Shown piece by piece: positions 1 to 64,000 of a DNA stretch of 64,000 nt. Every line of letters starts with the position of its first letter. Position 1 is the first letter of the stretch. Source of the stretch: Parietaria judaica (Eukaryota > Streptophyta > Magnoliopsida > Rosales > Urticaceae); assembly GCA_954871525.1 (NCBI GenBank), contig OX940872.1, forward strand, positions 9,013,180-9,077,179. Direction: 5' to 3'. The notes beneath the pieces were generated by a model, which worked only from the letters and a program-made list of their open reading frames with translations, did no database searches and was not told the DNA's origin. The translations under genes were made by a program, and so were the position numbers.

Positions 1-2705
1 GATGATCCGTCAGGAAGATATCTTTGTGGATTTGAAATTTGTTCGCGGGATTGGCCCTGCTTATAGAGCCTGCCTTGCAGAAGTGGTGAGACGAAAGTCA
101 AACATGAAGCTTTACATGGGATTGGCTGGACAGTTGGCAGAACGGCTTGCTACAAAGAGGGAGACTGAGGTCAGAAACCGTGAAGAGTTTTTGAAAAAGC
201 ATGGTTCCTATGTACCTAAAGACGTGTTAGCTTCTATGGGATTGTTCGATACCCCGAATCAGTGTGATGTTAATATAGCTCCGTTTGACACTGGTTTACT
301 TAATATCGATATTGCTGACGTGGACCGATACGCTCCCGAGTATTTGACGGGATTGCCCTCCAGGGTTGAAAAGCAGGGAAGCTTCAAAGGTGGTTCCTTT
401 TCTGTGTCGAACGATAGTTGTCACTCTATTGAGCCCGAAGACGGTGATGGGCTTGAGAAATTCGACTCCGAGGAGCTCTTTGAAGGCTCTGAGCTGGTGG
501 AGATTGCCGGAACGAGTAAAATGGAAGTTGAGAATGCAAAGTTGAAAGCCGAACTTGCTTCGAAGATAGCATTGATATGTACTTTGTTCCCTGAAACTCA
601 ATATGAATCTCTTGACGATAGTAAGGTCGATGGTTTGTTAAAGAACGCAGCGGAAAAGACGACTGAAGCCTTGCGTCTGAAAGAAGAATACGAAAATCAT
701 CTCCAGTCAATGTTGAAGTCACAGCAGATGCAGTGTGAGTCATACAAGAAGCGTATCGAAGAACTAGAACAGCTTATAAGCCAGAAACCATCCGAAAATC
801 GGGATTTGTCGGAGTTCGGTAGTTTGGCTGAAAAGGAGAACGAGTATAAGCCACAGGCTCACTTACCGTGCACATCCGAGCCCATGGATGAGGTTTCTTG
901 CATCTCCAATTCTCTAGAATCAAAATTAGGGATTTATGCAGGAAAAGCACGAGATGGGGCAGATGAGAACATGATGGATTCATCTGGAGTGCAGAATCTT
1001 CAGCTAGACTCCTCGATGATCGAGCATCATCACCGTGACGGCGACAAAGAATGGAAGGACAAGATCGCTGGGCACTTGGGAATGTCGTTGACTAGCAGTT
1101 CCACTGCAGAGAGTTCGCCGGAGTCTTTGAATGTCAACCCTTGTGAAACTGCAGTTGACTTAAATACAACAGTCAGCAGTGACCTCTTGTTGGAATTGCA
1201 AAACTCACTTGCGGAGAAGTCAACCCAGTTGATCAAAACCGAGGCAAAGCTTAAATCTTCTGTGGAGGAGGTTGCAATGCTGAAGAGAGAGCTGGAGACT
1301 AGTAGGAAGCTTATTGATGAATCCCAGGTTTGCGGCGATAACCCTTTGTAATTTAATATTTTCGTAGTTCGATAAATGATAAGTGAAACTAGGACTTAGT
1401 AAAATATGAAAAATGTATATTCGAATAACATCAATTCTTTTTGCTCTTCAGATGAACTGCGCTCACTTGGAGAACTGCTTGCACGAAGCTCGGGAAGAAG
1501 CCCACACACATCTGTGTGCAGCTGATCGCCGAGCTTCTGAGTATACCACACTGCGTGCTTCGGCTGTGAAGATGCGTGGACTCTTCGAAAGACTCCGAGG
1601 CTGTGTTTACGGTGCTGGTGGGATCACTGCTTTTGTCGATTCTCTAAGAACTTTGGCACAATCTTTGACCAAGTAAGTCGTTTTCTAGACTCTTAGCCCA
1701 TCAAATTCTTTAGTTCTCGAGAGAAAAAGAAAAAAAAAATTGTTATCATTCTGTAGAATGTTTATTGATGACGGGTTTTTTAGCCCATCAAATTTGGAGC
1801 AAATTTTTTCATATTCTCGGGAAAAAAATTGATTCTGTCAGCAAATTCCATAGAATGCTTATTGATGAGGACGGTTTTTATTTTTAATTATCAGCTCTAT
1901 GAGCGAGAATGAAGATGATGGCACAGTGGAGTTCAGAAAGTGCATCCGGGTCCTTTCAGAAAGAGTTTCTTTCTTGTCTAGGAACCGAGACGATCTGCTC
2001 GAGAAGAACCAGAAGCTTGAAGCTGCAAACGAATGCCTGAGAAAGGAATTGGAGGAGAAGCAAGAACTCGTCAAAACACTTTATGCCAAGCATCAACACG
2101 GAAAGCAGGTAACTACTCCTTTTACCGTCTCGACACGGGTTTTCCGTCCATTAATCCGTTTGGAGTTTTTTCACATAACAAAAGTTTTCTGTTAAGCAGT
2201 CCTACCGCTTTTGATTCAACATTTTACTTAAATCAATAGATTTTTATTTTTTGGTACGAATTCTCTTGAATAACTCTGAATCGTAAACCAAATAATGTGT
2301 CTGTTCCGAGAACAGGTCAACAAGGAAAAAATATCTTTCAGCCGTTTGGAAGTCCACGAGATCGCTGCCTTTGTCCTCAACGCCTCTGGTCATTACGAGG
2401 CGATCAACCGAAACTGCTCAAACTACTTCCTCTCCGGCGAATCCGTGGCTTTGTTCACCGACCACCTCCCCGGAAAACCTAACTACATTGTTGGACAGAT
2501 TGTACATATCGAGCGCCAGGCCGTGAAGCCGCCTCCGCCTTCGTGCGCACCCGAGCATAACCCCGCCTCCGATCTAGGGCCTGAGCGGTTGACTCTGAAA
2601 TCAGGGTTGACTCCCCCGAACCCGTACGGTCTCCCGGTCGGCTGCGAATACTCCGTAGTGACAATAGCCATGTTACCCGACACCGCCATTGCGGCTTCTT
2701 CCTGA
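1..2705 (+). CDS. ATG11: Autophagy-related protein 11 (ATG11), 3' part
   Basis: Scaffold of the ATG1/ATG13 kinase complex in selective autophagy; it acts in the cytosol at the forming autophagosome. Four exons are visible: 1/2-1327, 1452-1672, 1895-2108 and 2316-2705 (stop TGA), all with GT/AG borders and compatible phases, giving 716 codons. The first codons (MIRQEDIFVDLKFVRGIGPA) match the middle of plant ATG11 rather than its start, so the 5' exons lie outside the window and the ATG at position 2 is internal. Residues about 175-270 and 395-440 and exons 2-3 are heptad-rich coiled coil. The last exon is the conserved ATG11 C-terminal domain (SRLEVHEIAAFVLN, then NYFLSGESVALF, then IVGQIVHIERQ). 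Identification is from family recall; the splice joins were checked by reading frame. No frame defect is seen. Confidence 0.93.
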
Positions 2706-4289
2706 TCCGCGGGACGGATTGAAGTGATGGGAGAATCCAATTGTAGATATTTTCGGTTTTTTAACATTAAAAAAAGGGGTTTAAAGTCTCTGTGGTGGGA
2801 ATTTGGAACGTGAATTTCTTTGTATATACAGCTGATATGATGGTGGTGATTTAATAGTCTTTAATTTCCTAACCTTTGTATATACCACTATTATCTTTTT
2901 TTATTAATATGTATAAAAAAACTGTGAATATTATCCAGCTTATTCAATGTTCGTCTTTGTCAATTCTTCTTAGTGATCTGCTGCTTGATTGTAATTAGTA
3001 AGTGCTCGATGTGTCGAGTCGGGTTTCTGTTTGGTCCCGATCCAGTCCCGGTTGGTGAACTGGTCTTTATTGCCAAAAAACCAAGAAACCGGATGCGGTC
3101 GAGGCTTTCAAAAACCGACATGATCCCATTTATATATTTAACCAACATATTAATGTCGATATTAGCTTTCATGATTTTATTTTAAGCTTTTTTGAAGTTT
3201 AGATTTTAAAATATATTTACTGTTTTATTTATAGGTGTTATTAGACAACATATAATTAGCTAAAAATATTTTTGAAACAGGGCCGGCCTAGTTTTACCCT
3301 GGCCCCAACTTCATAAACTCATTTTTTTAGAGCCGGGACTGGGTTTCGGTTTGGAAGACCTAAAAAACTCCGGATAGGTAAAAAAAAAAAGGCTTAAATT
3401 ATTGCTCTTAATCCCGATTTTACGCATAGTATATTTTTATAAAAATATAATTTTTCTGCTGAACACCATCTCCTTTTATTGAGGTTTCTCTTTTTTTCAT
3501 TTTTATTTTTGTTTCTTAATAAAAATCAAACTGTATCTATCCCGAGTTTTGTTTCTCGGAATCGGGTTTCCAAAATCTAATGTGTTCGGGGTTTTGAAAA
3601 GTTCAATACTTTTTTTAACTAGTACAATACAGGAAGAAAATCGGACTGACTCGATTTTTGAAAATGTTAGTTAAGTTAATTATTGACCGGTATTAGTAAA
3701 AAATCGATTTTGACAAGCAGAGTTTAAGGAGTAGAGTGTCGTTAGAAGAAGATATTAAATGAATACTCGATAAATTAATTATAAACCAAGAAACACATTG
3801 TTGACTGTCGAAAATACAATTTTGAGTCATAAGATCAGGATTTTGGAATTCAGATATAGACTGTCAACCTTACATCAGAAGCGAATGAATATTCAACAAG
3901 GACTAAAGCAATTTTCATGAGTATATTTCTATGCAGTCAATAATCATACAAAATAAGAACTCAAAGATTCAACTGTATGTACCGGCAAGGCCGGTTGCGG
4001 CTCGCGAGGAGAAGAGAGACCGAGTCGTCACGAGGCCGAGGGGCAGAGGAGATGATACGTCCGGAGTGGGACCGATCGAGAGAGACCCCGGGCCTGAACT
4101 GGCTTCGCCGGTGCTTCAAAATATCCTGTCGTTGTTGCTTAAAAGTCTTTGTATTTTTCCGAGCTATTTCGGTTATCTGCCAACAAAAACAACTTTTAAT
4201 TGCATGCTTGAAGTTGTAAGAAATAGTAAATGGAGCTGTGAGCTTTTAATGATTGAAGAGAAAAATTTCTAACAGTAAGTAAAGAAGTA
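2706..4289. other. Intergenic, no gene recognised
   Basis: Downstream flank of ATG11, mostly AT-rich with homopolymer runs. A GC-rich patch at about 3980-4125 is open on both strands but resembles no family I recognise. The 3' end of the NLR pseudogene follows from about 4290. Confidence 0.6.
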
Positions 4290-7200
4290 ATTCTGAATGT
4301 CGGAAACCGTGATACATGGAGCTGAAGAATCTTTACTCCGCTTCACTCGCAGTCCCGCGCGTTCCCTCCAAGATATCGCAGCTTTTGATCTCCTACTCGT
4401 TCATTGTGGCGAACAGCAGAAAATCCGGCAATGCCTTCAGGATAGGACATTCGATCAAATGCAGACTTGTCAGACAAGGCATGACGGTCACCATCTTGGT
4501 GTTTTCCGTGCCGCTCCAGCTCTCCCACCGAGGTAAATTGTAGAAAGCGAGAGACTTCAATTTGTGGAAAGAAGTAACGCATGGATTCTCCTCGATATTT
4601 CTTGTTTTGAGTTTCTTTTTGTGCTTTTCCGCTTCTTACCGGTCACCAAGAAATTCAGGCCCCACTATTTTCAACCTTTCAAAAGCTTCAATGCAGAGTC
4701 TCTCGAGCGACGGGAGCTTTCCCAGAGGCGGTAAGACGCTGCAACGACGACATTTTCTCAGATCCAGTTCCGTGAGATTGACCAAAGACATCATCCAGCT
4801 GGGGGAAATAATCGAGCCCATGTAATCTTTGATCTCTAAACTCTTCAAACCCGGACTCGGTTTAAGTGCTTCAAGTATTTCCCGCCCACGGTCTTCGGTT
4901 ACCTGAGTCCCACCTGCTGATTCGGTATAGCCCAGATTGAAACCGAAGATCAAAAAGACAAGGGACTCCATCTTTTCTATCATGCAAGCCACGCTCGGTT
5001 TGCGGATATATGTGCACCCGTACAGCGCAAAATAGCTTTCGGACTTGAGGACATAATGCAGCGAGTTTAGATCTTCTATATTCAAATAAGATTCCGCTTC
5101 TATAGCTATTGGATGCAGGGGCGGAGCCAGGATTTTGCCAAGAGGGGGCGAAAATAATTAAGCCGGAATTTTTAAAATATAATATGGTAAATAAAATATT
5201 TTTCTAATTAATTTTTAACAATTGATAAAATATTTATTGATACAATTATACAAAGATTATAACTTAAATAAGAGAATCTTTATGTTAATAGATGGTTAAT
5301 AATAGAGATCACAAATAATAAAAAAATGAAGTTAATAGGAACTGAACCTTGGTCTTCAAAGAGAGAGTTAAAACTATTCTCAAATAACCACTACACTAGA
5401 GTATTAACTTTGTTTTATAATGATACAATTAATATATATTAATAAAATTGTATATATTTATTTATTAAAAATTACGGATATTTGAATCAGGTGGGGGCGG
5501 CCGTCCCCGCTCAGCCCTTAATAAATCCGCCACTGATTGGCAGATCCATTTTCAGATTCTGGAGTTTTGTTAAGCTCGCAATTCTTTTGGGAAGCCCCCT
5601 AAGCCAACGCACCTTGAAAGGTCAAGGTACCGGAGCTCAACCAGCTTTCTAATACCTACCGGCAGTAGCAGCAGGTACGGGCATGCGTGATCAACGTTCG
5701 GAGTTCCGAGAGATCGCATATAGACTTGGGTAACTCCAAAAACGTACACCGAGACACATTGAGATATCTCAAATTCGTCAATTTGTTAATCCTCTCCGGA
5801 AGCTTTTTACACGAAATGCCGCTCAAATCCAACGTTTGTAGATTACAAAAATTCCAAATTGTATCCGGTAATTCTTCACATATAAAATTAGATAGGTCAA
5901 GATATCTCAAATATATCAATTTACCTTGAATTGTAGGGATTGAAGGTAAATATGCCAAGATTAATCTACGAATGCACGTGAGTTGAAGCAAAAATTTTCG
6001 AACATTAACCCGATAAGACCTTGATGTCGAAAACTTCCTTCCCATGGCACTCCGCCACGGCTCTTCTATAATCAGTGTGTTCACGCACTTTCATGGTCAA
6101 GTGACGTTATCTTTCGTTGAGTCGACCTTGTTTAATTTTAGCACCATGCTGATCCTCGAGGACATAATACTCGTCTTTGGTCAATAAATTTATGAAATCA
6201 CGTACTATGTCGTGCATTTTGCAGGTAGAAATACAACCATCAAGGTCATCTTTCTCGAAATCTTCGAAGAAAGAGCGCATCGCTAAACTTTCGAAACAAT
6301 CCTCGCCTTCTTCCTCTGAGTTTCCGTTCCAACCAAAAAGACCTTGTGACATCCACATGTGAATCAACATGCCTTTGAATCACATAATTCTTTGGGAAGA
6401 CCGACCAATACAAGAGACAACGCTTTTATAAAGGCGACAAATCGTAACAGCTCAAGAAAAATGGAGCAAAGATTTTCAGGTCGCCTTTCAATTCCCACAA
6501 TTCGCTATTTAAAACAGTGTTCCACTTTGTTGTCGTGTTTTTATCGGACATCAAGCCTCCTAATAAACTGGCTATAAGAGGCAAACCCTTCGACTTTCTA
6601 GCAATGTTCCGGCCAATCTCCTCCAACCGGTTCTTTTCTTCCTCCGTCTTGTCGAAGAACGCCATCTCGCTGAAGATTAACCAACAATTATCATCAGAAA
6701 GATTCTCTAACGTAATCATGTCTCGCTTGGCTACTCTCATCGTGGAAGCAACTTTCTCTTTTCGATATCATGCTACCTGCGTCGCTTTACCGAGCGACTT
6801 CTCTAACTCCTTCCATCGACCGTAATTCTCGTCCCACACATCATCCAGAACAAGAAAAATCCTTTTCCTCTCAACTAGTTGATGAATACGTTCCACGAGA
6901 TAATTCAGTTCATTCGAATCTCGTACATTACCGTTCAGTTCATGAATAAGTATTGCTTTGGAAACTCTAATCTCGTCAAAAGGGTGCGAGACACATACCC
7001 ATATCCGACAATCAAAGTGTTTCTTGACCCGATCATCGTTATACGCTAGCTGAGCCAGAGTGGTTTTGCCGATTCCCCCGATCCCGACGACCGATACAAT
7101 ACCAAATCCTTTACCTTCGCGCTCATTCTTCCCGTTCGCAGGCCGTAACTTTTGACCCAAAACCTCTTTCTCCGCATTCCGGCCGCAAACTTCTTTTTCG

Positions 7201-7344
7201 TTGATCAAGGAGCTCGTGATGTTGCGCGCACGAGGGCTAGCTCCTCGTGTACTGTCACCTAGATCACCCCTCGCAAGCTCGAACCTATCTTTGTCCTTGG
7301 CCATCCTATCGAGATTTCGTTCAACTCCTGAATCTCGTGAGCGA
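4290..7344 (-). pseudogene. CC-NBS-LRR (RGA-type) resistance gene, decayed
   Basis: Remnant of a coiled-coil NLR immune receptor, read right to left. From about 7344 comes the end of the coiled-coil region (LDRMAKDKDRFEL). The NB-ARC follows, with P-loop GIGGIGKTTLAQLAYND (about 7090-7040) and kinase-2 IFLVLDDVWDE (about 6860-6830). The RNBS-B motif is deleted near 6770. Next are GLPL (about 6590), the winged-helix part (MLIHMWMSQGLF, 6370) and MHD as CKMHDIV (about 6215). LRRs run from 6084 to about 4395. Breaks include stops or frameshifts near 6768, 6426, 6370 and 6107, an in-frame TAA at 4636-4638, a hAT insertion at 5116-5535, and loss of the N-terminal coiled coil. It cannot make a full receptor. 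The closest family is the potato RGA/Bs2-like non-TIR class. Nothing suggests expression. Confidence 0.9.
5116..5535. mobile_element. Non-autonomous hAT element inside the NLR pseudogene
   Basis: A 420-bp AT-rich insert with terminal inverted repeats: left end CAGGGGCGGAGCCAGGA, right end (reverse complement) CAGTGGCGGA. It is flanked by an 8-bp duplication, attggatg (5108-5115) against attggcag (5536-5543), with six of eight bases matching. An 8-bp target duplication with CAG-type ends is typical of the hAT superfamily. It splits the LRR region and has no coding capacity. The decayed duplication suggests an old insertion. Confidence 0.87.
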
Positions 7345-7395
7345 TCCGGTGGTTTGCCTCTTATAGCCAGTTTAGGCAGGAGGCTTGATGACGGA
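7345..7395 (+). pseudogene. Inverted fragment of an NB-ARC GLPL segment
   Basis: The + strand here reads GGLPLIASL and aligns, in opposite orientation, with the GLPL segment of the adjacent pseudogene (6547-6595 read on the minus strand). The two stretches are nearly identical over about 45 bases, with a small gap. It abuts the point where the pseudogene loses its coiled-coil part, so it marks a local inversion or rearrangement breakpoint. Confidence 0.75.
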
Positions 7396-7579
7396 GGAAA
7401 GAAGGAAGCCACAATAAATCAAGCAAATGAAAATATACAAGTGAAGTGATAGATCACACATTTTATCAAACTATACAATATAAATCATAGAAAGTCAACT
7501 TCTTTGAAACATGTGCACTCTTATAACCACCATTTTATAAGCTTTTTCATGCACTGACAACTATAGTAGAATATAAATG

Positions 7580-8238
7580 TAGGGGTGTACAAAACCCTAA
7601 ACCGAATCTAAAATCGATAGCATTTATTTACCGATTTTTTTCACTACCGAAAATTTATGCTTTTTTTAAAATAGCAGAAAATGTGGCATAAATCTCTACC
7701 GTTTTTTGCGAAATGGTAGCGGTTACGGTTTTCACTGTAAAAACCGCTACCGGTTACCGATTAACCTAATAATAAACTAGTATACATTTAAAAATAGATA
7801 AATCTAAGACTTTTAGCATTTAATATATATAACAATATTTTTGCATGAATTTTGTCATTCATTAATTCATTCAATCTTATTTTATTTAGAACAGTTTTTG
7901 TTGTTATTGCAATTATTTCTTCTCGTTTGAATAAAAATGAATAAATGCCGTGAGAGAATTGACTCCATTTGATCTATTTCATCGATTGATTCGTTTTTTA
8001 TACTTTAGATTATGTAGTACTGATTTAACTTATCAAATATATGATGATTATATTGTGTTTTGTAAAAATGTGGTTAAAACCGAATTTAAACCGAATCTAA
8101 AACCGATATATCGGTAATTGGTAAAATTGGTTTTAAACTTAAATAGCGCGGCTTTCGGTTGTAAAATAGAAAAACCAAAAATGCGGTAATCTATATAAAT
8201 AGCTATGAAAACCGAACAGAAGACTCTTGTTCCCCCTA
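7580..8238. mobile_element. Non-autonomous hAT-type element, TAGGGGTG family, copy 1
   Basis: A 659-bp element starting TAGGGGTGTACAAAACCC and ending in the inverted ...CCCCTA. It is flanked by a perfect 8-bp target duplication tataaatg (7572-7579 and 8239-8246). The interior is AT-rich with repeated blocks resembling aaaccgaa and ggtagcggttacggt. No coding capacity was seen. The second copy at 13083 matches over its whole length. Confidence 0.88.
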
Positions 8239-9774
8239 TATAAATGTATTGTAAATTTGATATGGAAAATTTTGGCTAAGACCCCGCATTAATAATAAAA
8301 GCAGTCGAATACTTGAAAAATAAAGTTAAAAACTCTTATATTTTATAAGAAGTTGCTTTTGTTAAAGTCAAATTTTGAGTTTTTTATTCTCTTAAAATTA
8401 TCTAATTAACAAACTGTCAAAGAGCCATCAATTAATGTTTCTATTTTTATTTTGTCGTAGTATTTATTAGTTTTATCCAATTTATCTTTATTTTTAATTT
8501 TCATAAAAAAAATTACTATATATATATATTCGCCTAGGAAATTCCATGGACGTCTTGTGATTATACCTTATAGAGTAAGGGATCCAGAACTTTTCATATT
8601 GCACAAATTGCCCACTGGATTTTTATTTTTTCGCAGCATTGAATCGTGACCATTACCCAATATATATTAAATAGATCCTTATTTAAAGCGAAGATATACT
8701 GTGGTAACAGAAAGATATATGAGACTTACAACATGTTCTATACCACGTTTAATTCATCGAACTAAACAAAAATAACTCAAATTGTAAATCACCTAAACAA
8801 AGGAGTATAATAGAATTACATGTAAATATCTCATCTAAATAAACCTTTAATTAAATTCCAAAGGAACTAGAGTTCGTAGACAAGGTGATGTAGAGAGAAT
8901 TATGATCGAACACAAGAACGCGTCTTTGCGAGATAACACTCGACTTTCTCAAGCATAAGCTCAATTTTCATTCATCATAAACTGATTCATACAATATTTG
9001 AGAGCCATTATATAACACACCACAGCCTAAAGTGCTAAACCAATCTTCCTGAAATAGCTATAAGGAATCAATATTAAATGGAAGAAAGTATCACATAATC
9101 ATCCTAGTGATTAAAATTAGAAATTAAATTACTATGCATGATTTGCTCATATCTTTATTTGCCATGATCCTACTCCACACATTATGCATGAATATGCATT
9201 ATTCCATAATCTTCTTGTTTCCATATTGACGTGCTCCATCACAAGGTATTTTTACCTTCAACACCTCCAATCGGTAATACAAATGACACTTTGTTACTTT
9301 CATAAATACGTGATTGGAAAGGTTTATAGTTAAAAACTGAGGAAATTATTAATTTGTATGCAATACATAATTTACCCAAATATTGAGTTATCTATTGTTT
9401 ACCACAAGATCAATTGAAGTATACCGAAACAATAAATGAACTTTATTATATAGGACATTTGAGCCGAATATTGAGTTATCTTGCAAAAAGTAGGACATTT
9501 GATTTGGTCCGAATCTGGGTAAATTCTCTTGTCTCCATCTTTTATATTTCCGTCGATTGATTGTCTGGGATTTGAGCCACTGAGGCTATATATACATATA
9601 TGCTAGTATACTATCCGTAATCCGCAGGTATCCGACCCCGAAACATCACAACACGAAGGATGACCGACCTTTTGTCACTCTCAAAACAAAGGGAATCACC
9701 GTGCTCTTCGAGAACGTCACTCGAAAAGTTATTATGTTATATGTTGGAACATACTATGATAAAAATACTTAAAG

Positions 9775-9814
<40 letters not shown>

Positions 9815-11052
9815 CCATCAAATATTACATACGTATCAAATATTATTTTCGGCAACAGTTTCTTTTCTTAACGATAATCTAAGGAGAATAGTATATGTAC
9901 GAAGGTATAAAATTTGTGAAATCGTATTATTTTGCTTATTTATTTCTTATTTCTATATGGGATAGACTATATCCACGTATATATATATATATTAAATTGG
10001 TTCCTATTTGTATGGGGTAGTTATACAGTATTTAAAATATAAAATACGATCAATAATATTTTGTTTTATTGACGGCGATAAAGAATAATTTCCGAAATCC
10101 TATTTTACTCCTATTTAGTGCTAGTTAGTTAAGAGTATTAAACGTACTCTGATATATAAAATACACATACTTTGATTTCCTCTTTTCTTTTTAAGTAAAC
10201 GATAGTTCAATTTATGGAATTTCACGGGCTAGTTATCGAATCTTAGCTCTATACTTAAGGTCGGTTGAGACTTGGGGGTGACATGAGCCACCCCTTATTA
10301 AGCCTCGGTCCGCTCCACCCCTTAAACAAATTTTAAAACCGGATTCAAATTTGTGAGGTTGTTCAAACTTATTACAGTACAAACACGAACATATACCAAA
10401 AAATTAGTCCACTTTATTCCACCACTTTAATAGTATGCGCGAGATAAAGCTAGGCACCTATTAAATGGCGTGGAAAAAGAAAAAGAAAAAACCTACACTA
10501 AAGAGTGATCAATGTCCACCATAAATCCTGCTTCTTTAAACTTGGCCAAGACCAAACTTTTTCAGAATTTAAAAACCGAAGGTCTCCTATTTTAAAACCA
10601 AAGCTATTTGTACCGGAAACACTGTTAAGGACCGAAATACGGTCCTAGATTAGGATTTGAACCCCCTTAAACTCTTTATTTATAGTGAAACTCTTTTCGT
10701 AAAACTTTAACTTCTTCGGTAATACGTCTTTCTTTTTTATTTATAATAACGTATAAAAAAAAAGTATTTATTATAGGTCATGAGAAACTAATAATTTTTT
10801 AAGTAAGGGTTGCTTGTCCTGTACTGAATATGTTCAAAAATAAATGAACCACAATAACCGAACTAGTGATAGAAAAATTCTATAAACATTAAAATCCCGA
10901 ACAACCATAAACAAAACACGAAAGCAAGCCTAGAATAAAACAAAGTCAAGAGAGGTATTGTTTGTTTGTATGAAGACATATATAATGAATGATGATAAAG
11001 TATAAATGAGTATTTGACTTAAATTATAAGTTAAATTTAAGTACAGAAGTGT
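8239..11052. other. AT-rich intergenic, repeat remnants only
   Basis: No gene is recognised. The stretch 8878-9290, read on the minus strand, has the feel of a degenerate LTR and leader (it begins TGTTGAAGG near 9264), but no partner LTR or coding part was found. The remainder is AT-rich with short homopolymers. Confidence 0.5.
9778..9811. repeat. (AT)n microsatellite
   Basis: About 34 bp of uninterrupted AT dinucleotides in the intergenic stretch. Confidence 0.97.
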
Positions 11053-11378
11053 GCTAATCCTGTAAATGTGGAGGGTCGGATTTCCCGGACCCTCCATTTT
11101 TTTTTTACGGAGTCGGAGCTCCGACTCCGACTTAATACGGAGCCGGATTAATCCGGCTCCGACATTTAAAAAAAAAATTAAAATAAAAATAAAAATGCAA
11201 CGGCTCTATTTTTTGAGCCGTTGGATGAGCCACGTGTACGGCTCGATGGAAGGAGCCGTTGGGCAACGGCTCTATTTGGTGGTCCCGAGGTGATTTCTGC
11301 AAATTGCAGAAAGGGGCCTGAATCTATCCGTTGGGTATTAATTATACCCTCTTTACTCGATTCTCTCCATTTTTTTCC

Positions 11379-11386
11379 TATAAAAA
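11379..11386 (+). promoter_or_regulatory. TATA box of the element's BED-finger ORF
   Basis: The sequence TATAAAAA lies about 180 bp upstream of the ATG at 11567, after a pyrimidine-rich stretch. It is the best core promoter candidate for the transposon ORF. Confidence 0.5.
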
Positions 11387-11566
11387 CCACACTTCTCCCT
11401 CATTTTTTTCACTCGACTCATTCTCTTCATCTCATACTCTCTCAACTCGCCCAAGCTCTCAAAAAATCCGATTTTAAGCTATAGTTTTCTTATCTTATAG
11501 TTATATTAATACACTTATTATCATAATATCTATTATATTATATAGTTTAGTTATATTATAGTTATA

Positions 11567-12361
11567 ATGTCGAGTTCCGATAACCGTTCTCGAGGCCGAA
11601 ATGATCGCCGAGGAAAAGGAAGGGCCGGTTCTGAAACCGGGTCGGTTAATAGTATCTCGCATTCAACTCCGCCGGTACAACAACAACAAATACAACATAC
11701 ATATTATGGCGGTGTTTACCAACAAAATGCTCCGGGTTCCTCTAGTCTACCATCGCCACAAATTCATCCTCATACCATGGTTCCGGTAATTTATGGTCAA
11801 CAATTTGGTGGTTTTACTAACTTGCTTCAAAATGCTACAGGAAATATTCCGGAATGGTCGAGCGAGCAAGAGGCGTACGATGCCCAAAACCGAGAAGTTT
11901 CGGCATCGATGAACATGAACGACGGAAGAGACGACGATCCGAATTACGAAGGTCTTGAAGGCGGGGACGACGACGACGATGAGGACGACGACGAAGAGGA
12001 GGACGACGTCGAAGAGGAGGACGAAATTCTTCCACCGCCGCCGCCGGTCCGAGCTCGTGGTCGGCCTCGTGGTTCTAGTCGGCCTCCTATTCCGCCGCCG
12101 GCAAACCCGCCACCGCCAAAACCTAGGAAGAGGAAGAACCTAACATCTCCGGTATGGCAAAATGACTTTTTCCCACTTTATATTCTTAATCCTACTACAG
12201 GAAAGGAGGAAAGATTCGGGAAATGTCGAACTTGCGGAGAAATAAAGCCGGCCGATCCAAAAACGACAGAGAGCTCGACGCAAGTCAACGAAGGCATTTT
12301 TGGTCGAAATCCTTATGCTTTCCAAGGATTGGATTTTGGCCGAAAAGCGAACGCAAGATAA
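11567..12361 (+). CDS. BED-type zinc-finger N-terminal fragment of a transposase
   Basis: A 264-aa ORF. Residues 1-100 are low complexity (Ser/Gly/Arg, then Gln-rich). An acidic run of about 25 Asp/Glu spans roughly 130-155. Pro-rich and Arg-Gly segments resembling AT-hooks (RARGRPRG) follow. At about 190-225, SPVWQNDFF...GKCRTCG is the first half of a BED finger, with aromatic residues and the CxxC pair. The distal His ligands and the whole RNase-H-like core are absent. After the stop, another frame reads DNELLDYFNELNVANPE to a stop at 12425, resembling the acidic tail of hAT transposases. The ORF therefore looks like a head and a frame-shifted tail joined by an internal deletion. It could still make a DNA-binding protein without catalytic function. 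Confidence 0.7.
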   Translation: MSSSDNRSRGRNDRRGKGRAGSETGSVNSISHSTPPVQQQQIQHTYYGGVYQQNAPGSSSLPSPQIHPHTMVPVIYGQQFGGFTNLLQNATGNIPEWSSEQEAYDAQNREVSASMNMNDGRDDDPNYEGLEGGDDDDDEDDDEEEDDVEEEDEILPPPPPVRARGRPRGSSRPPIPPPANPPPPKPRKRKNLTSPVWQNDFFPLYILNPTTGKEERFGKCRTCGEIKPADPKTTESSTQVNEGIFGRNPYAFQGLDFGRKANAR

Positions 12362-13082
12362 TCAAATGGTAGACAACGAGTTGTTAGACTATTTCAACGA
12401 GCTTAATGTGGCAAACCCGGAGTAATCGGGTTGTACTTTGTAATTGTATGACATTTGTATTTGCTTTATAATATAAATAAAATCCTTAGGGCGCTCTTTC
12501 CTCGCCCGAGTCACACCCTTTTGGGGGGCTTGGAGAGGTTTTAACGAGGCCCGTTATTTATATATCCCTATGTTTATATCCTACTTGAAATTTGAAATTT
12601 GAATCTCAAAACCGTAAAAACCATAAACTATAATTTGAATTTCGAACTCTAAACCCGTGTACAAGAACTCTAAAAGGCGTATGTACAACATTTTTTTTAA
12701 ATAAAAAGACTAAAACGCAATTTTTTTTAAAAAATATAATAAAAAAATACGGAGTCGGATTAATCCGGGTCCGAGAAAATCCGGACTCGGATTAATCCGA
12801 CTCCGACAAAAAAAAGAAAAAAAAAAGAGGGCACGGATATCCGTGCCCTCCCACATTTACAGGATTAGCTTATTATTATACTAACTAGTGAATGAGTACT
12901 CCGCGAGCTTAAAAATATTATTAATTTTTTTAATGAGTTTGTGCTAAGAAAATATGTGTTTGTAATTGGAAATTTTACATCGGCAGGTAATTTAATTTTT
13001 TACAACGACAATATATTAGTTTAAACTATTTAAAATATATAGTTGAAAATATAATAACCTCAAAGGAAGCAATAGTACTATA

Positions 13083-13758
13083 TAGGGGTGAACAAAAATA
13101 ACCCTAAACCAATATAAAACTGATAACATTAATTTACCGATTTTTTCACTACTGAAAAATTATGTTTTTTTTTAAATACCAAAAAAACGCGGTTTAAACG
13201 CTACCATCTTTTGCTAAATGGTAGCGGTTACGGTTTTCACGGTAAACACCGCTACCGTTTACCGAATACCCCGATAATAGATTTATATGTTTTTATATAT
13301 CTAAAAATAGATATACGTAAGACTTTTAGCATTTAGTATCTCTATATAACAATGTTTTGGCATGGATTTTGTCATTGATTCATTCAATCTTATTTTATTA
13401 TGAACAATCTTTGTTGTTATTGAAATTATTTCTTCCCGTTTAAATAAGAATGAATAAAGGCCGTAGGAGAATTAACTCCATTTGAATCATTTCATCGACG
13501 GTTTTTTTTTTTTTAAATATATAGGGATATACATACTTTAGATTATGTTGTACTAATTTGATTTTTCAAATATATGATGATTTTATTGCGTTTTGTAAAA
13601 AATGCGGTTAAAACCAAATTTAAACCGATATATCAGTCGTCGGTAAAATTGGTTTTAAACTTCAGTAGCGCGGCTTTCGGTTCTAAAAAAAACTGAAAAT
13701 GCGGCAATCTGTATAAATAGTTATGAAAACCGAACCGAAAACTCGTTTGTTCACCCCT
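13083..13758. mobile_element. Non-autonomous hAT-type element, TAGGGGTG family, copy 2
   Basis: Full-length relative of the element at 7580. It starts TAGGGGTGAACAAA, ends ...TTCACCCCT, and has the same internal order of blocks with scattered differences. No clear 8-bp duplication remains at its flanks, so it is older or was rearranged. Confidence 0.82.
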
Positions 13759-14952
13759 CAAGATGGCATTTTGACTCTTTTTAATAAATTTTCTCAAATC
13801 AACAGCAATCAGATCAGATTGATTATGGAAATTAAAAGATTAAACGAAAAGTTTAATCTTATAATTATTGGACACATTTTAATATAGCATATATATAATG
13901 GAGGCCTTCCCTTCCTATTAAGCAGCACGATCCTAATAAACTTATTTGCATGATATAGCCCAGCTAATACGTAGATATTTAAATAAGGAAATACCAGCAT
14001 GAGTACCTAATGTTTTTTTTTTTTTTTATGCTTTAAATTTTTTGGTGGCATAAATTCTTGTTTTTTTTACGATCAAAATTTCCAATACTCATTATTTTGT
14101 AACAGATGTTCAAAAGTTAACTAACACATTCAAAAAACATCTACAAAAAGGTAGACAAAAGAAAAAAGAAAAATAATGTATTATGGAAAACTTTGACCGT
14201 GAAAGAAAAGAGTTTGGATTCATGCCGTTTGAAAATCAAAATATTAGCTACTTATAGCTATTAAAACTTTTGTAAAAAAGATCAAGATATTAGGGGGAAA
14301 ATGTCTACATTAAACATTTTATAACAATTTAATTTCCAAATCTAAATTAATTTACGGCAGAAATCACTAACATTATATTTACAGTAAGAGATAACTTGCG
14401 CGATTGTCATACCACGTCATTTACGTGAATGTTAAACAAACCCGGAAAACATCTTTACTATCCCGAGCCAAGGAAGCCACAGAAGGCTCCAAGCTCAGGT
14501 TTGGGTTCAAGCCCATCACGTCTAAAGCTCGTCCGTCACATCGACTACCCACACTCGACTCTCCCAAAGCCGCTTATGCTACGAGATGCCTCGACGGCTA
14601 GGCTCGGCTCGCGTGACCTGAGGGTCCTCTGCTTTTCGTTTTGCATATTGACATAAGCTTAAAAATAGAGCGATTAAACGTAAAGAATAATAGGTGGCCA
14701 AAAGAGCCCCACTCTTTTAATCTATTTACACAACTCAACCCAAATATAACTTCAAGGCCTATACATACGATTTGGGACTATCAATCACGGCACGATGATC
14801 TTGCAACGATTAAACATATTGACTAGAGCAATAAGTTCCGGGAAACATCAGACATTTACGGACCATAACGGCCTAAGATCGAACCGGGAAATTCACCAGG
14901 GTTCTTCATCAAAACAAATTTCCGAACCCTGGTATTTCCCGATATAGCTCTG
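13759..14952. other. Intergenic, downstream of the ASG1-like gene
   Basis: AT-rich to about 14400. A GC-richer stretch at 14430-14640 has no convincing coding frame. The part next to 14952 is probably the 3' UTR of the minus-strand gene. Confidence 0.5.
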
Positions 14953-17938
14953 TTACGATGACTGACTGTCGCCGTCTTCCTCGGAGATGTTGAACAGGAA
15001 CTTCGGGAGAGATGCGATCCTCGGAAGCTGAAGCAGCAATTCCCCGAACGAGTCCTTTCTAGACATCCCCGGGTTCGGCTTTCCGCTGAAAATTTCGCTT
15101 TCACCCTCTTCATTGGCAACTTCTTTTCCCATGGCTTTCACCTCGGTAGAGCTTTGCCCTTCGCCTTGAGATTGCTGAAGAGCAATCGGATCTTTCTGCA
15201 GAAGGCAACACAGAGAGTTGACCCTCGTCATGAGGGACTTCTCGTCGGAAGCTGCCGTGGACTGGTTGTCGGTGAGAAGGTACTGTGCGATGTCTTCCAA
15301 CACGTCTTGGAAGTCAGACGGTTGACCCGAAGCCAATGGGTTTGAAGAGGTCATCTGCTCGGAAATGCAGGTTTCGATGTGGTTCATGAGATCGCTCATT
15401 GACATTGAGGGGTGAAGACCGGGCACTTTTAACTGGTCCCAGTTCCACGGTCCTCTTGAAGTGACGATTTCGGAGCGTCCGCTTCCTTCCATTGTACAGC
15501 TGTCCATAACTGTGAAGAAAATGGAAAAGAAATGAATGAATCACACAAGAGTAAATTCATAAGACATGTAATCGGATACTGCGAGAACTATAAATAGGCA
15601 CATTGTTTAAGTATTTAGTGATATACTGATAATCAGCACTGGAATTGTCAATTTGTTGGCTAATTAGTGCCATAACTTTAGGGCTTTTCTAATTGATTTA
15701 ATTTATTTTTTATGATTTTTATTTATGTTTTACATAGTAGGAGTTGGTTATGCTCCTGTTTAGTGAGGCCTAGTGCTTTGTGCTGTCCTTTAATTTTGTT
15801 CTGTCACTTAAACTCGAGATATCCTTTAAGAGAGATTTGACCGTGTTCTCGGAGGAATGATCCCTTGTTTATTTTGTTCATTGCAACAAAGTACTCAGTA
15901 ATTGTCTCCTTGGAGTTTACCATTGGCTTACGTATTCTTTACTCTACGTTTTGGTATCGGTTCCTATCATTTGACACTTGATTCCTCTTCTTAATTTTGT
16001 AAAAAATTAGGTTACCCTATAAAGGAATCTACGGAATCACAGATAAAGAATATAAAAAATCACACCGTATATCTTGTTTCAGAAAGAAAGAAAAAAAGTG
16101 TCAATATATATATTTATAAGGCAAATTTTACACGTCAACTTTGTAGCTTTGTTATCGGAAGTTAATCTGTACTATATATTTACATACATTTGGCATATCA
16201 GGAGATAGAAAGCATTATTCAGAGATATTTTGATAAACTCATAAATGTCAAAAAAAAATTACGCACCTGAGCTCGGGGAAGGAGCTTCGATGGACCTGGT
16301 TTCTAAAGCCATCCCACCAGAATCTTGTTGTTCGTGCTTCAATGAAGATGACTGAGTTGATGGTGACGCAACATCATGCAGACCACTGGTGGAAGATCCA
16401 ACACCGTTGTCTACTTGATTGATACTTTGGCGCTTGGTATCTTCTGAGTCCTCAAAAGCAGAAGCACGCTGTTCAAAATAAGGCGATTCCAAAACTATCT
16501 CCGACTGTCGGCTTAAAAAGTTAAGCCGCATATCGCACTGGATAAGTTTTTCAAAGTGTTTTGTCAACAACCCTTGAGGGCATTGCAGAAAATGCTGCCT
16601 GTCAGAGCCACAACATCAAGATTATCTATCAGACCAAAAAATAATAGATGACAAAGTAAAACCAAATACCCATAACGCCCTTTCGAGATATTTTTCAGTT
16701 AATATAATGCATGAATGCGATAGATCTACTTTTACAACCAAACAAAGTTAAAAGTAGCGAACTATAATTACAGAAATATAACACGACTCCATGCTATATT
16801 TCTTAGAGTCCATATAAGAAGCAAGTAGATAAAAACAAACTTTTACTTGCCCAAATGAAAAACAGATAAATAAACTGTTCAAAGGTTATTTCAGTTACCT
16901 GTGCATACATGCTTGCCCGTCGGTAAAATCCGCTGTGGCCTGCCATAATGTGTGTTTTCTAGGCTGAGGGTTGGTTTCTCTGAAGAAAAGAGGTTGTCTA
17001 GCAAGCTGTAAGAGACCACGATAAAAGAAAGATTAGAAAAACGTACTTGAAAGCGTTTGATGACCGATAAGCAAGCTTATATAGAAAGGAATGTGATACG
17101 TTACCACAACGGTCAAAGTACTGATTCCTTCATCGGGACAAGTCGCCTTTAGAGCCATGATATCTGACCACTGGATTTCTATTTTGCTCTTGAGGCCGCC
17201 TTCAAGAACTTCCCAGACAAGCTTGTGCTTGGCAAAGTAGCATTTCGCCACTAAATCACCTTCATATCTAGATTTGTACTGGAATAAACAAAACGGGTTT
17301 ATTGATTTAGCTTCAAACTCTTATCCGAATACATAGCAACTTCTCAAAGCCAATCCACAAAGTAGAGACTGAAGTTACCTCCCACGAGCCAATCTTTAGA
17401 AGTGAGGCGGGAAAATTCGAAGCCTTCAGCTTGTCCATGGCGTTAATCGGAGCACCGGCTTTGTTTTCCTTCTTAACTGCAACGGCAGTGCTTCTGCTCT
17501 GCGTACCCCCAGGCGCCGAAGAACCGCCCTGGGAAAGCTTCATTTGAATCAAATCCAACAGTGACGGGCTCTTCCGCAGCTTCAATCCCAACGGGCTCGG
17601 CTCGTCGAGTGGGTTGTATTGGGACGGCGGCACCGAGAACGAACCATCTCCAGCATCACACTGAATATTACCATCCAAACAAATGATATGATCAGTGTTT
17701 GACCTCAATATGATCCGAATGAATCAGAAAGCTTAAATTTTCTCCGGAATCAACCCGATACGCGAAGAACCGAAAGGGTTACCTCTTGAAAAGATTGGAA
17801 AGTCTTGGAGCGCTTGCTGGCCGGCGCGTGCTCGTCCTCCAAAGGATCCTCGATCTCCAATTTCACCGGCGGCTTGTCCGTACGATCCGCCGGATCCGAT
17901 TCCGACCTGAGATCGACCGATTTCATCACCTGAACCAT
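14953..17938 (-). CDS. ASG1: ASG1-like (ALTERED SEED GERMINATION 1 family) protein
   Basis: Six exons on the minus strand: 17938-17783, 17660-17379, 17278-17105, 17005-16899, 16598-16267 and 15509-14953 (stop TAA). All junctions are GT/AG and the sum is 1608 nt, 535 aa. The start MVQVMKSVDL is the first ATG of the open exon. The N-terminus holds a basic patch (ASKRSKTFQ). The conserved core includes SPSLLDLIQMKLSQG, DLVAKCYFAKHKLVWEVLEGGLKSKIEIQWSDI and ARQPLFFRETNPQPRKHTLWQ. The C-terminus is SFGELLLQLPRIASLPKFLFNISEEDGDSQ. This matches, from memory, the Arabidopsis At2g24100 (ASG1)/At4g30780 pair, linked to seed germination and ABA or salt response; the biochemical function is unknown. Older annotations as a helicase are not supported, because no helicase motif is present. 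Its position beside ATG11 matches At4g30780/30790. Confidence 0.88.
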
Positions 17939-18194
17939 AAATTAAAAAATTCCCCTCGACGGACGCGAAATTCCTCCGGAATCGCGAGAAACAAACAGGG
18001 TACGGGCGAGAAAGCGAGCGAAAATTGCAGAGCGGAGCGATCGATCGGCGAGATCGGAGGCGATTGCGAAACCCTAGAAGAGATGAGAAATTGGGAAATA
18101 AAAAGGAAAAAACAGCGAGAAATTTGGGGGAAAATCTTAACGGCTTACAGGGAAGACAGACGAGGAAGAAGAGAAGGGACATTTTGACGGCGAG

Positions 18195-18225
18195 CACGTG
18201 CGGCACGTGACTCGTGCCCCACGTG
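18195..18225. promoter_or_regulatory. Cluster of three G-boxes upstream of ASG1-like
   Basis: CACGTG occurs at 18195-18200, 18204-18209 and 18220-18225, about 260-290 bp upstream of the start codon at 17938. G-boxes are core ABRE and light-response sites bound by bZIP and bHLH factors. A triple cluster fits the ABA-linked role of this gene family (inference). Confidence 0.7.
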
Positions 18226-18272
18226 TTGTTTCTCGATGCCCACTTTGTTGTATTTACAAAAATGGCCCTCAC

Positions 18273-18654
18273 TCTTCCTTTTGAAGGTTATGAAAGCTTT
18301 TTGCTAATCTTTCTTTCATTTTGAAGGCCAAATGGGTGGGGCTTGCCCATGTGGACGGGCAGCCAGCCCGGCTGCTTGCGTCCACTGATAAACTGGGCGG
18401 CCCCGGTAGTTTCGGATAATCATTTTATAAAAAATGAATGAAAAATTTGTTTGAGTAAAAAAACTATGTAGGTAAATTTTATCGAGACATTTTTTCGTCT
18501 TACACACATGCCTTTGATCAATAGTAATTTTATGATTATCATTTTTACTTTATTTATTTTTCAATTTTTTATTTTTAGTAATTTTATTTACTTAAAAGTT
18601 ACCACATTTATCCGGTAGATGTTAAGAATTATGAAAATATTATTATTTCTCACC
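18273..18654. other. Intergenic between ASG1-like promoter and LINE
   Basis: GC-rich short inverted motifs at 18330-18400, then AT-rich sequence. No gene seen. Confidence 0.5.
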
Positions 18655-20408
18655 TTCAATTCGCGGACGGCACCCTATTTTTTGCCGAGGCTGATAAACA
18701 AGGTTGGAAAATTTGGTTGATATACTGAAATAATTTTGTGCAGGTTCAGGACTAAAAATTAATTTCGAGAAGAGTAATTTGATGGGAATCAATTGTTCAA
18801 GTGAGGAATTCGAAGAGCTCGCATCTTTTATTGGCTGCAGAGAAGAGTCTTGGCCTATTAGCTATTTGGGAATGCCTCTCGGGGGTAATCCTAGGAGCAA
18901 AAATTTCTGGGACCCAGTGATCAAAAGTCATAAAGCGGCTCAATGGTTGGAAAAAAGGATTTCTCTCTAAAGGAGGGAAGATGACCCTCATCAAATGGGT
19001 CTTATCTACGATTCCCATATACTATTTGTCTGTGTTTAAGATGCCTGTTGGAGTAGCAGATGATATAGAAAAAATTATGAGGAGCTTTTTTTGGGATGGG
19101 TTTGAAGGGGCTCGAACCCGTGCGAATGTAGCATGGGAAGTGTGTAGGTTTCCGAAGTCTAAAAGAGGGTTGGGTTTTGAGAGTCTTATTGTGAAGAACA
19201 AAGCCCTTTTAGCAAAATGGTTATGGAGATTTCCGAAAGAAGAGTGAGCTCTATGGCACAAAGTGATTAGAGCCATATATGGTATTCAAGATAACAATCG
19301 GGACCCAGTAGTTGTGACTTCTCACACATACCGTAGCCCTTGGCGCTCAGTATATTCCATTCAAGAAGAATTCTTTAAGCGTTGTTCGTGGATTGTGAAA
19401 TATGGTTCCATCGTGAGATTTTGATAGGATACTTGGAGGGGTGATCGGTTTTTCAAAGACCGTTTTCCGTGCTTAGCCCGCCTTTGTCCACTCCAAAATG
19501 TTTCCATTAACCTGGTCGGCTCACCTTCTCACATCATCGGTCAGGTAGAGTGGGACTTCCAATTCCCTCGTGACTTGAGTACTCGGAAGATGGATGAAGC
19601 TATCGAATTGATGGAAATATTGAGCCCCGTGAGCTTATGGGAAGGCTTAGAAGATAGGCGTGTTTGGCTTCATGACGCAGAGGAGTTTTCTGTCAAGTCA
19701 ACGACGATGGAGTTATCTCCTGGCTTTTCCCTACCAGAAGTGCCCTTCTTTGAGTTAATATGGAAAGCGTCGGCCCCAAAGAAGGTTCATTTTTTTTCCT
19801 GGTTGGTTGCTCGTCGAAGAGTCAACACGGCTGAAATAGTTCAAAGGCATAATCCCCAGATTACGATGCTACCTAGTGTGTGTCTGTTGTGTTTTTCATC
19901 CGAGGAAGGACTCGACCATTTATTCTTTCATTGTCGCACAGCTACCGCCGCTTGGGCGTGGCTTTTTTCCAAGTTGCAGGTAGATTTAACGGGTTTCTCC
20001 TCCATCTCCGATTTGTTGCAAATTCACAAGATTCCAAGGCGAAATAAAAATTGGCACCCAGCAGCAAAAGTTGGAATAGTAACTACTCTCTGGTGCATCT
20101 TGAATACTTGCAACAAGCTACTCTACAACGACACTTCTTGGACTCTGAGTGGGTTGATAGATAATATAAACCATTGTATTGCCCTCTGGTCATCGTGTAA
20201 TGAGTTTTCTATATGTACGCTCTCGCGGACCTCTCGAGAGATTGGGCTGGTTCTCTCTAAGGAGCTTCCTTTCTTCTATCTTTCTTATGTTAGATTTTGG
20301 TTTATATAGCCGGACCAATTTTTGGATCGGCTGATCGTAAATCAATCTCTAGCCTTGCATTGTAATTTTATTTTTATAAATATAATTGATGTTTCTTTAA
20401 AAAAAATA
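18655..20408 (+). mobile_element. 5'-truncated LINE (L1-type) retrotransposon, inactive
   Basis: Starts within the reverse transcriptase at QFADGTLFF; the family motif is FADD, so one catalytic Asp is Gly here. It continues through GLKINFEKSNLMGI, YLGMPLGGNPRSKNFWDPVI and TLIKWVLSTIPIYYLSVFKMP, which are thumb-region motifs. The C-terminal zinc-binding domain (zf-RVT) follows at about 19740-20160, as IWKASAPKKVHFFSWLV then CLLCFSSEEGLDHLFFHC. Frameshifts or stops interrupt it near 18700, 18970, 19245 and 19420. The 3' end has a GC-poor tail and an A-run near 20400. It is 5' truncated as usual for LINEs and is not functional. Confidence 0.9.
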
Positions 20409-20813
20409 TTAGTTCGAGAAAGTTTTGATATGCTCACTCCAATCTTAGGAGATTTCATTTTTAACAAAGCTAATTATTTGATTGTTTCACTAAAATTTTA
20501 TAATTTAATATGTAGATCTCACCGGTTACTATATTGTAGGTCGTATCTTACATTTGCATACGATATCTTATGGCATTTTGTAATGTATAGCAATCAACAT
20601 TTGTTTTTTAAATACACTGCTGGTAAAAATAAACCTCAAAGAGTAATGTTCACAAGTGTTGGGTTTTTCCATTAAAAAAAGTGTTAGGGTTTTTCGGTGA
20701 CTTTTTTCAATTCCGAATCGGAAATCACAGGATATCATCGAAACAAAAATCTAGATTAAATTAAAAAATCTAAAAAATAAGTACGATACATTACCATACT
20801 TTTGGTACTTTTG

Positions 20814-20999
20814 TCAATTGTAGAGGTTTTGCCGATTCCTCCTCATGATGCGGATCTTAGCTTCGCAAGTGTAAAGCCTATAGCTCGTCCACCACTTCGC
20901 TGCGGGAACGTCTGATAGACTGAAAATCCTCTCGTCAGACTCGTATGTCTTGCTCGGTGATTGGACGACAAACTGACAGCTGCATTGGGAGGAGAAAAT
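20814..20999 (-). other. Unidentified open frame, possible exon remnant
   Basis: The minus strand reads about 62 codons beginning AIFSSQCSCQFVVQ, then SDVPAAKWWTSYRLY, ending RNRQNLYN and a stop at 20814. The stretch is more GC-rich than its surroundings and looks protein-like (Cys, Trp and Tyr in mixed context). No ATG or neighbouring exon was found and I recognise no family. It may be a relic exon or chance. Confidence 0.3.
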
Positions 21000-22840
21000 C
21001 GCACCTAGGGTTTGTTAGAGGAGGATGTGATTTGGTGAATGTCAAATTATGATGTGTTGTGAAGTATAATAGCCCACATAGTATAATGACCTAATGGACT
21101 TTTTGGCCCACAATTAATTAATGCCCTCATAGTTAATTTACGGGTTCGAGTGGGCCCGTCACCAAATAATATAGTCGGGTCGGACCCGAAAAACCCGATG
21201 GGCATAAATCCCGATTCGGGCATTTCTTAGACATGCAATTTGCAATACTCTATAAACAAATAATTTAAATTAAATAATAATTTTATAATCCGACTCTTAT
21301 CCGTAGAAAATAGTTCTCTCAATCCTCTCGTAAATGAAACTTAATAGTTTATATTGAGTGTTAAGACCATCTCCACCCGGATCCCCCATTTTCTACTCCA
21401 CTTTGCAGTGAATGTCACATCAAACACTACTTCATCTACACCCATCCATTTTTAACATCAAATAAAATATTATTTTATATTAATTCCTCTTTTACTTATC
21501 TTCATACCCTTATATTTATTTGCAACTTTAGAATTATACCACTCATTCATAATTGTAATAATAAACAAATATTCTATAAATTAATTTAAAATACGAGTAT
21601 GCATATTAACGTCTTTTTTCGTCTTTCTGTTTTTTCATTACTTAATTTTTTATTTCATTGAAACCAACAATCAAAAACAATGATGGCAGAAAACGTTGAT
21701 GACATTTACTAAGCAATTTGATCATTGTTCTTAATAATTTAGTTAAATAGAATCCTAACTAAAACCCGAAGAGAGTAAGGAAAAAAAAAAAGACAAAAAG
21801 AATTTATAAAAAAGTTCCTCAACTCTGAGGTGTCATTGAAGATGATGATCTAGCATCTAAGTAGAAGAGAGTCTCGTTGTTTTCCAACACAATTATAAAC
21901 CGAACTGCTTTAAAGACAGCGTGTAACGCTCAAAGTTCTTTCTTAGTGCTCTTTTTACGCCTTTTTAGATTCAAAAACTTTTTAACTCTTTCTCTATTGA
22001 TATTGTTCTAAATTTTCCGTTCTAAAATCTCAATAGTTGATCCGTCGTTATTGAAGCTCAAAAACATTATAAAGCTGTATCTCTCTCCTGTATTTTAATT
22101 TTCCAGTAATATAAAGTCTCATGATCTAATATTTATCTAATATTTATAACATTACTATTAAGTCTCATGATAGTAACTTAATTAACTTAAAGCTAATTAC
22201 ATTTCAAAAGAACTATGGAAGATCTATTATTGATAGATAGGAAAATCTAAGATTAGGATAGAAAATATTGACTTCCAAGCTGTTTTTTTTTTTTTTACAT
22301 TATCAATATCCTATTAAATTATTAACTATTCAGACAGAGTGTTTTGACAAAATTGAAGAAAAAAATATCATTCCCTTATTTATTTTCTACAATTCAATTT
22401 TTTTTTATCTAGCTTTTGAAACTGGTCCAAAATTAGTAGTTTTCAAAAATCAAGAATTATAAAACCATGAAATGAATAAAATATATCGACAATTATTTTT
22501 TCGTACAATTTCTTTTATTTTTTCTAGGTCTATTTAATTTATAAATTCTCTCAATAAAACAGTATGAAGGGTATAATGGTCAACTCATAGTTTGTTTGTG
22601 CAGAGAGACACGTATGAAGTAAATGGATATAATGGGACCCAGAAAGCCTTGTAAGTAACGGCCGTTGTTGGTTGTGTGATACACGTGGCGGAGGATCCCG
22701 AGTTAGCTTCTCAAATGTTGTTCTCTAGCCGACACGTGGACATCGATAATGGACCACAAGATTCAGCTCCTCTGCATTTGGGTCTAATTGCCAATTAGTA
22801 ATTGGGTTCTGAACTCGCTATACCATTAACCTTAAAAATA
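21000..22840. other. AT-rich intergenic, no gene recognised
   Basis: Contains motifs common in plant repeats (pentamer-like gggtcgg/cccgaaaa blocks at 21130-21220) and two ACACGTGG boxes at about 22681 and 22733. No coding frame is supported. Confidence 0.5.
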
Positions 22841-23611
22841 GGGTTAATTGAGGCAAAAATACCTAATTTTTATAAATATTCTTCGATAGCTACTCAATCT
22901 CAATAAACGTAGGCAAAAGTACCCAACGTCACACTTTTGTCGCCGACCAACTATCGCCGTTAGACACTGCCTATGTGGCCGTTAGGCTGTCTCATGTGGA
23001 ATGGCCCATGGCCAAAGGTTGGGTACTTTTGCCGCCACATGACCAAAAATTAGGTACTTTTGCCGACACGTGGTATTTAAAAAAAAAAAAAAATTCTTTC
23101 CCATTAGCCAATATATTTTTATTCTTTTACGTATATCAAACATGATCAAGTAATTTCATAAAATATGTACTTATAAAAAAATTATGTTATTTTTTTAAAT
23201 AATCAAATAACTACTTAAATTTATTAGTTTTAATTTATTTAAAAATAAAATCTTTCCCATGGCACATGTTTGATCATGTTTGATATACGTAAAAAAAAAA
23301 ATTGGCTAACGGGAAAGAAAATATTATAAAAAAATTGTTTTTTAATGCTACGTGGCGACAAAAGTACCCAACCTTTGGCCACGCGGTGGAAAAAGTACCC
23401 AACCTTTGGCCACGTGGCGGCAAAAGTACCAAATCTTTGGCCACGTGGCATTCCACATGAGACAGCCTAACGGCCACGTAGGCATCGTCTAACGACGTTA
23501 GTTGGTCGGCGACAAAAATGTGACGTTGGGTATTTTTGCCTACGTTTATTGAGGTTGGGTACCTATCGGAGAATATTGACAAAGGTTAGGTATTTTTGCC
23601 GCAATTAACCC
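22841..23611. mobile_element. Fold-back (long inverted repeat) element, copy 1
   Basis: A 771-bp element beginning GGGTTAATTGAGGCAAAAAT and ending in the inverted gcAATTAACCC. The two arms (about 220 and 270 bp) are inverted copies of one another, sharing the reverse-complementary blocks cgtaggcaaaagtaccca and ggcggcaaaagtac. The AT-rich middle is itself palindromic. The right arm contains about 2.5 tandem copies of a ~32-bp block with aagtacccaacctttggc (23341-23460). Flanks share taaaaa. No protein is encoded. It is probably a MULE-like or fold-back MITE; the superfamily is not settled. Confidence 0.85.
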
Positions 23612-23807
23612 TAAAAAGTATTATAATCCCCATAATATAAATAATTAAGAAATCATAAATTTATTGTATTATTAAAATTATTATTATATCGGGTATTATT
23701 TAATGACATTTATACATTTATAAATTTAAAAAATTTAAAATTACAAAAATGTCAATTGGCGGTCAAAATGTTACGTGACTGTGTTGCCAAATCTACATAG
23801 ATTGATG

Positions 23808-24244
23808 CAGTGGCGGAGCCAGGATTTCAATTCAGGTGGTGCCTATATATATAAAGAAAATTTTTATTTATATTTTTATATATAATAATGTATCCATATA
23901 ATAAATAGTAAATATAATATTTTTAATAATATAATAAGCGAGTATAAAAATGTATCTATATATTTTAATAACTAAAAAGAAATAAACAAAAAAAGTTTAA
24001 AGTTTAGAAAGAAAAATTAAAAAAAAAACTATGACTAGGCCAAGAGTTAAACTCAAGTCCTCTCTCTTGGGAAAATCACTTTTGCCAGTTGGGCTGAATG
24101 CTCTATAACTTCTTATTTGGGCTCATGAAATATTATAATGATATATAATTTATTTTTTTTTGCTCAAACACTATTATTTTAATATTTGTCACGTTTACAG
24201 GTGGTGCCCGGACGTACACAAGGCCCCACATAGCTCCGCCTTTG
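23808..24244. mobile_element. Non-autonomous hAT element with perfect target duplication
   Basis: 437 bp, left end CAGTGGCGGAGCCAGGAT, right end inverted CAAAGGCGGAGCTA. It is flanked by a perfect 8-bp duplication gattgatg (23800-23807 and 24245-24252). The ends match those of the elements at 5116 and 62743. The interior is AT-rich with no ORF. Confidence 0.92.
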
Positions 24245-24664
24245 GATTGATGTTACAATCAATGTGATAAAATTTAATGGTGAAATAACAAATAAATGGA
24301 TAGAACATTAACCGTTAACAGAAACAACTTTACGTATTGTAGCCACAAAATTAGGTATTTTAGCCGTAATTTATATCCAAAAATTAGGTCGCGAGACTTA
24401 CCAAGAGATTGGTTGCATGGGAGTATTTCTCTTTTTTTGTTTGTTGTGCTCACCTCTTCTTCCTTCGATGATTGCTAAACCAATCATTTTTTCTTGATTT
24501 TTCATATTGCTCTCTAATCTCTAAAAAAATGCATCCACTTTGATTTCATGTCTTTTCAATAGAGACCTTTCTTATTATACAATTCTTCTAATCTAAAATA
24601 AATGTCATTTTGGCATGGGATCACTTCCATAGAACACAATTATATGAAAGCACCTCCTCTAATA

Positions 24665-25065
24665 AATAAGTAAGGTTGTTTTCAATGAACCATCACACAA
24701 AAAAAAAAAAAAAAAAAAAATCGTCACCCATGTGAATTAGTACTAGTAGAATAATATTCTAAAAATAACATGTGAGAATTATATAACTCGTGCCTCATGC
24801 TCTCGTGTAACACATAACAAATAAAGGGTCATCTTTATAAATAGAAAAAATAAAAATAAAAAATTAATGAATTTAGCAATTTTATTTCAAAATGATTTAT
24901 GCTAAATATACTTTACAAATAATGAAATTATGGGTTGCCAAAAACGACTCATTTCCTCAACTTGTCATGATCTCATGATGAAAGTATCAACTTCTAATTG
25001 CCAACATAAATCAAAGTTTATAATTGAAAATTTGTTAATGTTATGGCTTTTATTTAGTTAATAGA
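24665..25065. repeat. Dispersed duplication, copy A
   Basis: About 400 bp that recurs at 30375-30786 with many small differences. Shared blocks include taactcgtgcctc, caacttgt-atgatctcatgat and aaatttgttaatgttatg. Copy A lacks the fold-back element that follows copy B directly, so its end (tttagttaatag) represents the empty site. Confidence 0.75.
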
Positions 25066-25524
25066 AATAGTAAACTGATAGTTATAGTCGAAAAATACCA
25101 AATTGTAAATCAAACGAGTCAAATTTGTCACACTTATTCTATTCCCATATGTTTGGATTATTTGAAGGGACATTAATTATGGGACAAAGAAACGATAACG
25201 ATTATTAAGCATTCATAATTAACACTTTGGATAAGGAAGTTGCGTGTCAAAACAAAGAGAAAAAGAAGAAGCCAAATATTGAGAAGAAAAAAAATCATGA
25301 TTTATGCCACTGATATCAGGGAAAGAAAAGGTATATTTGCTTGTCAAAGTCCTCAATCTTTGATTGACTGTGCAACCATATTCTCTCAAAAGTTATGTTA
25401 TTTGTGTATTCCGTTCCGTCCCCTCACATTAACATATGTTTCCGGAAATAATTATCTTCTTAATTATAAATTAAATTTAGTGTGATGGCACCATTAGTTA
25501 TATCTTAATTAATTGATAAAGGAA

Positions 25525-25826
25525 CAATTGCGGTAAAAGTATGCAAGCTTTGAACAGTTATGATCCAAGAGTTTAAAATGAAAAAATAACATCAAAAGTA
25601 CCTAAATGCAACAAATATGAAGCAATGCATTTTTGTCCTTTTTTTTGGTAAAAAAAAAAATTAAACATAGTGTTATTGAATCATACATAAAATCCACATT
25701 TGTGTTATTCAATACTTTAGCATATTCTCTCATTTGAATTTGATTGAATACTTATGCCGTTATTTTGCACTTCGAACTCTCGCGGTCTCAACTGGTCAAA
25801 ATTTAAGTACTTTTGTCGCAATTATC
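25525..25826. mobile_element. Degraded relative of the fold-back element
   Basis: Ends caattgcggtaaaagta and tacttttgtcgcaatta are inverted matches to each other and resemble the inner end of the fold-back arms at 22841 and 30787. The interior is diverged. Boundaries are approximate. Confidence 0.45.
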
Positions 25827-26371
25827 TCAATAATTATAATTGAGTAATTTTGCCGGCATCATTGGATACTTTTGCCTTATCTATCCAAACAAAATACTTA
25901 AAATTCAAAGTGAATTTTAAAAATAATAGGAAGTGAGGCTGAGAGATTTTTGCCGATGGATCTAAACAAGCTGATCAACAAGGTTCGATGATCTCCATCA
26001 TTAGCGAGTACGTATTGAGCTTCCAATTTACAATTTAATTGAGTTCTCGTGTTACCGATTCAATTATTTATACTCCAAATAGGTGTGTACAATGTAAGAA
26101 AGAAATAAGAGGGAGAAATCCGCGCCAGGCGCGGGCAACAAGAGAGAGAAATCCGGGCCCATCGACAAAACATGGAGGCCGAACAAGGACTGCCGCGGTT
26201 CTTCAAGGATGGTGAAATATAACATAGTTAGTAGTTACTATTTATTGTAATAATCTATTTTTCAAGTATTGCAACATTGCTGGCCGAGAGCGAATTCATT
26301 CATGTCATTATATATTTTTACCTACGAAAGTGAAAACGCCACGTCAAAGTGGGAATAATTTCAACCAAGCT

Positions 26372-26515
26372 AGCTTGGCCTAGTGGTAACTCCACTACAC
26401 CTCCAATCAAGAGGTCACGGGTTCAAACCCCATGAGTAGCAAATGCTTGCCCCCTTTACATATTTGTAAACGTGGCTAATAGTGCCACCTGTTCTTACAC
26501 TGAATATATCTAGTA
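26372..26515 (+). mobile_element. tRNA-derived SINE-like element
   Basis: A pol III-like A box (GGCCTAGTGG, 26378-26387) and B box (GGTTCAAACC, 26420-26429) are spaced as in tRNA-derived SINEs. They are followed by a non-tRNA body ending near the AGG microsatellite. It does not fold as a complete tRNA (no acceptor stem pairing), so a SINE is preferred over a tRNA gene. Confidence 0.65.
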
Positions 26516-26799
26516 ATGCGAGAGGGAGGAGGAGGAGGAGGAGGAGGAGGAGGAGGAGGAGGAGGAGGAGGAGGAAGAAGAAATTCATTTTGGATTTGCT
26601 CATTGCGAATCTGCACAGCTGCGGTGGCGTCCTCATTGTAGTGGATGGGCAAGAGCTTGAACCATGAGTCGTCCCAGTAGTTCTTCTGAGGGCGAGGTCC
26701 ATACTCTTCCCACACGGAGTCGACTACAACTTGCTTGGCTTCTTCCTCGGAGGCGAAGCTGGTCGCTTCTTCATTGACTACGGCCCTTCCCTTCTCCAT
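26476..26799 (-). CDS. Unknown ORF with microsatellite-encoded poly-Pro tail
   Basis: A 107-aa frame. Residues 1-73 (MEKGRAVVNEEATSFASEEE, then VWEEYGPRPQKNYWDDSWFKLLPIHYN) have the composition of a real protein and are acidic, rich in Trp and Tyr. They are followed by about 19 prolines encoded by the AGG/CCT microsatellite and then by sequence overlapping the SINE-like element. I recognise no family. The natural 3' end was probably lost to the repeat insertions, so this is more likely a gene fragment than a working gene. No promoter or introns could be assigned. Confidence 0.35.
   Translation of the reverse strand: MEKGRAVVNEEATSFASEEEAKQVVVDSVWEEYGPRPQKNYWDDSWFKLLPIHYNEDATAAVQIRNEQIQNEFLLPPPPPPPPPPPPPPPPPSRITRYIQCKNRWHY
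26521..26577. repeat. (AGG)n microsatellite
   Basis: About 57 bp of near-perfect AGG trinucleotides. It reads as poly-Arg on one strand and poly-Pro on the other, which explains the long artificial frames here. Confidence 0.95.
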
Positions 26800-26881
26800 A
26801 TAACATTTTTTCAGTAAATCATCAAACTGTTAAACAATTAAAGCTCGAGTTCAATTTTTTCAGTAATTTGATGAACTATTG

Positions 26882-27684
26882 TGATAGAACCGAGCTCACG
26901 AAGCCTGGTAACTTGACGAACAAGCGAAGCTGTTGCGCCAAGAGCAAAACGGTCCTTTAAAGGTTTTCAATTAAGTCTCTGATTTCCAAATTAAGAGACT
27001 TAATTGACCTTTATATGATCTGATTTCTTTAATTAATGTTTATATTTTATTTTTCTTTAATTTATGTTTTTTCCTTTTTAGTTTCCCTTTGATTAAGCTG
27101 ACCATGTTGGTCAAAGAATTCTTATCTGCCTAGGGCTAGCAGTAAACGTCATTTGTGTTGTGTTTATTCAATTGTGAATCTCCTCACCGTTGGGAGAGTT
27201 CCGGCCATGCTCTCGAATTCACGTGCCGTAGACAACGAGTTAATTGCAATAAATAATGCAGGAAATTCATACCATTGGTGGATTTCCCGTTATTTTGAGT
27301 TTTCATTCATTGTTCGTGCAATTTGTTTAGGTTTGGGAGCTGGATCCTATCATATTGCATAGCTCATGCAATCACGTGCTAGAACAAATGAACCAATACA
27401 TGTCCATAAACTACAATATATTGTTTTTGCAATACCATAAAAATACGGCATAGCTCTTGTATGTTCATTTTCTCTTAATGTGATGGTGTTTCTTGATGTT
27501 AATTATTAAATGACAATTTTAGGTTGAAATTATTGAATGAGCTAGGTAATTTTAATTTAAGTTGAATTTAGGTTGAATAATAGAATTTTTTCTTTAGGGT
27601 TATTACTGAATTCTTTAAATTTAAAATTAATTATTAAAGTTCTTATTTATTATTCAAGTTGTAATTATTTAATTCGGAGTTACA
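26882..27684 (+). repeat. Left LTR
   Basis: An 803-bp direct repeat, TG...CA bounded. It contains the block pair agtctct/agagact and the stretch gtgccgtagacaacgag that recurs in the right LTR at about 28200. Divergence from the right LTR is obvious by eye, with many substitutions and small indels, indicating an old insertion. Confidence 0.75.
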
Positions 27685-27847
27685 AGTGAACTTATATGTC
27701 ATAATTGTATAGTGAAGCTGTATTTTGAGAAACATCTGCAGCGGTTCTCTTCTTGAGCTCCATAAAGGCGCCGACGACGCCCGAAGCACGAGGAGAGGTG
27801 GCAAATGAAAGAGGAAAGACTTCAACCTTGAGGTAAATGTTGATTTC

Positions 27848-27860
27848 GAGGGGGGGTGAT
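27848..27860 (+). promoter_or_regulatory. Polypurine tract before right LTR
   Basis: tcgagggggggtga lies immediately before the TG of LTR2, the position where plus-strand DNA synthesis is primed in LTR retrotransposons. Confidence 0.65.
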
Positions 27861-29452
27861 GATAGAACCGGGCTCACGAAGCCCGGTAACTTGACGAACA
27901 AGTGAAGCTGTGGCGCCAAGGGCAAGACGGTCATTTAAAGGTTTTCAATAAGTCTCTCATTTCCAAATTAAGAGACTTAAATGACCTTTATATGATCTGA
28001 TTTATTTAATTAATGTTTCTAATTGATTTATCCTTAATTTATGTTTTTTTCTTTTTAGTTCCCTTTCATTAAGTTGACCATGTCGGTCAAACAATTCTTA
28101 TCTTCCTAAGGCTAGCAGTGAACGTCCTTTGTGTTGTGTTTAGTTAATTGTGACTCTCCTCACCGTTGGAATAGTTCCGACCGTGCTCTCGAATTCATGT
28201 GCCGTGGACAACGAGTTATTTTCAATAAAGTATGCGGGAAATTCATCCTATTGGTGGATTTCCCGTTGTTTTGAGTTTCCGTTCATTGTTCGTGCAATTT
28301 GTGTACGGTTTGGGAGTTGGATGCTGTGTTAGAACAAATGAGCCAATACATGCCCATAAACTACAACATTGTTTATGCAATACCATAAAAATACGGTATA
28401 TTTCTGGTATGTTCATTTGCTCTGGATGTGATGGTGTTTCTGATGTTAATTATTAAATGGCAATTTTAGGTTTAATTTATTGAATGGGCTCGGTAATTTT
28501 AGGTTAAGTTGAATTATAGATCTTTGTCTTCGGGGTTGTTACCGAATTCTTTGAATTTAAAGTTAATTATCATAGTTCTTGTTGATGCCGTTTTTTGGAT
28601 CAAACACTGTTGAGGCCCAAGTCGATGATTTTGGGCCTGGCCCAATGTCGTTGATGACGTGGCGGGCTTTTGTTGACTTCTTGGATGGTCATAGTTGACT
28701 TTGTTTCGGGGATGACATATTTTATTGTCAATGATCGTTCCCCATGACCCCCGTTGACTCCAGGGTGGTCGCCGTTGACTTCAGGGTGAGGTTTTAATTG
28801 TCCGATCTGGGGACCCTGAGCAGGTGTCACTGGCACTTCCTAGATCGAAAGTCTCGTTGCAGCTCGGGGTCCAGGCGATTGGGGTGACTCGCTACCTGTT
28901 ACCGCAGGGCCTGGAGTGGATCAGGCCGGGTTTTTTACAGGTCTGGAGGTCACGCGAATCGAGGGTACCAGCAAGCGGGGGAGTGCGTTCTTCCAGGAAA
29001 TGGATCCTAGGGGGTTAGACTCTCCACCTGACTAGGCTTGCTTTAAGCCTGGGCTGACAGGACTGTCCGTGGAGTCGTGGTATATGTAGCAGATACGAGG
29101 ACAAAGAGACGGAGCCTATGCCGTACAGAGATTTTAAGACAAGGGGAGGTGGGGTCTTGGACCCCTCTAGGATCTTTTCCAAAGGTTCCTCTCAGAGTGA
29201 TCCATCAGTCGCCCGAATCTTAGAGGAATTTCCTCATGCCTGACCCTGCAAACTGAATAGTGGGTCCCGTCACTTGTCCCCAGACTATCCCTAACAGCCG
29301 CGTAATGGACTGGAGATAGGCTGGAAACAACGTGGAACGGAACCTATCAGGTGGGTCGTTGGCCTAATAGAAATTCCTCCAGGGCTTCCGCTTTTGTAAA
29401 ATTCCTCACTTTCTGGACCTGAAAAAGGTAACACCCGAGGTCAAGGGAAACA

Positions 29453-29472
29453 GGGGGGGGGGGGGGGGGGGG
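29453..29472 (+). repeat. Poly-G run of 20
   Basis: Twenty consecutive G within the GC-rich insert. It could form a quadruplex, or be a sequencing-sensitive homopolymer of uncertain length. Confidence 0.95.
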
Positions 29473-29831
29473 TTACCCTCTGATTCACCTCCGACGCTCA
29501 ACATTAGTATAATATTCGAGGGGAGGCGAGTATATCGGGGATAGAGAGAGAGAACTCGAGAAAGCTCGAGAAAGCTCGAGAGAGCTCGAGTCACTTAGAA
29601 TGAGTTACCGTTTTAACTTAATCGGTCCTCTATTTATAGTAGGGCCCAGGGGCCTAAATGTAGTAAAATATTGTTTCGGGGGGTCTCGGACAATATTTTA
29701 ATTGTATTTTAGTCCCCGGGATAAGATGGTTCGATCCCGGTCGTCCGTGCAGGATCGTACGGCCACCAAGCCCCCAAGGAGGGCCACTTGCGCATTGATC
29801 GAAAGGCAGGGGCGATCCCCGCCCTACACGT

Positions 29832-30164
29832 GGCCTGCCCGAGGCAGGCCTCTCGCAATTTGCGAGGGCGCGGCTCCCCGCGCAAGGATAGGACCCATCA
29901 TGGCCTTACGCGTGTCCCTGCGTGGGGCGGGGAGCCCGCAAGTGGGGCGTGTCCCGTGGGGGGACACGCGTGGAACGGGATCGCGCCATTTGGCGCGATC
30001 CGAGAGAGGCAGCCTCAATTAGGGGGGCTGATGTGACCCCAAGTAGGGCCATTTTTGCTCCCGGGCGCGTCCCGGGTATGTTTTTCACAAGTTTTATGTC
30101 GTTTTTGGGGTTTTTCATATTTTTGTGGACACCGGGACAAAAATATGAAAAACCCCAAAAAACG
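29832..30164. repeat. Cluster of short perfect inverted repeats
   Basis: Successive stem-loops with arms 29832-29839/29843-29850, 29852-29858/29860-29866, 29868-29873/29878-29883, 29947-29955/29961-29969, 29978-29988/29991-30001, 30060-30065/30071-30076, and a 27-bp stem 30100-30126/30137-30164 with one bulge. All lie in the distal part of the solo-LTR-like insert. Confidence 0.85.
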
Positions 30165-30374
30165 GGCCTCCGGAGGGAGTTTTGAGTTTAAAATTGATTA
30201 ATTTGATTTATAATCTTAATTAAAAGATTAATCAAATTGTATGATTAATTAAAGGAAATTAGTGTAATATTTTCCGTTTAATTAATTTGTTTTGAAAAAT
30301 CAATTCCGAGAATTACCTATAACAGTTTTTATTGATTATTCAAGTTGTAATTATTTAATTCGGAGTGACAAGTG

Positions 30375-30786
30375 AAAAGGTAGGTTGTTTTCCAACGAAA
30401 ATGAAACATTAGTAAATAATAATAAAAAAAACGTCACCTATGGGAATAACTTGCCCAAATTATCTAACTCGTGCCTCGTGCTGTCGCATCACACATACAA
30501 GTAAAAGTGTTATCCCTCATATATATATATATAATATATTTAGTCTATCTTATTTAAAAAATAAATAAAAAATAAAGCCAAATATACTTTTTTAAATAAC
30601 GAAATTATTGTGTTGCCTAAAACGACCGATTTGCAAGCAGTTTGTAGCTCAAGTTGTATACTACTATACATATCTAACCTTCCTCAACTTGTGATGATCT
30701 CATGATAAAATCTTCAACTTTTTATTGCCACCATAAATCAAAGTTTATAATAGAAAATTTGTTAATGTTATGCCTTTTATTTAGTT
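30375..30786. repeat. Dispersed duplication, copy B
   Basis: Diverged copy of 24665-25065. It sits between the end of the LTR element and the start of fold-back copy 2. Confidence 0.75.
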
Positions 30787-31992
30787 GGGTTAATTGCGGC
30801 AAAAATACCCAATTATTGTCAATATTCTTCGATAGGTACCCAACCTCAATAAACGTAGGCAAAAGTACCCAACGTCAAACTTTTGTCGCCGACCAACTAA
30901 CGCCGTTAGACAATGCCTACATGGTCGTTAGGCTATCTCATGTAGCATGTAACATGACCAAAGGTTGGGTACTATTGCCGCAATGTGGCCAAAGGTAGGG
31001 TAATTTTGCCGCCACGTGGCATTTTTTTCTTTCCCGTTGGTCAATATTTTTTTATTTTTTTACGTATATAAAAAATGATCAAATAATTTTATAAAATAGG
31101 TACTTATAAAAAAAATATGTTATTTTTTTAAATAATCAAAAAATTACTTAAAAATTTTTAGTTTTAATTTATTTAAAAAGAAAATCTCTCCCCTAGAACA
31201 TATTTTTATTTTACTTTTTACATATGTTAAATCAAATAGTTTTATAAAATATGTTATTATAAAAAAATATTTTTTTTAGTTACAGGAATAATTTATAATT
31301 TTCTAATAGATTATATTAAATTTTTTAAACTAAATCATTATTATATATAATATCACGGGCATTTTAATATTAAAAATTAAGGCATGATATGATTTTTGAA
31401 GACATATAACATATATGAAACTAATGCATGATTAAAACAAATAAATGTATCAAATATGGTTCAAACTGAATTTAAACCGAAAGTTTGGTGATTAGTAAAA
31501 AATGTGTTTAACCTTCAAATGTTATTAAGGTTAAACACAATTTTAACCAATCACCAAACTTTTAGTTTAAATTCAGTTTTAACCGTATTTGATGCAATTA
31601 TTTGTTTTAATCATGCCTTTCATGTACGTTATATTGTCTTTAAAAATCATATCATGCCTTAATTTTAATATTAAAATTCCGTGATATTATAGACAATAAT
31701 GTTTTAGTTTAAAAAATTCAATATAATCTATATAAAAATTATAAATTATTCTTATAAGAAAAAAAATATTTTTTTTCATAAAAACATATTTTATAAAACT
31801 AATATTATATTTCACATATGTAAAAAAAATAAAAATATGTTCCACGGAAAATATTTTCTTTTTAAATAAATTAAAACTAATAAATTTTAATTAATTATTT
31901 GATTATTTAAAAAAATAACATATTTTTAGTACATATTTTATAAAATTATTTGATCATGTTTGATATACGTAAAAAAAAACATATTGGCTAAC
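30787..31992. mobile_element. Fold-back element, copy 2, right end truncated
   Basis: The left arm (30787-31020) matches copy 1, starting GGGTTAATTGCGGCAAAAAT. The core is a long imperfect palindrome of about 900 bp centred near 31525; blocks such as ggttaaacacaattttaacc and caccaaac recur inverted. The expected right outer arm is missing after ggctaac at about 31992. No ORF. Confidence 0.8.
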
Positions 31993-32956
31993 TTTTACGA
32001 CTCATGTACAAAAATCTAAAATCTTTTTGTGTTTTTTGTAATAACAATTTTACCAAACACTAAAAAAGTAATTTAGTCTATTCTTAAAACAAAAACAGGC
32101 CTTTTTAAGCTGGACCAAACACACCCATTAACACATTCTTTCTATGTTTTTGAGAATTTTCGGTAGTTTAGCCGAAAGAAAGAAGATGCTTATGTGTGAG
32201 TAGGTGATTCAATTCTCTTGTTTTTATTTTGTTGTTCCATTCAAATTTATTATCTTTTTAGTTCATTTAGATATATATATATATATATACACTATTATGA
32301 GCTCTAATGATGTCCTAATTTGGATCAAATCTTTTGAATTTTTTTAGAAAATGGGCTTGATATATTTGATGAGCTAATCGGAATAAATGGAAACCACATA
32401 GTTCAAATGCTTAAACGAAGAAAAGATACATTACGATTATGCCCTTTTCAAAGAAGATGAGACTTTCACTTGACCAAACCTTAGAAGATGTTGCTCGAAT
32501 TCGCCTGTGATTTTGAAGGCACAAACTGCCCGACCCATTTGTCAAAACGGCGCAGGATCCCTCGTATTATTATTTTAAAACTGAGGTTTTGAGAAGGATT
32601 TTTCTTAAAGGCGGGCGTGGCTTGCCCGTGCCCAAGAAAAAAGCAGAATTCGGGTACCCGTCCCAAGACCACTTCTTTGACAATGGAATTGTAAACCCTT
32701 CATCCCTTCCCTTCTTTATGTTCTTTTATTGTCTATTTGTATTTTTCTCTTTGGCTTTCTCCTCCAGGGAGTTTGTATGAGCTTTCACATGGAAAGAAAA
32801 CATTGATTGGAATGATGCATACATAATAAACATTGATTCAAGAAAAGATCCATTTGATTAGGCACATAAATCAGCTAAGGAAAAAAAAAATTGGATGTAC
32901 TCTTTCAAGTTCAGAAATCAAGCAAAAGCTTCTGCCATGAATTTCAAACAAAACCT
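31993..32956. other. Intergenic, 3' flank of bL35c
   Basis: AT-rich, with an (AT)n run near 32272-32290. The 300 bp before 32957 probably include the bL35c 3' UTR. No other gene seen. Confidence 0.5.
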
Positions 32957-34135
32957 CTATGTCGCCTTTCGGTTCACTTTCATGTATGGAAGACAACTGA
33001 TCACATTGTCGTAGTCGCTTCGGTGGACGATTTGCTGCAGGAAACAAAGAACAAAATGTAATTAAGATAATGAGATTACGAGGCTGAAAAGTAAAGTAAA
33101 ATATCGAGAGAGAGAAAAATGCAAAAATAAGAAAGCCTATTTGAAACTAGCAAGCTTTAACTACATAGTTACAGTTCATGCTTGAATGACGAAGAATTAC
33201 ATTTCTTAATTTACCCATTGATATTTTGATTCTTGATATCATCGAGGACGCAAAGGATCGGTTTTTGAAAACAAAGGACATCGATTACCACCATCCAAAT
33301 ACAAATTTTCAAAAAAAAATTCATGAAGCATAAAATAGTTTCCAACTTATTAGCAGCTGAAAAAATGGATATTTATAACAAAACATGGATGCGAGAACCC
33401 GACATTTCCTACTTCAACGGAATAAGCCGATCGATTATGCCAAACGGATTCATCAACATTTCGTAATTACGAAATCACAAAGAAAAGCATAATTCTTTGA
33501 GAGCAATCATATCATAGAAGATTGAAAAACCCCACCATTTTGGAGAGCCTCAACTTCCTCTTCTTGTTCTTCTTGTACAGCAGATGCTGCTTTCCGGCTC
33601 CTCTCCGAACTATTTTCCCTCTGCCCGTAACCCTGAACCGCTTCGCCGAAGCCTATCACCGAAGAAAACGACACCGTTTTTGCGAATTTAGACGCTTAAC
33701 ACAATGCATCATCCATCCACAATTCAACCAGAATATCGATTCACACACTTCAAATCCATTTCAGAATCTACAGAAAACCTCAAACACTCTAATTCACGAA
33801 CCATGAGCCAATTATCCAATCTTCACACAATTGAATTCCAATTCAAAATTCCAAGGAAAGAGGAAAATCACCTTGTGCGTCTTCATCTTGTAGCCTTTGT
33901 GCGCGACAATGCTGAGAGAGCGAGGATCGCCGGAGCTCGGAGCGGTCGCCAACGGCTTCCGAGGGAGCTGAGCCGAGGCGAAGCCGGAGATGGCGTGCGC
34001 CGAGCTGAGCTTCAGCGAGGCGGCCTTGCCGAGCGGAGCGAGTCGGACCGAGGCGCGAGCGAGCTGAGCAGCGCGAGGGCGAAATGGGAAGTGGGTGAGG
34101 CCAAAGGAGACCGACATGGCGGCAGAAGAAGCCAT
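32957..34135 (-). CDS. RPL35: Plastid 50S ribosomal protein bL35c
   Basis: Nuclear-encoded subunit of the chloroplast large ribosomal subunit. Three exons: 34135-33872, 33652-33536 and 33034-32957 (stop TAG), with GT/AG borders and all exons a multiple of three, giving 152 aa. Residues 1 to about 75 form a Ser/Ala/Arg-rich chloroplast transit peptide ([18 protein letters not shown]). The mature domain has the L35 signature KGYKMKTHK, then [38 protein letters not shown] and [21 protein letters not shown]. Length and motifs fit the family. Its promoter lies between 34136 and the left edge of the NUP43-tail array about 245 bp upstream, so the array directly abuts its upstream region. No defect seen. 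Confidence 0.95.
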
Positions 34136-34214
34136 TGTTGTAGCTTCCTTCGCTTCTTCAAGCTCAGAGATAGGAGAAGAAGAAGAAGAAGCCTTTGGGA
34201 TATATGTCTGGATA

Positions 34215-34262
34215 AAGTTTTATTTATTTATTTATTATTTATTTATTTATAAATAAATAAAT
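34215..34262. repeat. (TTTA)n microsatellite in the bL35c upstream region
   Basis: Tetranucleotide TTTA/TAAA repeats, partly self-complementary, about 80-125 bp upstream of the bL35c start codon. Confidence 0.9.
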
Positions 34263-34378
34263 CAATGTAATAAAAGAGCTTTTTACTTGAGGCCTCAATC
34301 TTTTCTTTTATTTACGCCTGTGTCCCAGTGATAACTGACTGACAGTTAAAGTGTAAGTTTAAAAACCAATAGTCGTAT

Positions 34379-34562
34379 GCAAGGTTTTAAATACCGCTTG
34401 TCGACGTAGTTTCGCACTTTTCATTTTACGGATATATCGCTTGTCGATTGATACCTCATAGGTAAATCGATGGATATGCCGATAAATATATCGTTTCGCA
34501 TATCTTCGAAAAAAATTCTCGATGGGCATGCCGATGGATATTCGAGAAATTTAATACCTTGG
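34379..34562. mobile_element. Short inverted-repeat element (MITE-like) at the unit edge
   Basis: About 184 bp bounded by gcaaggttttaaatac and the inverted atttaataccttgg, rich in atcg/cgat blocks (ccgcttgtcgac, atatcgcttgtcgattga). A copy starts every array unit, and a diverged inverted fragment lies at 57088-57166. Target duplication is unclear. Confidence 0.6.
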
Positions 34563-36346
34563 TTACACGGGATTATCGGATTTTTTATTGATTAATCCAT
34601 AAAATGTACAAAAATTATCAACACCATAAATATAAATCATTTAAAACTAAAAATTATTTGATCATTTTGGATTTTTCTAATAAAATATAAAAAAAATTAG
34701 GGAACAGGACACGTTGGTGCGTCAAGAGACCTTAGGCAAGAATGTCCTCTTTTCCCGTATCTTTTTTCTAGTTTGTGTGGCAGGCTTCTTCGCCCTCATT
34801 CGAGGTGAAGAGAAAAAATTTATAAAAATTATTAGATTTTTATATGGGATTATCAGATATTTTTATTGATTACATGTATTACAAAAATTATCAACAATAT
34901 ATATATATATATATATATATCATTTATAACTATTAACTAAAACGAATTTGATCATTTTGGATTTTTGGATTTTTCCAATAAAAGATTAAAAAAAAAAAGG
35001 TTTTGTGAAAGAAATGAAAAAAAGAGAACAATTTATTTGACAGAAACTTGTTTAATGTGATTAAATTTTATTTTTTAAAATAAACTTGGTTTATGGAAAT
35101 CACTGAATCTTCGTTGATATGCTAAATTTTTCTTTTGCAGACAAGAATATAATGTGCTACAAATATAAGAATAAGGGGGGAAATGAGCAATGAGAAGAAA
35201 AGCTGTCCCTTTTGTGCAAATTCCAAAGTGTAGTGAATAATATTGAAATCAGCTTCAAGAAATTGCACAACATGGCTCATCTTTGCATGAATAAGTTTCA
35301 TAATTAGAGAAAAAATAACACTATCATGAAGAAATTAAGTCAGAAAAATGATAAAAAAATAAAAATAAAAATAAATAAACAGCAAAGGATCAAAATAAAA
35401 TTACTTATAACTGAGCATTTTGTGCTCAACTTGAGTTACATTTCACAGCTAAAACAACAGCAAAAAGATTAGCCGGATTCGGAGTTGAACAGTGAGTTCC
35501 TCCGGTTAAACACTACGACCGTGTCAAGATCGCAATGGATTCCCACTCCAAACTGCAAATCACGTCCTACACAGCGTAACAGTTCGGAGACGTGAGAACA
35601 ATCACTCGAGAAGATACCAAAGGCACAAAATTATATGAGATTTTACTAGCAGAAAGGTGATATTGGGTGTTCAGGATAAATACTTACAGATGGGTTTTGT
35701 CGATCAATGTCGAAACTGTTGATTGCGCACGGTTCAGCCATGAGTTCGACCGGTTCCTCTCCTACACAGTTGGGCATATTCGTAATTCCACGTTTGTCGA
35801 GCCTTTTACTCATTTAGACAGTAAAGTGTAAAAAATATACAAGAAACAAAGTAAAGTGTAAAAATAAGAGTAATTATTACTTATCGGCATGCCCCCTGAA
35901 CTTGCAGCGCTGTTGTTATTTTGCCGGTTAATTTTTTTATATAGCAGTTTCCCCATATACTTAAGCAATTACCCTCTCGACGTTTAATATAATCGATAAT
36001 TTCCGTGAAAATTAACGATGAGCGTAAATGCATATGCTAGTATATTATGATGATTTTTATTCTCTAAATATTACTATGTCCACTGCACGTTGAATTTTGA
36101 TGACAAGTTCATCAGACAAACTGGTAAAAAAATTACGGGCATTATTTAATATTAAAATGCATAAGTTTCTAAATTATACCTATTTGTTCATTTATAAAAA
36201 TTACAAGGGATTTATAAACAATATAAAAATATATAATAAAAAAACCTATGGGAAACCAAGGCCATTGTTGGATGGCTATGACTTCGTCATTAAGAAAGTT
36301 AATGGTAAAAAATTCAGACATTAGAGGATTGCATCGAGCAGCAACG
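34381..36346 (-). repeat. Array unit 1 (leftmost), NUP43 terminal exons
   Basis: 1966 bp. Exon 4 copy 35761-35688, exon 5 copy 35566-35513, both intact with splice sites. Edge unit with private variants at its start (ataccgcttgtcgacgtag; other units have atatcgcttgccgatgtag), the longest AT run, and the 9-bp ggattttt(t)g duplication. Variants: cataaaatg, gatcatttt, gctgtccc, ctctcg. Confidence 0.95.
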
Positions 36347-38309
36347 AAGGTTTTAAATATCGCTTGCCGATGTAGTTTCGCACTTTTTATTTTACGGATA
36401 TATCGCTTGTCGATTGATATCTCATAGGTAAATCGATGGTTATGCCGATAAATATATCGTTTCGCATATCCTCGAAAAAAAATTCTCGATGGGCATGCCA
36501 ATGAATATTCGAGAAATTTAATACCTTGGTCACACGGGATTATCGGATTTTTTATTGATTAATCCTTAAAATGTACAAAAATTATCAACACCATAAATAT
36601 AAATCATTTAAAACTAAAAATTATTTGATAATTTTGGATTTTTCTAATAAAATATAAAAAAAAATAGGGAACAGGACACGTTGGTGCGTCAAGAGACCTT
36701 AGGCAAGAATGTCCTCTTTTCCCGTATCTTTTTTCTAGTTTGTGTGGCAGGCTTCTTCGCCCTCATTCGAGGTGAAGAGAAAAAATTTATAAAAATTATT
36801 AGATTTTTATATGGGATTATCAGATATTTTTATTGATTACATGTATTACAAAAATTATCAACAATATATATATATATATATATCATTTATAACTATTAAC
36901 TAAAACGAATTTGATCATTTTGGATTTTTGGATTTTTCCAATAAAAGATTAAAAAAAAAAAGGTTTTGTGAAAGAAATGAAAAAAAGAGAACAATTTATT
37001 TGACAGAAACTTGTTTAATGTGATTAAATTTTATTTTTTAAAATAAACTTGGTTTATGGAAATCACTGAATCTTCGTTGATATGCTAAATTTTTCTTTTG
37101 CAGACAAGAATATAATGTGCTACAAATATAAGAATAAGGGGGGAAATGAGCAATGAGAAGAAAAGCTGTCCCTTTTGTGCAAATTCCAAAGTGTAGTGAA
37201 TAATATTGAAATCAGCTTCAAGAAATTGCACAACATGGCTCATCTTTGCATGAATAAGTTTCATAATTAGAGAAAAAATAACACTATCATGAAGAAATTA
37301 AGTCAGAAAAATGATAAAAAAATAAAAATAAAAATAAATAAACAGCAAAGGATCAAAATAAAATTACTTATAACTGAGCATTTTGTGCTCAACTTGAGTT
37401 ACATTTCACAGCTAAAACAACAGCAAAAAGATTAGCCGGATTCGGAGTTGAACAGTGAGTTCCTCCGGTTAAACACTACGACCGTGTCAAGATCGCAATG
37501 GATTCCCACTCCAAACTGCAAATCACGTCCTACACAGCGTAACAGTTCGGAGACGTGAGAACAATCACTCGAGAAGATACCAAAGGCACAAAATTATATG
37601 AGATTTTACTAGCAGAAAGGTGATATTGGGTGTTCAGGATAAATACTTACAGATGGGTTTTGTCGATCAATGTCGAAACTGTTGATTGCGCACGGTTCAG
37701 CCATGAGTTCGACCGGTTCCTCTCCTACACAGTTGGGCATATTCGTAATTCCACGTTTGTCGAGCCTTTTACTCATTTAGACAGTAAAGTGTAAAAAATA
37801 TACAAGAAACAAAGTAAAGTGTAAAAATAAGAGTAATTATTACTTATCGGCATGCCCCCTGAACTTGCAGCGCTGTTGTTATTTTGCCGGTTAATTTTTT
37901 TATATAGCAGTTTCCCCATATACTTAAGCAATTACCCTCTCGACGTTTAATATAATCGATAATTTCCGTGAAAATTAACGATGAGCGTAAATGCATATGC
38001 TAGTATATTATGATGATTTTTATTCTCTAAATATTACTATGTCCACTGCACGTTGAATTTTGATGACAAGTTCATCAGACAAACTGGTAAAAAAATTACG
38101 GGCATTATTTAATATTAAAATGCATAAGTTTCTAAATTATACCTATTTGTTCATTTATAAAAATTACAAGGGATTTATAAACAATATAAAAATATATAAT
38201 AAAAAAACCTATGGGAAACCAAGGCCATTGTTGGATGGCTATGACTTCGTCATTAAGAAAGTTAATGGTAAAAAATTCAGACATTAGAGGATTGCATCGA
38301 GCAGCAACG
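36347..38309 (-). repeat. Array unit 2
   Basis: 1963 bp. Exon 4 copy 37724-37651, exon 5 copy 37529-37476, intact. Private gatggttatg near 36440. Variants: cttaaaatg, gataatttt, 9-bp duplication present, gctgtccc, ctctcg. Confidence 0.95.
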
Positions 38310-40260
38310 AAGGTTTTAAATATCGCTTGCCGATGTAGTTTCGCACTTTTTATTTTACGGATATATCGCTTGTCGATTGATATCTCATAGGTAAATCGAT
38401 GGATATGCCGATAAATATATCGTTTCGCATATCCTCGAAAAAAAATTCTCGATGGGCATGCCGATGAATATTCGAGAAATTTAATACCTTGGTCACACGG
38501 GATTATCGGATTTTTTATTGATTAATCCATAAAATGTACAAAAATTATCAACACCATAAATATAAATCATTTAAAACTAAAAATTATTTGATCATTTTGG
38601 ATTTTTCTAATAAAATATAAAAAAAATTAGGGAACAGGACACGTTGGTGCGTCAAGAGACCTTAGGCAAGAATGTCCTCTTTTCCCGTATCTTTTTTCTA
38701 GTTTGTGTGGCAGGCTTCTTCGCCCTCATTCGAGGTGAAGAGAAAAAATTTATAAAAATTATTAGATTTTTATATGGGATTATCAGATATTTTTATTGAT
38801 TACATGTATTACAAAAATTATCAACAATATATATATATATATCATTTATAACTATTAACTAAAACGAATTTGATCATTTTGGATTTTTCCAATAAAAGAT
38901 TAAAAAAAAAAAGGTTTTGTGAAAGAAATGAAAAAAAGAGAACAATTTATTTGACAGAAACTTGTTTAATGTGATTAAATTTTATTTTTTAAAATAAACT
39001 TGGTTTATGGAAATCACTGAATCTTCGTTGATATGCTAAATTTTTCTTTTGCAGACAAGAATATAATGTGCTACAAATATAAGAATAAGGGGGGAAATGA
39101 GCAATGAGAAGAAAAGGTGTCCCTTTTGTGCAAATTCCAAAGTGTAGTGAATAATATTGAAATCAGCTTCAAGAAATTGCACAACATGGCTCATCTTTGC
39201 ATGAATAAGTTTCATAATTAGAGAAAAAATAACACTATCATGAAGAAATTAAGTCAGAAAAATGATAAAAAAATAAAAATAAAAATAAATAAACAGCAAA
39301 GGATCAAAATAAAATTACTTATAACTGAGCATTTTGTGCTCAACTTGAGTTACATTTCACAGCTAAAACAACAGCAAAAAGATTAGCCGGATTCGGAGTT
39401 GAACAGTGAGTTCCTCCGGTTAAACACTACGACCGTGTCAAGATCGCAATGGATTCCCACTCCAAACTGCAAATCACGTCCTACACAGCGTAACAGTTCG
39501 GAGACGTGAGAACAATCACTCGAGAAGATACCAAAGGCACAAAATTATATGAGATTTTACTAGCAGAAAGGTGATATTGGGTGTTCAGGATAAATACTTA
39601 CAGATGGGTTTTGTCGATCAATGTCGAAACTGTTGATTGCGCACGGTTCAGCCATGAGTTCGACCGGTTCCTCTCCTACACAGTTGGGCATATTCGTAAT
39701 TCCACGTTTGTCGAGCCTTTTACTCATTTAGACAGTAAAGTGTAAAAAATATACAAGAAACAAAGTAAAGTGTAAAAATAAGAGTAATTATTACTTATCG
39801 GCATGCCCCCTGAACTTGCAGCGCTGTTGTTATTTTGCCGGTTAATTTTTTTATATAGCAGTTTCCCCATATACTTAAGCAATTACCCTCTCGACGTTTA
39901 ATATAATCGATAATTTCCGTGAAAATTAACGATGAGCGTAAATGCATATGCTAGTATATTATGATGATTTTTATTCTCTAAATATTACTATGTCCACTGC
40001 ACGTTGAATTTTGATGACAAGTTCATCAGACAAACTGGTAAAAAAATTACGGGCATTATTTAATATTAAAATGCATAAGTTTCTAAATTATACCTATTTG
40101 TTCATTTATAAAAATTACAAGGGATTTATAAACAATATAAAAATATATAATAAAAAAACCTATGGGAAACCAAGGCCATTGTTGGATGGCTATGACTTCG
40201 TCATTAAGAAAGTTAATGGTAAAAAATTCAGACATTAGAGGATTGCATCGAGCAGCAACG
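38310..40260 (-). repeat. Array unit 3
   Basis: 1951 bp. Exon 4 copy 39675-39602, exon 5 copy 39480-39427, intact. Variants: cataaaatg, gatcatttt, no 9-bp duplication, ggtgtccc, ctctcg. I see no difference from units 4-6. Confidence 0.95.
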
Positions 40261-42211
40261 AAGGTTTTAAATATCGCTTGCCGATGTAGTTTCGCACTTT
40301 TTATTTTACGGATATATCGCTTGTCGATTGATATCTCATAGGTAAATCGATGGATATGCCGATAAATATATCGTTTCGCATATCCTCGAAAAAAAATTCT
40401 CGATGGGCATGCCGATGAATATTCGAGAAATTTAATACCTTGGTCACACGGGATTATCGGATTTTTTATTGATTAATCCATAAAATGTACAAAAATTATC
40501 AACACCATAAATATAAATCATTTAAAACTAAAAATTATTTGATCATTTTGGATTTTTCTAATAAAATATAAAAAAAATTAGGGAACAGGACACGTTGGTG
40601 CGTCAAGAGACCTTAGGCAAGAATGTCCTCTTTTCCCGTATCTTTTTTCTAGTTTGTGTGGCAGGCTTCTTCGCCCTCATTCGAGGTGAAGAGAAAAAAT
40701 TTATAAAAATTATTAGATTTTTATATGGGATTATCAGATATTTTTATTGATTACATGTATTACAAAAATTATCAACAATATATATATATATATCATTTAT
40801 AACTATTAACTAAAACGAATTTGATCATTTTGGATTTTTCCAATAAAAGATTAAAAAAAAAAAGGTTTTGTGAAAGAAATGAAAAAAAGAGAACAATTTA
40901 TTTGACAGAAACTTGTTTAATGTGATTAAATTTTATTTTTTAAAATAAACTTGGTTTATGGAAATCACTGAATCTTCGTTGATATGCTAAATTTTTCTTT
41001 TGCAGACAAGAATATAATGTGCTACAAATATAAGAATAAGGGGGGAAATGAGCAATGAGAAGAAAAGGTGTCCCTTTTGTGCAAATTCCAAAGTGTAGTG
41101 AATAATATTGAAATCAGCTTCAAGAAATTGCACAACATGGCTCATCTTTGCATGAATAAGTTTCATAATTAGAGAAAAAATAACACTATCATGAAGAAAT
41201 TAAGTCAGAAAAATGATAAAAAAATAAAAATAAAAATAAATAAACAGCAAAGGATCAAAATAAAATTACTTATAACTGAGCATTTTGTGCTCAACTTGAG
41301 TTACATTTCACAGCTAAAACAACAGCAAAAAGATTAGCCGGATTCGGAGTTGAACAGTGAGTTCCTCCGGTTAAACACTACGACCGTGTCAAGATCGCAA
41401 TGGATTCCCACTCCAAACTGCAAATCACGTCCTACACAGCGTAACAGTTCGGAGACGTGAGAACAATCACTCGAGAAGATACCAAAGGCACAAAATTATA
41501 TGAGATTTTACTAGCAGAAAGGTGATATTGGGTGTTCAGGATAAATACTTACAGATGGGTTTTGTCGATCAATGTCGAAACTGTTGATTGCGCACGGTTC
41601 AGCCATGAGTTCGACCGGTTCCTCTCCTACACAGTTGGGCATATTCGTAATTCCACGTTTGTCGAGCCTTTTACTCATTTAGACAGTAAAGTGTAAAAAA
41701 TATACAAGAAACAAAGTAAAGTGTAAAAATAAGAGTAATTATTACTTATCGGCATGCCCCCTGAACTTGCAGCGCTGTTGTTATTTTGCCGGTTAATTTT
41801 TTTATATAGCAGTTTCCCCATATACTTAAGCAATTACCCTCTCGACGTTTAATATAATCGATAATTTCCGTGAAAATTAACGATGAGCGTAAATGCATAT
41901 GCTAGTATATTATGATGATTTTTATTCTCTAAATATTACTATGTCCACTGCACGTTGAATTTTGATGACAAGTTCATCAGACAAACTGGTAAAAAAATTA
42001 CGGGCATTATTTAATATTAAAATGCATAAGTTTCTAAATTATACCTATTTGTTCATTTATAAAAATTACAAGGGATTTATAAACAATATAAAAATATATA
42101 ATAAAAAAACCTATGGGAAACCAAGGCCATTGTTGGATGGCTATGACTTCGTCATTAAGAAAGTTAATGGTAAAAAATTCAGACATTAGAGGATTGCATC
42201 GAGCAGCAACG
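40261..42211 (-). repeat. Array unit 4
   Basis: 1951 bp. Exon 4 copy 41626-41553, exon 5 copy 41431-41378, intact. Same variant set as unit 3. Confidence 0.95.
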
Positions 42212-44162
42212 AAGGTTTTAAATATCGCTTGCCGATGTAGTTTCGCACTTTTTATTTTACGGATATATCGCTTGTCGATTGATATCTCATAGGTAAATCG
42301 ATGGATATGCCGATAAATATATCGTTTCGCATATCCTCGAAAAAAAATTCTCGATGGGCATGCCGATGAATATTCGAGAAATTTAATACCTTGGTCACAC
42401 GGGATTATCGGATTTTTTATTGATTAATCCATAAAATGTACAAAAATTATCAACACCATAAATATAAATCATTTAAAACTAAAAATTATTTGATCATTTT
42501 GGATTTTTCTAATAAAATATAAAAAAAATTAGGGAACAGGACACGTTGGTGCGTCAAGAGACCTTAGGCAAGAATGTCCTCTTTTCCCGTATCTTTTTTC
42601 TAGTTTGTGTGGCAGGCTTCTTCGCCCTCATTCGAGGTGAAGAGAAAAAATTTATAAAAATTATTAGATTTTTATATGGGATTATCAGATATTTTTATTG
42701 ATTACATGTATTACAAAAATTATCAACAATATATATATATATATCATTTATAACTATTAACTAAAACGAATTTGATCATTTTGGATTTTTCCAATAAAAG
42801 ATTAAAAAAAAAAAGGTTTTGTGAAAGAAATGAAAAAAAGAGAACAATTTATTTGACAGAAACTTGTTTAATGTGATTAAATTTTATTTTTTAAAATAAA
42901 CTTGGTTTATGGAAATCACTGAATCTTCGTTGATATGCTAAATTTTTCTTTTGCAGACAAGAATATAATGTGCTACAAATATAAGAATAAGGGGGGAAAT
43001 GAGCAATGAGAAGAAAAGGTGTCCCTTTTGTGCAAATTCCAAAGTGTAGTGAATAATATTGAAATCAGCTTCAAGAAATTGCACAACATGGCTCATCTTT
43101 GCATGAATAAGTTTCATAATTAGAGAAAAAATAACACTATCATGAAGAAATTAAGTCAGAAAAATGATAAAAAAATAAAAATAAAAATAAATAAACAGCA
43201 AAGGATCAAAATAAAATTACTTATAACTGAGCATTTTGTGCTCAACTTGAGTTACATTTCACAGCTAAAACAACAGCAAAAAGATTAGCCGGATTCGGAG
43301 TTGAACAGTGAGTTCCTCCGGTTAAACACTACGACCGTGTCAAGATCGCAATGGATTCCCACTCCAAACTGCAAATCACGTCCTACACAGCGTAACAGTT
43401 CGGAGACGTGAGAACAATCACTCGAGAAGATACCAAAGGCACAAAATTATATGAGATTTTACTAGCAGAAAGGTGATATTGGGTGTTCAGGATAAATACT
43501 TACAGATGGGTTTTGTCGATCAATGTCGAAACTGTTGATTGCGCACGGTTCAGCCATGAGTTCGACCGGTTCCTCTCCTACACAGTTGGGCATATTCGTA
43601 ATTCCACGTTTGTCGAGCCTTTTACTCATTTAGACAGTAAAGTGTAAAAAATATACAAGAAACAAAGTAAAGTGTAAAAATAAGAGTAATTATTACTTAT
43701 CGGCATGCCCCCTGAACTTGCAGCGCTGTTGTTATTTTGCCGGTTAATTTTTTTATATAGCAGTTTCCCCATATACTTAAGCAATTACCCTCTCGACGTT
43801 TAATATAATCGATAATTTCCGTGAAAATTAACGATGAGCGTAAATGCATATGCTAGTATATTATGATGATTTTTATTCTCTAAATATTACTATGTCCACT
43901 GCACGTTGAATTTTGATGACAAGTTCATCAGACAAACTGGTAAAAAAATTACGGGCATTATTTAATATTAAAATGCATAAGTTTCTAAATTATACCTATT
44001 TGTTCATTTATAAAAATTACAAGGGATTTATAAACAATATAAAAATATATAATAAAAAAACCTATGGGAAACCAAGGCCATTGTTGGATGGCTATGACTT
44101 CGTCATTAAGAAAGTTAATGGTAAAAAATTCAGACATTAGAGGATTGCATCGAGCAGCAACG
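42212..44162 (-). repeat. Array unit 5
   Basis: 1951 bp. Exon 4 copy 43577-43504, exon 5 copy 43382-43329, intact. Same variant set as unit 3. Confidence 0.95.
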
Positions 44163-46113
44163 AAGGTTTTAAATATCGCTTGCCGATGTAGTTTCGCACT
44201 TTTTATTTTACGGATATATCGCTTGTCGATTGATATCTCATAGGTAAATCGATGGATATGCCGATAAATATATCGTTTCGCATATCCTCGAAAAAAAATT
44301 CTCGATGGGCATGCCGATGAATATTCGAGAAATTTAATACCTTGGTCACACGGGATTATCGGATTTTTTATTGATTAATCCATAAAATGTACAAAAATTA
44401 TCAACACCATAAATATAAATCATTTAAAACTAAAAATTATTTGATCATTTTGGATTTTTCTAATAAAATATAAAAAAAATTAGGGAACAGGACACGTTGG
44501 TGCGTCAAGAGACCTTAGGCAAGAATGTCCTCTTTTCCCGTATCTTTTTTCTAGTTTGTGTGGCAGGCTTCTTCGCCCTCATTCGAGGTGAAGAGAAAAA
44601 ATTTATAAAAATTATTAGATTTTTATATGGGATTATCAGATATTTTTATTGATTACATGTATTACAAAAATTATCAACAATATATATATATATATCATTT
44701 ATAACTATTAACTAAAACGAATTTGATCATTTTGGATTTTTCCAATAAAAGATTAAAAAAAAAAAGGTTTTGTGAAAGAAATGAAAAAAAGAGAACAATT
44801 TATTTGACAGAAACTTGTTTAATGTGATTAAATTTTATTTTTTAAAATAAACTTGGTTTATGGAAATCACTGAATCTTCGTTGATATGCTAAATTTTTCT
44901 TTTGCAGACAAGAATATAATGTGCTACAAATATAAGAATAAGGGGGGAAATGAGCAATGAGAAGAAAAGGTGTCCCTTTTGTGCAAATTCCAAAGTGTAG
45001 TGAATAATATTGAAATCAGCTTCAAGAAATTGCACAACATGGCTCATCTTTGCATGAATAAGTTTCATAATTAGAGAAAAAATAACACTATCATGAAGAA
45101 ATTAAGTCAGAAAAATGATAAAAAAATAAAAATAAAAATAAATAAACAGCAAAGGATCAAAATAAAATTACTTATAACTGAGCATTTTGTGCTCAACTTG
45201 AGTTACATTTCACAGCTAAAACAACAGCAAAAAGATTAGCCGGATTCGGAGTTGAACAGTGAGTTCCTCCGGTTAAACACTACGACCGTGTCAAGATCGC
45301 AATGGATTCCCACTCCAAACTGCAAATCACGTCCTACACAGCGTAACAGTTCGGAGACGTGAGAACAATCACTCGAGAAGATACCAAAGGCACAAAATTA
45401 TATGAGATTTTACTAGCAGAAAGGTGATATTGGGTGTTCAGGATAAATACTTACAGATGGGTTTTGTCGATCAATGTCGAAACTGTTGATTGCGCACGGT
45501 TCAGCCATGAGTTCGACCGGTTCCTCTCCTACACAGTTGGGCATATTCGTAATTCCACGTTTGTCGAGCCTTTTACTCATTTAGACAGTAAAGTGTAAAA
45601 AATATACAAGAAACAAAGTAAAGTGTAAAAATAAGAGTAATTATTACTTATCGGCATGCCCCCTGAACTTGCAGCGCTGTTGTTATTTTGCCGGTTAATT
45701 TTTTTATATAGCAGTTTCCCCATATACTTAAGCAATTACCCTCTCGACGTTTAATATAATCGATAATTTCCGTGAAAATTAACGATGAGCGTAAATGCAT
45801 ATGCTAGTATATTATGATGATTTTTATTCTCTAAATATTACTATGTCCACTGCACGTTGAATTTTGATGACAAGTTCATCAGACAAACTGGTAAAAAAAT
45901 TACGGGCATTATTTAATATTAAAATGCATAAGTTTCTAAATTATACCTATTTGTTCATTTATAAAAATTACAAGGGATTTATAAACAATATAAAAATATA
46001 TAATAAAAAAACCTATGGGAAACCAAGGCCATTGTTGGATGGCTATGACTTCGTCATTAAGAAAGTTAATGGTAAAAAATTCAGACATTAGAGGATTGCA
46101 TCGAGCAGCAACG
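44163..46113 (-). repeat. Array unit 6
   Basis: 1951 bp. Exon 4 copy 45528-45455, exon 5 copy 45333-45280, intact. Same variant set as unit 3. Confidence 0.95.
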
Positions 46114-48073
46114 AAGGTTTTAAATATCGCTTGCCGATGTAGTTTCGCACTTTTTATTTTACGGATATATCGCTTGTCGATTGATATCTCATAGGTAAAT
46201 CGATGGATATGCCGATAAATATATCGTTTCGCATATCCTCGAAAAAAAATTCTCGATGGGCATGCCGATGAATATTCGAGAAATTTAATACCTTGGTCAC
46301 ACGGGATTATCGGATTTTTTATTGATTAATCCTTAAAATGTACAAAAATTATCAACACCATAAATATAAATCATTTAAAACTAAAAATTATTTGATAATT
46401 TTGGATTTTTCTAATAAAATATAAAAAAAAATAGGGAACAGGACACGTTGGTGCGTCAAGAGACCTTAGGCAAGAATGTCCTCTTTTCCCGTATCTTTTT
46501 TCTAGTTTGTGTGGCAGGCTTCTTCGCCCTCATTCGAGGTGAAGAGAAAAAATTTATAAAAATTATTAGATTTTTATATGGGATTATCAGATATTTTTAT
46601 TGATTACATGTATTACAAAAATTATCAACAATATATATATATATATATATCATTTATAACTATTAACTAAAACGAATTTGATCATTTTGGATTTTTGGAT
46701 TTTTCCAATAAAAGATTAAAAAAAAAGGTTTTGTGAAAGAAATGAAAAAAGAGAACAATTTATTTGACAGAAACTTGTTTAATGTGATTAAATTTTATTT
46801 TTTAAAATAAACTTGGTTTATGGAAATCACTGAATCTTCGTTGATATGCTAAATTTTTCTTTTGCAGACAAGAATATAATGTGCTACAAATATAAGAATA
46901 AGGGGGGAAATGAGCAATGAGAAGAAAAGGTGTCCCTTTTGTGCAAATTCCAAAGTGTAGTGAATAATATTGAAATCAGCTTCAAGAAATTGCACAACAT
47001 GGCTCATCTTTGCATGAATAAGTTTCATAATTAGAGAAAAAATAACACTATCATGAAGAAATTAAGTCAGAAAAATGATAAAAAAATAAAAATAAAAATA
47101 AATAAACAGCAAAGGATCAAAATAAAATTACTTATAACTGAGCATTTTGTGCTCAACTTGAGTTACATTTCACAGCTAAAACAACAGCAAAAAGATTAGC
47201 CGGATTCGGAGTTGAACAGTGAGTTCCTCCGGTTAAACACTACGACCGTGTCAAGATCGCAATGGATTCCCACTCCAAACTGCAAATCACGTCCTACACA
47301 GCGTAACAGTTCGGAGACGTGAGAACAATCACTCGAGAAGATACCAAAGGCACAAAATTATATGAGATTTTACTAGCAGAAAGGTGATATTGGGTGTTCA
47401 GGATAAATACTTACAGATGGGTTTTGTCGATCAATGTCGAAACTGTTGATTGCGCACGGTTCAGCCATGAGTTCGACCGGTTCCTCTCCTACACAGTTGG
47501 GCATATTCGTAATTCCACGTTTGTCGAGCCTTTTACTCATTTAGACAGTAAAGTGTAAAAAATATACAAGAAACAAAGTAAAGTGTAAAAATAAGAGTAA
47601 TTATTACTTATCGGCATGCCCCCTGAACTTGCAGCGCTGTTGTTATTTTTCCGGTTAATTTTTTTATATAGCAGTTTCCCCATATACTTAAGCAATTACC
47701 CTATCGACGTTTAATATAATCGATAATTTCCGTGAAAATTAACGATGAGCGTAAATGCATATGCTAGTATATTATGATGATTTTTATTCTCTAAATATTA
47801 CTATGTCCACTGCACGTTGAATTTTGATGACAAGTTCATCAGACAAACTGGTAAAAAAATTACGGGCATTATTTAATATTAAAATGCATAAGTTTCTAAA
47901 TTATACCTATTTGTTCATTTATAAAAATTACAAGGGATTTATAAACAATATAAAAATATATAATAAAAAAACCTATGGGAAACCAAGGCCATTGTTGGAT
48001 GGCTATGACTTCGTCATTAAGAAAGTTAATGGTAAAAAATTCAGACATTAGAGGATTGCATCGAGCAGCAACG
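46114..48073 (-). repeat. Array unit 7
   Basis: 1960 bp. Exon 4 copy 47488-47415, exon 5 copy 47293-47240, intact. Variants: cttaaaatg, gataatttt, 9-bp duplication present, shorter A-runs, ggtgtccc, ctatcg, plus a private tttttccgg near 47650. Confidence 0.95.
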
Positions 48074-50024
48074 AAGGTTTTAAATATCGCTTGCCGATGT
48101 AGTTTCGCACTTTTTATTTTACGGATATATCGCTTGTCGATTGATATCTCATAGGTAAATCGATGGATATGCCGATAAATATATCGTTTCGCATATCCTC
48201 GAAAAAAAATTCTCGATGGGCATGCCGATGAATATTCGAGAAATTTAATACCTTGGTCACACGGGATTATCGGATTTTTTATTGATTAATCCATAAAATG
48301 TACAAAAATTATCAACACCATAAATATAAATCATTTAAAACTAAAAATTATTTGATCATTTTGGATTTTTCTAATAAAATATAAAAAAAATTAGGGAACA
48401 GGACACGTTGGTGCGTCAAGAGACCTTAGGCAAGAATGTCCTCTTTTCCCGTATCTTTTTTCTAGTTTGTGTGGCAGGCTTCTTCGCCCTCATTCGAGGT
48501 GAAGAGAAAAAATTTATAAAAATTATTAGATTTTTATATGGGATTATCAGATATTTTTATTGATTACATGTATTACAAAAATTATCAACAATATATATAT
48601 ATATATCATTTATAACTATTAACTAAAACGAATTTGATCATTTTGGATTTTTCCAATAAAAGATTAAAAAAAAAAAGGTTTTGTGAAAGAAATGAAAAAA
48701 AGAGAACAATTTATTTGACAGAAACTTGTTTAATGTGATTAAATTTTATTTTTTAAAATAAACTTGGTTTATGGAAATCACTGAATCTTCGTTGATATGC
48801 TAAATTTTTCTTTTGCAGACAAGAATATAATGTGCTACAAATATAAGAATAAGGGGGGAAATGAGCAATGAGAAGAAAAGCTGTCCCTTTTGTGCAAATT
48901 CCAAAGTGTAGTGAATAATATTGAAATCAGCTTCAAGAAATTGCACAACATGGCTCATCTTTGCATGAATAAGTTTCATAATTAGAGAAAAAATAACACT
49001 ATCATGAAGAAATTAAGTCAGAAAAATGATAAAAAAATAAAAATAAAAATAAATAAACAGCAAAGGATCAAAATAAAATTACTTATAACTGAGCATTTTG
49101 TGCTCAACTTGAGTTACATTTCACAGCTAAAACAACAGCAAAAAGATTAGCCGGATTCGGAGTTGAACAGTGAGTTCCTCCGGTTAAACACTACGACCGT
49201 GTCAAGATCGCAATGGATTCCCACTCCAAACTGCAAATCACGTCCTACACAGCGTAACAGTTCGGAGACGTGAGAACAATCACTCGAGAAGATACCAAAG
49301 GCACAAAATTATATGAGATTTTACTAGCAGAAAGGTGATATTGGGTGTTCAGGATAAATACTTACAGATGGGTTTTGTCGATCAATGTCGAAACTGTTGA
49401 TTGCGCACGGTTCAGCCATGAGTTCGACCGGTTCCTCTCCTACACAGTTGGGCATATTCGTAATTCCACGTTTGTCGAGCCTTTTACTCATTTAGACAGT
49501 AAAGTGTAAAAAATATACAAGAAACAAAGTAAAGTGTAAAAATAAGAGTAATTATTACTTATCGGCATGCCCCCTGAACTTGCAGCGCTGTTGTTATTTT
49601 GCCGGTTAATTTTTTTATATAGCAGTTTCCCCATATACTTAAGCAATTACCCTCTCGACGTTTAATATAATCGATAATTTCCGTGAAAATTAACGATGAG
49701 CGTAAATGCATATGCTAGTATATTATGATGATTTTTATTCTCTAAATATTACTATGTCCACTGCACGTTGAATTTTGATGACAAGTTCATCAGACAAACT
49801 GGTAAAAAAATTACGGGCATTATTTAATATTAAAATGCATAAGTTTCTAAATTATACCTATTTGTTCATTTATAAAAATTACAAGGGATTTATAAACAAT
49901 ATAAAAATATATAATAAAAAAACCTATGGGAAACCAAGGCCATTGTTGGATGGCTATGACTTCGTCATTAAGAAAGTTAATGGTAAAAAATTCAGACATT
50001 AGAGGATTGCATCGAGCAGCAACG
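48074..50024 (-). repeat. Array unit 8
   Basis: 1951 bp. Exon 4 copy 49439-49366, exon 5 copy 49244-49191, intact. Variants: cataaaatg, gatcatttt, no 9-bp duplication, gctgtccc, ctctcg. This is the unit-3 type with the unit-1 base at one site. Confidence 0.95.
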
Positions 50025-51984
50025 AAGGTTTTAAATATCGCTTGCCGATGTAGTTTCGCACTTTTTATTTTACGGATATATCGCTTGTCGATTGATATCT
50101 CATAGGTAAATCGATGGATATGCCGATAAATATATCGTTTCGCATATCCTCGAAAAAAAATTCTCGATGGGCATGCCGATGAATATTCGAGAAATTTAAT
50201 ACCTTGGTCACACGGGATTATCGGATTTTTTATTGATTAATCCTTAAAATGTACAAAAATTATCAACACCATAAATATAAATCATTTAAAACTAAAAATT
50301 ATTTGATAATTTTGGATTTTTCTAATAAAATATAAAAAAAAATAGGGAACAGGACACGTTGGTGCGTCAAGAGACCTTAGGCAAGAATGTCCTCTTTTCC
50401 CGTATCTTTTTTCTAGTTTGTGTGGCAGGCTTCTTCGCCCTCATTCGAGGTGAAGAGAAAAAATTTATAAAAATTATTAGATTTTTATATGGGATTATCA
50501 GATATTTTTATTGATTACATGTATTACAAAAATTATCAACAATATATATATATATATATATCATTTATAACTATTAACTAAAACGAATTTGATCATTTTG
50601 GATTTTTGGATTTTTCCAATAAAAGATTAAAAAAAAAGGTTTTGTGAAAGAAATGAAAAAAGAGAACAATTTATTTGACAGAAACTTGTTTAATGTGATT
50701 AAATTTTATTTTTTAAAATAAACTTGGTTTATGGAAATCACTGAATCTTCGTTGATATGCTAAATTTTTCTTTTGCAGACAAGAATATAATGTGCTACAA
50801 ATATAAGAATAAGGGGGGAAATGAGCAATGAGAAGAAAAGGTGTCCCTTTTGTGCAAATTCCAAAGTGTAGTGAATAATATTGAAATCAGCTTCAAGAAA
50901 TTGCACAACATGGCTCATCTTTGCATGAATAAGTTTCATAATTAGAGAAAAAATAACACTATCATGAAGAAATTAAGTCAGAAAAATGATAAAAAAATAA
51001 AAATAAAAATAAATAAACAGCAAAGGATCAAAATAAAATTACTTATAACTGAGCATTTTGTGCTCAACTTGAGTTACATTTCACAGCTAAAACAACAGCA
51101 AAAAGATTAGCCGGATTCGGAGTTGAACAGTGAGTTCCTCCGGTTAAACACTACGACCGTGTCAAGATCGCAATGGATTCCCACTCCAAACTGCAAATCA
51201 CGTCCTACACAGCGTAACAGTTCGGAGACGTGAGAACAATCACTCGAGAAGATACCAAAGGCACAAAATTATATGAGATTTTACTAGCAGAAAGGTGATA
51301 TTGGGTGTTCAGGATAAATACTTACAGATGGGTTTTGTCGATCAATGTCGAAACTGTTGATTGCGCACGGTTCAGCCATGAGTTCGACCGGTTCCTCTCC
51401 TACACAGTTGGGCATATTCGTAATTCCACGTTTGTCGAGCCTTTTACTCATTTAGACAGTAAAGTGTAAAAAATATACAAGAAACAAAGTAAAGTGTAAA
51501 AATAAGAGTAATTATTACTTATCGGCATGCCCCCTGAACTTGCAGCGCTGTTGTTATTTTGCCGGTTAATTTTTTTATATAGCAGTTTCCCCATATACTT
51601 AAGCAATTACCCTATCGACGTTTAATATAATCGATAATTTCCGTGAAAATTAACGATGAGCGTAAATGCATATGCTAGTATATTATGATGATTTTTATTC
51701 TCTAAATATTACTATGTCCACTGCACGTTGAATTTTGATGACAAGTTCATCAGACAAACTGGTAAAAAAATTACGGGCATTATTTAATATTAAAATGCAT
51801 AAGTTTCTAAATTATACCTATTTGTTCATTTATAAAAATTACAAGGGATTTATAAACAATATAAAAATATATAATAAAAAAACCTATGGGAAACCAAGGC
51901 CATTGTTGGATGGCTATGACTTCGTCATTAAGAAAGTTAATGGTAAAAAATTCAGACATTAGAGGATTGCATCGAGCAGCAACG
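50025..51984 (-). repeat. Array unit 9
   Basis: 1960 bp. Exon 4 copy 51399-51326, exon 5 copy 51204-51151, intact. Variants as unit 7 (cttaaaatg, gataatttt, 9-bp duplication, ggtgtccc, ctatcg) without its private base. Confidence 0.95.
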
Positions 51985-53935
51985 ATGGTTTTAAATATCG
52001 CTTGCCGATGTAGTTTCGCACTTTTTATTTTACGGATATATAACTTGTCGATTGATATCTCATAGGTAAATCGATGGATATGCCGATAAATATATCGTTT
52101 CGCATATCCTCGAAAAAAAATTTCTCGATGGGCATGCCGATGAATATTCGAGAAATTTAATTCCTTGGTCACACGGGATTATCGGATTTTTTATTGATTA
52201 ATCCATAAAATGTACAGAAATTATCAACACCATAAATATAAATCATTTAAAACTAAAAATTATTTGATAATTTTGGATTTTTCTAATAAAATATAAAAAA
52301 AATTAGGGAACAGGACACGTTGGTGCGTCAAGAGACCTTAGGCAAGAATGTCCTCTTTTCCCGTATCTTTTTTCTAGTTTGTGTGGCAGGCTTCTTCGCC
52401 CTCATTCGAGGTGAAGAGAAAAAATTTATAAAAATTATTAGATTTTTATATGGGATTATCAGATATTTTTATTGATTACATGTATTACAAAAATTATCAA
52501 CAATATATATATATATATCATTTATAACTATTAACTAAAACGAATTTGATCATTTTGGATTTTTCCAATAAAAGATTAAAAAAAAAAGGTTTTGTGAAAG
52601 AAATGAAAAAAAGAGAACAATTTATTTGACAGAAACTTGTTTAATGTGATTAAATTTTATTTTTTAAAATAAACTTGGTTTATGGAAATCACTGAATCTT
52701 CGTTGATATGCTAAATTTTTCTTTTGCAGACAAGAATATAATGTGCTACAAATATAAGAATAAGGGGGGAAATGAGCAATGAGAAGAAAAGCTGTCCCTT
52801 TTGTGCAAATTCCAAAGTGTAGTGAATAATATTGAAATCAGCTTCAAGAAATTGCACAACATGGCTCATCTTTGCATGAATAAGTTTCATAATTAGAGAA
52901 AAAATAACACTATCATGAAGAAATTAAGTCAGAAAAATGATAAAAAAATAAAAATAAAAATAAATAAACAGCAAAGGATCAAAATAAAATTACTTATAAC
53001 TGAGCATTTTGTGCTCAACTTGAGTTACATTTCACAGCTAAAACAACAGCAAAAAGATTAGCCGGATTCGGAGTTGAACAGTGAGTTCCTCCGGTTAAAC
53101 ACTACGACCGTGTCAAGATCGCAATGGATTCCCACTCCAAACTGCAAATCACGTCCTACACAGCGTAACAGTTCGGAGACGTGAGAACAATCACTCGAGA
53201 AGATACCAAAGGCACAAAATTATATGAGATTTTACTAGCAGAAAGGTGATATTGGGTGTTCAGGATAAATACTTACAGATGGGTTTTGTCGATCAATGTC
53301 GAAACTGTTGATTGCGCACGGTTCAGCCATGAGTTCGACCGGTTCCTCTCCTACACAGTTGGGCATATTCGTAATTCCACGTTTGTCGAGCCTTTTACTC
53401 ATTTAGACAGTAAAGTGTAAAAAATATACAAGAAACAAAGTAAAGTGTAAAAATAAGAGTAATTATTACTTATCGGCATGCCCCCTGAACTTGCAGCGCT
53501 GTTGTTATTTTGCCGGTTAATTTTTTTATATAGCAGTTTCCCCATATACTTAAGCAATTACCCTATCGACGTTTAATATAATCGATAATTTCCGTGAAAA
53601 TTAACGATGAGCGTAAATGCATATGCTAGTATATTATGATGATTTTTATTCTCTAAATATTACTATGTCCACTGCACGTTGAATTTTGATGACAAGTTCA
53701 TCAGACAAACTGGTAAAAAAATTACGGGCATTATTTAATATTAAAATGCATAAGTTTCTAAATTATACCTATTTGTTCATTTATAAAAATTACAAGGGAT
53801 TTATAAACAATATAAAAATATATAATAAAAAAACCTATGGGAAACCAAGGCCATTGTTGGATGGCTATGACTTCGTCATTAAGAAAGTTAATGGTAAAAA
53901 ATTCAGACATTAGAGGAATGCATCGAGCAGCAACG
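51985..53935 (-). repeat. Array unit 10 (rightmost), used by NUP43 itself
   Basis: 1951 bp. Contains exon 4 (53350-53277) and exon 5 (53155-53102) that complete the intact gene. Private variants cluster in its left, MITE-like part (acgatgg, tataacttg, ttaattcc, gtacagaaa). Variants: cataaaatg, gataatttt, no 9-bp duplication, gctgtccc, ctatcg. Confidence 0.95.
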
Positions 53936-55928
53936 AAATACCTTGTTCAACGAGAGCGAGGATACCGTCTTCGGCACAAATCATGGCGGGTAATATTTTT
54001 GACGACGACATGTTTCCTACGTTTGAAGTCTTTGCACGGCGGTCGTACTGAACTTCCCAAACCTCACTCTCTGATGGGGACTGGGGCCCATTTTCGCCCG
54101 CCCCAACACCAGAAAGAATGATTGGCTGCTTCGGCCACCTCAGATCCCATCCAAATACTCTGCCTAAGGACCCTCCTGCCTACCACAAGTGAGGGCAGTT
54201 TAGCCTTATTTAAATGTTAATATGTGTCATTTAACACATTGCAAATCTGTTAGACCTATAAATAGGAGATACTTAAATAAATATCTAATTATATTTGCCT
54301 AAAATATATCTATTTCTATCATTATTATGTCATGGCCGTATTAGCGGTATTTTACAATAAATGTGCGACTAGGGTTTCAAATCCTGTACATAGGCGCCTA
54401 ATATAAGCTAGTTGTCGTGTTAAGTTCGTGAAATTTTGAATTGAACATCATTTGGTAGAGTTAATCCCGGTCTAATATTTACGTTAATCAATAAAGAGCT
54501 GTTGTTTCTCCTGGATTTCGATGATAGGCCCTAAACTTGTATAAAGATAAAAGAAAAAAATAAAAAATAAAAAATCTTAATGCTATGTTGGATACGTTTA
54601 TAACGTCTAAGCTAAGCCTCGGACTACTTTGATCTCGCGACAACTCTAATGCTCAAGCGTTTCTAGCAGAAAAACAACAGATACAAGAATAATCCGGGAA
54701 AATATAAACATAGAGAAAACACAAGGAACGATGACACGAAGATCATATTGAAAACGGAAGCATGATGATTTCTTATCTGCGTAGACTTGAAATACAACGA
54801 GCACACTTACCAGACAGGTATGTTTTCGCGATGGATGAATATCGATAGAATGCACGATCCCGGAAGTTCGACGTTGATCCCTGTCCATTTTCACCACACA
54901 AACTTATAGCAGAGGAAAACCTCAGAAAGTGGAAAAATGGTTTCAACTTTACAATGGTGATCAACAAGTAACAATTACGTGATTTTTGTGTTATTCTGTC
55001 TTAAATTTCCTTCATTTTTCTCTTCGGATAAACCACGATTTCGACTTTCAAGGTTCGATCTTATAGAACTGACACGAACACCAAACACAAACACAAACAC
55101 CAACACCAACACGAAAAACGAACACAAAGAAAGCAATCAAACTCAAAGCGACAGTATGATATGATGATATACTCATGAATTATAATGATCAAACTCAGAA
55201 GAAATTCGACTTGTTTCCCAAATCATTTCAAATAATTTAGCGCCATAAAATCAAAATGCCCGAAAAATTCTCACTCACCAGCTAGCCTTGAACTGCGAAA
55301 CCGGCCCATTTGCGCCGGGATTCCTCAAATCCCACCACTGGAGCCCGAACCCGAGCCCGCCAGTAGCGAATTCGCTCGGAGAGGCCCACTTCGCCGCAGT
55401 GAACGCCGCCACGCCGCTCCCGTCGAAGAACCTCCGACAATCCACCGCCGCGTCCCAAACCTTCACCAGGTTCACCCTCCCGTCCTCGCCGACGGTGACG
55501 ACCTCGGTCCCGCCTCCCTCCGCCACGTCAGCAGCGGCGATCGCGCCGGCGTGCAAAGCCCCTGCCTCCACCGCCGCGGCTTCCTCGAGCGCCGCCGCGT
55601 CCGGCGAGACGAGGACGACGTGGAGCGATCCCCCGGCGGTGCCCGCGACGAGGAAGGGCCGGCCGTTGGCGGAGGCGGACGATCGGAGGGAGGTGACCCG
55701 CGAGGGGACGGGGAAGGAGGAGAGAGGGTTCAGGGTTAGGGTTTGGGTTCGGGATTCGGAAGTGAGAGAGTGGATTCTGAGGGAGTCGGAGCCGGCGTCG
55801 GAGTCGTGGAAGGCGACGGCGACGTGGCGGCGGAGGGCGGAGAGGGGAGGGAGCCACCGGACGGCGTCGACGTAGTGGGGCTGAGGGAAGCGCCGGAGGG
55901 GATCGGAGCTCGGCGAGGTCGACGCCAT
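53102..55928 (-). CDS. NUP43: Nucleoporin NUP43 (WD40 repeat, Y-complex)
   Basis: Component of the outer-ring NUP107-160 (Y) subcomplex of the nuclear pore. Five exons: 55928-55279, 54880-54811, 54179-53942, 53350-53277 and 53155-53102 (stop TAG). All borders are GT/AG, with sum 1086 nt, 361 aa, which as I recall is the length of Arabidopsis At4g30840. The start MASTSPSSDPLRRFPQPHYVD is the only ATG at the exon head. WD40-like segments include EVVTVGEDGRVNLVKVWD, SEFATGGLGFGLQWWDLRNP, TSGIVHSIDIHPSRKHTCLAGGS, VFGWDLRWPKQPIILSG and SEVWEVQYD. The last exons give EEPVELMAEPCAINSFDIDRQNPS and DVICSLEWESIAILTRS. Exon 1 is strikingly GC-rich against its surroundings. Exons 4-5 lie in unit 10 of the tandem array, so the gene's own 3' end is the repeated module. 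Confidence 0.95.
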
Positions 55929-57087
55929 TGATGGGGCTTTGGAGCTTCGCGAGGGTTTTAGCGGGCTGAGCGTGGTGACCGTGCCATTTTGATTACGGTT
56001 CGGAGCGTGGCTCGGACTCTGCCTCGGAACCGAGCCTCCAGCGCTGACTTGGTCGTGGTGTCGTTGACCGAGAAGGTGAAGGAAGGATCATGTTATTATT
56101 GTTTAACCTTATGATAGCTTGAGAATCAATAACGAAGAAGTTTGAAAATGTGATAATTTTGTATACGAATTGTCATGTCAATTCAGAATAAGCTGAACAA
56201 CTTGAATTCAGATTGAGAAAAAACGTGAAAATCTTGTAAGTGAATTATCATATCAAGTTCAGATTGAGAAACATGTGAGAATATTGTAGTCAAATCAATT
56301 ATGAACGAGTTGTGAAACGTGAGAATCTTATAAGTAAACAGTTTAATTAATTTGAAAATGTTTAAGAAGGGTGGGAACCTTTGTGTGTTTGATCAAATTA
56401 AACAAATTACTATAGATGTGCCCACCTTCTCGAATCTCAAGAGCAAAATAAATTTTATTGTCGAATTTACATAAAGGCTTCTAAAAACTCAAAATAGATA
56501 TATACTAACCATTGATCAATGTCGAAACCTTGTTGAAGAAACATACAAAAACAAGAAAAATCAAAGCTTAGAAGTTCTTATAAAAGATCCATCCAATTCT
56601 TATTCAAATTAATTAGAAGAAATACAAAAGCATACACGCACACATTTGACAAATGAAGAACAAATACCAAAGCGATGATAGCTTATACTAAATATATTGT
56701 GAATATGATAGTTTGAACTTTCGATAATTTGAGTTAACAGTTATTAATTTTACTAACAGGTGAGCAATACTACGTCTTGAGCTTTGAAAAAATTATAGCC
56801 GGAGGCCCGGAAGCACTTAAAAGGGTAGGGGACAATAACCCCCAAGTTGAGATAATTTATTTATTTATATTTTTTTGTTAGAATTATGAAAGAAAAAAAA
56901 GTTACAAACTAACTCTACACATCCCGGGAGATTTCTCGACCCCCGTATACACAAATCCTAATTCCGTCAATTGCAGCAGTTCAATGTCACTACTTAAAAT
57001 ACTCAATTTTTCATCATTAAAATAATCAGTGCCAATAAATAATAAAAAACATTATTAAATGAAAAAGATGGAATATTTTTTACTTAT
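55929..57087. other. Intergenic, includes NUP43 promoter side
   Basis: The first ~130 bp are GC-rich and probably carry the NUP43 5' UTR and promoter. The rest is AT-rich without a supported gene. Confidence 0.5.
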
Positions 57088-57166
57088 GATACTAATCGAC
57101 AAACGCTATATCTGTAAAATAAAAAATGCGAAACGATATCGGCAAGCAGTATTTAAAACCTTGCAG
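57088..57166 (-). mobile_element. Inverted fragment of the array-edge MITE-like element
   Basis: The reverse complement (gcaaggttttaaatactgct, then gccgatatcgtttcgca) matches the start of the element at 34379 in opposite orientation. Only the first ~80 bp are recognisable. Confidence 0.65.
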
Positions 57167-57305
57167 TACACTCATGATATATGGATTTACATTTTCGCCC
57201 ACCTTTTTATCAATCATATTTTTGTGCAAAGTGAAGAAGATATGCCCGTAATGTATACGAGTGGCAGATGATAAAAAAGACAAAGAAGAAGAAGAAGATA
57301 GGAAA

Positions 57306-57738
57306 ATGGCTGTTTCAGAAAACAGTTTCATCCTCACCAAGCTCTCTTCTCGTCTACTTCTGAACAAAAACTCAAGGAGTCCATCTTCCATTTCTTTGGC
57401 CGAAAACAGAGATTCTCCTGAAACTTCCAAAACCCGCCAAGGATTCAGCTTTCCCCTCAAAATCTCGACCACCATTCTTGCCCAATCCGCCATTGCTGTG
57501 TTTGGCTTGGGATTTATCGATGCTGGGTAACTTCTCTTTTCTGTTCTTTAGCCTTTTTCATCGTACAAACTAACATATCATATTGGGTTGAATGGTTTTC
57601 AGGTACAGTGGCGATTGGTCGAGAATTGGAGCGATCTCGAAAGAGAGTGAAGAGTTGCTAAAGGTTGGAGCTTTCGCAGTTGCTCCATTGTGTTTGTTTC
57701 TCATTTTCACTTTGCAGAGAAGCAAGACTCAGAATTAG
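57306..57738 (+). CDS. Small two-helix membrane protein, At4g30845-like
   Basis: Two exons, 57306-57526 and 57603-57738 (stop TAG), joined in phase across a GT/AG intron; 118 aa. The chosen start is MAVSENSFILTKL, because the in-frame ATG 45 bp upstream adds only a Lys/Asp/Glu-rich stretch encoded by a GAA repeat. A Ser/Arg-rich N-terminus of about 50 residues is followed by a hydrophobic segment (STTILAQSAIAVFGLGFIDAG), a short loop (YSGDWSRIGAISKESEELLK) and a second segment (VGAFAVAPLCLFLIFTLQ). Two membrane helices are likely. The N-terminus could be an organelle targeting peptide (inference). Function is unknown. The neighbour relation to NUP43 matches, from memory, At4g30840/30845, which supports a real gene. 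Confidence 0.8.
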
Positions 57739-58239
57739 AACTGAGCCTTGGGTTTTTGGCTCATTTCATTCCACTTTTTTTTGGTTTTTGGTAACAAACT
57801 TGAGATAGTACTTATCTATGTCTCTTGCAATTTCGTGTAAACTGTATATCTATAAACAAGTACAAGTTAAAGTTATTTTAGAGATACATTTCCAATGGTT
57901 AGATTAGTGAAGATCACTAGACACTAGGTAAATATCTTTATCCGTGTGTGTATTTGTGAGGGCTGAAACCGGTTATTGGTATTTTTGGACCCAAAAATAG
58001 ATCAGAAAAATTGGGTACCCGTTCGGGTACTCGAAAACTGGGTATTTGAAACTTAACAACTTGACCCACGTCCAAAACTTGTATTTATACCTTAAAAAAT
58101 AAAAAAAATCATCAAGTCATGAATCGCAATTCAAAAAATACATGTAGAACATATTTAAAAGATAACTTAAGATTAAAAAGCGCATGACCGGGTATGGATA
58201 TATATAGTGATAAATTCATTTAAAACATTAGTTCTGCGA
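57739..58239. other. 3' flank and intergenic, nothing recognised
   Basis: Likely 3' UTR to about 57850, then AT-rich sequence with a repeat-like ggttattggtatttttgga segment. No gene. Confidence 0.5.
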
Positions 58240-58639
58240 GTCCCCAAAATGCGAGACCCAGGTTATAACCCGGATCCACATAATAATAATAAAAACCCGG
58301 ACCCGGAACTATCCGGGTCCGGAAAAAGACGGATCCGGTATAACACGGATCCGGATAGGTCCGGTTCCGGGGTTAATTTTTTTTAAAAAAAATTAAATCC
58401 AACAGCTCTTTAATCTGAGCCGTTAGATAGTAGATCCAACGGCTCAGATTAAAGAGTTGTTGGGGGGACTAAACATTAGATAAAACAAATTAAATTAAAA
58501 AATAATAATTTAAATAACCCGGAACCGGATTTATCCGGGATTTTTTTTCTTCCCGGAACCGGATAAATCCGGACCCGGGTTTTAGTCTAAAAAAAAATAT
58601 GTCCGATCGGTGCTATATTTGTCTCACATTTTGGGGAAC
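58240..58639. mobile_element. hAT-like MITE with CCGG-rich hairpins
   Basis: A 400-bp element with inverted ends gtccccaaaatgcgagac and gttccccaaaatgtgagac. It is flanked by ttctgcga (58232-58239) and ttctgccc (58640-58647), with six of eight bases shared. Subterminal acccgg/ccggat palindromes include an 11-bp stem at 58297-58307/58312-58322. A central 24-bp stem (58401-58424/58438-58461) has one mismatch. The aacggctc motif in it also occurs in the element at 11053. Confidence 0.8.
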
Positions 58640-61600
58640 TTCTGCCCAATTTCTTTAAAACACGTCGAGAAAGGGAAGACACATAACTAAAAAATAATAA
58701 TAGAAAATATTTGAAATTTATGTAGATGTGACACAAATAATAGAAAGGCCAGGGAAGACACCGTTTTCTTGGTCCGGAGTCAGGACCAAAGATTTGACTG
58801 CCGTTTTTGCCGATAAATTGTTTACCGTTATCGATGGATTAATCGTTTGTCGATGGAAACCTATAAAACTTTTTGTTTGCCGTTTTCAAAACTTATCGAA
58901 CTTATCGATGGATTTATCGTCTATCAATCGATTTATCGATGAAAAACCTATAAAAAAAAATTTATACATATATTTTACACTAAAAACATAACATAAAAAC
59001 TAATGTCATAAAGTATAAACATATATTATTAAATTATCATTTATTAACAATTAATATATTAATAAAAATGATAATTTATAAGTTACAAATTATTATTTAT
59101 GAATTAACATTATTCTATACAAATAAATTATAAGAAAATGAAAAATTATTATTTGCAAATTATAAGTTGTAACTTAGTTATTTTATAAGTCAAATGTTCT
59201 ATTTAATTACTTATTATTAAATGAAATATGTTTTTTTAATAAATTTTGCAACTTAAAGAATTCAAGTCATATTTAAAAAAAAAAAAGAGATATTGCATAA
59301 TATAGCCAAATTGAAATGTTTGATTAGCCAAATAACCAACCTTTCATTTTTCTTTGCAAAATAGCCAAATGGTTATTTAACATATTAACGTGTATTAACG
59401 TGGTTAATTTGTTTACAAAATTACCTAAAAATTGTACTATTGCCGCATTATTTTAGAAAATATCAAATTAATAAAACAATTATTCCAACCTAACAGTTTA
59501 TAAATCATATACAATATTATAGAACGAAATTACATCAAAATATTTGATTAACTAGCTCAAATTAACCAATTTCCAAAACATATAAACTTTTGCCGTAATA
59601 AAATTACAACTCAGTAAAATTACAACACGTTATTTTATAAAACGAAATTACATGAAAATATTAGAGTAACTAGGTCAAATTAACAATTTCCTAAGAAACT
59701 TAGTTTTACCGCAGTTATATAACAATTCGTAAGACCCCTAAAATCACGCCAGATATGCAGAAAAATGAGCCTTTGACCACTATGACTTTTCGTTATTTTA
59801 ATAATTAGCCTTTTTGAGTCATAAGATAATAACGAATGAAATAGGTGGCCGGGTTCTCTTTCTACAACCCTTTTGATATGATAGGCCTAGGGGTTATAGT
59901 CGACGTTGATTTATCATCAGTTTTTGAAAAATAATACTTCAAAACCTAAAACGAAAGACTGTTCACTTTCCCTCCAAAAAATCACGAAAAGTATAAAATG
60001 AAAACGATAAAGGGAGATAACTTACCGAGATGCCTGTTTTGAGCGATAATCGAACGAAAATCAAATGAAAATCGCGAAATTTCGATCCTTGATCAGGACT
60101 ATTTTGTGCTTTGCGATGCGACTTAATTTTATTATATATTTTGTGAGTTTTGTTGTGAAAGTGCAGGAATACAGCCATGGTTTAGACATTTTCACTGTTT
60201 CGGTGGTTGTTATAATTAGTGTTTTAGGAAATTATATTAATCTTGCCATCATTTATTTTTAAGGCTAGGTTTTGTTTTGGAGCTATATTAATTGGTGTTT
60301 TAGGAATTATATTAATCTTGCTACCATTTGTCTATCTTCTACTATGAAATTCACCCCATATATCTATTGTTTGATTCGTGATTTTTTCTTAAATTAGATT
60401 TGACGACATATTCACGTAATACTAGTCATAAATCATATGTGGAAATAGTCATAAAGGGCATATAAATTTTTGCAAGAAAGAAAGTGAAAATAAGAATGAC
60501 TAGTATAAACTTTCCAATACTCTTCTTCTATTGAATTTTAGCTTTAAAAACTCGATTTGTCATAGCTGGGTGGAAGTTATTGTGTGTAGAAAGGCATGTG
60601 AGAATATTAGTGTGGAGACACATGACAATGAATGTTATTTGTTGCTTCGGATTTTCGCCAAATCTAAAATCATGGCCAAATCCTAATAACAATAAGAGAA
60701 ATTATACTAAATAGCCACATTCATATATTTATAATGTATTTTAACAAATTTAATATTTTATTTGCAAAATAGTCAAACATTGGCTATTTTATTAATGGTT
60801 ATAGTAGTTATAATGATTAATATGACTATTTTTATAATGATTAATAGGGTTAATCGACTATTTTATAAATATTAACTAAATATTGGATATTTTGTCAATT
60901 TTAAACTATCAAGTTGGCTATTTAGCTTTAACCTCCCTAATAATAATAAGGGATATTTTGCACAAATATTCAAACTAATCCCTAACTTTCAATTGTGCGA
61001 AATAATTATCTAAAGTCGTGAAATACATATATTTTTGATAATTCCTCCTATGGCTATGTGTTTCGATTAAAATCAAATATTTATACACATACACAACTCA
61101 ATTTAACAAAAAAAAAAAATTTATATTTTAATATTCACACGTTAAATACTTCCTCTATAAAGCATACACTTAATGCTAACGGATACATATAGAAGAAGAA
61201 AAAAATGAAAATGAAAGCGTCACGACCAAGTATTTAGTTCATCCAATTGAAAGCTTGAGATAATATCTCACAAGCTTAAATAAACTTGGATATTTACCAA
61301 CATTATTCCTAAAATAGTAAATAAAAAATAGAAACAGTGCCAAAGAAAATTGATGAGCTTCAAAACAAACTATTGCCTCTGTGTAGGGTGTACATTCATA
61401 GCCATTTTGGATGCTCTTTTGGCCTTAGTTTCATATTCACAAAGCAACAAAGCCCTCCATTCTTCTTCACCCTTAATGTCATGATGTTTAGTTCTTACTT
61501 CATGCTTCATTTGGCTTTTTATGACAACTTTTTTTAAATTAAAAAAAAAAACAAAAAACAAAGTGGTTAAAAGGTAAGAAATAGTTGAGTTGCCATATTG

Positions 61601-62500
61601 TAAAGTACACATTTTTTGTTTCCTTTCTCAATCTTAATATACTGTTTTTACCAACCTAGGTGAAAATTTTGTTCCCAAGTCTAATTTTGATCTTTATATC
61701 GGTTCTTTTGTATTTAAAGAAAACGGAAATAGGATAGGCAGAGGCTTCCAAAAGGGTTCGTTCTTACTTCTTACGCTTAAATCATGTGTTATTTAAAGTT
61801 AAGCTAATATTTTTATCATTCGATTTTTTATTTTTTTTTTGTAGCGATGCAAATAATGAGATTTTATTTAAAAAACCAAATTTAATTGATTTATGTACAA
61901 TTTCAAGTGCTCAATTATTTGATTCGACAAATTTAATTAGGCTTTCGTAATCGGATTAAATGAAAATTGTGTTGATGTTGTCTACTCCTTGACGTAATTT
62001 CCATCTTCATGATCATGAAAGATTTGTGACACTCCACAAGATTTCTATTACTTCCCCGGCGATAATAGTGTGACAAAAAAAATGCAAAAGGAAAGTACAA
62101 AAATGGTAATGTATTGTTGTCAAAATTTGTACCCAAAATTTGAAATATATTTTGTCACATTTGTTTCGATCAATTTATTGAAAATAGTACAATGTATTGC
62201 TGTTTATCTAATCATGGCCTATATATAAATAGATAAGCTTGAAGATTAGTCATATCTCAAGTCTCAAGAGACATGTGATCACTTTTAAGCTTAGATATGT
62301 AATGTAACCCTCAAATTTGGTACTTCCTCTCTCTAAGGACGCCGAGCTCTACCTTATCTTATTTTAATTTGCAGGGTCTTCTTTGTAGTTTGTACTTTAT
62401 ACTTTGTACTATAAGCCTTCGTTTATTACTATACATTAAGATTATATCTTTAATAATACTCTAGGAAATATGGAAAAGTAGATTTAAAGTTTTTTACTTA

Positions 62501-62540
<40 letters not shown>

Positions 62541-62742
62541 CGACCTATTAATCCAAAATAAAATTCTGCATTGGTTGAAAGAGAGGCTTAAAATTGGTCT
62601 AAAACAATCCTACTACTTAGTACAGTTCTATTTTGTTTTATGAGATCAGACGGTCCGACGTAATTAGTTATTAAACCATAATTCAGTTCGTAGTGTAAGG
62701 TAATTTTGGGCATGGTAGGCCGGGCCACGCGGGCCCTGCCAC
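58640..62742. other. AT-rich intergenic with degenerate MITEs
   Basis: No gene is supported. 58790-58950 has atcgatgg/tttgccg blocks related to the array-edge element. 60690-60945 looks like a MITE with ends aaatagccac and tggctattta, and 59288-59400 carries the same atagccaaat motif. The remainder is AT-rich with scattered homopolymers. Confidence 0.5.
62503..62538. repeat. (TA)n microsatellite
   Basis: About 36 bp of TA dinucleotides. Confidence 0.95.
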
Positions 62743-64000
62743 CAGGGGCGGACCCAGGAAATGTCATCGGGGGTGACGAACAATAAAATAAAGACCAATA
62801 CAATAGACTTTAATTAATAATAAAGACCATTAAATTAAATATTGATTAATAATTTCTCAAAACACATCATTACATCAAAATAGAGAGCGTCTTGATTTCA
62901 TATTACGGAAATCTTCTATAATTGAATCGAAACTAAAATTCTCAGTAATCTCTCTCTCAACGTTCACGACCAAATAGTCCGACAAGAAATCATCCTCCAT
63001 CTTGTTCCGAAGTGCTGTCTTGACTAGCTTCATTCTTGAAAAAGAACGCTCGGTTGAAGCAGTGGAAACCGGAAGAGTAAGAATCAGAGTTATCACTTTG
63101 TACAACACCGGATAATAATCTGATCGTCTAGTGCTCTTCAACCATTGACAAAGATCAGAAATCGTTTTCAAAGCTACAAACTCTGGCAATTTTCGGAGTG
63201 TATCAAACTGATGAAGCTCGGGGCCAAATGCGTCAAAATCATGTTGGTCAAAATATTTTGGGTAAAAATTCTGAACAAATTGAATGATATCATCCTTTCT
63301 GAACGATCGCCGCAACTCTTTAGGATCTATTCTGTAATATTCCTCCACTGTCATATCACGATGAGCAGTTCCTCTTTTATTATCATGAGGAGCACTAAAA
63401 TCGGGTGCTACTATATTGACTCCTCCACAAAAAGATCTGACAATTTCCACTAAGTTGCTAAATCCTTCGTTTCTAAGCTTCTATACGAGTGTCTTCGTGG
63501 ATCTTATAAGAAACATTGCATTCAAAATATATTGAGATCGAAATTGCAAGGCATTACAAAGCGAGCTAGTGATATCCAACACTTCTTTCATCAGATGCAT
63601 AACAAACACAAAATAGAAACTGGTCATTGTCTTATGAACTGACTTAGCTTCAACACGTTGACTATTAGTTTGTCCCTCAGATTTGAGCTTCAATAAAACT
63701 TCACATGTTGCACGAAACATATTGATCAAACTGTTAACTGATTTAGAGTGTGAAGTCCAGTGAGTATCACCTGGTCTTTGCAATGAACTGGACTGATTAA
63801 GACCGCTTCCACTTTCAAGCTCCTCGATATCAAGTAAATAGGCAATATTTGAAGCATGAGCATCTTTCAACTGGTCATTACACTTACAAGATCCACTGAC
63901 GATATTAACAATGAGTAAAAGCTTATCAAAAAACTTTTTAACATGATAAACCTCCTTGGATGCAGCAACTAATGATAATTGTAACCGATGAGCAAAACAA
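62743..64000 (-). mobile_element. hAT transposon with transposase, one end visible
   Basis: The terminal repeat starts at 62743 (CAGGGGCGGACCCAGGA), nearly the same as the ends of the elements at 5116 and 23808. About 130 bp of non-coding end sequence precede the minus-strand transposase. The other end is beyond the window, so no target duplication can be tested. Confidence 0.85.
62875..64000 (-). pseudogene. hAT-family transposase (TTF/ZMYM1-like), one in-frame stop
   Basis: C-terminal 375 codons of a cut-and-paste transposase, open from the window edge. They begin CFAHRLQLSLVAASKEVYHV, continue through GSGLNQSSSLQRPGDTHWTSH, and end in the hAT dimerisation domain (LPVSTASTERSFSRMKLVKT, then FLSDYLVVNVER). 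A single TAG at 63481-63483 interrupts the frame after STKTLV, and the same frame resumes as KLRNEGFSNLVEIV. In related proteins this position is usually Gln or Lys as I recall, so a CAG-to-TAG transition is plausible. It is otherwise intact in the visible part. The N-terminal TTF zinc finger would lie outside the window. It may be inactive in this copy unless read through. Confidence 0.88.

Follow-up and report, generated by a model that had tools for sequence, protein, structure and literature searches.

The 3' end of a NUP43 gene is repeated ten times, head to tail, within the window (the whole stretch of 64 kb analysed here), and each repeat starts with a hAT-type MITE, hereafter MITE E. 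From its sequence, the NUP43 gene is whole despite the array. We moderately favour an origin in a rearrangement at one end of MITE E, by aberrant transposition or repair of a cut end, followed by unequal exchange up to ten units. The original prediction described a tenfold gene tail with a single-copy body. The assembly does contain such a structure. The exons, however, make up 128 of the ~1951 bases of a unit and are passengers of a repeat that starts with the MITE. The features are as follows.

32957..34135, minus strand: bL35c gene (plastid ribosomal protein L35), the next gene downstream of NUP43
34372..34379: left target-site copy of the outermost MITE, GTCGTATG, a putative decayed target site duplication (TSD)
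34380..34561, plus strand: outermost MITE E (CAAGGTTTTAAAT...ATTTAATACCTTG), from family ends, target duplications and junctions
34383..53937, strand not assigned: ten-unit head-to-tail tandem array, from unit comparison
34383, 36349, 38312, 40263, 42214: starts of units 1 to 5
44165, 46116, 48076, 50027, 51987: starts of units 6 to 10
34562..34569: right target-site copy in unit 1, GTTACACG, from alignment column 184 and the junctions
38312..46115: units 3 to 6, four identical units of 1951 bp, from unit comparison
35688, 37651, 39602, 41553, 43504, 45455, 47415, 49366, 51326: starts of the extra copies of NUP43 exon 4
53102..53155, minus strand: NUP43 exon 5 with the stop, joined to the gene, in unit 10 (gene model)
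53277..53350, minus strand: NUP43 exon 4, joined to the gene, in unit 10 (gene model)
53937..53945, plus strand: AATACCTTG, at the exon 3/intron 3 border, the same as the terminal 9 bp of the opposite MITE end, next to the duplication breakpoint
53942..54179, minus strand: NUP43 exon 3, single copy (gene model and window search)
54811..54880, minus strand: NUP43 exon 2 (gene model)
55279..55928, minus strand: NUP43 exon 1 (gene model)

The rightmost unit completes a five-exon NUP43 frame of 361 amino acids with GT/AG borders. On the strand of the gene, the window contains the end of exon 3 (GAACAAG|GTATTTCG) a single time, which bears out the claim that only the rightmost exon pair is linked to exons 1 to 3. 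The proposed NUP43 identity is also supported. Among PDB sequences, 9sob_Q ('Nuclear pore complex protein NUP43') matches best, with E 9.2e-124 over query residues 10-360, a full-length sequence relation to a solved plant NUP43, and the best homolog among the matches listed (120 of 333) is the NUP43 of Morus notabilis, 70% identical. Pfam gave nothing above the cut-off for this protein. We ruled out a longer protein made by exon repetition, because the 74-nt exon 4 lies between phase-1 and phase-0 borders and a 4-4 join shifts the frame. Since the exon phases bar an in-frame 4-4 repeat, splicing of exons 3-4-5 through any of the copies would yield an identical protein. The sequence of the extra exon copies suggests nothing that would alter the protein, and the gene presumably works.

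Every one of the ten units contains base-identical copies of exon 4 (74 nt) and exon 5 (54 nt) with the same splice sites, and all of these copies lie on the minus strand. The recurrence and the spacing of ~1951 bp were both correctly predicted (six units of 1951 bp, two of 1960, one of 1963 and one of 1966), and the array edges agree within about 2 bp with the span proposed earlier, 34381-53935. The order within a unit is MITE, NUP43 3' flank, exon 5, intron 4, exon 4, and intron 3 almost in full. With some 19.5 kb repeated, unit pairs differing by at most 15 substitutions (gaps set aside), and seven distinct sequences among the ten units, a chance origin of the repeats can be dismissed. The unit types are interleaved, with an alternation across units 7-9. 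The eight substitutions found only in unit 1 all lie within the first 184 alignment columns (P 6e-9), and unit 10 alone keeps a base of the homeologous locus (see below) close to the right edge. The four identical units, the interleaved types, and the concentration of variation at one edge of the array point to later unequal exchange. MITE E is more variable than the unit body even when unit 1 is left out (it takes up 9% of the length but holds 5 of the 14 substitution columns, P 0.007). Hence, this concentration may partly reflect faster mutation of E.

The body of the gene is single copy in the window, as predicted, but this NUP43 is not the only one. DNA searches count two NUP43 loci in the genome, the second being an intact homeolog in a NUP43-bL35c locus on another contig, C8. 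That locus has one exon 4-5 set and lacks MITE E, with 8 bp (read by eye) between the same flanks that hold E at the array locus. Since the homeologous locus is single-copy and without the MITE, the array is the derived state. The NUP43 stop and the bL35c ATG are 18,966 bp apart at the array locus versus 852 bp in the homeolog. When the unit body was searched against the 539 Mb genome, with all 20 candidates scored, we found 11 long matches, ten in the array and one on C8 (1481 of 1756 bases, 85%). A dispersed satellite is ruled out, as the body has no other long match. The neighbouring bL35c has an open frame of 152 amino acids, with splice joins picked by script trial, and matches Pfam PF01632 (E 1.5e-21). 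The array is flanked by two open genes and begins ~245 bp upstream of the start codon of bL35c.

MITE E is about 182-183 bp long and ends in CAAGG...CCTTG. The ends of hAT elements typically read CA(A/G)GG. Its small size comes with short inverted terminal repeats (CAAGGTTTTAAAT / CAAGGTATTAAAT). A first look gave 1761 candidate family members, 40 of which were scored. Family ends and 8-bp target duplications were found in 20 of the 23 rows for loci outside the array, corresponding to 17 distinct places (16 exact over 8/8 bases and one 7/8), and the three rows that departed from the end pattern were left out of the duplication scoring. All array copies carry one base, at alignment column 29, that is found in 0 of the 20 family rows; hence they stem from a single insertion that was then copied. 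The E of unit 1 differs by ~4% from those of units 2-10, and this array-specific base rules out separate insertions in the two. One clear E relic was found elsewhere in the window (57079-57162); it carries the wrong end for reversed-ends transposition (RET), a mechanism published for hAT elements (PMC3744419). A hAT transposase relic at the right window edge (62878-64000) was set aside as a partner of E because its ends, CAGGGGCGG, differ.

All ten units start at the outer end of E, and the nine inner copies (units 2-10) lack the terminal C. The limits of the amplified unit are this MITE end and, within intron 3, a position at its fifth to seventh base. The outermost element has similar but decayed 8-mers, putative target-site copies, on both sides, whereas the inner nine have the 8-mer on the right only, their left neighbour being NUP43 intron 3. 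The left copy GTCGTATG is identical to GTTACACG at 4 of 8 positions, and the four differences are all transitions (random 8-mer pairs are transversion-free in 0.4% of cases). In unit 3 the right copy is GTCACACG, the third base being C in units 2-10, and 5 of 8 positions are identical to GTCGTATG with three differences, again all transitions (0.2% of random pairs). These comparisons were picked after the sequences were in view, and the C8 site differs from both target-site copies. One family locus (L026) has a TSD matching GTCGTATG, which we took as chance since, apart from the MITE itself and these 8 bases, its flanks show no relation. At the other boundary, AATACCTTG also occurs in the C8 homeolog and is thus ancestral. 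This 9-mer has one other occurrence in 44 kb, with the array, the border site and one MITE relic excluded. The exon 3 side shows no E and no excision scar, and the right edge is identical to C8 for at least 30 bp. The unit junction shows a 2-bp AA/TT microhomology, and no second, reversed E end was found in the 64-kb window outside the array, including the 34 kb to its left.

In the origin that we favour, a non-autonomous hAT element, MITE E, would first have landed in the short interval that separated NUP43 from bL35c. Through an aberrant (alternative) transposition, or when a transposase-cut end was repaired, one outer E end would then have been joined to a site just within NUP43 intron 3 on a sister copy, giving one direct tandem duplication of E, the 3' flank, exons 5-4 and intron 3. 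Unequal exchange and conversion would have raised these 1.95-kb repeats to ten and kept the inner parts alike. NUP43 would work via the nearest exons 4-5, with the nine other pairs lying behind the stop and giving the same protein if spliced in. Effects of the array, if any, would concern RNA ends, silencing or bL35c. The anatomy, the single-copy homeolog, the MITE ends and family, the junctions and the mosaic of unit types are seen in the sequence, while we infer the involvement of a transposase, the order of events and the real copy number. The reversed second E end that RET requires may have been lost, and a one-sided target copy at inner E elements would be expected from any duplication starting at an E end. 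Since RET gives exactly two copies and there are ten units here, we do not class the array as a RET duplication, but only its first step as RET-like.

A possible, though clearly less probable, origin is that end joining or template switching at the 2-bp microhomology made an ordinary tandem duplication, again followed by unequal exchange. The breakpoint at the MITE end would then be due to chance or to fragile inverted repeats. Given the lost last base of the joined E end and the microhomology, such a join fits equally as well as a clean transposase join, and the lack of a second reversed MITE end within the window is in line with it. However, one of the breakpoints falls within 1-3 bp of the end of a MITE, and the other adjoins the 9-bp sequence identical to the opposite MITE end. 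It seems improbable that two MITEs recombined with each other, one lying in the 3' flank and the other, subsequently lost, in intron 3. Non-allelic repeat recombination is given as the prevailing model for tandem direct duplications (PMC3744419), but by the reasoning of that paper it should leave 11 elements where we count 10 for ten units, the exon 3 side matches C8 with neither MITE nor scar, and the array MITEs come from one insertion.

Another reading concerns not the origin but the use of the array, and is compatible with any origin. The array might be retained because it provides many NUP43 3' ends, or because it acts on bL35c as a repeat-based silencer or enhancer, by analogy with maize b1. 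We consider this unlikely. Its position between two open genes, so close to the bL35c start codon, would suit such a role, and paramutation at b1 depends on repeat number in an allelic series (PMC3798267). Yet both genes have homeologs, a recent expansion can be drift, and the activity of b1 transgenes does not strictly follow repeat number (PMC3798267). It is similarly doubtful that the chance identity of AATACCTTG with the other MITE end made a composite transposon, so that hAT transposase duplicated the gene tail, and that the array then became b1-like, able to set the epigenetic state of bL35c and NUP43. An expansion by the assembler, in a plant holding fewer units, also seems improbable: the number of identical units 3-6 does depend on the assembler, but there are seven distinct, interleaved unit sequences, and an assembly of 538.7 Mb in only 87 contigs was presumably made from long reads.

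In this locus one can read how one end of a transposon may bring about the multiplication of a conserved gene's tail while the gene itself remains unbroken. Its value comes from the single-copy homeolog, the outermost element with both flanks, the one shared junction and the ten comparable units. Ten units of otherwise unique sequence, 20 kb in all, stand between two housekeeping genes, which makes the locus a natural experiment on whether tandem repetition is in itself enough to attract silencing in plants. The array is prone to being overlooked or mis-annotated as extra exons. Among open-access papers (subscription papers and preprints lay outside the scope of the search), we found no ten-copy 3'-exon array and no case in NUP43.

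The closest systems are the tandem direct duplications made by RET of maize hAT elements (Ac/fAc; dhAT-Zm1, -Zm13, -Zm24), which have two copies, and where each repeat likewise starts at a hAT element (PMC3744419). Two of the three genomic cases carry 8-bp TSDs on both sides of their first element but on one side of the second. The array resembles this layout, with similar 8-mers on both sides of the outermost E and an 8-mer on one side of the inner ones, although the two sides are decayed (4-5/8, all differences being transitions). It differs from the maize cases in its ten copies, its gene tail, its decayed TSDs and the base lost at the join. The Zm13 case has a 12-bp deletion in the end of one of its two elements, and the Ac cases begin in p1 intron 2, while the available text of the same source does not describe the genomic cases as containing gene parts (PMC3744419). 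In PEP1 of Arabis alpina (exon 1a/1b), one gene is also partly repeated with the remaining exons shared, and an identical protein is predicted in accession Paj, as for the NUP43 array. However, PEP1 has two copies of exon 1 at its 5' end, both used with their own start sites, whereas the NUP43 array has ten copies at the 3' end (PMC3527215). The maize b1 hepta-repeat, seven 853-bp repeats ~100 kb upstream, is likewise a tandem series of kilobase repeats near a gene, built from sequence that is otherwise unique, but these are distal and have a tested regulatory function (PMC3798267). Finally, the locus resembles MITE-derived satellite DNAs in that a MITE is part of a tandem array that grows and is kept uniform through unequal exchange. 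In contrast to these satellites, the MITE is here ~9% of the unit, the rest being mostly the tail of a host gene, and the ten units occupy a single locus (PMC9659126).

The genome that holds the window comprises 538.7 Mb in 87 contigs. The array and the NUP43 gene lie in the window as follows.

34383-53937, ten tandem units, head to tail
55928-55279, minus strand, NUP43 exon 1
54880-54811, minus strand, NUP43 exon 2
54179-53942, minus strand, NUP43 exon 3
53350-53277, minus strand, NUP43 exon 4 of the rightmost unit
53155-53102, minus strand, NUP43 exon 5 of the rightmost unit

Read on the plus strand, each unit consists of E (a hAT-type MITE, here ~182 bp), the NUP43 3' flank, exon 5, intron 4, exon 4, and most of intron 3. 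The original prediction of a tenfold recurrence of exons 4 and 5 was confirmed, the pair being identical in 10/10 units with like splice sites. Its claim that the rightmost pair alone is linked to the gene body also holds: the end of exon 3 was found once, and the last unit runs directly into exon 3. Joined, the five exons give an unbroken frame of 361 aa, the closest NUP43 protein among the matches listed being that of Morus notabilis (70% identity), a match that probably places the plant in the Rosales. We would not expect a new protein from the array, because, by exon lengths, exon 3 followed by any exon 4 and any downstream exon 5 encodes the same protein and exon 4-exon 4 joins shift the frame. 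Any consequence would lie in RNA ends, in chromatin state or in the regulation of bL35c; that unique tandem repeats can matter is described for maize b1 (PMC3798267).

We used the 1756 bases of the unit body as a query against the complete genome and scored 20 places. Ten are full copies, all in the array, and one is on contig C8 (85% over 1481 bases). The other nine match in short pieces only, eight of them being a ~100-bp dispersed repeat of the 3' flank. This repeat (38636-38745 in one unit, present in units generally) sits between two ~130-bp copies of the flank itself, 78% identical. C8 holds the homeologous locus, where an intact NUP43 of 359 aa precedes bL35c just as in the window, with 852 bp from the NUP43 stop to the bL35c ATG versus 18,966 bp in the window. 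The two NUP43 copies differ by a dS of 0.067 and a dN of 0.013, and this ratio of 0.20 suggests that the pair is under constraint, which a single comparison cannot assign to either copy. Fused NUP43-L35 gene models among the listed homologous proteins (3/120; P0038, P0103, P0117) suggest that the gene order may be old.

Unlike the unit body, E belongs to a large family (1761 first-look candidates, 40 of them scored). At 17 distinct places it is 183 bp long, starts CAAGG, finishes CCTTG, and lies between 8-bp duplications; these places correspond to 20 of the 23 non-array rows retrieved (three places occur twice; the other three rows misfit the end pattern). The duplications are exact at 16 places and match at 7/8 bases in one. 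Size, ends, and duplications are the hAT pattern. A truncated relic of E, about 84-85% identical, lies upstream of NUP43 (57079-57169), its AAAACCTTG end facing right. By eye, C8 lacks E and shows the flanks CCAATA and GGATTATC with 8 bp between them, a gap shaped like an empty site, yet its 8 bases differ from both window copies.

The left edge of the array reads GTCGTATG, then E starting CAAGG. The same 8 bases are the TSD of an E copy on another contig, C21 (locus L026, 1493-1500), with otherwise unrelated flanks. Ahead of units 2-9, the intron 3 sequence GCAACGAA runs directly into GGTTTTAAAT; ahead of unit 10, intron 3 reads GCAACGAT. These inner junctions lack the C of CAAGG, and the AA could come from E or from intron 3. 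Where the array ends on the right, GCAACGAA is followed by ATACCTTG and exon 3, as on C8. Left-edge, inner, and right-edge junctions together therefore place the fusion: E's outer end, minus one base, became attached to intron 3 at its fifth to seventh base when the duplication formed. The intron 3 breakpoint also carries AATACCTTG, the nine last bases of the other end of E. Counting both ends and both strands, such 9-mers occur twice elsewhere in the window (array and breakpoint excluded), in the E relic near 57155 and at 9242; leaving out the relic, the chance that a given point has one at most 9 bp away is ~4 in 10,000. The motif is ancestral because it is present on C8. To our knowledge, no mechanism uses it cleanly.

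On balance, we lean towards an origin driven by the transposon end. In reversed-ends transposition (RET) of hAT elements, every repeat begins at a hAT element, and in 2/3 genomic cases TSDs flank the first element on both sides but the second on a single side, according to the maize study (PMC3744419). The NUP43 array appears to follow the same plan, with putative, decayed TSDs. Against such an origin stand the base of E lost at the join, the 2-bp microhomology there, the lack of a reversed partner end within the window, and ten copies where published cases show two. Plain end joining, as the maker of the duplication, seems rather unlikely to us. That the hAT transposase took the segment from the MITE end through the gene tail to the exon 3/intron 3 border as one element has low odds, because the nine motif bases, which it would keep at each inner junction, are absent there.

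Substitutions among the ten units fall in 22 alignment columns, 13 of them within the first 184 of 1968 (P 9e-9). All eight substitutions unique to unit 1 lie in this part (P 6e-9), and without them it still holds 5/14 (P 0.007). Units 3-6 are identical to one another. The 3' flank comes in two types, one in units 2, 7, and 9 and the other in units 3-6, in unit 8, and for the most part in unit 10; unit 1 mixes both. This clustering and pattern of types look like repeated unequal exchange sparing the outer edge, together with E changing faster. If a star tree and a substitution rate of 7e-9 per site and year are assumed, four identical units (3-6) are compatible with a single ancestral unit no more than about 55,000 years ago; they would be identical, too, after recent conversion or through assembler error.

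Other features were seen in and near the window. A hAT element of about 4.39 kb, of a different family from E, extends from 62878-64000 on to position 8311 of locus L056 (3923-8311 there), with TSD CCTGCCAC and ends CAGGGGCGG; its transposase frame is split into several open pieces, one with the Pfam domain Dimer_Tnp_hAT. The open frame with an NB-ARC domain at 6771-7418 (minus strand) is probably an NLR gene or relic, and that with a zf-RVT domain at 19428-20306 probably a LINE relic.

We found no tenfold duplication of a 3' gene part in the open-access literature searched, which is weak evidence that this array is new. The array appears to unite two kinds already described, tandem duplication started by a hAT element and tandem duplication of part of a gene. 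The maize example of the former has two copies, whereas the NUP43 array has ten; the partial duplication of PEP1 in Arabis alpina, as described in excerpts of PMC3527215, concerns the 5' end in two copies, whereas that of NUP43 concerns the 3' end, tenfold.
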